From: Desulfoscipio geothermicus DSM 3669
GTDB taxonomy: Bacteria; Bacillota; Desulfotomaculia; Desulfotomaculales; Desulfallaceae
NCBI RefSeq assembly: GCF_900115975.1
Contig: NZ_FOYM01000034.1
Location: 1 to 35,731, forward strand
DNA: 35,731 nt
Direction: 5' to 3'
The stretch's first letter is position 1, and each line of letters opens with the position of its first letter. Both the position numbers and the translations under genes were made by a program. This document shows positions 1 through 35,731 of the stretch, one piece after another. The notes beneath the pieces were generated by a model that was given only the letters and a program-made list of their open reading frames with translations, searched no databases and was not told the DNA's origin.

Positions 1-211
1 CAATATCATCGAGGGATATCACCGGCAACTACGCAAGGTAACCAAAACCAAAACGGCATACCCGACTGATGATGCACTGAAAAAGATTATTTACCTGGCC
101 ACTGTTGAAGTAGCCAAAAAGTGGACCATGCCGGTTAAAGACTGGAAGAAATGTATCTCACAGTTTGCCATATATTTTGGGGATAGATTGGAAACTGAGT
201 TGGCCATATAA
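1..211 (+). CDS. IS256-family transposase, C-terminal fragment (cut by window edge)
   Basis: The open frame entering at base 2 ends with TAA at 209-211 and gives 69 residues. It begins NIIEGYHRQLRKVTKTK and continues with a conserved aromatic/basic block (KKWTMPVKDWK) and an FGDRLE-like end. This matches the C-terminus of IS256 (mutator-type) transposases, which follow the catalytic glutamate with a G-Y-HRQLRKVTKTK motif. The DDE catalytic residues lie outside the window. The gene marks an insertion sequence at the left margin of an accessory region. The right inverted repeat of the IS should lie within the next 20-60 bases but could not be identified without the left end. Confidence 0.9.
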   Translation, partial: NIIEGYHRQLRKVTKTKTAYPTDDALKKIIYLATVEVAKKWTMPVKDWKKCISQFAIYFGDRLETELAI

Positions 212-230
212 GTTAGCCTTGCAATTAACC

Positions 231-366
231 GACGGCAGCCCTTGACATGGAGCCTCTAGGCCTGTGTTTCCGGGAGGCCGCGGGGAGTCCACGCTGTGCG
301 TTGGCCTCCCGCCCAAATAGGCTAACACAGGCCTTCCTCCATGTAAAGGGCTGCCTGGTTGTTTCT
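231..366. repeat. Long imperfect palindrome downstream of the IS256 transposase
   Basis: The arm around 234-251 (GCAGCCCTTGACATGGAG) pairs with the complement of 336-353 with one mismatch. Further in, GGCCTGTGTT pairs with AACACAGGCC, and CGGGAGGCC with GGCCTCCCG. Together they form an imperfect hairpin of about 115 bp. The direct repeat AATTAACC occurs at 223-230 and 367-374 on either side. An 8-bp duplication is the size IS256-type elements make, so this could be a small non-autonomous element, the IS end, or a hairpin terminator for the transposase. The arms are not symmetric to the flanking repeat, which weakens the transposon reading. Confidence 0.55.
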
Positions 367-380
367 AATTAACCCCGGTC

Positions 381-1127
381 TTATCTAAAACTAAAAGGTT
401 CAAAACCATTTACACGAAAATATTCACACTCCCTCATAAGACGCTTGTAGTTTACTCCCTTTTTAGCGTTTTCTTCCCGCTTTTTCCGGAATTCGATTGG
501 CTTTACAGGGTATTCGGGATCGGCGTATCCCATAGCCGTCACACTCTGTGCGAGATAATGCCGACCCGGACAAGAGTCCCAACCAATAAGTTGTAGAGGG
601 CGGTTATTTCCGTCCCGTGGCCAACGGGGGTCATCCGGCCATATTCCTTGAAGAGACGCAGGACATGGATCACCGTTTTTGAGTCCTTTTGTTTTTTTCC
701 GGATTTCGGCTTGTTTTCGTTTTTCTTCCCGCTGCCGCCGCCGGCTTTCTTCCGCCGCTTTTCGATGCGCGAACGCTTCGCGAACCTGGCTTTCCAGTTC
801 TCCGACCAACTCGGGTTTGTTACGCAGGCTTTTTATAGCCTGCCGGGCGCGCTCATATCCGGCTCTTTGTTTCTTCTCATCGCTATATAATGGGATGAGG
901 CCGCAAGTGCAAGCTATCTTTTTTACTGACGCTTCCGGTTCGCCGATTAGGGCCATTGCTACTGCCCGGACTGCCTCAAGCCGGTCAGCTCGTGTATCTT
1001 GTCCCGGCCCACGCTGTCCCTGGCCGCGAAGGGGCGGCAGACCCATACGATTCCGGCGCATCCTTTCTGCATCTGCTGAGCATGTTCGGTTTTTTTTCTG
1101 TATATTGTTGTTTTTTGAAATGGGCAT
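381..1127 (-). CDS. Hypothetical basic, coiled-coil-containing protein
   Basis: This 248-residue protein is not recognised. Its middle part, from about residue 115 to 150, is a run of Arg, Lys and Glu (EESRRRQREEKRKQAE) likely to form a charged coiled coil. The C-terminal half has two Cys (GDPCPAS and WDSCPGRH) and many aromatics. The frame can be extended to a TTG at 1169, but the ATG at 1127 is preceded by AAAGGGGA about 10 bases upstream and is the better start. It is transcribed divergently from an XRE repressor, from a strong promoter at 1219-1247 that overlaps an inverted repeat. That places it under phage-like repressor control. A role in element maintenance is possible but unproven. 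Confidence 0.6.
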   Translation of the reverse strand: MPISKNNNIQKKNRTCSADAERMRRNRMGLPPLRGQGQRGPGQDTRADRLEAVRAVAMALIGEPEASVKKIACTCGLIPLYSDEKKQRAGYERARQAIKSLRNKPELVGELESQVREAFAHRKAAEESRRRQREEKRKQAEIRKKTKGLKNGDPCPASLQGIWPDDPRWPRDGNNRPLQLIGWDSCPGRHYLAQSVTAMGYADPEYPVKPIEFRKKREENAKKGVNYKRLMRECEYFRVNGFEPFSFR

Positions 1128-1218
1128 ACTGATCCTATCCCCTTTCAAACACACCGAATACTTTGACAAGCAAGCACATTTCAGTATAATTGTCCATAAA
1201 AGGTATCGTTTTAAGTTG

Positions 1219-1247
1219 ATTGTAAACAGTTATGGTTTACATGTCAA
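1219..1247 (-). promoter_or_regulatory. Sigma-A type promoter with overlapping operator, driving the gene at 381-1127
   Basis: On the minus strand there is a -35 TTGACA (1242-1247), a 17-base spacer and a -10 TACAAT (1219-1224). The inverted repeat TGTAAAC-N7-GTTTACA occupies 1221-1241, exactly covering the spacer and part of the -10. A repressor bound there would block RNA polymerase. The XRE gene starting at 1281 in the opposite direction is the obvious candidate. Confidence 0.7.
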
Positions 1248-1280
1248 TAATCTAGTTGCAGATGAAATGAGTGACCATAA

Positions 1281-1940
1281 ATGAAAATGAGGCGTTTTGG
1301 CGAAATATTAAAAAAAACCAGAGAATTACGCGGTTTTTCGATAAGAGATCTGGCAAAAATATTAAAAGTTTCGGCCACCTTAGTCTCAAAATGGGAAATA
1401 GGCAAATATCCTCCCCCACAAAAAATTGAAACTATAAAAAAAATTAGCCAAGTATTGGCTATAGATGAAAATGAATTACTAGAACTTTGCAATATTGAAA
1501 ATATGCTTAATGGTTTACCTAATAATCTTAGAGTAGCACTTAAAAAATCATTATATATACATTTAAAAACAAATTATAGAGATGAAAATGGTCGTTTTAA
1601 AGGTCCAGAAAATATATATGATTCTTTGCTTCCTTTAGCTTCAAATGGAAAAAATTTGCTTGTTGTGAAGCAATTTGGATTTCAATGGGATGAAATAAAT
1701 TATCCTAAATTTAAAACACTTGCAGAATGGATAATTAATGATTTTCTAATGCAATTACTCTGCAAAATTTCTATAGATTTTGTAAATATTCAAAATGGCT
1801 ATGCAGACATAGGAACATTTTTAAGAAATGAAAATAGAAAATTTATTATACAAGTATACTTCCTTAAACCAGATGGCACTGAGGAACTTTATGAGCTAGA
1901 CTCGGATGGTATTAGTTTTTCTGACTTTTTGCTGGTATAA
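1281..1940 (+). CDS. XRE-family helix-turn-helix transcriptional regulator
   Basis: The protein has 219 residues. Residues about 5-65 form a classical XRE (Cro/CI-type) helix-turn-helix: FGEILKKTRELRGFSIRDLAKILKVS, then a recognition helix around SATLVSKWEIGKYPPP. The remaining 150 residues match no family I can name and may form a dimerisation or sensing domain. The coding sequence is much more AT-rich than its neighbours, a sign of recent transfer. The start has only a weak ribosome binding site (GAGTGACC). It overlaps the convergent excisionase-like gene by 29 bases at its 3' end. It most likely represses the divergent promoter at 1219-1247, and possibly itself. Confidence 0.85.
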   Translation: MKMRRFGEILKKTRELRGFSIRDLAKILKVSATLVSKWEIGKYPPPQKIETIKKISQVLAIDENELLELCNIENMLNGLPNNLRVALKKSLYIHLKTNYRDENGRFKGPENIYDSLLPLASNGKNLLVVKQFGFQWDEINYPKFKTLAEWIINDFLMQLLCKISIDFVNIQNGYADIGTFLRNENRKFIIQVYFLKPDGTEELYELDSDGISFSDFLLV

Positions 1941-2109
1941 ATAGGCTATTGTTGATAAAATTTTTAATTTCAGATTGTTTAAATCGAAGTGTCTTTTGGC
2001 TATTGATTTTGTATCCCTTTAAAACCCCTTTTCTAACCATTCTATATATAGTTTGTTTCGATACACCAAGTATTTGAGCGACTTCACTTGTGCTTAGCAT
2101 TTTTTCCAT
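1912..2109 (-). CDS. Small helix-turn-helix protein, MerR/excisionase type
   Basis: This 65-residue protein has the pattern MLSTSEVAQILGVSKQTIYRMVRKGVLKGYKI followed by RFKQSEIKNFI. That is the winged helix-turn-helix of the 'DNA-binding, excisionase family' (MerR-like HTH_17). The frame opens further upstream, but the ATG at 2109 has GGAGG nine bases ahead and starts just before the domain. Proteins of this size act as Xis/recombination directionality factors or as small regulators in integrated elements. No integrase is visible in the window, so an excision role is inference. Its 3' end overlaps the XRE gene, so the two transcripts are convergent. Confidence 0.8.
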   Translation of the reverse strand: MEKMLSTSEVAQILGVSKQTIYRMVRKGVLKGYKINSQKTLRFKQSEIKNFINNSLFIPAKSQKN

Positions 2110-2140
2110 TTCATAACACCTCCAATTTTTTATTTTAAAA

Positions 2141-2169
2141 ATTAAGATTAGGCCCGGCATAGCCGGGCC
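2141..2169 (-). terminator. Rho-independent terminator after the secreted-protein operon
   Basis: GGCCCGGC (2151-2158) and GCCGGGCC (2162-2169) form a perfect 8-bp GC stem with a 3-base loop. On the minus strand it is followed by TAATCTTAATTTTT. It sits 57 bases beyond the stop codon of the gene at 2226-3344. Confidence 0.65.
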
Positions 2170-2225
2170 ATTGTCAACACTCTTGCTCACTCAATTTAGT
2201 GTCCAAATATCAATTGCAAATTAAA

Positions 2226-3344
2226 CTATTTTTGATACACAGGCGACAACCCGTACTTATCCTTGATAAAATCCCACGGAAGCATGTATGACATTCTTTC
2301 AACATCTGAAGTGGTATGCGTGAACCAGGTAATTATACCATTAACATTACGAACAGAACAGGATACACCTGTATTGTTACTTATATCTGCTTGTAACCCG
2401 CCTTCATCCTGAACAAAGATAGTATACGCAAAACCGTCTTCAGGGGTAGGCATGACAAACTTTTTTACCCATGCCTGGTTTTGTTTTGTAAACGACACTT
2501 CACTATCGAAGAGGACTTTTTTAGGAAATTCGCCACTAGACGGCAAATCTACTCCAGAAATTTCCACACCCATCATTTTTTCAGCCGGATACGGCCCAAT
2601 TAGATATACTCTGAGTCTTGCTTTATATACATAAGGCCATTCATCTGCAACCGGGATAGGTCCTATCATGGGTGCTCTTATGACATATGTGGTGTACTTA
2701 TTTCCTTCTTCCTTCGGAATATCATGAAAACACCCGTCAAAAAGATAGCGTCCGCTTGCCACTGAAGGTTCCGGTTCCACCGGCACCCCGTACCAAGTAA
2801 TAAGGACCGGCAGATACCACCGCCAGCCCTGGGCCATGTTGGAGAAGTCTTTTTCGTCCATACCAAGCGATTCACGCACGGTCGGGTCCTTGAGATCAAG
2901 CAATTCCGGTTCCAAGTCAAACGTCCACTGTGTCGTTACCTTGCCTTCGGCCAGGTTTTCACCGGTTTTGGTAACTGAATAGTTGGCGGGTATATATCTG
3001 AGGAAATCTTTATAGAAAATTTCCCAATTCTCCTGCCGCCCGGAAGCATTAAACTGTTCCTCGATGAACGGGTAAGCCACTTCCACTCTGGTTAGTTCGT
3101 ATTTGCCCTTCCACACCGCTTCCGGCAGTGTAAAAGTTTTGGAGTATGTTTTGTCTTTCCATCCGTAATAATCCGGCTGGCCGCAATTGTCGGTGTCCTG
3201 CCAGGTGCCGTTGGTGTGCTGCCATATATCGAAAGACGGTACGATCACCTGCTGTTTTACCACTTGTTCTCCGGAAGCGGCCATGGCCATGCCTGGCAAG
3301 AGTAATAAGGCCACCAATAGGGCTAATAGTTTAATCAATCGCAT
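2226..3344 (-). CDS. Secreted protein of unknown function
   Basis: The 372-residue protein starts with a clear Sec signal peptide, MRLIKLLALLVALLLLPGMAMA, with an AMA|A-type signal peptidase I site around residue 22. The mature part is rich in Trp, Tyr and Pro (IWQHTNGTWQDTDNCGQPDYYGWKDK near its start), suggesting an extracellular beta-rich fold. I do not recognise a family. Its ATG overlaps the stop of the upstream gene (TAATG), so translation is coupled, and an AAGGGGG ribosome binding site lies inside that gene. It is probably co-transcribed with, and works alongside, the copper-amine-oxidase-domain protein. It appears to be cargo of the integrated element. Confidence 0.75.
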   Translation of the reverse strand: MRLIKLLALLVALLLLPGMAMAASGEQVVKQQVIVPSFDIWQHTNGTWQDTDNCGQPDYYGWKDKTYSKTFTLPEAVWKGKYELTRVEVAYPFIEEQFNASGRQENWEIFYKDFLRYIPANYSVTKTGENLAEGKVTTQWTFDLEPELLDLKDPTVRESLGMDEKDFSNMAQGWRWYLPVLITWYGVPVEPEPSVASGRYLFDGCFHDIPKEEGNKYTTYVIRAPMIGPIPVADEWPYVYKARLRVYLIGPYPAEKMMGVEISGVDLPSSGEFPKKVLFDSEVSFTKQNQAWVKKFVMPTPEDGFAYTIFVQDEGGLQADISNNTGVSCSVRNVNGIITWFTHTTSDVERMSYMLPWDFIKDKYGLSPVYQK

Positions 3345-4408
3345 TATTTACCAACCCCCTTGTACAGTGGATTTTCCACGGCCAGAACCTGGTCATAAAA
3401 TAAAATCATGATGTGGGTCACGTCCTCAATCCTGGTCGGAGACGGATCGGCTTCCAGGCTGACATAGTAACTTTGAGTGAAAGGGTTACTCTGATATTTA
3501 ATTAGCGGACCATATGCTCTTTGCACGGAAACATCATTACCTTTGGCTAATACAATAGGTGCCGGTGTAAGTCCACTTCCAGCCTGGGTAACATAAACCT
3601 TATCATTAGCAACCTTTACATCGTAAATTATCTGGTAACCGCCATCGCCCAGCTTAACCGGCTGCTGCCGCAACTCATCTACCGTCATATACATGATGCT
3701 CGCCCCGGGCAGCTTAAACTCGTAGGGGATTGCTTTTCTGTCGGAAATCACCTTGTAATCATCCGGATCAAGCGGCACGCCGCTAAACGGCCTTACGTCC
3801 GCTTTTGGCTGCTCCGGTGTCACCGGCGGGTTAACCGGATCAGTGGCCACCGGCGGTTGCCCTTTAACGTACCTTACCACGTTGCTCACGTCCGGCCTTT
3901 CCATTCCCCGCGGCCAGCACAGCACGATATTGTTTTCCGCATCCCAGGCCACCTGGTAACCCAGCGCCTCCGCCACGAACCGGGCCGGCAGATACGTCCG
4001 GCCTGTTTTCAAAAGCGGAGAAACGTCCATAATTTTCGCCTGGCCATCACTCTTGATTTGCTTATTGCCCACAGTCAGTTCCACTACCGGGAACCCGGGC
4101 TGGCTCAAAGTAACCCTGGGACTTTCCCAGCCGATATATTTATCGCCCACGCCCAGGGCGTTGCTCAAGTACCGCACCGGCACAAAGGTGCGGCCCGTCT
4201 CGATGAACGGTTTGGCATCCATCTTCACGCCGGGAGTTTGGTTATTTACGAAGTATTCATCCTGGCCAATCACGAATACAACGCTTTTAACCAGGTTCTT
4301 TTGCTGGTCGTATACATCCACCTGGGTCTTATCTGCCGCCAAGGCCACCGTCACCGCCATTGTAAGCACGGTAATAAAAATCAGGGGAATAAGCAAAGAT
4401 TTTCGCAC
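3344..4408 (-). CDS. Secreted protein with two copper amine oxidase N-terminal-like domains
   Basis: The product has about 354 residues. The N-terminus is a signal peptide (MRKSLLIPLIFITVLTMAVTVALAA). Two repeats follow, with the pattern GRTFVPVRYLSNALG and GRTYLPARFVAEALGYQVAWD...NNIVL. These are characteristic of the copper amine oxidase N-terminal-like (stalk) domain common in surface proteins of Peptococcaceae. A Pro-rich linker and an unrecognised C-terminal domain follow. These domains are not oxidases by themselves; they act as surface or wall-associated modules. I chose the GTG at 4408 because GGAGG lies eight bases upstream; the ATG at 4426 would include that ribosome binding site. 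It is the first gene of a two-gene operon behind an extended -10 promoter. Confidence 0.85.
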   Translation of the reverse strand: MRKSLLIPLIFITVLTMAVTVALAADKTQVDVYDQQKNLVKSVVFVIGQDEYFVNNQTPGVKMDAKPFIETGRTFVPVRYLSNALGVGDKYIGWESPRVTLSQPGFPVVELTVGNKQIKSDGQAKIMDVSPLLKTGRTYLPARFVAEALGYQVAWDAENNIVLCWPRGMERPDVSNVVRYVKGQPPVATDPVNPPVTPEQPKADVRPFSGVPLDPDDYKVISDRKAIPYEFKLPGASIMYMTVDELRQQPVKLGDGGYQIIYDVKVANDKVYVTQAGSGLTPAPIVLAKGNDVSVQRAYGPLIKYQSNPFTQSYYVSLEADPSPTRIEDVTHIMILFYDQVLAVENPLYKGVGK

Positions 4409-4434
4409 ATCACATGCCTCCTTCATTTTGGTAT

Positions 4435-4443
4435 ATTATACCA
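4435..4443 (-). promoter_or_regulatory. Extended -10 promoter for the secreted-protein operon
   Basis: The minus strand reads TGGTATAAT, a perfect -10 hexamer with the TGN extension, about 27 bases upstream of the GTG start at 4408. No convincing -35 is visible at the right distance (CAGGTT at 18 bases is weak), which fits an extended -10 promoter. Confidence 0.5.
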
Positions 4444-4490
4444 CAGGATACAACCATAAACCTGCCCGGCACCACCACCTTTCAGCCGGC

Positions 4491-4522
4491 AATGTAGTGA
4501 CCACTAAGGTAGCCACTACATT
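4491..4522. repeat. Inverted repeat between operons
   Basis: AATGTAGTG (4491-4499) and CACTACATT (4514-4522) form a perfect 9-bp stem with a 14-base loop. It lies downstream of the gene ending at 4586 and upstream of the promoter at 4435-4443. There is no clear T-tract on the minus strand, so it could be a weak terminator or a regulator binding site. Confidence 0.5.
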
Positions 4523-4585
4523 GCTTTCTCACATTTACCCATTAACCAATCAGCAAACCCCCTCTCAGACGCGCGTAAAAGGCTT

Positions 4586-5044
4586 TTAAAGAGCTTCTAA
4601 CCAACGTGGTAATGGGGTAATGCCTGCATTAAAATCATCAGGCTTTTTCATCGAATTTGCCGTTTCCCTTAACGACTTTGCCAAAACCTCAAGCTCTGAC
4701 AAAGGCAACTCACCAAACTCTTTATGAATTAACTTCAGGTACAATTCCGGGTAAACCGGCAGTGATTTTAAAAGCCCCCATACGATCTTGTAATCTTCAT
4801 TATCGGTCGGTAACGGCTTAATCTCCAAAACCTTCGCCCTTAGTTCTTGTCGCTTCAACTCACCATAACTCGAAACTACTATAGCCAAAACCGCCATAAT
4901 ATCCACAAAACATAGCTCAGACAACAGCGGCCACCATTCATCCGTCGTTTTTTCAAGTAATATATCTACTACTTCTGTAAGCTTACGTCTATCAATCAAT
5001 TCCGCATAAATTTTTTGCCCTTCAACGCAACCAACATATACCAC
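4586..5044 (-). CDS. Hypothetical protein
   Basis: The product has 152 residues and no recognised domain. It is mostly alpha-helical and hydrophobic in the middle (WWPLLSELCFVDIMAVLAIVVSS), then charged and Leu-rich. A longer frame reaches 5167, but that stretch runs through two hairpins. The GTG at 5044 has GGAGG seven bases upstream and is preferred. The gene follows the unknown gene at 5168-5653 and probably shares its transcript. The roughly 120-base leader between them carries a strong inverted repeat (5095-5145). Function unknown; part of the accessory element. Confidence 0.6.
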   Translation of the reverse strand: MVYVGCVEGQKIYAELIDRRKLTEVVDILLEKTTDEWWPLLSELCFVDIMAVLAIVVSSYGELKRQELRAKVLEIKPLPTDNEDYKIVWGLLKSLPVYPELYLKLIHKEFGELPLSELEVLAKSLRETANSMKKPDDFNAGITPLPRWLEAL

Positions 5045-5094
5045 AATAACCCCTCCTTTGATAAAATAAGGGGCACCAGGGGTTACCCCTTGAG

Positions 5095-5145
5095 GGAGAG
5101 CATTACACCCTCCAGCCGTCAAGCATAGCGGGTGTAATGCCTCCC
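5095..5145 (-). repeat. Strong hairpin in the leader of the gene at 4586-5044
   Basis: GCATTACACCC (5100-5110) pairs perfectly with GGGTGTAATGC (5130-5140). The stem extends outward as GGGAG/CTCCC with one bulged base, giving about 16 base pairs and a 19-base loop. A second short palindrome (AGGGGTTACCCCT, about 5078-5090) lies between it and the ribosome binding site. It may be a transcript-stabilising or regulatory element. Confidence 0.6.
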
Positions 5146-5167
5146 AACTCCAACAAACCGACCGCAT

Positions 5168-5653
5168 TCACACCTCATGACATCCCTGCTTTGCATCACC
5201 CCCCTGGATAACCTCACCGTTATAAATAACCGTCAGCCTTTGTGGCCCATTAAAAAAAGTGTGATAAACGCCCCTTAGTTTTTGCCTTACATGCTCCAGC
5301 AGGTATTCCCTCTTGTCATCTATTTGCTCCCATACACGCTCGTAATCCTCACGAAACTCCTGTTCCAACTCCTGCCTTGCCTTATCAGTCAGTTCGTCAA
5401 GGGCATATCCTTTTAGCTCCGATTTCACGTATTCATCCTTACTTACAAAAAACTCCTCACCAAACTCATCTCGCAATCGACGTTCAACTTCAGCTTTTAT
5501 GATATTGTCCGTTTCTTCTTTGTAAAGTTCCTCAAAATACCAATCCAACTGATCACACAGTACACCGCCATGGTTCCTCTTCCACTTGTGTTGAGCCGCC
5601 ATCATCACTTCCCAGGCATACTTCTCCAGTTCATTTTCCAGGATAACCTTCAT
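5168..5653 (-). CDS. Hypothetical charged, helical protein
   Basis: The 161-residue product is highly charged and helical (DNIIKAEVERRLRDEFGEEF, KARQELEQEFREDYERVWEQ), consistent with a long coiled coil. The C-terminus (RLTVIYNGEVIQGGDAKQGC) looks like a short beta segment. No family is recognised. The ATG at 5653 is chosen because GGAGG lies nine bases upstream; a GTG three codons earlier overlaps this site. It is the first gene of a two-gene unit with the ORF at 4586-5044. A perfect 22-bp palindrome lies 63 bases upstream. Confidence 0.65.
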   Translation of the reverse strand: MKVILENELEKYAWEVMMAAQHKWKRNHGGVLCDQLDWYFEELYKEETDNIIKAEVERRLRDEFGEEFFVSKDEYVKSELKGYALDELTDKARQELEQEFREDYERVWEQIDDKREYLLEHVRQKLRGVYHTFFNGPQRLTVIYNGEVIQGGDAKQGCHEV

Positions 5654-5715
5654 ACGAAACACCCTCCATCACAAAGATTAGCCGTATTTATAAGCGGCGA
5701 AGCCCATATAGGGGT

Positions 5716-5737
5716 TTGGGGATCAATTGATCCCCAA
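5716..5737. repeat. Perfect 22-bp palindrome
   Basis: TTGGGGATCAA is followed immediately by its exact reverse complement with no loop. A loopless palindrome of this type is more typical of a dimeric regulator's binding site than of a terminator, and it lies upstream of the gene at 5168-5653. On the plus strand it is followed by a T-rich stretch (TGTTTATTCTTTT), but no plus-strand gene precedes it. Confidence 0.6.
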
Positions 5738-5765
5738 TGTTTATTCTTTTAATCCCCCCCGCGTT

Positions 5766-5974
5766 TTTTCGCCTTTCGGCTTAAGGCCGAACCAGCGGCG
5801 TCGTGCCCGCAGGTAAAGGGTCGCGCGCAAGCGCGAGGCCGAGGAATACCGGACCGGCCGCAGACCCCAAATCATAACCCCAAAGCCAGGCCGGGAGGAT
5901 ATGCCGCAGGCCCTTGCCCTTTACCGAAGGGCCGTAAGAGACGCCGCTATAATGAGGCCGCCGAAAGGCGAAAA
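5766..5974. repeat. Large nested inverted repeat (about 209 bp)
   Basis: Three pairs of arms are nested in register. TTTTCGCCTTTCGGC (5766-5780) pairs with its exact complement at 5960-5974, AGCGGCGTC (5794-5802) with 5940-5948, and GGTAAAGGG (5812-5820) with 5917-5925. Inside lie a GCGCGC-AA-GCGCG hairpin and a copy of CCCCAAAGCC. The order and spacing of the arms suggest one folded unit. Confidence 0.65.
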
Positions 5975-6014
5975 TCAAAGCGCCGCGCTAGCGGCGCATC
6001 CACTGTTCAGACCA

Positions 6015-6040
6015 AAAAATATTCCAAGTGGAATATTTTT
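6015..6040. terminator. AT hairpin, possible bidirectional terminator
   Basis: AAAAATATTCC (6015-6025) and GGAATATTTTT (6030-6040) form a perfect 11-bp stem with the loop AAGT. The A-tract on one side and T-tract on the other give terminator geometry in both directions, but the stem has only two GC pairs and no gene ends nearby. Confidence 0.35.
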
Positions 6041-6054
6041 ACCTTATCCCCAAA

Positions 6055-6107
6055 GGCATTTTCCAGCCGACCCCAAAGCCCGGCCCCAAAGCCGGCTGGA
6101 ATATGCC
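6055..6107. repeat. 15-bp stem enclosing two direct repeats
   Basis: GGCATTTTCCAGCCG (6055-6069) pairs with CGGCTGGAATATGCC (6093-6107) with one mismatch. The 23-base loop contains the two CCCCAAAGCC copies at 6071 and 6084. Confidence 0.6.
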
Positions 6108-6359
6108 GCCTATCCCGGCACAGCCGGACGGTCGCGTATTACCCCAAAGGCATGACCCTAAAAGCGACGGTCCGGCGGTTTTTCTGCCCAAGACAAAGAC
6201 CCTAAAACAAGACTATCAGGCTGCTTTTAAAGACCCCAAAGCCACACTCCGCCAGGTAATACCCACAATGGCCAACTTCGCTAGCCATGAGCGATCGGTA
6301 GTGAAAGTCGATAGCGGAAATTAGCACCCTAGAAACCAGCAACAAAGTAACAGGTATTC

Positions 6360-6413
6360 TCTTCCCCGGCAGCGAAAATGAAAAAATGTCAAAACTATAA
6401 CTGCCGGGGAGGA
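6360..6413 (+). promoter_or_regulatory. Hairpin that can hide the ribosome binding site of the small membrane gene
   Basis: Bases 6360-6372 can pair with 6401-6413 in a 13-bp stem with one G-U pair. The second arm contains the whole GGGGAGG Shine-Dalgarno sequence of the gene starting at 6420. The loop is 28 bases. Translation would be low unless the hairpin is opened. Confidence 0.5.
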
Positions 6414-6419
6414 AAAATA

Positions 6420-6563
6420 ATGTTAGTTGACAAAAACGAAATGTTAATTAGCATATTAAAAGCATTTTGGTTTTTCACTAAACAAATGTGGTTTATTTGG
6501 GTAATTATAATCCTAATGTTCATTATCGGGATCTTTATAAAAAAGTGGTCAAAACCAAAGTAA
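6420..6563 (+). CDS. Small membrane protein
   Basis: The product is 47 residues with one strongly hydrophobic segment (FIWVIIILMFIIGIFI, about residues 25-40) and a basic C-terminus (KKWSKPK), consistent with a single-span N-out or tail-anchored peptide. The frame opens at 6378, but the ATG at 6420 has GGGGAGG eight bases upstream and is the likely start. Its size, the masked ribosome binding site and its plus-strand position among minus-strand genes recall type I toxins or small conjugation proteins. There is no direct evidence for either. No antisense RNA promoter was identified. Confidence 0.55.
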   Translation: MLVDKNEMLISILKAFWFFTKQMWFIWVIIILMFIIGIFIKKWSKPK

Positions 6564-6591
6564 CAGACATAAGCAAAATGGAATCTGTCCT

Positions 6592-7239
6592 TCAATACTT
6601 CCAATTTGCCTTTATCACCTTAACCTTAACTCCCGAATCCGCAGCCGCTTTCATCACCTGCTTTTGCCTGCTTTCCGAGAACACCAAAAAATTAATCATC
6701 AGCTGTTGTCGTATTCCCGACGGCAGGCGAGAATACAGTTTAATTCTCTCTGCCAGGTACTTAAGCGAATACTGGTAATCAATAGCCAGCACATGCAACC
6801 AACCGTCTTTCTCAAAAAACAAATCCGAACTACGCAAACACCTTTTTAGCACATCGTAATCAGCATCCATCCACCGGCTTAGCACCTCCCGGCGCGGTAA
6901 ATACTCAATCCCCATAGCCAAAGCAAAATCGCAGGCCACCAAGCACTTAAGCACCGTATCCACACCGGCGTTACGAAAAATCCTCGCGTACCACGGCACG
7001 GCAAGACCGATTTCTTCACCGCCCAGGGGCGTGAGATAATAATACAACCGCCCGCAGCTTAACCGGCCCGACTTAATCAAACTCGCCCGGCGCAAAGCCA
7101 ACAGCCGCTTATAGCAGGTGTTATAAGCGCTGCTAAAAAGACCCGCCTTAAACAGCTGTTCCAGCGTAACAAACCGCCACCGGGCGATAAAAGCTAAAAC
7201 ATTTCTATCGCGTTCTGTAACAACAACCAGTCCCACCAC
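6592..7239 (-). CDS. Replication-relaxation-like winged-helix protein (second copy)
   Basis: The 215-residue protein opens with TERDRNVLAFIARWRFVTLEQLFKAGLFSSAYNTCYKRLLALRRASLI. This is the winged-helix pattern of the replication-relaxation family found on Gram-positive plasmids and conjugative elements. The C-terminal part may be nuclease-like, but I cannot identify catalytic residues. It begins with GTG two bases after the TGA of the gene at 7241, so translation is probably coupled. The two genes share N-terminal architecture (T-x-RD-x-x-x-L---AR-R) and may be diverged paralogues acting together at the element's origin. Confidence 0.6.
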   Translation of the reverse strand: MVGLVVVTERDRNVLAFIARWRFVTLEQLFKAGLFSSAYNTCYKRLLALRRASLIKSGRLSCGRLYYYLTPLGGEEIGLAVPWYARIFRNAGVDTVLKCLVACDFALAMGIEYLPRREVLSRWMDADYDVLKRCLRSSDLFFEKDGWLHVLAIDYQYSLKYLAERIKLYSRLPSGIRQQLMINFLVFSESRQKQVMKAAADSGVKVKVIKANWKY

Positions 7240-7240
7240 C

Positions 7241-7903
7241 TCAATTCATGCCGGACGCAATCCGGTAAGTCACAAACTCCCCCGCGGCCCCATATTTGGC
7301 CAGCGTCTGCTCCCGCCCGGCAGGACACACCCAAACCACATTTTTGCCGGCAAACCCGTCCACCTTCTCCCGGATCTGCGCGGGCGTATACTTGCCGCAA
7401 TCAGTCTCCACGAAAATTTCCTCGCCTTCTTCACTAACGTAAGAAGCATCGGGAACCACCAAGCCGGTATTACCGGAGAAAACGTCGTGCTCAATCTCCA
7501 GCGCGTCACCGATACGCCAAGTCTCTTTTTCGTCATCGGAAAGGCCAAAGTAAACCTCGTTAGTCCGCACCTGGTGCACTATCTCGTCAGCCTTACCCGG
7601 ATGGGTAAACACAATACTTCTATCCAAGCCAGGCCCTTGTGGGCCGGTAACCCAACGCTTGCCCTTTGTGTCCAGGCTGTAAACCTTCATGAAAGTGCCC
7701 GGCTTTTCCGCATTGGCCATATGCTCCGCAATATACCCGGCCTTTTGCAGCTGTTTCAGCCGGTCATCACAAGTGCGCTCCTTGGCCGCGGGCCAGTAAG
7801 CGTTCTTGACTTGCCCGAATGAAAGAACCCGGCAGCGTGCCAGGTCGGTAAGAATAGCTTTATCCCGATCCGTTAGCTGTTTGGCTTTGGTAATGCGTGC
7901 GAT
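7241..7903 (-). CDS. Replication-relaxation-like winged-helix protein (first copy)
   Basis: The N-terminal part, KQLTDRDKAILTDLARCRVLSFGQVKNAYWP...RTCDDRLKQLQKAGYI, is a winged-helix of the replication-relaxation type. The C-terminal part (VPDASYVSEEGEEIFVETDCGKYTPAQIREKVDGF...VVWVCP) looks like a restriction-endonuclease-like fold with a D-x(n)-E-x-D pattern, as in other members of this family. The start is odd. GGAGG at 7912-7916 is eight bases ahead of an ATC codon at 7903, and no ATG lies near. GTG at 7912 overlaps the ribosome binding site, and the TTG at 7951 has none. It lies upstream of and is coupled to the second copy. Confidence 0.6.
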   Translation of the reverse strand: MARITKAKQLTDRDKAILTDLARCRVLSFGQVKNAYWPAAKERTCDDRLKQLQKAGYIAEHMANAEKPGTFMKVYSLDTKGKRWVTGPQGPGLDRSIVFTHPGKADEIVHQVRTNEVYFGLSDDEKETWRIGDALEIEHDVFSGNTGLVVPDASYVSEEGEEIFVETDCGKYTPAQIREKVDGFAGKNVVWVCPAGREQTLAKYGAAGEFVTYRIASGMN

Positions 7904-8473
7904 TAAAACCACCTCCTGTAAATACCCCGGCGTAAAAGGGCGCAGCCCCAAAGGGGGTCCGGGGGTTAATAACCCCCGGCGGGGGTATGGGGATTATAAG
8001 GGGAAAGGGGGCAGCGCCCCATTTCCCCTTATGCGGCCCGGAGCGCAGCCGGCAGGCAATGAGGGCACAAAGCCGAATTGCCAGCACAAGCGTTGCCGGC
8101 GGAGCGTAGGGCCGCTGAGCAGTCCGGGTGAACGCGAAGCGTGAACCCCGGAGGCCGAAGGCGGCAGGGGCGAAGCCCCCTGGCCCGAGCAAAGCGAGGG
8201 TGCCGCCGAAGGCCGGAGCGCCGCTTATGGTCCGTGCGAACGAAGTGAGCTACGGACCGTTGGCGGCGGGACTGCTCCTACTCCGCCGTTGTTTGCCGCC
8301 AAACGGCAAACAACAGGCGGAGGAACGCTGCAACGACGCGGACTGGAAGCAACCCGCGCCCCGCAGAAAAGCGACGCAGGCAGCGCCCGCCGCGAAGCGG
8401 GGGGATGCTCTGCGGGGTGGTACTGCGGGGCGCTGCCATGCAGCAACTGCCATTAATGGCGGTTACTGTATGA
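7904..8473. other. Gene-free, hairpin-rich GC stretch
   Basis: No credible gene is seen between the TraG-like gene and the winged-helix pair. The stretch contains a series of stable hairpins. CCGGGGGTTA/TAACCCCCGG is at 7959-7979. ATAAGGGGAAA/TTTCCCCTTAT is at 7996-8032 with an inner GGGG/CCCC. GGGGCGAAGCCCC lies near 8170, and GTCCGT/ACGGAC with a GAACGAAGTGAG loop lies near 8230-8256. A very strong stem lies at 8281-8322. GAGCAGTCC (8117-8125) also pairs with GGACTGCTC (8269-8277). It could be a transfer origin or structured RNA. Confidence 0.55.
8281..8322. repeat. Very stable hairpin, 18 bp
   Basis: CTCCGCCGTTGTTTGCCG (8281-8298) pairs with 8304-8322 with a single bulged base and a 5-base loop (CCAAA). 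It is not followed by a T-tract on either strand, so it is not a typical terminator. Confidence 0.7.
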
Positions 8474-10354
8474 CTACAGGGCAATTTCCTCAGCCTCGGC
8501 GTTGCTGTTTTTGCTGCCAGCTTTTTGCATTACACCCTGATTTTGTTCGGGTGCCAACATGGTTTCCTCCGCTGTTTTTTCTGCTTGGACCAGCTTTCTT
8601 TTGGCTTTTTCTAACATTTCTCTCACCGTGACCGGTTCCGGACCCAGCACTGGCAACTCGGGTTCCGGCAGCGGCAGCTGCTCCAGACGGTCTTTTTCGG
8701 TCTTGGAAATCAGGTAGGCATGGTTGGCCAGCGTGGCCAACCGCCCGCGCCTGATGATGATTGACTTGCCTGGAGGCATTTTTTTGAACGTGTTTGGATG
8801 CATAAGCGGTACTTCTATTTCCGCGCTGCTTTTGCCCACGGTATGCCGTTGGTTGTCGCTGCCCAGGCCGGGCATCCATTCTTGCGTTTGGGTTTTGTTT
8901 TCGCTATAGCTGGCGACCGTTTTTAGAACGGTGCCGCAGTACTGCGAGAAAAGTTCGGCATCAGTGGGAGTGTCCGCATTGAAAATGATTTTAGTTCTTG
9001 TGTTCACCTGAACGGTGTTGACGAAATCATCACCCACTGCTTGCAAGTCTCCCATGGCCTGGTTGGCCAGCACCAGGCCGTAATTAGCGGAACGCACCTT
9101 GGAGATAATATTACGGAACGCCTGGCAGGCCATGTTTTGAAATTCATCTATGGCTATTATCGTTGGCCGGGACTGTGGTGTCCGAAAAGCCGCTTGGTAC
9201 TGGAGGTCCTGGGCGATCATTTTGCCGATGGCCGAGCTGGCCTCCGGGGCCAGAGCGGATTTCAGATCGAAATACACTACGTCCCCGTTTTGCATTATTT
9301 CGGCCAGGTCGATGTCCGGTCGGGGAGAGTTGATTTGTTCCAGGTCCGCAAACGGGGTCAAGGCGGCGGTTAGGCCCTTTATCTGGCTCTCGTCTACTTT
9401 CTGGCCGGTTAGCTGTAGCACCAAACCGGGATTTTGCAAGATACTCTGTATGTCAGCCAGGGTGTATTTTATTCCCTGGCTGTCCAACTCTTTCAAAAGC
9501 GGAATGAATGTGGCCTGCTGCACATAAGAGTAAAACTTCGCTTCTCCCTGGAACACCAACTCTAACGCCGTCATGATCCGCTCTACTTTGTTTAGCGCGG
9601 CGCCGGTGGCCAACGGGTTATACGTGTTGCTTTTCGCGCTAGGGTCAAGGGTGAAGAAGTAAAATCTTTTGCCGTTTTCCTCTGCTGCCTTGGCCAAAAG
9701 CTGGATAGCCTGCTTGTCCTCTTTGAAGTCGATTACAACCAGGGACGCGCTTTTGCGTATGGCTTGCATGCAAATGGGCGTTACGCCGAAGGCGGTTTTG
9801 CCGGTGCCGCTGCCGCCCATGATGTGTATGTGTTCAGCCATGTCGGATACTGACACGGTTATGGGCCGCCGCCGGTCGTCCAGGCCGAGAAAGTATTGGT
9901 TTTCCGGAGTTTTGGCCAGATACCGGCTGGCGTTATATCTCACCTGTTTGAAGCATATTTTCCGAATATCGCGATAGTCGCTGTCTTCGCCTTTTTTCAA
10001 GGCCCTTATCTTGCCCGCAACAACTCCGATCAAAGCCAGGATCGCCAAACCGCCATTCAGGTACAGCCAGCAAGTACGCACTTCCGGACTAGATAGCTTG
10101 TCCGTTGCGAACAGCCAGGCCCGAGCGACAAACATCGGGTGGTGCCAGTACCAGCCGGCCAGGCTGAAATCAGGCGGACTGGGGAAGTGTTCCAGACCGT
10201 CCACCAACGCCATGATATATGCCGCGGCAGTGCCCAAAAGCCAGACGTCGAGAATATATGCAACGGCCAGGCCCAGGCAGCCCAGGCCGGCCAAAGCCAG
10301 CCATTTACATTTTGCCGGCATTTCAGTTAGCCGGTCACGAAGAATGTGTATCAT
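8474..10354 (-). CDS. TraG/VirD4-like type IV coupling ATPase
   Basis: The 626-residue protein has two N-terminal membrane segments (about residues 16-40 and 98-115), a Walker A motif GGSGTGKT (180-187), SLVVIDFKEDK (about 204-214) and a Walker B IIAIDEFQN (399-407). A TraM-recognition-type region follows (NIISKVRSANYGLVLANQAMGDL). This is the layout of type IV coupling proteins, hexameric membrane ATPases that pass DNA to the conjugation channel. The ATG has GGAGG eight bases upstream. It lies 38 bases after the replication initiator and probably in the same operon. No relaxase or mating-pore gene is in the window, so the element may be mobilizable or the rest may lie to the left. Confidence 0.88.
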   Translation of the reverse strand: MIHILRDRLTEMPAKCKWLALAGLGCLGLAVAYILDVWLLGTAAAYIMALVDGLEHFPSPPDFSLAGWYWHHPMFVARAWLFATDKLSSPEVRTCWLYLNGGLAILALIGVVAGKIRALKKGEDSDYRDIRKICFKQVRYNASRYLAKTPENQYFLGLDDRRRPITVSVSDMAEHIHIMGGSGTGKTAFGVTPICMQAIRKSASLVVIDFKEDKQAIQLLAKAAEENGKRFYFFTLDPSAKSNTYNPLATGAALNKVERIMTALELVFQGEAKFYSYVQQATFIPLLKELDSQGIKYTLADIQSILQNPGLVLQLTGQKVDESQIKGLTAALTPFADLEQINSPRPDIDLAEIMQNGDVVYFDLKSALAPEASSAIGKMIAQDLQYQAAFRTPQSRPTIIAIDEFQNMACQAFRNIISKVRSANYGLVLANQAMGDLQAVGDDFVNTVQVNTRTKIIFNADTPTDAELFSQYCGTVLKTVASYSENKTQTQEWMPGLGSDNQRHTVGKSSAEIEVPLMHPNTFKKMPPGKSIIIRRGRLATLANHAYLISKTEKDRLEQLPLPEPELPVLGPEPVTVREMLEKAKRKLVQAEKTAEETMLAPEQNQGVMQKAGSKNSNAEAEEIAL

Positions 10355-10392
10355 CAGGTTTTCCTCCTTTTGGTTGTGGCCACCGGTGGCCT

Positions 10393-11580
10393 TTAGCTCA
10401 GATACAGCGATCTAACCAATTCTTTTTTCCGCCGGGCTTCGTCATCGGGTCCCCTGGCTTTGGATCTTTTCTGCCCTGACTGTTGTTTAGGCATGGTCCT
10501 GATTTGTTGTTGCCGGGGCTGCCCAACTGTATCAGGTATTGGTTTTATATCATTTTGAAGTGCCCAGTTTAACCAGTGACCAATTCCTTTTTTTAGCACG
10601 AGTCCTCCTCTAAGCTGGTTTTCTAATTCTTTAAGCGTATCTGAAAGCTGTTCAGGGGTGTATTTTTTTGCGATATGTTTTGCGAATTGTACCGTAATGT
10701 CTTGACCGGCCACCGCCCGGACATCTTTCCGAATTTTTTCCCACAGTTTTTCTTTGTTCTCTTCTCCACTGACCACCCTTTCACTAAAATTAAAAACAGC
10801 TCTGCTATTTGTAACAGAACTGCCCGTTGTTTCTTCTGTTTTTCTTTCTACGAGGCAATCAAGCAGCTTAGGTGGTAGCTGTACCCCGCATACTTTTTCT
10901 GCTTGCTGCCAAAGTTCGTTGTTGTTGTTTTGTTCATCACTGGAAAAGTTTTTAGGCACATTTTCTTTTCGACTTTTTTCGACAGACGGCTTATCAACAA
11001 CAACAACATTACAACAACATATATTGTTAGTGTCGTCTTTTCCTGTGTCAGGATAAGGCGACATAGGTTTTTTTTCAGTAAAATCAAGGCTTTTTCCTAT
11101 GTCGTGATCTGACGACATAGGTTTCTCGTTACCTTTTCCTATGTCGTCTGTTGCTGACACAGGTTTTTCGTGTTCTTGTCCCAAAACCAAGTTACTCAGG
11201 GGAAGAATCGTATACCTGTTGTTGTCCCATCGGTCACCTTTCTTACCGGTGTTTACATTTTTTTTTCTAACCTTTGTAACTAATACTACGGGTTTACCTT
11301 GCCATCGGTATCGAAGTAAACTGTTAATACGCTCATTAGCCGCTTGGCGGCTCACGCCTAGCGCTTTAGCGATCTGTACTTGAGATGGATAACAGTTCCC
11401 CTGGGTATCCATAAACGTCGCCAATACACAAAGCGTTTTCCAATCGCGGTCAGAAATGTCCGCCAAAAACCCGGAAGTCCTAGCGGCCACGTAAAGCTTC
11501 ACAAAAACCTGTTCCTGCCAACCCTTATTTAAAACATCAAACTCCTTTTGTATTTCAACGGAAATTAGTTTTTGATTCAT
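10393..11580 (-). CDS. Helix-turn-helix replication initiator with iterons inside the gene
   Basis: The product has 395 residues. The N-terminal domain (about residues 15-130) ends in a winged helix: DRDWKTLCVLATFMDTQGNCYPSQVQIAKALGVSRQAANERINSLL. This is the pattern of phage and plasmid replication initiators of the HTH_36/replisome-organizer type. A disordered linker follows with three repeats of KPxSxxxDxGK (about 147-190) and an Asn-rich run. The C-terminal domain (LWEKIRKDVRAVAG...GIGHWLNWALQND) and basic tail are unassigned. The repeats are encoded by three 26-bp palindromes at DNA level, so the origin may lie in the gene as in lambda O. The ATG at 11580 is preceded by GGGTGGAG; a GTG three codons earlier is possible. 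Confidence 0.75.
   Translation of the reverse strand: MNQKLISVEIQKEFDVLNKGWQEQVFVKLYVAARTSGFLADISDRDWKTLCVLATFMDTQGNCYPSQVQIAKALGVSRQAANERINSLLRYRWQGKPVVLVTKVRKKNVNTGKKGDRWDNNRYTILPLSNLVLGQEHEKPVSATDDIGKGNEKPMSSDHDIGKSLDFTEKKPMSPYPDTGKDDTNNICCCNVVVVDKPSVEKSRKENVPKNFSSDEQNNNNELWQQAEKVCGVQLPPKLLDCLVERKTEETTGSSVTNSRAVFNFSERVVSGEENKEKLWEKIRKDVRAVAGQDITVQFAKHIAKKYTPEQLSDTLKELENQLRGGLVLKKGIGHWLNWALQNDIKPIPDTVGQPRQQQIRTMPKQQSGQKRSKARGPDDEARRKKELVRSLYLS
10984..11163. other. Candidate replication origin: three palindromic iterons plus AT-rich stretch
   Basis: Three 26-bp palindromes of the form CCTATGTCG-N8-CGACATAGG lie at 11042-11067, 11096-11121 and 11138-11163. The middle one has perfect 10-bp arms; the outer two have a CCTGTGTCA half-site. 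Start-to-start spacings are 54 and 42 bases, close to whole helical turns. Next to them, 10984-11035 is AT-rich (CAACAACAACAAC, ACATATATTGTT) and holds TTATCAACA at 10991-10999, one base off the DnaA box TTATCCACA. Iterons plus an unwinding region inside the initiator gene match the lambda O arrangement. Confidence 0.6.
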
Positions 11581-11645
11581 GATCTCCACCCTTTTTAACC
11601 GCCAGCAACCTTTCCGGAAAAATTAAATGCCGGGCATAATAAGTC

Positions 11646-11667
11646 AAAACCCTATCTTTCGATAGGG
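11646..11667 (-). terminator. Hairpin with GAAA loop, possible terminator
   Basis: On the minus strand CCCTATC-GAAA-GATAGGG forms a 7-bp stem with a stable GAAA tetraloop, followed by TTTTGACTTATT. It lies just inside the element border, downstream of the broken yhbH, and could end the prkA transcript. The following TTGACT might alternatively be the -35 of a promoter for the replication initiator. Confidence 0.45.
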
Positions 11668-11720
11668 TATAATTTATTTATAAAAGTTTCAAATGCCCGT
11701 CATTCGTGCTTTCCAATTAG

Positions 11721-11873
11721 TCAGATAATTGACATTAGTCTTTCTTCGCTTACCACATCGGCCAGATTTTTTTTGATGGCTTCCCTGACCTTCTCACGGT
11801 GGCGTTCCCGGTCGATCTCACCCTTGCGGTGCAGCGACCAGTCGTCCCGGGAAACTATATACTCACCTGACAT
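11721..11873 (-). pseudogene. yhbH: yhbH (DUF444 sporulation protein), 5' fragment interrupted by the element
   Basis: A 50-codon frame starts with ATG at 11873, 13 bases after the prkA stop, with GGTGGTGAGG ahead of it. It reads SGEYIVSRDDWSLHRKG and continues ERHREKVREAIKKNLADVVSEERL, the conserved N-terminus of YhbH, which is normally about 380 residues. After SEERL the similarity ends and the frame stops within a few codons (MSII, stop). The gene lies where yhbH is expected in the prkA-yhbH-spoVR cluster. The rest of yhbH, and spoVR, are absent here because the accessory element follows. The 3' part may lie on the far side of the element. Without excision the protein cannot be functional. 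Confidence 0.85.
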
Positions 11874-11886
11874 TTTGCCTCACCAC

Positions 11887-13785
11887 CTACCTGTTTAACA
11901 AACTGCCCACATACTTAAGCAATTCATTGGCGCAAATGCTGCAGTAGCCGTACTCATCAATGAGTTTGGCGCTGACTTCGTTAATCCGTTTAAGCTGCTC
12001 CGCGTCGGGAGTCTTCGTGGAAGTGGTAATCTTGACTACGTCTTTCAAATCGGCAAACAGTTTCTTTTCCACTGCTTCGCGCAGCCTTTCGTGCGATTTG
12101 TAATCAAAACGTTTGCCTTTGCGGGCGTAACTGGAGAGCCTGATCAAAATTTCCTCCCGGAAACTCTTTTTGGCGCTTTCGGATACACCGATTTGTTCCT
12201 CTATGGACCGCATCAGCTTTTCATCGGGATCTAATTCCTCGTCGGTAATGGGATCTTTTAATTTTACCCCGTTACAATACGCCTCCACGTTATCCAGGTA
12301 ATTGTCGAACAGCACCCTGGCCGAATCTTCAAAGGAATATACAAAGGCCTTTTGCACTTCTTTTTTCGCCAGTTCATCGTATTCTTTGCGGGCAATGGAG
12401 ATAAAGTTTAACAAACGGTCCCGCTCCTCCTTGGTAATGGAAGGATGCTGGTCCAGTCCGTCCTTTAATGTCCGCAGCACATCCAGGGGATTAATGCATT
12501 TGGTGGTGGTACGAATCAAGGCCGAGCTCAACCGGTTAATGACATAACGCGGGTCCACGCCGCTCATCCCTTCATCGGTATGTTCGGCCTGCAATTCCGA
12601 TACATCCTTTTGCTTGAATCCCTCCACATCTTCACCGTCATAGAGCTTCATTTTTTTAACCAAATCCATGCCCTGTTTCTTGCTTTCCTTCAATCGAGTC
12701 AGAACGGAGAAAATACTGGCCACCCGCAAAGCATGGGGGGCTATATGAATATCTTTTAAATCACTTTGTTTGATTAACTTGTCATAAATTTTGACTTCCT
12801 CTCTGACTTTCAAATTGTAGGGAATTTTCATTACAATGATTCGGGACTGCAGCGCCTCGTTTTTCTTGTTACTGATGAACGACTTATATTCATTTTCATT
12901 TGTATGCGCCACGATCATTTCATCAGCGTAAATTAAGGCAAAGCGCCCGGCCTTGAAATTACCCTCCTGGGACAGGCTGAGCAGATTCCATAAGAATTTT
13001 TCGTCACATTTAAGCATTTCCTGGAATTCCATAATTCCCCTGTTAGCAATATTTAGTTCCCCGTCAAAACGGTATGCTCGCGGGTCCGATTCAGACCCGT
13101 ATTCGGCTATGGTACTGAAGTCGATACTGCCCGTAAGATCAGCAATATCCTGGGATTTGGGGTCGGAGGGGGTAAACGTGCCTATGCCCACCCGGTTGTC
13201 TTCGGACAGGATAATTCGTTCCACCAGGACATTTTCAATATTGCCCCCGTACTCTGTTTCCAGCATCATCCTGCAAGAAGGACATAGTTCGCCTTCAATA
13301 TACACTCCGTACTCCTTTTCAAAATCTTCCCGCAGGTCTTTGGGAATCAAGTGCAGGGGTTCTTCGTGCATGGGGCAGTTTTTTATGGCGTACAGGGCGC
13401 CCCGTTCCGTTCTGCTATATCTTTCCAGACCCTTCTTCAACATGGCCACCAGCGTAGACTTACCGCCACTCACCGGGCCCATTAAAAGCAAAATGCGCTT
13501 ACGCACATCCAATCGCCGGGCCGCCGGGTGAAAATATTCTTCTACCAATTTTTCCAGCGTTTTATCCAGTCCAAAAATTTCCTTGTTGAAAAACTTATAA
13601 CGTTTACCTCCATGTTCCGGTTCTTCCACTCCCGCGTCATAAATCATGTTGTAGATCCTGGAATGGGCCAGTTGCGTCACCCAGGGTTTTTCTTTGACTA
13701 CCTGCAAATAATCGTAAAATGTACCTTCCCATGTATTTTGTTTTTCCAGAGAGCGGAATTCTTCCAAACGTTTAATAAAATTCAC
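11887..13785 (-). CDS. prkA: PrkA serine protein kinase / AAA+ protein
   Basis: The product has 632 residues, almost the same as Bacillus PrkA (631). PrkA is a sporulation-associated AAA+ protein with a kinase-like C-terminal domain. The N-terminus (NFIKRLEEFRSLEKQNTWEGTFYDYLQVV) is typical. The P-loop GPVSGGKST is at about residues 103-111. The AAA region continues with GELCPSC, IADLTGSIDF and NRGIMEFQEMLKC. The frame extends 46 codons further upstream, but this part is unlike the family. The GTG at 13785 has AAGGGAG nine bases ahead and gives the expected N-terminus. It is followed by the interrupted yhbH. It belongs to the mother-cell sporulation programme in Bacillus; I could not identify a clear sigma-E promoter. 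Confidence 0.97.
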   Translation of the reverse strand: MNFIKRLEEFRSLEKQNTWEGTFYDYLQVVKEKPWVTQLAHSRIYNMIYDAGVEEPEHGGKRYKFFNKEIFGLDKTLEKLVEEYFHPAARRLDVRKRILLLMGPVSGGKSTLVAMLKKGLERYSRTERGALYAIKNCPMHEEPLHLIPKDLREDFEKEYGVYIEGELCPSCRMMLETEYGGNIENVLVERIILSEDNRVGIGTFTPSDPKSQDIADLTGSIDFSTIAEYGSESDPRAYRFDGELNIANRGIMEFQEMLKCDEKFLWNLLSLSQEGNFKAGRFALIYADEMIVAHTNENEYKSFISNKKNEALQSRIIVMKIPYNLKVREEVKIYDKLIKQSDLKDIHIAPHALRVASIFSVLTRLKESKKQGMDLVKKMKLYDGEDVEGFKQKDVSELQAEHTDEGMSGVDPRYVINRLSSALIRTTTKCINPLDVLRTLKDGLDQHPSITKEERDRLLNFISIARKEYDELAKKEVQKAFVYSFEDSARVLFDNYLDNVEAYCNGVKLKDPITDEELDPDEKLMRSIEEQIGVSESAKKSFREEILIRLSSYARKGKRFDYKSHERLREAVEKKLFADLKDVVKITTSTKTPDAEQLKRINEVSAKLIDEYGYCSICANELLKYVGSLLNR

Positions 13786-14129
13786 TCTTTCACACTCCCT
13801 TTCAGTGCTTAAATAGGAATTTTTTACATAATAAATCCTATGGTATTCGCACTTTAAAGTAGAAAAAATAGTAATATATATATATGACAGAAATACCAAA
13901 ATGAGTATCCGGCGAAGTGGCAATTATTACGTGTTCCTGCCTGTAATCGACAGCTGACGGGAGCATAATTATTTATTACTGAGAAAATGGGAAATTTATT
14001 TTTTTTTAGACAAACGCTAATAGCTCGGTTGGATATGGAAGTAGTATGAAAATTATTAGCGAAGAATTTACACAAAAAAAAAACGCCACAAATGCAGCGT
14101 TTTTGTAAGTTCATGATAGGCTAACAATC
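13786..14129. other. Intergenic stretch between the 39-aa ORF and prkA
   Basis: These 344 bases contain no convincing gene. They hold the prkA leader, an AT repeat (TATATATATATA near 13875) and the terminator at 14072-14104. An 86-codon frame at 13854-14114 lacks a ribosome binding site and runs through the terminator. The prkA promoter must lie here; CATAGGAT near 13838-13845 (minus strand) resembles a sigma-E -10, but no matching -35 stands out. Confidence 0.5.
14072..14104 (-). terminator. Rho-independent terminator, T10 tract
   Basis: AAAAACGC and GCGTTTTT form an 8-bp stem (14079-14104) around a 10-base loop. On the minus strand the stem runs into ten T residues. It ends the gatD/39-aa ORF transcript. 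The A-tract on the other side gives some plus-strand potential. Confidence 0.8.
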
Positions 14130-14249
14130 CTAAGCTAATTTAACTATGATAAAATTTTTTTCCGGTTCCCACAAACCTTGTAGTTCTTTTTCGTTAACAA
14201 TTTGATAAAAAACTTCTTTACCTTCAATCCAGGTTGCCAGGTAGGTCAC
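14130..14249 (-). CDS. Small 39-residue hypothetical protein
   Basis: GTG at 14249 is preceded by an excellent ribosome binding site, GGAGGT, seven bases upstream. The 39 residues begin TYLATWIEGKEVFYQIVNEK and end KNFIIVKLA, a plausible small mixed alpha/beta protein with no Cys or membrane segment. It is followed by a clear terminator after 25 bases and preceded by gatD with an 88-base gap. The good start signal, sensible composition and terminator argue that it is real. Function unknown. Confidence 0.65.
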   Translation of the reverse strand: MTYLATWIEGKEVFYQIVNEKELQGLWEPEKNFIIVKLA

Positions 14250-14337
14250 GGTCCTCACCTCCCGGAAGGTACATTGTATACAGCATATTTTTAACATTAT
14301 TTTAACAAAAAGTCCCTACACCGGCAACCACTATATT

Positions 14338-15063
14338 TTAACCAAGCAGCCTTTTCACCATGACTTCTCGGGCCATTTCTTCAATAGTATCGTCCAGAAC
14401 GGCAAGCTGCATATGTTCCTGTTTCCTCTGCAGAGCCAGGGCTATTAAATGATCGGTTAACGCAGGGTTTTTGGGTAACAGCGGTCCGTGCAAATACGAA
14501 CAAAAAACATTTTTATACCTGGCTCCTTCCAGCCCGTCGAGGCCATTGTTACCATGGCCCTTTAAAACCCTGCCCAGCGGCTCCAGCCCGTTTAAATAAG
14601 TTCGACCTCCGTGGTTCTCAAAACCCACCAGTTTAACTTGCTTACCGTTTAAACCGGTTTCAATGACCGCATTGCCGATTAACCGCTTATCCCCGGTCTC
14701 GGTGTAAAAATCCATCAGGCCAAGGCCGGGAATCTCCCGACCGTCGGGTGTCCGGTAAAAACGCCCCAGTAACTGATACCCGCCGCAAATAGCCAGAACA
14801 ACGAGACCGTCTTCCACCACCGCTTTTAGGCCATCCACCCGGGCTCCCAGATCCGCGGCCATGAGGGCCTGCTCCCGGTCCGACCCTCCGCCGATGAAAA
14901 GAAAATCATATTCCGCAAAGTTAATTGTGCCGCCCAGGTTTACTTCCTCGACTCGCACCGGCAGGCCCCGCCAGCGACAGCGCTGGACAAAGGCCAGGAC
15001 ATTGCCCCGGTCGCCGTAAAGGTTCAACAGATCAGGATACAGGTGACACACGGTTAGAGTCAT
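14338..15063 (-). CDS. gatD: Lipid II isoglutaminyl synthase, glutamine amidotransferase subunit GatD
   Basis: GatD releases ammonia from glutamine for MurT, which amidates the D-isoglutamate of lipid II in Gram-positive peptidoglycan. The 241-residue protein has the class I amidotransferase nucleophile in AICGGYQLLG (Cys93) and the catalytic His in SYLHGPLLPKNP (His192). It also shows the N-terminal CHLYPDLLNLYGDRGN signature of CobB/CobQ-like GatD proteins. Its start overlaps the end of murT by 32 bases, so the two subunits are translated from one message. The length is usual for the family (about 240). Confidence 0.96.
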   Translation of the reverse strand: MTLTVCHLYPDLLNLYGDRGNVLAFVQRCRWRGLPVRVEEVNLGGTINFAEYDFLFIGGGSDREQALMAADLGARVDGLKAVVEDGLVVLAICGGYQLLGRFYRTPDGREIPGLGLMDFYTETGDKRLIGNAVIETGLNGKQVKLVGFENHGGRTYLNGLEPLGRVLKGHGNNGLDGLEGARYKNVFCSYLHGPLLPKNPALTDHLIALALQRKQEHMQLAVLDDTIEEMAREVMVKRLLG

Positions 15064-16441
15064 TATAAACCACCCTTTCAGCCCGCTGCGCCAGTATTTT
15101 TTCCACCGGCCATAACGCCGTATAAGTGGCCAATAAACCGGCGGCCGCGCCCCTACCGTTTAATACTCCGTCAATCGCCCTCTGATAATCCCTTTCGATA
15201 TGCAGGGCTGACACCGGCACCCCGGCATATTTAAGACGTAAAGCCATTTCCTCCGCCCGCTTTCCGGTACATATGAAGAAATTGAACTTATCCGGACGCT
15301 GCGCCAGTATTTCAAAATCAACATCCCAGAGCCAGGATATGTCCCTGCCGTCGGCATCGTTGTCATTGATAGCAATCATGACATCCTGCCTCGACTTCCC
15401 GGCAATTAAACCGGCCAGGGCCTGGTTAAAACCAGTGGGATTTTTCACCAGAGTCAGGGTAACTTTTTTGTCGCCGTAAGCAAACAATTCCATCCGCCCT
15501 ATGGCGGGTGAATACATTTTCAGACCGGCCAGCGCTGCTTCCGGGTCAACTCCTAAAACCAGGGACGCGGTAAAAGCAGCCAGCGCATTATACAGGTTAT
15601 ACATACCTTGCACCGGCAGCTCGATTTTCCAATCCCCTTCATCGTCATCAACTCTGGCGGTTATGCCGTTTAACCCAACTTGAACAAAAGATGCTTCAAT
15701 ATCCGGCCGGGGACGGGCGAACCCACACCGAGGGCATTTATAGTCGCCCAGCTGGCTATACAGATAAATACTATACATAAATTCGGCACCGCAATGCGGG
15801 CAGAACTTGGCCTCTCTGCTATAGGCCGCATCACCGGCTAACTCCGGGACCGGCCGCACCCCGTAAAACCGGCTTGGATAACCGGTTTCCCCGGCAAAGC
15901 GGACCACCAGGGGATCGTCTGCGTTTAAAATTAACCTGGTGGAAGAGGGTAGTTTTTGGATGGCTTCCAACACTTTACCAATGGTAGTATCCAGTTCGCC
16001 ATAGCGGTCCAGCTGGTCTCGAAAAAAGTTGGTAATCACCACCAGGTTGGGCTTTATCCAGCGCGTAACTACCGGAAAGGCCGCCTCGTCCACTTCCAGA
16101 ACGGCATAGTCACTGCGCACGCGTGCCGTAACGCTTCCCGCCCTGATAAAAGCAGTCGTTACCCCGGTAAGCAAGTTTGCTCCTTCCCGGTTGGTCACAA
16201 CTGTATAACCGGCCCGCACCAGTATGCCGGACAGCATATTGCTCGTGGTGGTTTTACCGTTGGTGCCGGTGACCATAATCACTCCCCGCCGGGCCTGGTG
16301 GCGGTAATGTTTTAATATACCGGGATAAATACGCAACGCCAACATGCCCGGCAGCGAAGAGCCACGTCCCCTGCCGAAAAACCGACTTAAAAACATGGCT
16401 GTTTTCGCCGCCAGCACGGCTAAAATCAATCGCAAGTTCAT
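15032..16441 (-). CDS. murT: Lipid II isoglutaminyl synthase, Mur-ligase subunit MurT
   Basis: MurT activates the D-Glu carboxylate of lipid II with ATP and works with GatD. The 469-residue protein shows the Mur-ligase P-loop GTNGKTTT (residues 59-66), a central domain with the family's typical zinc ribbon (CPHC at 214-217 and CPRC at 236-239), NPTGFNQAL, and a C-terminal DUF1727 domain (YNDSNRV near the end). The N-terminus has a hydrophobic membrane-proximal helix. An AGAGGTT site lies just ahead of the ATG, inside the end of the preceding gene. murT and gatD overlap. Confidence 0.96.
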   Translation of the reverse strand: MNLRLILAVLAAKTAMFLSRFFGRGRGSSLPGMLALRIYPGILKHYRHQARRGVIMVTGTNGKTTTSNMLSGILVRAGYTVVTNREGANLLTGVTTAFIRAGSVTARVRSDYAVLEVDEAAFPVVTRWIKPNLVVITNFFRDQLDRYGELDTTIGKVLEAIQKLPSSTRLILNADDPLVVRFAGETGYPSRFYGVRPVPELAGDAAYSREAKFCPHCGAEFMYSIYLYSQLGDYKCPRCGFARPRPDIEASFVQVGLNGITARVDDDEGDWKIELPVQGMYNLYNALAAFTASLVLGVDPEAALAGLKMYSPAIGRMELFAYGDKKVTLTLVKNPTGFNQALAGLIAGKSRQDVMIAINDNDADGRDISWLWDVDFEILAQRPDKFNFFICTGKRAEEMALRLKYAGVPVSALHIERDYQRAIDGVLNGRGAAAGLLATYTALWPVEKILAQRAERVVYNDSNRVSPVS

Positions 16442-16451
16442 ATAATAACCT

Positions 16452-17399
16452 CTACAATGTGTAATAGTTAACCCCTTGCCTATGGGCGCAATTGATCTCC
16501 TGTTTTTCCACCAATAAGTCCAGGTGAGCCAGCACTTCTGACAGGCCCAGGAAAATCTCCCACCCTTTCAGGTTCGGATAAATCTCCTTGCTCAACTGGT
16601 AGGCGTTTAATTCTTTGGCCCGTAGTTTCTCTTTGATACGGTCGAACTGAAACCGGTGGTGACAACGCCCCACCTCGATAACGCCCCGGCAGTCGTTAAA
16701 TACCCCGCCGTGACCGGGCAGGACCATATTGACGGGTAATTTTTCCACCACGTCCAGGCCGGCCAGGTACTGTTTCAGGGCCGGCAATCGCCGGCCTGGT
16801 CGCTCCGGGTCGGGTTCCATCAACGGGTTGGGCGTAATGTGAGGCAGCAGAAAATCACCAGAGAAGAAATTTTTTTGCGCTGGGTCATAAAGGCAGAGGT
16901 GGCCGGGGCTATGTCCGGGTAAATGCATAACCCGCAGTTCCCCACCGGCAAACTCCAATGTTTCGCTGCCGCTCATTTCCTGTGACCTGACGCCCTCCAG
17001 GGTGGGACGCGGCAGTTTATCCCTTTCACCGGTAATTTCCTGCACCACCTCGGCCGGGATGCCGGTTTCCACCACGAATTGCATGCGTTCCTTGAAATAA
17101 TCCTGCTTCCCCTTTAGTTTTCTTCCCTCCAGGGTATGTACAAAAACCGTCGCCCCCGTCTCGCCGGCGACCCTGGCCGCCAATCCGCAATGATCGGGGT
17201 GACTGTGGGTGATAATGATTCTTTCAATATCCCGAATGTTTACTTCCAGCGCCGACAGCATCTCCCGCAACGCTTTTTCCGCTTTGGGGGTGTCCGGTCC
17301 CACATCAACCAGTGTAACCGGTTTATCTTTTATTAAATATACATTTACAGGCCCCACTGCATAAGGTGTGGGCACGATTATCTGGTATACCGGTAGCAC
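16452..17399 (-). CDS. Metallo-beta-lactamase-fold hydrolase
   Basis: The product has 315 residues. It carries the metal-binding motif THSHPDH (about residues 64-70), the later LPGHSPGHLCLY, GDFLLP and a final VLPGHGG, i.e. all five motifs of the glyoxalase II-like MBL branch. A C-terminal winged-helix-like extension (FDRIKEKLRAKELNAYQLSKEIYP...GLSEVLAHLDLLVEKQEI) is typical of LACTB2-like members. The GTG at 17399 has GGGAGG eight bases upstream; the ATG at 17474 would add 25 residues unlike the family. The substrate is unknown. It lies 10 bases ahead of murT and is probably in the same operon. Confidence 0.88.
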   Translation of the reverse strand: MLPVYQIIVPTPYAVGPVNVYLIKDKPVTLVDVGPDTPKAEKALREMLSALEVNIRDIERIIITHSHPDHCGLAARVAGETGATVFVHTLEGRKLKGKQDYFKERMQFVVETGIPAEVVQEITGERDKLPRPTLEGVRSQEMSGSETLEFAGGELRVMHLPGHSPGHLCLYDPAQKNFFSGDFLLPHITPNPLMEPDPERPGRRLPALKQYLAGLDVVEKLPVNMVLPGHGGVFNDCRGVIEVGRCHHRFQFDRIKEKLRAKELNAYQLSKEIYPNLKGWEIFLGLSEVLAHLDLLVEKQEINCAHRQGVNYYTL

Positions 17400-17537
17400 A
17401 TACCCGTCCTCCCATCCAAGTATCCGTTGATTTTTGCAACAATAAACCACGCCATGCGGCGTGGCGTATGCCATTGTAATGACGTATTATCAAGTCCCTC
17501 GCTCTCCATCGCTTTAACCGGTGGATTCTAGTTTTTA

Positions 17538-18170
17538 TTACCTGACCCCGGGCACAACCAGGGTCGCAATATGGTCGGTTCCGTTGTCATTGACGTGTGT
17601 CTGAAACAGCCAGTGCCCTTTGGCATCAAAGACAAACCTGACTTTCCCCTTTTCATCAGCCTGCAAGGTGTGGGAAAACCCGCTTTCCTCGTTCAGGTGG
17701 TAGGTGGCCCACACCTGTGCTCCAGCCGCCGGCTTACCCCCGTATAATACCGTCAAATCAACGGCCTCGCCAGGGTGAAAGGTACCGTATGTTTCCGGCA
17801 CAATTTCCAGCCCTCGGTTCATAGCCTTCCCGGCGCCGTGCACATGGTGCCCGATGGGCACCAGTACCCGCGCGTAGTAGTCTTTGCCCGGCCCAGGACC
17901 ATTTTCCACCTGTACGGTATAAATTCCTTCCGCACCACTGTTAAAGACTAATATATCATAAGCACCATCCACGCCGCGCGATATTTGCACCGGGATTTCA
18001 GCGCCCTCCGGATTTACAGCCACCCCCCGCAAGTGCTCGCTACCGTCCATTTCTGCTTTTTGCATGGCATACCCCCTGAGCACTTTCAACTCCACCTTGT
18101 CCCCGCGGTGAAAATGCAGGTGGGTAGGTTCCAGCCAGATGGCCCGCCCGTCCGCCAAATGTTCCGCCAT
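17538..18170 (-). CDS. DUF4198-like protein
   Basis: The product (210 residues from the ATG at 18170) starts with a segment around AIWLEPTHLHFHRGDKVELKVLRG. It has several His-rich stretches (PIGHHVHGAG, HTLQADEKGKVRF, WLFQTHVNDNGTDH). This resembles DUF4198/NikM-type beta-sandwich proteins linked to metal handling; the assignment is tentative. The frame extends to an ATG at 18263, and the promoter at 18301-18330 would allow that start, but only the 18170 ATG has a usable ribosome binding site (GGATGGTGA). No signal peptide is visible with either start. It is a separate unit, behind the rsgI terminator. Confidence 0.6.
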   Translation of the reverse strand: MAEHLADGRAIWLEPTHLHFHRGDKVELKVLRGYAMQKAEMDGSEHLRGVAVNPEGAEIPVQISRGVDGAYDILVFNSGAEGIYTVQVENGPGPGKDYYARVLVPIGHHVHGAGKAMNRGLEIVPETYGTFHPGEAVDLTVLYGGKPAAGAQVWATYHLNEESGFSHTLQADEKGKVRFVFDAKGHWLFQTHVNDNGTDHIATLVVPGVR

Positions 18171-18300
18171 AACTTGATTCACCATCCTTAACATTCTCGT
18201 GCCGTCATTTAAACAATCAGCATTACTTATTTGCCAGTTTTTCCTTAACGCCAACCCGTTCATACGAAAACCGCAATATATTCCTGCAATGCTCTGGAAA

Positions 18301-18330
18301 ATTATATATATATTATGTCTAAAAAGTCAA
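18301..18330 (-). promoter_or_regulatory. Promoter for the DUF4198-like gene
   Basis: On the minus strand: -35 TTGACT (18325-18330), 18-base spacer, -10 TATAAT (18301-18306). It lies just past the rsgI terminator and upstream of the gene ending at 17538. Confidence 0.6.
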
Positions 18331-18333
18331 TAT

Positions 18334-18363
18334 AAGAAACAAACCCCCGCATTAACGAGGGTT
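18334..18363 (-). terminator. Terminator of sigI-rsgI
   Basis: AACCCTCG and CGGGGGTT (8-bp stem with one G-U pair, loop 18350-18355) are followed on the minus strand by TGTTTCTTATATT. The stem overlaps the rsgI stop codon. Confidence 0.7.
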
Positions 18364-19707
18364 ATTTGCTGTATTTTCCAGGCGCTGTTCCCGGTTTTCT
18401 TCCGACCGCTTCTTATTTGCCCATGCTTCAAATTTGTTCCTAATGTATTTCACCGGTGTCCATTGCTCCTTACGATCATTTTCCCGGTTCTGCCGCTGCG
18501 TTTTTTTAATATTTTTATCTTCCCCCCGGGGTAATTTTTCCGGCTTGGCCGAAACGTCTTTCTTTCCACCGGGCTCTTTATCCGGGCGGCCCGGAAGTCT
18601 ATCTTCCCCAAGGGGCGATTCACCCTGCTCGTCCGCTGGCTTTTCCCGCACCTTGTGCCCCTTGCCCGGCATTTCCGGATTATTTTCATCCCCGGGTGTT
18701 TTATCAGAAACGCCAGGGTTTACAACCTTTTTAGGGGGTTCAGTATCCGGCTTTGAGGGATTGCTATATTGCCCATTATTTTTATCCGCACCCAGTTTCC
18801 ACGGTTTTGTCCCCCTGTTGTCGGATTTGCCGGGCCTGTGATCCGGCTCGTCGGTGGGTGTTTCCTTCGCCCCCGGCAACATTTGTGGTTCGCCCGGCAT
18901 TTGATCCTTTGCCGGAGTTTTATTGCCCGGTTCGGCGGAGTGACGATCATTGGACCGCCAGTGTTTGATTAAATCCTCCGTACGAAAATGTTTCTTTTTC
19001 TCCAGTTCCCGAATTTTCTCTAATTGAATCTCCTCGTCGGTTATGAGCACTCCTTTTTTACGCGCTTCCGTTTGCAATAAATAGCGCCCCGGGGTAATAC
19101 CGTTGTGATGTGCCTTTTGCAAGGTTTCACGGTCCGCCCGTGCAATGATTAATTTGGCGTCGACCCCGGAATCATTGATTGGCTTGCTGATATATTCGTA
19201 TACATCTCCGGTGTCAACAACCCCTTTGTTCTCAGACCAAACATCCGTAACTGTGGCCAGAACCAGATTTTCCTTGTTGGGGTCCAGATATTTATACTCT
19301 ATACACCGGTCAATGATCTGTTGCAAACCATCCCGGAGCGGTTCGCGCAATATAGAAGTTCCCTGCAACACAGCTTCCCCATCTTTATTGAGACCTCGTG
19401 CGGAAACAATCTTAACGCTGCTGTCTATGCCCAGTTCCACGCTGGGGTTGATATCCATCGCCACATAAGCCACGGCCCGGGGCATCAGCGCGGCAAAGGC
19501 CAGCCAGGCAAAAACGGCAACCAACAGCGAGGCCACCGCCAGATAATGCGGTTTAAACCAGCGCTGCACCGGTCGGCCAAACACGATCTCCTGCCCGATT
19601 TCCACATCACCGCGGGGCCTGAGCACTTCCAAGAAAAGACCTTCGCTGGTTAAAACAATGCAGGATTTCTTTCTCACTTCCATAACCAATCCCCGGCCTT
19701 GTCCCAT
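18352..19707 (-). CDS. rsgI: RsgI-type anti-sigma factor
   Basis: RsgI holds SigI at the membrane until an outside signal releases it. The 451-residue protein has the cytoplasmic anti-sigma domain (about residues 8-50), one membrane span (PHYLAVASLLVAVFAWLAFAALM, 53-75) and the conserved outer motif AYVAMDINPSVELGID. RsgI proteins are cleaved between the Asn and Pro of this motif (Asn87-Pro88 here). After about residue 230 there is a long low-complexity region rich in Pro, Lys, Glu and Gly, with no carbohydrate-binding module, so the sensed signal is unclear. It follows sigI by two bases and has a good GGAGGG site. Confidence 0.93.
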   Translation of the reverse strand: MGQGRGLVMEVRKKSCIVLTSEGLFLEVLRPRGDVEIGQEIVFGRPVQRWFKPHYLAVASLLVAVFAWLAFAALMPRAVAYVAMDINPSVELGIDSSVKIVSARGLNKDGEAVLQGTSILREPLRDGLQQIIDRCIEYKYLDPNKENLVLATVTDVWSENKGVVDTGDVYEYISKPINDSGVDAKLIIARADRETLQKAHHNGITPGRYLLQTEARKKGVLITDEEIQLEKIRELEKKKHFRTEDLIKHWRSNDRHSAEPGNKTPAKDQMPGEPQMLPGAKETPTDEPDHRPGKSDNRGTKPWKLGADKNNGQYSNPSKPDTEPPKKVVNPGVSDKTPGDENNPEMPGKGHKVREKPADEQGESPLGEDRLPGRPDKEPGGKKDVSAKPEKLPRGEDKNIKKTQRQNRENDRKEQWTPVKYIRNKFEAWANKKRSEENREQRLENTANNPR

Positions 19708-19709
19708 AA

Positions 19710-20438
19710 TCAGCCCTCCCCCCGCGGTAATTTTATATATGAGTTGAGGTAGATGAATTCTTCCCGGTAAAATAATAAAGTTGCTACGGCGATAATATAT
19801 TTACGCCCTCTTTCCAGCACTTTGCGGCTGATCCCCGTGCCCCTGACCAGTTCGCTGACGGGCATGCGCTTTTTATTTTGCAGCTCTGCATACAGGTCAC
19901 CGTGCGCAGCCAGGTAACTGGCCGCTTTTATTAAAGTCTCCCGGGTGTCCCGGTGCCGGGGCGAGGAATCAACCAGGTCCCCGAATGTAATGCCGAGATT
20001 CTTTATTGTTTCGCTGTAAAGCTTGATTTCTTCTTTTCTTTCCCAGTCGGCCACTTCCGCAATATATTGCTCCCAGGAGGCGTCGTTTTCCGCCCGACTG
20101 GCCGCGCCATCCGGCGGCGGGTCGGAAATATTCAGGTCGACCCGGCCCCACCTGTTCTCCTTGCGCAGGTAATCCGTAACCCGGCTCCTGATTACCATGC
20201 GGGCATACGCCGTGAACGGGACGTTTAGTTTAGCATCATAGCGGTCAATGGCCTCGTTGAATGCTATCAACCCCACGCTTAATTCATCATCCCGGTCCCA
20301 GTTCAGGCTCCTGCCGCAGAGGCGCCCGACAACCCGGGCAATAAAGGGTTTAGCCTCTTCAATTAATTCCTCCCTGGCCGGTTCATCGCCCTCCCGAATT
20401 TTTTGCAGGCTGGATTCCCATTCATCCCCATAGAGCAC
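19710..20438 (-). CDS. sigI: RNA polymerase sigma factor SigI
   Basis: SigI is a sigma-70-family factor for heat stress or, in clostridia, polysaccharide-linked responses. The 242-residue protein has the region 2 signature (FIARVVGRLCGRSLNWDRDDELSVGLIAFNEAIDRYDAKLNVPFTAYARMVIRSRVTDYLRKENR) and the SigI-type C-terminal region with PVSELVRGTGISRKVLERGRKYIIAVATLL. It starts with GTG, with GGGGAG nine bases ahead. It is directly followed by its anti-sigma factor, the standard gene pair. It lies 82 bases after the cation transporter gene. Confidence 0.95.
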   Translation of the reverse strand: MLYGDEWESSLQKIREGDEPAREELIEEAKPFIARVVGRLCGRSLNWDRDDELSVGLIAFNEAIDRYDAKLNVPFTAYARMVIRSRVTDYLRKENRWGRVDLNISDPPPDGAASRAENDASWEQYIAEVADWERKEEIKLYSETIKNLGITFGDLVDSSPRHRDTRETLIKAASYLAAHGDLYAELQNKKRMPVSELVRGTGISRKVLERGRKYIIAVATLLFYREEFIYLNSYIKLPRGEG

Positions 20439-20520
20439 ATTGCCACACTCCCCTGGTTTAACTCCACCTCGCCTTCCCGAAGTAATCCTTAAATTTACTA
20501 TACGGGAATCACGTCATATT

Positions 20521-21519
20521 TTAAGGGTGGCTCTGTTGATTTGTCGTTTCTTCATTTTCCGGGCAACACTCTACGCAATTTTCACATACACCGGTAATCT
20601 CCACCTGCTGCTTTCTGCATAACCTCACCGAACATATTTCGCAATCCCCGTCCTGAGGAGCGCAGGGCTCGGCGTGGATAACAGCCTCCACTCCCGGCAA
20701 ATGCCGGTGCAAGTCGCGTTCAATACTGTCACACAACTCGTGGGTTGATACTATCTGTTTTCCCCGCGGCACAATTAAGTTAAAATCCATGTACCGCTGC
20801 GGGCCGGCCCTGCGGGTGCGTAAATTACGGTAATCAACGTAATTGCCGGCATAGGATTGCAACACTTCCATGATTACCTTTTCCTCGTTGTCGGGTAATC
20901 TAGCGTCAAGGATGCTCCCCACCGACTCCCGTAATAAATCATAAGCCGCTTTTAAAATAAATAACGTGACCCCGATGGCGATCACCGGATCGACAATATA
21001 CCAACCAGTTAATTTTATAATACCAATGCCCGCCAGCACGCCCAGCGATGTTAAAACATCGGTTCGCAAATGCCAGGCGTCAGCCTCCAGGGCAGGCGAC
21101 CCGGTTTCCCGGGCCACCCGCATTAACCGGGAGGAAATATATATATTCACCAGGGCGGAAAACCCCATGACCAGAGCCCCCAAACCCAGGGATTTTACTT
21201 CCGTCGCCCCGAACAGCTTGGGGTAAGCCTCTTTAATAATCAATGCGGCAGCCACCAGAATTAAAACAGCTTCAATAATGGCGGCCAGGTTTTCAAATTT
21301 GCCGTGGCCGTAGCGGTGTTGATCGTCAGCTGGTTTATTGGACTCCTTTACCGAAGCGAAGGCAATTACCGATGCTACCAAGTCCAAACCCGAATGAATG
21401 GCTTCCGAAATAACGCTTATGGAATTCATCGTCAGGCCGACGCCAAGTTTGCCGCATGTTAATATCAAGTTGGACGCCACAGACAAGCGCGCCACTTTCA
21501 CCTTTTCCTGCAGGTCCAT
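20521..21519 (-). CDS. Cation diffusion facilitator (metal/proton antiporter) with Cys-rich tail
   Basis: The product has 332 residues. It has six predicted membrane segments and the two CDF metal-site motifs, HSGLD (about residues 39-43) and HLRTD (about 151-155), followed by a cytoplasmic ferredoxin-like domain (YMDFNLIVPRGKQIVSTHELCDSIERDLHRHLPGVEAVIHAEPC). It exports divalent cations such as Zn, Co, Ni, Fe or Mn. The last 48 residues hold eight Cys (CEIC, CENC, CVECC), unusual for the family, perhaps a metal sensor. The ATG at 21519 has GGGGAGG five bases upstream. The structured leader and promoter suggest control by metal. Confidence 0.93.
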   Translation of the reverse strand: MDLQEKVKVARLSVASNLILTCGKLGVGLTMNSISVISEAIHSGLDLVASVIAFASVKESNKPADDQHRYGHGKFENLAAIIEAVLILVAAALIIKEAYPKLFGATEVKSLGLGALVMGFSALVNIYISSRLMRVARETGSPALEADAWHLRTDVLTSLGVLAGIGIIKLTGWYIVDPVIAIGVTLFILKAAYDLLRESVGSILDARLPDNEEKVIMEVLQSYAGNYVDYRNLRTRRAGPQRYMDFNLIVPRGKQIVSTHELCDSIERDLHRHLPGVEAVIHAEPCAPQDGDCEICSVRLCRKQQVEITGVCENCVECCPENEETTNQQSHP

Positions 21520-21527
21520 GTTACCCT

Positions 21528-21640
21528 CCCCAAAATTAATGCCCGGGGCCCTCATCTTTAAGGCCAAGATGAAGTCCCGCGGGCATATCCGCTGCCTTAC
21601 GGCCCGGCCGGCGCACCGCGCCAGCCTGACTTGGATTACT
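21528..21640 (-). promoter_or_regulatory. Structured leader of the CDF gene, candidate metal-sensing riboswitch
   Basis: Between the promoter (21645-21673) and the ribosome binding site, about 110 bases fold strongly. GGCTGGCGC pairs with GCGCCGGCC (9 bp, 3-base loop). GGGC can pair with GCCC around GTAAGGCAGCGG. A long hairpin, TGCCCGCGGGACTTCATCTT with its near-complement, runs up to the start of the Shine-Dalgarno region. NiCo (czcD) riboswitches occur in this place and size in Firmicutes. I could not confirm their consensus here, so the class is uncertain. Confidence 0.4.
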
Positions 21641-21644
21641 TTTT

Positions 21645-21673
21645 ACTATAACATATGCCGCCGTCAATGGCAA
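21645..21673 (-). promoter_or_regulatory. Promoter of the CDF gene
   Basis: On the minus strand: -35 TTGCCA (21668-21673), 17-base spacer, -10 TATAGT (21645-21650). Transcription would start at about 21638, just before the structured leader. Confidence 0.6.
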
Positions 21674-21714
21674 CGTACCATGCAATTAGTGGTACAACCG
21701 CAAAGTTCGTATCC

Positions 21715-22422
21715 TTACGCATCGTCGCCATGGTCGTAACCAATATCTATCTTTTCAGCGGGCGGTCTGTCATCATCCGTGCCCCGGGTGTTCTCGTAAA
21801 ATTGCCCGTCATCACCCACTTCGTAGGGAATATGGTCCACCAACTCGGTGTAACCAATAGGCTCCTCGTCGCTTTCCCCGCCACCGTAATAGGACCCGGC
21901 ACCGGAGTGAGGCGCATGTTCTTGCCATTTGGACACGTCCTGCCAGGCATCCTCGCCGTCGTATTCATTTTTCCCCGTAGCATCATCAAATGTACGGGCA
22001 AAGGGCGGCTCCAGGATATCTTCCTCCACCGGCCGTACATTCTTGCGATGGGATGCTTCCTCAACATCCGCCCGGCAATCCACGCACTGGGTGGTGTAAG
22101 GTACGGCTTTCAATCGTTCCAGCGGTATTTGTTTACCGCATACCTCGCAGGTGCCGTAAGTACCGTTCTGCATGCTTTGCAGGGCGTGATCTGTCGCCTG
22201 CACCTTGATCATGGCATCCTCCCGCAAGGAAAAGTCCTTGCTACGTTCAAATACTTCCGTGCCCACATCGGCGGGGTGCTGGTCATAGGTAGATAATTCC
22301 TCCACGGAATCGGCCAGCGGCACCCTTAGACCACCGTCATCAATATGCTTGATGGTCTGCATTAAATGTTGTCTTTCCTGTTCCAGTTCACTCTTGAATT
22401 TCTTCAACAGTTCCTGTTCCAA
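21715..22422 (-). CDS. yteA: YteA-like protein with DksA/TraR-type C4 zinc finger
   Basis: The product has 235 residues from a TTG at 22422 preceded by GGGGGG. An N-terminal helical hairpin (EQELLKKFKSELEQERQHLMQTIKHI) leads to DVGTEVFERSKDFSLRE. A zinc finger follows with CEVC at about 92-95 and CVDC at about 113-116. This is the TraR/YosQ/YteA layout found in sporulating Firmicutes. The C-terminal 90 residues are acidic and repetitive (GDDGQFYENTRGTDDDRPP). It may bind RNA polymerase or act in spores, but no precise role is known. It follows the DUF5665 gene by 16 bases. Confidence 0.85.
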   Translation of the reverse strand: MEQELLKKFKSELEQERQHLMQTIKHIDDGGLRVPLADSVEELSTYDQHPADVGTEVFERSKDFSLREDAMIKVQATDHALQSMQNGTYGTCEVCGKQIPLERLKAVPYTTQCVDCRADVEEASHRKNVRPVEEDILEPPFARTFDDATGKNEYDGEDAWQDVSKWQEHAPHSGAGSYYGGGESDEEPIGYTELVDHIPYEVGDDGQFYENTRGTDDDRPPAEKIDIGYDHGDDA

Positions 22423-22438
22423 AAAAAATACCCCCCGT

Positions 22439-22738
22439 TTATTGTGCTCCCAACTGCAGCTGTACAATTTTGACCAGTTCGGCAATATATCCGCCGATCA
22501 ACGGCAGGTTCAGGGCCACCAGTCTCTGCAGAATTAATATAATTACCGCCCCCAAAATAGCAAAACCGACAGCGATACCCAGCCCCCTGGCAATACCGCT
22601 GATAAAATTGATATACAACAATCTTGCAGGATTATCCAGTAGGTCCACATATTCGGCCAGCTTCATTTTTTCCATGTTAATGGTGAGTTCCCTGATCCTG
22701 TCATCCAGGGAAGCTAAAATGTTATCTTTATTTTTCAT
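22439..22738 (-). CDS. DUF5665 membrane protein
   Basis: The 99-residue protein has a short helical N-terminus (MKNKDNILASLDDRIRELTINMEKMKLAEYVDLLDNP) and a glycine-rich membrane segment (ISGIARGLGIAVGFAILGAVIILILQRLV) followed by LPLIGGYIAELVKIVQ. This matches the DUF5665 family, common in spore-forming clostridia and Peptococcaceae. Function unknown. A GGAGGG site lies before the ATG. It is followed closely by the yteA-like gene and probably co-transcribed with it. Confidence 0.85.
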   Translation of the reverse strand: MKNKDNILASLDDRIRELTINMEKMKLAEYVDLLDNPARLLYINFISGIARGLGIAVGFAILGAVIILILQRLVALNLPLIGGYIAELVKIVQLQLGAQ

Positions 22739-22781
22739 TTACCGGACCCTCCCAAAATCTTTTTTTAATTTACCCCGGGTT

Positions 22782-22820
22782 GGATAAAAAAATAAACGAG
22801 GTTTTGTTGAAAACCTCGTT
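22782..22820 (-). terminator. Terminator of the secDF operon
   Basis: AACGAGGTTTT (22795-22805) and AAAACCTCGTT (22810-22820) form a perfect 11-bp stem with a 4-base loop, followed on the minus strand by TATTTTTTTATCC. It lies 85 bases after the secF stop. Confidence 0.85.
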
Positions 22821-22904
22821 CAGCATTTATCTGGGCATATTATACATAATTTAAAGTATTCATTACGCCATGCACGGAGATCCCTTGCAGGATCTTCCAG
22901 CAAG

Positions 22905-23765
22905 TTACCTCTTTTTCTCCGCCAGCTTCAAGTCCACCCAGACCGGGCTGGCATTAAATATGGACGAGTAGGCGCCGCTAATTACCCCGATCAACATGGC
23001 CAGTACTAAAGTTTTAGTGGTTGTGCCGCCCAGGAAATAAAGAGCCACCAGCACAAACACCACCGTTAGCACGGTATTAATAGAACGGGCCAGCGTTTGC
23101 CATAAACTGAAGTTAACCAGGTCTTCCAGGGACTCGCCCTTTTTCCGGGTTTTCATATTCTCCCTGACCCGGTCAAAAATGATGATTGTATCATTGATAG
23201 AATAACCGATAATGGTCAATATGGCTGCCACAAAGGCAGTGTCCACCTCGATTTGAAATATTGAGAATATACCCAGAACGACCAGCGAGTCATGCAGCAG
23301 CGCCACTATAGCCGCCACGCCCTGTTTAAATTCAAAACGAAAGGTGATGTACACAAGCATCAGCGCCGATGCAATCAGCAGGGCCAGAACCGCCTTGGTG
23401 GTCAATTCTTTACCAATCACCGGGCCGACCCGCTCGTTGCGCAGCAGAACTGTCTTGCCCAGCTTTTCTTGCATGGTTGCTATTAATTTTGCGCTTTCAA
23501 CTTCGGAAAGTTCCCTGGTCCTGATCAGGTAATCGTTGGCGCCGCTTTTTTGAATATTGCGTGACGCCCCGTATCCCAAGTCCTCCACCACTTGTCGCAC
23601 CTGTTGCACCTTGACGCCCTGCTCCAACCTGACTTCCATGATATTACCGCCGGTAAAATCAATACCCAGGTTCAGGCCCTGCAGCGCCAGGGAGACCAGG
23701 CCGGGTACAATGACCAGCAAAGAAATGAGATACCATATCTTCCGGTGTTTTATAAAATTGAACAT
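22905..23765 (-). CDS. secF: Protein translocase subunit SecF
   Basis: SecF, with SecD, uses the proton gradient to help pull proteins out of the Sec channel. The 286-residue protein starts MFNFIKHRKIWYLISLLVIV, has LNLGIDFTGGNIMEVRL (the family's D-F-T-G-G motif) and five further membrane spans with GYSINDTIIIFDRVREN. The ATG at 23765 is preceded by AGGGGG; the frame reaches 23813 but would overlap secD. It starts 13 bases after the secD stop. Confidence 0.97.
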   Translation of the reverse strand: MFNFIKHRKIWYLISLLVIVPGLVSLALQGLNLGIDFTGGNIMEVRLEQGVKVQQVRQVVEDLGYGASRNIQKSGANDYLIRTRELSEVESAKLIATMQEKLGKTVLLRNERVGPVIGKELTTKAVLALLIASALMLVYITFRFEFKQGVAAIVALLHDSLVVLGIFSIFQIEVDTAFVAAILTIIGYSINDTIIIFDRVRENMKTRKKGESLEDLVNFSLWQTLARSINTVLTVVFVLVALYFLGGTTTKTLVLAMLIGVISGAYSSIFNASPVWVDLKLAEKKR

Positions 23766-23778
23766 AGTCTCGTCCCCC

Positions 23779-25020
23779 TTACGCTCCGTAGTACCGGGCC
23801 TGTTTAAACACATTGGTGGCGGCGGCCAGATGCAGCATCCACCTGGTCATGGTTATCGCCGTAAACATACTGGCCAGGATGCCAATACTCAAAGTCACCG
23901 CAAAACCGCGAATTAAACTCTCGCTCAAATAATAAAGCACTGCCGCCGCGATCAAGGTGGTTACGTTGGCGTCGAATACGGCCACGAACCCGCGCTTGAA
24001 GCCGGCGTCAATAGCCGAGCGAATACTCTTGCCGGAACGCAGTTCCTCCTTGATACGCTCAAATATAATGACGTTGGCATCCACCGCAATACCCAGCGAT
24101 AACAGGAAACCGGCAATGCCGGGGAGCGTCATGGTGGCATGAATACCAATGAAAATACCCAGCACGATTAATGCGTAAATTAAAAGGGCCAGGTCGGCAA
24201 TTAGCCCGGGAACCCGGTAATAAACAATCATAAAGACCAGAATGGCGATAATGCCCACAATGCCGGCGTTAATGGACCGTTCCAGGGAATCCTGGCCCAG
24301 TTGCGGCCCCACGGTTCTCTTTTCCAAAACCTCCAGCGGCACCGGCAGCGCGCCGGAGCGCAATAGAACAGCTATGGTATGCGCCTCTTCCAGGTTTTCA
24401 TAGCCGGTGATCATAGCTTTACCGTTGGTAATGGGTTCTCGTACCACCGGGTTTTGCAGCAACTTATTATCAAGGTAAATGCCGATGGTTTTACCGACAT
24501 TGGCCGTGGTGGCCTGGGCGAATTTCCGGGTGCCTGCATCGGTAAAGGTGAGGTTTACCTGCACCTGGCCGGAGGTGGGGTCCCGGCCCTCAATGGCGTC
24601 CTGCAAATCAGCGCCGGTGATGATGGTTTCGCCGTCCGCCGTTTTAAACTCCAGGTAAGCGGGTTTAATAATGTCGCGGACAGCTTTTTCCGGGTCTGCA
24701 ACCCCCGCCAGTTCAACGATAATGCGGCGATCACCCTGGCGCTGGATAATCGGTTCCGCCACGCCCAGTTCATTAACCCTTCTTTCCAGCACAGCTTTGG
24801 CCCTTCTCATGCTGTCTTCCGTCACTTTGGCGCCCGGCGTATCCTGCGCTTCCAGGACCACGTGCACGCCGCCCTGCAGGTCCAGTCCCAGGGTAATTTC
24901 CTTGCCCCACGGTAACCATTTGATATCCTTGAATGCCGGCAGCGGCACCGCTGCTGTTACACCCACGGCTGCTATTACCAGCACAATGGCGGCCAGGGTT
25001 AGTATTTTACTCCATCTCAT
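23779..25020 (-). CDS. secD: Protein translocase subunit SecD
   Basis: The 413-residue protein has one N-terminal span and LGLDLQGGVHVVLEA (the SecD D-L-x-G-G motif). A shortened outer P1 domain (RRAKAVLERRVNELGVAEPIIQRQGDRRIIVELAGV) and five C-terminal spans with GIAVDANVIIFERIKEELRSGKS follow. It is shorter than proteobacterial SecD (about 615) but normal for Gram-positives that keep secD and secF separate. GGGGA lies ahead of the ATG. Operon: yajC, HD gene, secD, secF. Confidence 0.97.
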   Translation of the reverse strand: MRWSKILTLAAIVLVIAAVGVTAAVPLPAFKDIKWLPWGKEITLGLDLQGGVHVVLEAQDTPGAKVTEDSMRRAKAVLERRVNELGVAEPIIQRQGDRRIIVELAGVADPEKAVRDIIKPAYLEFKTADGETIITGADLQDAIEGRDPTSGQVQVNLTFTDAGTRKFAQATTANVGKTIGIYLDNKLLQNPVVREPITNGKAMITGYENLEEAHTIAVLLRSGALPVPLEVLEKRTVGPQLGQDSLERSINAGIVGIIAILVFMIVYYRVPGLIADLALLIYALIVLGIFIGIHATMTLPGIAGFLLSLGIAVDANVIIFERIKEELRSGKSIRSAIDAGFKRGFVAVFDANVTTLIAAAVLYYLSESLIRGFAVTLSIGILASMFTAITMTRWMLHLAAATNVFKQARYYGA

Positions 25021-25042
25021 TTGTTTCTCCCCCTTAAATCAA

Positions 25043-25702
25043 TCACAATAATCTGGCTCCGTTGACCACCAGTTCAAAAACGCAGTTCAGAAAAAGCGCC
25101 GCTCTTCTGCACAATATCATCCTGGTTAAGAATATTTCAAAGTACTCCATTACAGGGCAAATTTCAATATCAATGGTTAATTCCATGGTGATGGTGCGCT
25201 TTTTGTCGTCCACCCAGACAAAGGAATGCTCCACGGCGTAATTGACCCGGTCGTGGATATCAAACGTGGCGATGTCCTGGTTACGCACCCTGGAACGGTG
25301 CACGTCCGATTTGTCCGCCAGGATCAACGCGGCGGCAACCGTGTTGACCGGTTGGCCGTACTCCTCCTCGTGGTTGGCGATGGCGGATATCACCATGGCC
25401 ACCTCATCGGGGTCCATGCCCATTTGCAACAGTATGGGATAAACCAGGGTAGCGCCGGATATACCGTGGTCGTTCCGGCTGACCACATTGCCGATGTCAT
25501 GCAGGTAACCGGCTATGGCCGCCAGTTCCCCCTCCCGCTTGCTGTAACCCAGCTTGTCCAGGATATTTTTGGCGATACTGGAAACCAGATTGATATGCCG
25601 GTAACTGTGCTCGGTAAACCCCATGGCCCCCAGGTATTCATTGCCCTTTCTGATAAAGCTGTCTATTACCGGGTTCTTTTTTACTTCGCTCAGCGTTACC
25701 AA
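25043..25702 (-). CDS. HD-domain phosphohydrolase-like protein
   Basis: The 219-residue protein carries an HD metal site: HSYRHINLV (His36), YLHDIGN (His68-Asp69), NDHGISG and ANHEEEYG. This fits a metal-dependent phosphohydrolase; the substrate is unknown. It starts at TTG (25702) with GGAGG seven bases upstream. It sits between yajC and secD, a common place for this gene in Peptococcaceae-like genomes, and shares their operon. Confidence 0.88.
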   Translation of the reverse strand: MVTLSEVKKNPVIDSFIRKGNEYLGAMGFTEHSYRHINLVSSIAKNILDKLGYSKREGELAAIAGYLHDIGNVVSRNDHGISGATLVYPILLQMGMDPDEVAMVISAIANHEEEYGQPVNTVAAALILADKSDVHRSRVRNQDIATFDIHDRVNYAVEHSFVWVDDKKRTITMELTIDIEICPVMEYFEIFLTRMILCRRAALFLNCVFELVVNGARLL

Positions 25703-25767
25703 CTATTGACCTCCTCGCGCGGAGAAATGCCCAAGAAAAAGAGTAGACCGGGTCTACTCCAAAGATG

Positions 25768-26058
25768 CTAATCTTTGTTATTTTCCCCAGCTTCGCTGGA
25801 TATTACTTGGGAAACGGCATTTTTTAAAATTTCAATGCGCACGTTGTCCGCCACTCTGAGGATAAAAGTATCGTCCTTTACTTTAACAATGGTACCGTAA
25901 ATACCGCCGACCGTTACAACCCGGTCATTGACATTCAAGTTGCGCACCATTTCCGCGTGCTTTTTCTGTCGCTGCTGCTGCGGCCTGATCATTAAAAACC
26001 AGAGCAGCGCAAATAAACCGACGATATATAAAATACCGATTAAAGACTCATTTGTCAT
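25768..26058 (-). CDS. yajC: Sec translocon accessory protein YajC
   Basis: The 96-residue protein has one N-terminal membrane span (IGILYIVGLFALLWFLMIRPQQQRQKKHAEM), then the conserved LNVNDRVVTVGGIYGTIVKVKDDTFILRVADNVRIEILKNAVSQVI. That is the complete YajC (preprotein translocase subunit) pattern. A GGGGGG site precedes the ATG. It leads the HD-secD-secF group and follows tgt after 102 bases with no visible terminator. Confidence 0.96.
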   Translation of the reverse strand: MTNESLIGILYIVGLFALLWFLMIRPQQQRQKKHAEMVRNLNVNDRVVTVGGIYGTIVKVKDDTFILRVADNVRIEILKNAVSQVISSEAGENNKD

Positions 26059-26160
26059 TAAATTACCCCCCTTTCTCCCGATTAGTCAAAACACTTATTA
26101 TTTCTTTGCCAACGGACATTTCCCTTTTTTTATTTTCACCTTATAAATAAATGTAAAATC

Positions 26161-27291
<1,131 letters not shown>

Positions 27292-28314
27292 CTAAATAAT
27301 TAGCATAGCGTCACCAAAACTAAAGAAGCGATAGCGTTTACGCACGGCCTCGGCATACGCTTCAAGCATCCTTTCCCGGCCCGCCAGCGCGCTGACCATC
27401 ATCAGCAGCGTGCTCCGGGGCAGGTGAAAGTTGGTGATCAGCCCGTCTATGACCCGAAAAGTATAGCCGGGATAAATAAATATATCTGTCCAGCCCGACC
27501 CCGGCTGAACCGTGCCGTCTTCCCGACCCGCGGTTTCCAGGCACCTGGTCGTCGTGGTGCCCACCGCGATCACCCGCCCGCCCCGGCCCCTCGTTTCATT
27601 TATCACCCGGGCCGTCTCCGGTGTAATCTCAAAATACTCGGCGTGCATGCGGTGCCTGGTAATGTCATCTACCTTGACAGGCCTGAATGTTCCCAGGCCC
27701 ACGTGCAGCAGCACCGTTACAATTTGAGTCCCATTATCCTTAATTGTTTTCAGCAGTTCCGGGGTAAAATGCAACCCGGCCGTGGGCGCGGCGGCAGAGC
27801 CGGGCCGGCGGGCATAAACGGTCTGGTAGCGGTTGGGGTCCGCCGGTTGTTTCTTAATGTACGGTGGCAAGGGCATCACCCCCAGCCTATCCAAAATTTG
27901 TTCAAATATGCCCTCATATTGAAATTTTATAATGCGGCAGCCTTCATCGGCCACCGCCTCCACAGTACCCCGGAGCTCTTCCCCAAAAATAATGCCGGTG
28001 CCCGGCGGAACTCGCCGCCCGGGACGTACGAGCACTTCCCAGGTATGCTCTCCCCGGCGGGTCAACAACAACACCTCTATGGTGGTTCCCGTGCCTTCTT
28101 TTTCACCCCACAGGCGGGCGGGAATCACCCGGGTATTGTTTATGACCAGCACGTCCCGCGCGTCAATATACTCGACAATATCTTTAAACAGCTTGTGCTC
28201 CGGCGCTCCCCCGTTTTTGGGCAGCACCATCAGCCGTGACTCATCCCGCCTGGGCTCCGGTTCCTGGGCAATCAATTCCTCCGGCAAGTAATAATCAAAG
28301 TCTTTGATTTGCAA
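27292..28314 (-). CDS. queA: S-adenosylmethionine:tRNA ribosyltransferase-isomerase
   Basis: QueA moves the ribosyl part of S-adenosylmethionine onto preQ1 in tRNA to make epoxyqueuosine. The 340-residue protein starts [19 protein letters not shown] and contains [54 protein letters not shown] and [21 protein letters not shown], all QueA signatures. A loose GGAAG site lies 13 bases ahead of the ATG. It is linked to tgt and, further up, queH. Confidence 0.98.
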
Positions 28315-28335
28315 AAAAGTTCTTCCTTTCGGGGA

Positions 28336-29766
28336 CTACATTCCGTAATTCCCAAGCAGTTCAATGCCTGTATAATAGTATTGCAAAATATCCTGGAAAC
28401 TATAACCACCGGCCGCCATACCAGCGGCGCCCCACTGCGACATTCCCAGCCCGTGTCCCCAGCCGCTGCCGGTGAAGGTGACCCTGCTGATGCCGCCGTC
28501 GGGCCGTAGTTCTTTATGCATAGTGAACATGGCGCTGCGCAGTCCCAGGGCCATGCGCACCCGCTCGGCGTTATAAACTGTTATCCGCTGCAGGTTGCCG
28601 TCTATATCCGGACCCGTAATCAGCAGCTTTTTGACCCTATGGCCGGAGCCGGTACGTTCCAGTTCCTGCAAATCGGTAATTGCCGCAAAAATATGGTACT
28701 CTTCGGGACGCATAAATTTTTTCAACTGCTGGTTGACGGTATCCGTAAGCTCTCCGGCCGAATAACTCACCGACCAGTTATAATATTTGTCATTCTTGTC
28801 AAAGGGGTCTTTTTGCCCCCGAACATAGCCAAGGGCGTCACTGTAGACATCCTCGCTGTTTTCGGTAAAGCCGCCGCTGGAAGAATGGAAAAACGCCGCC
28901 ACCGGCTGACCGCGATATACCAGCACCAGTCCTCTGGTTTCGTCAACCGCCTTGGTAGTAACTTCATTTTCGACATCGTAGCCCCTGTATATTTGGCTGG
29001 CCTGGCTGTCCATGACATCAAAGCCATGGCTGCCGTAACTGCCCAGTTGAGCGATCAAGTAGCTGCGGGCCGCCACCGCCTGAGCTTTTAGTGCCTCCAG
29101 GGGAAAGGTGGCCGGCATTTCCGACGGAACAACACCATAAAGATACTGTTCAATGGGCAGTTCATTAATAACCGTTAAACCATCTCCATTCACCCGGATT
29201 TCCAGGTTGCCCCGGTAGCGTTTTACCCGGCCTTCTCCCTCCAGGTGCACCAGGTTCAATTGCCCCCGGGGAAGCAGGTTAATTTGCCCGCGGCCGTCAA
29301 TTACATGCAGACCGGACTGCCGGTCACCGCTTAAATACTGCAAATTTCCACCCATACCCACCACCGCCGCACCGGACAGGGTTTCTTTTTGCAGTAACGA
29401 TCCATGGCCGCTCAATATACTTCGCCTAACATTTATTTCCTCGGCTTTAATGGGCCCGTTATAAATACCCATTCGATTGCCGTCTCGCAGCACATGTAAA
29501 AGCCCGCCGGCGTTCTCGACCGTCCAGTTATGCCCTTCCCGGTCCTCGGCGATCACCTGGCCGGTGTTGGCGTTTATCAGCCTGTAGGCACCGCGCAAGC
29601 TGAAAGATACCTGCGGCGCACTATGTGTCAGGCCCACCCTGACAGTTTGGGGAACTACCCGCACATCGCTTTCGGCCTGCGCGGCCGGCCAAAGCAAAAC
29701 CGCCATCATAAAAACCATCACCAGGAAGCAATATGGATACGCACCGGCAAATTTTTTCCCCGGCAT
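28336..29766 (-). CDS. SpoIID/LytB-domain protein
   Basis: The product has 476 residues from an ATG at 29766 preceded by GGAGG. A signal peptide or membrane anchor covers about residues 8-30. After a beta-rich part comes the SpoIID/LytB domain: YGVVPSEMPATFPLEALKAQAVAARSY, GFDVMDSQASQIYRGYDVENEVTTKAVDETRG, ... GSGWGHGLGMSQWGAAGMAAGG. The family includes SpoIID, a lytic transglycosylase of engulfment, and LytB amidase enhancers. The catalytic-type Glu in PSEMP is present. It is not in the usual spoIID location, so I leave the symbol open. Located 77 bases after the DUF2905 gene. Confidence 0.9.
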   Translation of the reverse strand: MPGKKFAGAYPYCFLVMVFMMAVLLWPAAQAESDVRVVPQTVRVGLTHSAPQVSFSLRGAYRLINANTGQVIAEDREGHNWTVENAGGLLHVLRDGNRMGIYNGPIKAEEINVRRSILSGHGSLLQKETLSGAAVVGMGGNLQYLSGDRQSGLHVIDGRGQINLLPRGQLNLVHLEGEGRVKRYRGNLEIRVNGDGLTVINELPIEQYLYGVVPSEMPATFPLEALKAQAVAARSYLIAQLGSYGSHGFDVMDSQASQIYRGYDVENEVTTKAVDETRGLVLVYRGQPVAAFFHSSSGGFTENSEDVYSDALGYVRGQKDPFDKNDKYYNWSVSYSAGELTDTVNQQLKKFMRPEEYHIFAAITDLQELERTGSGHRVKKLLITGPDIDGNLQRITVYNAERVRMALGLRSAMFTMHKELRPDGGISRVTFTGSGWGHGLGMSQWGAAGMAAGGYSFQDILQYYYTGIELLGNYGM

Positions 29767-29843
29767 AAAAAAACCTCCCCAGTAACAACATACCGTGGGA
29801 AGTTCGACAAAAATAAACTTTTTCCTGCCGTAAAGCAAAAAGT

Positions 29844-30068
29844 TCATCTTCTGAAGATAAAGTTCAGTAACAAAGTCAAAACAAGGCTTAAAACCAGCAT
29901 GGTAACAATCGGGAAATAAAAAGTAAAATTTCCCCTTTGAATGAAAATATCACCCGGCAATCTGCCCAGGCCGGTAAATTTGCCCGCCAGCATCAACACT
30001 CCGCCGGTGATGACCATGAAGAGTCCAAACATTAAAATCATCTTGCCCAGTCCGTAAAGGGAATTCAT
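29844..30068 (-). CDS. DUF2905 membrane protein
   Basis: The 74-residue protein (MNSLYGLGKMILMFGLFMVITGGVLMLAGKFTGLGRLPGDIFIQRGNFTFYFPIVTMLVLSLVLTLLL) has two membrane spans separated by a conserved GRLPGDI motif. This is the DUF2905 family, unknown function. Its ATG overlaps the queH stop (ATGA), with GGAGGG in front. Confidence 0.9.
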   Translation of the reverse strand: MNSLYGLGKMILMFGLFMVITGGVLMLAGKFTGLGRLPGDIFIQRGNFTFYFPIVTMLVLSLVLTLLLNFIFRR

Positions 30069-30631
30069 CTTTTTCCCTCCATTTTATTTTTTTGCTTTTT
30101 CGCTTGGGAGTAATAACGTTCTTTCTCGCTATATATGCAGCCGCAGTATTGCTGCCTGTACATACCCAGCGAGCGGGAAATCTCCGTGGCTTCCCGGTAC
30201 CCGGGGCGAAAATCTTCATAATAAAACGGTATTCTCTGCTCTTCCCCGATGGCACGACCCAGTTCCGCAATCAAGTCGTGTTTTTGAAAAGGGCTTACCA
30301 GCAAAGTAGTGCTAAAGGTGTCAAATTTTCCCCGCTTTGCCACCCTGGCCGCCTGCCGCAGGCGCATAGTGTAACAAAACCTGCAGCGCACAGCTTCCCG
30401 GTGCACCACTTCCCTCAGGTACCCTTCCAGGTCGTAATTGTCATCCACGATTACCGGCAAGTCGTTATCCCGGGCATATTGCAGCAGGGTGTCTTTTCGT
30501 TTTTGCCACTCGGTGAAGGGGTGGATATTGGGGTTGCTGAAATACCCGTGCACCCGGAGGCCGTTCTCCCGTAATTTTTTCAGCGGGTAAATGGTACACG
30601 GTCCGCAACAAGTGTGCAGTAGTATTTTCAC
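30065..30631 (-). CDS. queH: Epoxyqueuosine reductase QueH
   Basis: QueH performs the last step of queuosine synthesis, reducing epoxyqueuosine in tRNA, as an alternative to QueG. The 188-residue protein has the conserved Cys pairs of the family: MKILLHTCCGPCTI near the start, VRCRFCYTMRLRQAA in the middle and QQYCGCIYSEKERYY near the end. These bind an iron-sulfur cluster and a second metal. It belongs with queA and tgt nearby. AAGG lies nine bases ahead of the ATG. Confidence 0.95.
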   Translation of the reverse strand: MKILLHTCCGPCTIYPLKKLRENGLRVHGYFSNPNIHPFTEWQKRKDTLLQYARDNDLPVIVDDNYDLEGYLREVVHREAVRCRFCYTMRLRQAARVAKRGKFDTFSTTLLVSPFQKHDLIAELGRAIGEEQRIPFYYEDFRPGYREATEISRSLGMYRQQYCGCIYSEKERYYSQAKKQKNKMEGKR

Positions 30632-31006
30632 TGGCCTTAACTCCTTTATCCCTTGCTTATACAGTCATTGTCCCTGCGCGATTCATTCCGCCTGCCCTGA
30701 AAAGAATGTTCAGTGCGGGGCGGGTTTTTCCCCGCAAGTGATGTATCGGAGCGTCGGTAACGGGACTTGGTGAAGCTGAGGTTGCCGAATTGGCAGGACG
30801 AATCGCGCAGAAAGCACCGGCATGTCTTGAAAAGAGGAAGCGACTGTTAATAAATAACCAAGTATAACTACCCGTTCTGCGCATTATGCAGGACCGCCAA
30901 ATTCGGCCCGAAGCGAACCTTAGTCCCGTCGACGCGGAGATTTTGAACGCAGCGGGGAACAACCCGAACTGCACGATTATCATTCCTTGCTGGTGCCGCG
31001 GTCATC
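30632..31006. other. 375-base gap between ruvB and queH, no confident gene
   Basis: Several frames run through this stretch but none has a ribosome binding site or recognisable family. It contains GCGCGATTC at 30676-30684 and its exact complement at 30800-30808 (a 133-base inverted repeat), and the hairpin TGCGGGG/CCCCGCA at 30714-30736. A plus-strand segment near 30745-30845 reads like coding sequence (GLGEAEVAELAGRIAQKAP) but lacks a start. It may be a decayed gene or a small inserted repeat. Confidence 0.4.
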
Positions 31007-32038
31007 TTACCACAGTGTAAGCTGTTTTTCCTCAGGTCGTTCGAGACCCAGGTGGTGGTAAGCCGCCGGGGTGGCCACGCGGCCGCGCTGGGTGCGGGCC
31101 AGCAGCCCCAACTGCAACAGGTAGGGCTCGTAAACGTCCTCAATGGTGCCCGCCTCCTCGCCGGTGGCGGCCGCAATTGTTTCCAGCCCCACCGGCCCGC
31201 CGCCGAATTTGGTTATCACCGCCGTCAGCACCCGACGGTCAGCCTGGTCCAGTCCCAGTGGGTCCACTTCAAAAAATTCCAGCGCCTCCACAGCCACTTC
31301 CCGGTTAATTACCCCGTCGGCTTTCACCTGGGCATAATCCCGCACCCGTTTCAAGAGCCGGTTGGCTATCCGGGGCGTGCCCCGAGAACGGCGGGCTATT
31401 TCCCCGGCACCGTCACTGTTTATCGGCACTCCCAGTATCCGGGCGGAACGGGTAATGATAACCACCAGATCAGCCGGGCGATAATAATCCAGCCTGCTGA
31501 TCACACCGAAACGGTCGCGCAGCGGGGAAGTCATTAAACCGGCCCTGGTGGTGGCGCCGATGAGGGTGAAACGGGGCAGGTCGAGCCTGATGGAGCGCGC
31601 CCCGGGTCCCTTGCCGATAATGATATCCAGGGCAAAGTCCTCCATGGCCGGGTATAATATTTCCTCCACCGTCCGGCTCAGCCTGTGGACCTCGTCTATA
31701 AAGAGAACGTCTCCCTGCTGCAGGTTGGTTAAAATAGCGGCCAGATCCCCAGGACGTTCGATGGCCGGACCCGCAGTGGTGCGTATGTTTACCCCCATTT
31801 CGTTGGAAATGATATTGGCCAGCGTGGTTTTTCCCAGGCCGGGCGGCCCGAACAGTAAAACATGGTCCAGCGGCTCGCCGCGCTGCAGAGCGGCTTTGAT
31901 AAATATACCGATTGTTTCCTTAACCTTATCCTGGCCGATATATTCACTTAATTTACGCGGGCGCAGGCTGGATTCGATATCTGCGTCCTCTTCCCGCAGC
32001 CCGGCAGATATTATTCTCTCATTTTTTAAATTTTCCAT
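31007..32038 (-). CDS. ruvB: Holliday junction branch migration ATPase RuvB
   Basis: RuvB is the AAA+ motor that moves Holliday junctions with RuvA. The 343-residue protein has Walker [16 protein letters not shown] (about 61-75), Walker [11 protein letters not shown], sensor residues in [21 protein letters not shown] and the C-terminal winged helix ([27 protein letters not shown]). I chose the ATG at 32038; a TTG eight codons earlier is possible. The ribosome binding site is weak with either start. It follows ruvA by 50 bases. Confidence 0.98.
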
Positions 32039-32088
32039 AACGCATTCCGGGCACACCAACAATCAACCCGGAAATGCCCCTCCTTAAT

Positions 32089-32697
32089 TTACTTGGATTT
32101 GTCTAAAAACCGCAAAGCCACTTTAATCAACTCGGGCACATTATCTGTTTTACCCAGCCCCATGGCCTGGCGCACCGCGTCCCGCGCCTCCCCGGCGCCG
32201 TAACCAAGCGTTAACAACGCGTCCAGGGCATCATCCGCAAAATTGCCGGGCCGGAATATTTCTTCCTGCTGTGCCGGCTCCGTGATAAAGTTCAATTTTT
32301 TAAATTTGTCTTTCAGTTCCAGGATAATGCGCTGGGCAATTTTTTTCCCCACCCCCGGCGCTTTAGTCAGAGCTTCTACGTTTTCCAGGGCAATCGCCCG
32401 AGCCAGGTCACCTGGTGCCAGTACCGACAGCAGTGTCAGCGCGGCTCGCGGCCCAACACCGTTAACACCCAGCAGCAATAAAAAAGTATTCAATTCCTCA
32501 CGGGTCATAAAGCCGTATAGCTGCATATCATCTTCGCGGACAATCATATGGGTAAAAATTTGCACCACATCGTTAGCCGCGGGCAACTTGGCGGCGCACG
32601 CAGGAGTTACGTTAACTCTGTAGCCCACGCCGTTTACATCAATCACCACCGCGTCCGGTTCACCCCAGGCCACTTTGCCCTTTAGGAAAGCAATCAT
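32089..32697 (-). CDS. ruvA: Holliday junction DNA helicase subunit RuvA
   Basis: RuvA binds the four-way junction and loads RuvB. The 202-residue protein shows the OB-fold start [30 protein letters not shown], the helix-hairpin-helix [17 protein letters not shown] and [19 protein letters not shown], and the C-terminal RuvB-binding domain ([24 protein letters not shown]). Its ATG overlaps the ruvC stop by four bases (ATGA), so translation is coupled. Confidence 0.98.
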
Positions 32698-33182
32698 AAC
32701 AACGCCCCCAAACCACTGCTGCTGTTGGCATGGCAGACAGCCACCGCCAGCGCGTCCGCCACATCATCGGGGCTAGGGATCTCCGGCAAGTTTAATAATA
32801 CCTTGATCATGTACTGCACCTGTTTTTTTTCCGCCCGGCCACGGCCCACCACGGCCTGCTTCACCTGCAACGGCGTATATTGACAAACCGATATCCCGGC
32901 CCTGGCGGCAGCCAATAGCACCACCCCGCGCGCCTGCCCCACCACCATGGCCGTACGCACGTTGCGGTTAAAAAACAACTCCTCCACTGCCATATGACCG
33001 GGACGGTATTTAATTATCAAATCTTTTAGTTCACTGAATAATATGTTTAACCGCCGTTCCGGGGGCATATCCGCATCACTGCGTATGCACCCGTATTTTA
33101 CCGGCAAAAAGCTGTTGCCGGCAACATCAATCACACCATAACCAGTGATGGCTATTCCGGGGTCTATCCCCAGTATGCGCAT
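32694..33182 (-). CDS. ruvC: Holliday junction resolvase RuvC
   Basis: RuvC cuts Holliday junctions. The 162-residue protein begins [19 protein letters not shown] (catalytic Asp7), has [21 protein letters not shown] (catalytic Glu) and the C-terminal [16 protein letters not shown] with the last two acidic residues. The ATG at 33182 is preceded by TGGGGTGA; nine more upstream codons are unlike the family. It begins the ruvC-ruvA-ruvB group, 36 bases after bofC. Confidence 0.98.
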
Positions 33183-33217
33183 TATTTTCACCCCATTAAA
33201 TGGTAACATATCAGGAC

Positions 33218-33877
33218 TTATCCGGCAACGCCTGTTCGGTGCCCGTCATCGTTCAATTCATCAAAGTTTTCCAGCAAAACATTTAGTGTCTGTTCATCGG
33301 GAAACTCCAGTTTCTCCTGCAGCTTAACTTTTTCCCCGTCACTCAAGCTGCTAAAGTCAGCTGCTTTTCTCAACATCCTCTGGAATTGCTCCGGCAAGTT
33401 GTCGATGGCAATATTCCTTTCCACCCGCAATAGAACTTTGTCATAACCCAGGGGACCCTGATAAACAGCCAGTTGCCCGTCATGGATACCCAGGTGCCTG
33501 TATTCCTGGTGCATACCGCAAAAGCCGTCAATTTGTCTGGCGATCATCACCTCATCACCCTGAACACTAATTCGCCAACCGTTTTGCCGGGGAAATTTCA
33601 TTTGCAACCGGTTGTAGTCCAGGCCAATCAGGTCATAAGGCGCAGTCCCCCGGTAATACACCTCCTCATCACCACAGAAAGTATATTCATTAATTTTTTT
33701 TACGGTAGTATATGACCTTATCAGAGGGTCCACCCGGCTGCCCGTTACGCTTTCTATAACCGTGGCCACGGGCTTCCTTACCGGATCGCTAACGGAGTTT
33801 AATGCAATGTACACCGTAACGGCCACCAGCCCCACCAAAAAAAATGCGGCAAAAATACTGATTATCTTTTTAACCAT
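33218..33877 (-). CDS. bofC: BofC-like sporulation regulator
   Basis: BofC is a forespore-secreted protein that restrains SpoIVB, the protease which activates sigma-K processing. The 219-residue protein has a signal/anchor ([22 protein letters not shown]), and the BofC C-terminal domain can be recognised in [47 protein letters not shown] and [25 protein letters not shown]. The two Cys (CGDEE and CGMHQ) could be paired outside the membrane. AGGT lies before the ATG. bofC next to ruvCAB is a common arrangement in Firmicutes. Confidence 0.88.
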
Positions 33878-33924
33878 GACAATACCTCATTCACTTTTTA
33901 ACTGAATTATTGCCATGTTTTAGT

Positions 33925-33959
33925 ATAAAATAAACATAGGTTGCCGAAAAAGCAACCTA
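33925..33959 (-). terminator. Terminator of nadE-yebC
   Basis: TAGGTTGC (33937-33944) and GCAACCTA (33952-33959) form an 8-bp stem with a 7-base loop, followed on the minus strand by TGTTTATTTTATACT. The stem begins directly at the yebC stop codon. Confidence 0.8.
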
Positions 33960-34694
33960 CTATTCCTCCACTATTTCAAAATTTGCGTATATATTTTGCA
34001 CATCATCATGGTCTTCCAGGGCATCCATTAACTTAAGCATTTGCTCTTCCTGTTCGCCGGTGATTACAACCGTGGACTGAGGCAACCGGGTAATTTCCGA
34101 ATGGATGATTTTTATCCCTTCCACCGCCAAAGTTTCACTTACCTCGTTAAGAATATCCGGCGCTGTGATAACTTCGAAACTATCATCTTCCTCTTTCACA
34201 TCCAGCGCACCGGCATCAAGCGCAGTCAATAAAAACTCGTCGCTGTCCATATTCAGACCGGATTTTTCAACAACCAGTATGCCTCTGGTGTCAAACATCC
34301 AGGAAACGCAACCGGTTTCGCCCAGATTGCCGCCGTATTTGGAAAATAAATGCCGTATTTCACCGGCGGTACGGTTACGGTTGTCGGTCATGATATCCAG
34401 CATCACTGCAACTCCCCCGGGACCGTAACCTTCATAAATCAATTCCTCGTAATTTGCGCCACCTAATTCTCCTGTTCCCCTTTTAATGGCGCGCTGGATA
34501 TTATCGTTGGGGATATTCGCTTCCTTAGCCCTTGCTATGGCGTTTTTCAACCTTATATTGGCCTCCGGGTCACCGCCCCCTTGCCTGGCCGCTATGATGA
34601 TCTCTTTAGCCAATTTAGTAAAAATTTTTCCCCTTTGCGCATCAACTTTGGCTTTTTTACGCTTTATAGTTGACCACTTAGAATGCCCCGACAA
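33960..34694 (-). CDS. yebC: YebC/PmpR-family regulator
   Basis: YebC proteins are DNA-binding regulators, some also helping ribosomes at proline stretches. The 244-residue protein starts [46 protein letters not shown] and contains [47 protein letters not shown], both hallmark segments. It starts at TTG (34694) with GGAG nine bases ahead; the frame extends 30 codons further but this lacks similarity. It follows nadE by 25 bases. Confidence 0.96.
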
Positions 34695-34719
34695 TTGATT
34701 CAACTCCTTTCCATCTGTT

Positions 34720-35445
34720 TCATAATGAAGGCTTGGCAGGAAGTTGTTTTTTGTGCAAGCTTTGCAGCGCCAGTTTATCAACAATTTTTCTTACCCGGTC
34801 TTCCGCCTGTCCCGTTAATATATATTTGTCTAATTCTTCATAAGCAATGCCCATTTCTTTTTCATCATTTTGACCTGCCCACAGACCGGCGGAAGGCGGT
34901 TTGTCTATGATAGGTTGAGGAACGCCCAGGTATTCAGCCAGTTCCACCACCTGCTTTTTAACCAAATTGGCAATAGGCAGCAGATCCACACCTCCATCAC
35001 CATATTTGGTAAAGTATCCAACCGTTATTTCACTGCGATTACCCGTTCCCACCACCAGGCTCCGCCTTCTGGCAGCATAGTAATATAAGGTAGTCATTCT
35101 CAGTCGCGGTTTAATATTGGCTACGGCCAGGTCTTTCTTATACATGTCATAATCTTCGCCGGTGAGCAACTTCACCAACTCTGCAAAAGGTTTGTCCAAC
35201 TCCACTGTTTTGTACTCTATATCGATTGACTCCGCCAACAACCGGGCATGCTCGGCATCCTGCGGATCACTGTAACAGGGCATGATTACTCCCAGAGTTG
35301 TTTCGGGGCATACATTTCGGCATAATGCCGCAGTAACTGCCGAGTCTATTCCCCCGCTCAAACCTACAACAAAACCCCTGGCACCTCTGTCTCTGACCTG
35401 CTCTCTTAACCAGCTTTCAATTTTTCCGGCCAGACTGTCAACCAT
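34720..35445 (-). CDS. nadE: NH3-dependent NAD synthetase
   Basis: NadE converts nicotinate adenine dinucleotide to NAD with ammonia and ATP. The 241-residue protein has the PP-loop [10 protein letters not shown] (SGGIDS at 30-35), [69 protein letters not shown] and [16 protein letters not shown]. There is no nitrilase domain, so it needs free ammonia. The length is usual for the short bacterial form. GGAGGGG lies before the ATG. An inverted repeat lies just upstream. Confidence 0.97.
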
Positions 35446-35463
35446 TCTTTCCCCTCCAAATCA

Positions 35464-35485
35464 AAACATATATGTCAATATGTTT
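35464..35485. promoter_or_regulatory. Inverted repeat upstream of nadE
   Basis: AAACATAT (35464-35471) and ATATGTTT (35478-35485) are perfect 8-bp arms with a 6-base spacer, 19 bases ahead of the nadE start. The position fits an operator. A promoter candidate further up on the minus strand is TTGTAT, 17 bases, TAATGA. Confidence 0.4.
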
Positions 35486-35574
35486 TTATTTCATTATTGC
35501 CACATTTATAATCATACAATTCTCTAGCCGAGCAAATCAAGTATTTACCTGCTTATAATTTGTTATGAGGAGGA

Positions 35575-35613
35575 TAATATTTAAAAGCCCCCGGGGATAA
35601 ATCCGGAGGCTTT
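35575..35613 (-). terminator. Terminator of the rRNA operon
   Basis: AAAGCC with CGG and their complements (35584-35613) form a GC-rich stem around TTTA. On the minus strand the stem ends in GGCTTTTAAATATT. It lies just downstream of the 5S rRNA 3' end. Confidence 0.8.
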
Positions 35614-35624
35614 CGCAAAATTAA

Positions 35625-35731
35625 TTCCGGCAACGACCTACTCTCCCGGGGACGAACCCCAGTACCATCGGCGCTGGAGAGCTTAACTGCCGTGTTCGGG
35701 ATGGGAACGGGTGTATCCTCTCCGCTATGGT
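35625..35731 (-). rRNA. rrf: 5S ribosomal RNA (5' end cut by window edge)
   Basis: The minus strand reads ACACCCGTTCCCATCCCGAA, then CACGGCAGTTAAGCTCTCC and AGCGCCGATGGTACTGGGG, ending GGGAGAGTAGGTCGTTGCCGG. This is the conserved 5S rRNA sequence (loops A-E). The last 107 bases are present; the first few bases, which pair with the 3' end, lie beyond the window. The terminator follows directly. The 16S and 23S genes should lie to the right of the window. Confidence 0.96.

Follow-up and report, generated by a model that had tools for sequence, protein, structure and literature searches.

The question raised by the sporulation locus of Desulfoscipio geothermicus DSM 3669 is whether its yhbH gene, of which only the beginning follows prkA, has been lost or is interrupted by a mobile element whose departure would rebuild it. 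The DNA analysed (the window) is 35,731 nucleotides long and represents a whole contig (C72) of a 3.65-Mb genome in 83 contigs. The yhbH gene is split by a site-specific integrated element and was not lost. The sequence itself establishes that integration took place site-specifically at codon 44, that the recombinase gene is intact, and that yhbH can be restored exactly. The main reading is that an integrative element entered yhbH by means of a serine recombinase and is excised in the mother cell during sporulation. This reading is likely (probability of about 0.72), the excision being inferred, without read or PCR evidence.

Organization of the split yhbH gene

In the integrated state, the yhbH open reading frame (ORF; window 11721-11873, minus strand) encodes 50 amino acids, starting with MSGEYIVSRDDWSLHRKGEIDRERHREKVREAIKKNLADVVSEE and then departing from YhbH. 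Over codons 1-47, its identity to an intact YhbH amounts to 89% (E 5e-21), and its match to Pfam DUF444 is weak (E 9.4e-4, below the cut-off). The yhbH share of this side consists of codons 1-43 and two bases of codon 44, beyond which the frame enters foreign DNA and stops after 50 codons. The 3' part, in frame and open, is located on another contig (C50), where spoVR starts directly after it (C50:3976). The gene order on C50 is the N-terminal part of the gene for a mutator-type transposase (289-2, minus), genes for a nucleotidyltransferase (MNT) and a HEPN protein (minus), a 59-aa ORF, a gene for a 524-aa recombinase, the yhbH 3' part, and spoVR. In intact relatives, such as genome G012, prkA, yhbH, and spoVR are contiguous, and therefore C72 and C50 flank one insertion (Table 1). 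A whole-genome search with Pfam DUF444 returned three matches, namely the 5' piece in the window and two parts of a single 3' piece on C50, and no second yhbH copy was found by it. A SpoVR search of the genome gave one match, directly after the yhbH 3' piece.

The former adjacency of C72:1 and C50:1 is inferred. Both contigs probably end in the same kind of repeated mutator-type insertion sequence, in compatible orientation; the transposase start on C50 matches PF00872, whereas the window end was named by reading, without a Pfam match. Another start of the same transposase type opens contig C43. The right end of the window (35625-35731, minus) falls within a 5S rRNA gene, a likely cause of that assembly break.

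In codon register, the left junction reads AGC GAA GAA AGA CTA and the right junction AGT CAT GAG AGC ATT, both having GA in codon 44 in common, inside a looser GARAG match. Joining the ends at this GA gives an uninterrupted YhbH of 383 codons that is 89% identical to the G012 protein; the joint reads AIKKNLADVVSEESIILSDGRKVVKV and is identical there to intact YhbH. Hence, the sequence establishes that excision at the shared GA would restore the YhbH frame exactly and reunite yhbH and spoVR with prkA, although the excision itself remains an inference. The attP of a serine integrase is an inverted repeat with a core of two bases at its centre. In the attP reconstructed here, 16 of the 22 arm positions pair around GA. 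None of 18709 random joins of interior element DNA, with a similar choice of centres, reached 16 (mean 7.1, maximum 15), nor did any other centre within the 800 reconstructed bases. The scores were 8 for attL and 5 for attR, both unrejoined, and 9 for attB.

A preliminary description, made from the letters of the window only, had suggested a mobile element inside yhbH, which held, given the split gene, the recombinase, and the exact joint. Its count of about 46 canonical codons and a stop at codon 51 held as well, with the refinement given above. The remaining yhbH codons, spoVR, and the recombinase gene that it predicted all exist, but on C50 and not in the contig of the window. The short shared core that it expected is the GA at both junctions. 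It had further held that the absence of a 3' part nearby, or a second intact yhbH, would point to gene loss; neither applies, as the 3' part lies in frame before spoVR and no other copy was found.

Table 1. Features of the split yhbH locus (window positions, unless contig C50 is given) and codon positions of breaks with a recombinase gene in the genomes surveyed
Feature	Position	Strand	Basis or remark
Left part of integrated element	1-11744	none	Right part is C50:1-2956; piece between unassembled
Probable C-terminal end of mutator/IS256-type transposase	2-211	plus	Contig breaks here; no Pfam match; authors' reading
Cro/C1-type repressor-like protein	1281-1940	plus	Pfam HTH_19/HTH_3
Excisionase-like HTH_17 protein	1912-2190	minus	Pfam HTH_17, E 1.3e-14; candidate directionality factor or regulator only
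372-aa protein	2226-3344	minus	No family match; common to G061 spoVR element
Copper-amine-oxidase N-domain protein	3344-4426	minus	Pfam; relative in G061 spoVR element
215-aa protein	6592-7239	minus	Weak PHROG match to replication initiation; relative in G061 spoVR element
Replication-relaxation protein	7241-7951	minus	Pfam Replic_Relax
TraG/TraD/VirD4-type coupling protein	8474-10354	minus	Pfam TraG-D_C, T4SS-DNA_transf
Replication-type DNA-binding protein (HTH_36)	10393-11589	minus	Pfam; PHROG 12720
attL, left junction	11713-11774	minus	Crossover core GA at 11743-11744; partner attR around C50:2957-2958
yhbH codons 1-43 (5' part of split gene)	11745-11873	minus	ORF, homology, and rebuilt joint
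prkA, first gene of operon	11890-13785	minus	Uninterrupted here; split in relatives
59-aa ORF	C50:1251-1430		Just before recombinase gene; mere candidate directionality factor
Large serine recombinase, 524 aa	C50:1378-2952		Resolvase, Recombinase, and zinc-ribbon domains; ends four bases before yhbH 3' part
yhbH 3' part, from codon 44	C50:2957-3979		In frame, open
Break in prkA	near codon 143		Recombinase at break in G009, G035
Break in prkA	near codon 257		Recombinase at break in G005, G009, G019, G026, G029, G032
Break in prkA	near codon 285		Recombinase at break in G005, G065
Break in prkA	near codon 467		Recombinase at break in G025, G027, G028
Break in yhbH	codon 44		Recombinase at break in G000 (genome of the window)
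Break in spoVR	codon 66		Recombinase at break in G009, G010, G031, G061

Content of the element and its recombinase

The two assembled pieces (window 1-11744 and C50:1-2956) put the size of the element at 14.7 kb or more. The GC content of its two pieces is 0.48 and 0.42, and that of both flanks 0.51. Besides the proteins listed in Table 1, it encodes several unknown proteins. Relatives of the coupling protein at E <= 1e-30 were present in 16 of 113 genomes. Comparison of ten proteins with the PHROGs revealed no phage structural genes (capsid, terminase, portal, or tail), the middle of the element being unassembled and the smallest ORFs falling outside the scan; the matches obtained concerned regulators, replication proteins, and an integrase, and the sole terminase match was weak (1e-5) and belonged to the coupling protein. 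No relaxase or mating-pore genes were found among the proteins scanned from the assembled part, again with the middle missing. The element is probably best called mobilisable or conjugative-type, the assembled part not looking like a prophage.

The recombinase gene is intact, without an internal stop, and in the integrated state points directly at the yhbH 3' part and spoVR. A single-protein scan retrieved no relatives of the recombinase in named genomes or viral contigs. No directionality factor was identified; the only candidates are the 59-aa ORF and the HTH_17 protein. The latter had been called excisionase-like in the preliminary description, which held as a family match, its role being unknown. 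Large serine recombinases usually work with a directionality factor of a kind other than HTH_17 excisionase-like proteins. A scan for sigma-E and sigma-K promoters by consensus sequence found no site above chance upstream of any recombinase gene; it failed at prkA too and is hence uninformative.

The nearest recombinase, 37% identical, occurs in G008 (locus C60:29367-29639 and C135:98098-98952), where it adjoins the 3' part of a PRK06851-family gene, the 5' part being on another contig; a link of this gene with sporulation is unknown. The genome of the window itself contains two further serine recombinases. One of these, a large one (C51, around 31891), precedes what reads as the 3' part of a trypsin-like protease gene, with another HEPN/MNT pair on its far side by the same reading. 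The other one (C63) adjoins an smpB-like gene, read as a possible element at the tmRNA locus. The short flanks of both showed no sign of a sporulation gene, indicating that such insertion is not confined to sporulation genes.

Recurrence of recombinase genes in prkA, yhbH, and spoVR

A published table for Bacillus subtilis assigns prkA, yhbH, and spoVR to sigma-E (PMC3416734), and their expression in the present organism is assumed by analogy only. The 113 genomes of the order were searched with YhbH, SpoVR, and PrkA, which gave matches in 101, 98, and 106 genomes, respectively. Apparently split gene pieces were fetched non-exhaustively, so that the counts of recombinases at breaks represent a lower bound. 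At least 18 serine recombinase genes were located at breaks in one of the three genes, in 15 of the 113 genomes and at six fixed codon positions (Table 1). The distance to the break was within about 150 bases in 17 of the 18 cases and about 2 kb in G026. Comparable splits were found on single contigs in G061, G010, G031, G025, G028, and G032, among which G061 is a one-contig genome with its spoVR halves 15.8 kb apart and G025 contains prkA in three pieces. All 14 rebuilt end pairs were in frame and restored the canonical protein across the junction; prkA of G032 has a further frame break downstream of the restored joint. In addition, 13 of the 14 attP dyads scored 14-19 out of 22 on the shared core, with identical centres within each site, the failing one being that of G031 (9/22). 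Recurrence at prkA, yhbH, and spoVR is claimed, but not enrichment over other genes.

In a tree of 23 recombinase sequences, four sites were represented more than once, and at all four the sequences of a site formed one group (100/100 support); those of yhbH and prkA-285 stood alone on long branches. This tree left out eight of the 16 background recombinases, including that of G008, as well as those of G005 and G027. Partial matches in G034, G055, G051, G073, G086, and G097 resemble contig ends or frame breaks and were excluded from the insertion count. In G055, spoVR is spread in four pieces over as many contigs, all of them at or near a contig end, which may reflect insertion or assembly breaks. 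A phylum-wide yhbH search (398 genomes drawn, 114 matched) showed the codon-44 split only in the genome of the window; this draw omitted G005, and other partial matches in it were left unresolved.

Genome G005, of another genus of the family, departs from YhbH at the same codon as the host. Beyond the first two core bases, the left end of its element matches that of the host at 16 of 23 positions (shuffle p 2e-5). Neither the yhbH 3' half nor a related recombinase was found in its assembly, and upstream of the yhbH piece there is no prkA, insertion-sequence remnants being read there instead. G005 supports the codon-44 site, in a copy that looks decayed or rearranged. On contig C146 of this genome, two recombinases face each other across some 35 to 47 codons of prkA; one is of the 257-type and truncated at the contig end, the other of the 285-type.

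The spoVR element of G061 shares much of its content with the yhbH element, the identities being 70% for MNT, 66% for HEPN, 57% for the replication-relaxation protein, 55% for the coupling protein, 53% for the 215-aa protein, and 46% for the copper-amine-oxidase protein; parts of the 372-aa (40%) and 164-aa (38%) proteins matched too. The G061 recombinase, in contrast, is 25% identical to that of the host over the matched part and falls in the spoVR group. A single mobile backbone is thus found in two neighbouring sporulation genes, with a different integrase in each.

As to selection, a 5' prkA piece ending near codon 257 was present in all seven genomes of family f4 with a PrkA match, and a piece starting there in five. 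Between species, the f4 prkA halves gave Ka/Ks values of 0.03-0.09 in the nine of 21 comparisons with unsaturated synonymous sites. If the split is as old as the family, as is inferred, prkA has been kept under purifying selection throughout its split state, which would be expected of a gene that is rebuilt. For the yhbH halves of the host, compared with 12 of 14 relatives (G002 and G004 left out), synonymous sites were saturated against 11 of the 12 intact relatives, and the selection signal is not diagnostic. Both halves are open and about 88-89% identical to an intact relative, and their non-synonymous change resembles that seen among intact copies.

A profile of the prkA-257 recombinases yielded 17 loci in named genomes, in 11 of which a prkA piece starting at codon 253-256 comes after the recombinase; five of these 11 were taken as genomes already counted (G032, G026, G029, G009, and G019). 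The cultured strains Moorella mulderi DSM 14980 and Desulfocucumis palustris NAW-5 each have two prkA insertions (257 and 285), with a prkA piece of some 32 to 35 codons between the 257-type and 285-type recombinases. Cultured strains with a split prkA are thereby named, in which the matter is open to decision by PCR. The same profile found nine viral contigs, one of which (L118) has prkA codons 255-632; a viral scan with the spoVR-site recombinases gave three loci, without spoVR in any flank.

Proposed mechanism, alternatives, and relation to known elements

A first alternative, considered unlikely, is that an ordinary serine-recombinase element happened on yhbH and leaves only on transfer, the strain living without YhbH and without any link with sporulation. 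In its favour are the serine recombinases elsewhere (two more in this genome and the one in G008 splitting the PRK06851 gene), the transfer-type genes on board, the lack of a visible sporulation promoter in a scan that cannot tell, and the decayed look of G005. Against it are the repeated insertions at six exact codon positions of three sigma-E genes, seen in 15 of the 113 genomes, the strong purifying selection on both split prkA halves in family f4, and the exact attP/attB geometry with undamaged gene halves. A second alternative, insertional inactivation followed by decay of a dead yhbH under loss, might find support in the G005 assembly without a 3' half, but is very improbable in view of the open and conserved host halves. 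Thirdly, an assembly artefact, with contigs wrongly ended and yhbH truly continuous, could be suspected from the halves being on separate contigs that both end in a repeated insertion sequence, but can practically be ruled out, since the breaks are situated well within the contigs, 2.9 and 11.7 kb in, the recombinase adjoining one of them and an attP half-site the other, and since comparable splits occur within single contigs, as listed above.

According to the preferred reading of mother-cell excision, crossover by the serine recombinase between the attP of the element and an attB at yhbH codon 44 would have caused integration. By analogy with skin in sigK and gin in gerE, the recombinase and a directionality factor of the element itself would excise it in the mother cell during sporulation, so that the element would be costless in growth and the spore would retain the integrated copy. 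As the recombinase gene reads towards the yhbH 3' part and spoVR, both would be separated from the prkA promoter for as long as the element is in place. Since integration puts spoVR behind the recombinase gene instead of behind prkA, a single excision would switch two sporulation genes, yhbH and spoVR. The sporulation-linked excision proposed in the preliminary description thus held in part: the architecture fits, and excision during sporulation is inferred.

Several known elements resemble that in yhbH. Firstly, skin splits sigK in B. subtilis and C. difficile, encodes a serine recombinase, and restores the frame upon excision (PMC517825, PMC5595907). The yhbH element likewise has a serine recombinase, splits a mother-cell gene, and would restore the frame; the features of a skin-type system, namely a split gene, a sole copy, a restorable frame, an own recombinase, and a short shared core, are all present. 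Skin, however, is prophage-like, targets a sigma factor gene, and has experimentally proven excision, whereas here the target is yhbH, no phage structural genes were seen, and excision is inferred. Secondly, vrin is an intervening element in spoVR of Geobacillus thermoglucosidasius (PMC4191935). The spoVR codon 66 elements of four genomes are comparable to it, spoVR adjoining yhbH in the genomes studied, but the element of the window resides in yhbH and its recombinase looks unrelated, a comparison made without the codon position or recombinase of vrin. Thirdly, gin in gerE of B. cereus ATCC10987 has no phage genes, three serine recombinases, and a known directionality factor, GirX (PMC5595907). 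The yhbH element is likewise an intervening element with a serine recombinase and no phage genes seen, but has another target and no identified directionality factor. Fourthly, yin in yabG of C. botulinum is excisable, prophage-like, and reported from one strain (PMC10747680); it shares with the yhbH element a location in a sporulation gene of a clostridium, although the gene differs and the assembled part of the yhbH element does not look like a prophage. Lastly, the yhbH element has a coupling protein, replication-type proteins, and an integrase in common with integrative mobilisable or conjugative elements, but no relaxase or mating-pore gene was seen in its assembled part, and its target is a sporulation gene.

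The kind of system is thus known, and spoVR is a known target; what is probably new is the targeting of yhbH and prkA, the stacking of insertions in neighbouring genes, and the exchange of integrases between these genes. Stacking concerns G009, with three recombinases at breaks, and M. mulderi, D. palustris, and G005, with prkA split at both 257 and 285. The preliminary description had supposed a yhbH excision element to be new, and no published element in yhbH or prkA was found in the literature searched, most subscription journals being beyond its reach. The split genes named in the literature examined are sigK, spsM, spoVFB, spoVR, gerE, and yabG, a short list of genes split by sporulation elements that yhbH, plus prkA, extends. 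A further yield is a set of serine recombinases for which attB, attP, and core have been predicted. Furthermore, with one neighbouring gene set repeatedly struck by unlike recombinases, the choice of mother-cell genes by mobile elements becomes countable. A bolder reading, which may prove right as readily as wrong, is that prkA, yhbH, and spoVR in Desulfotomaculum-type clostridia and Moorella form a multi-piece set that would be rebuilt by several independent mother-cell excisions. Unrelated elements with their own recombinases would occupy the six fixed codon sites, alone or stacked, and mobilisable elements would swap integrases and so move between genes, sporulation genes then being a protected landing zone for mobile DNA.
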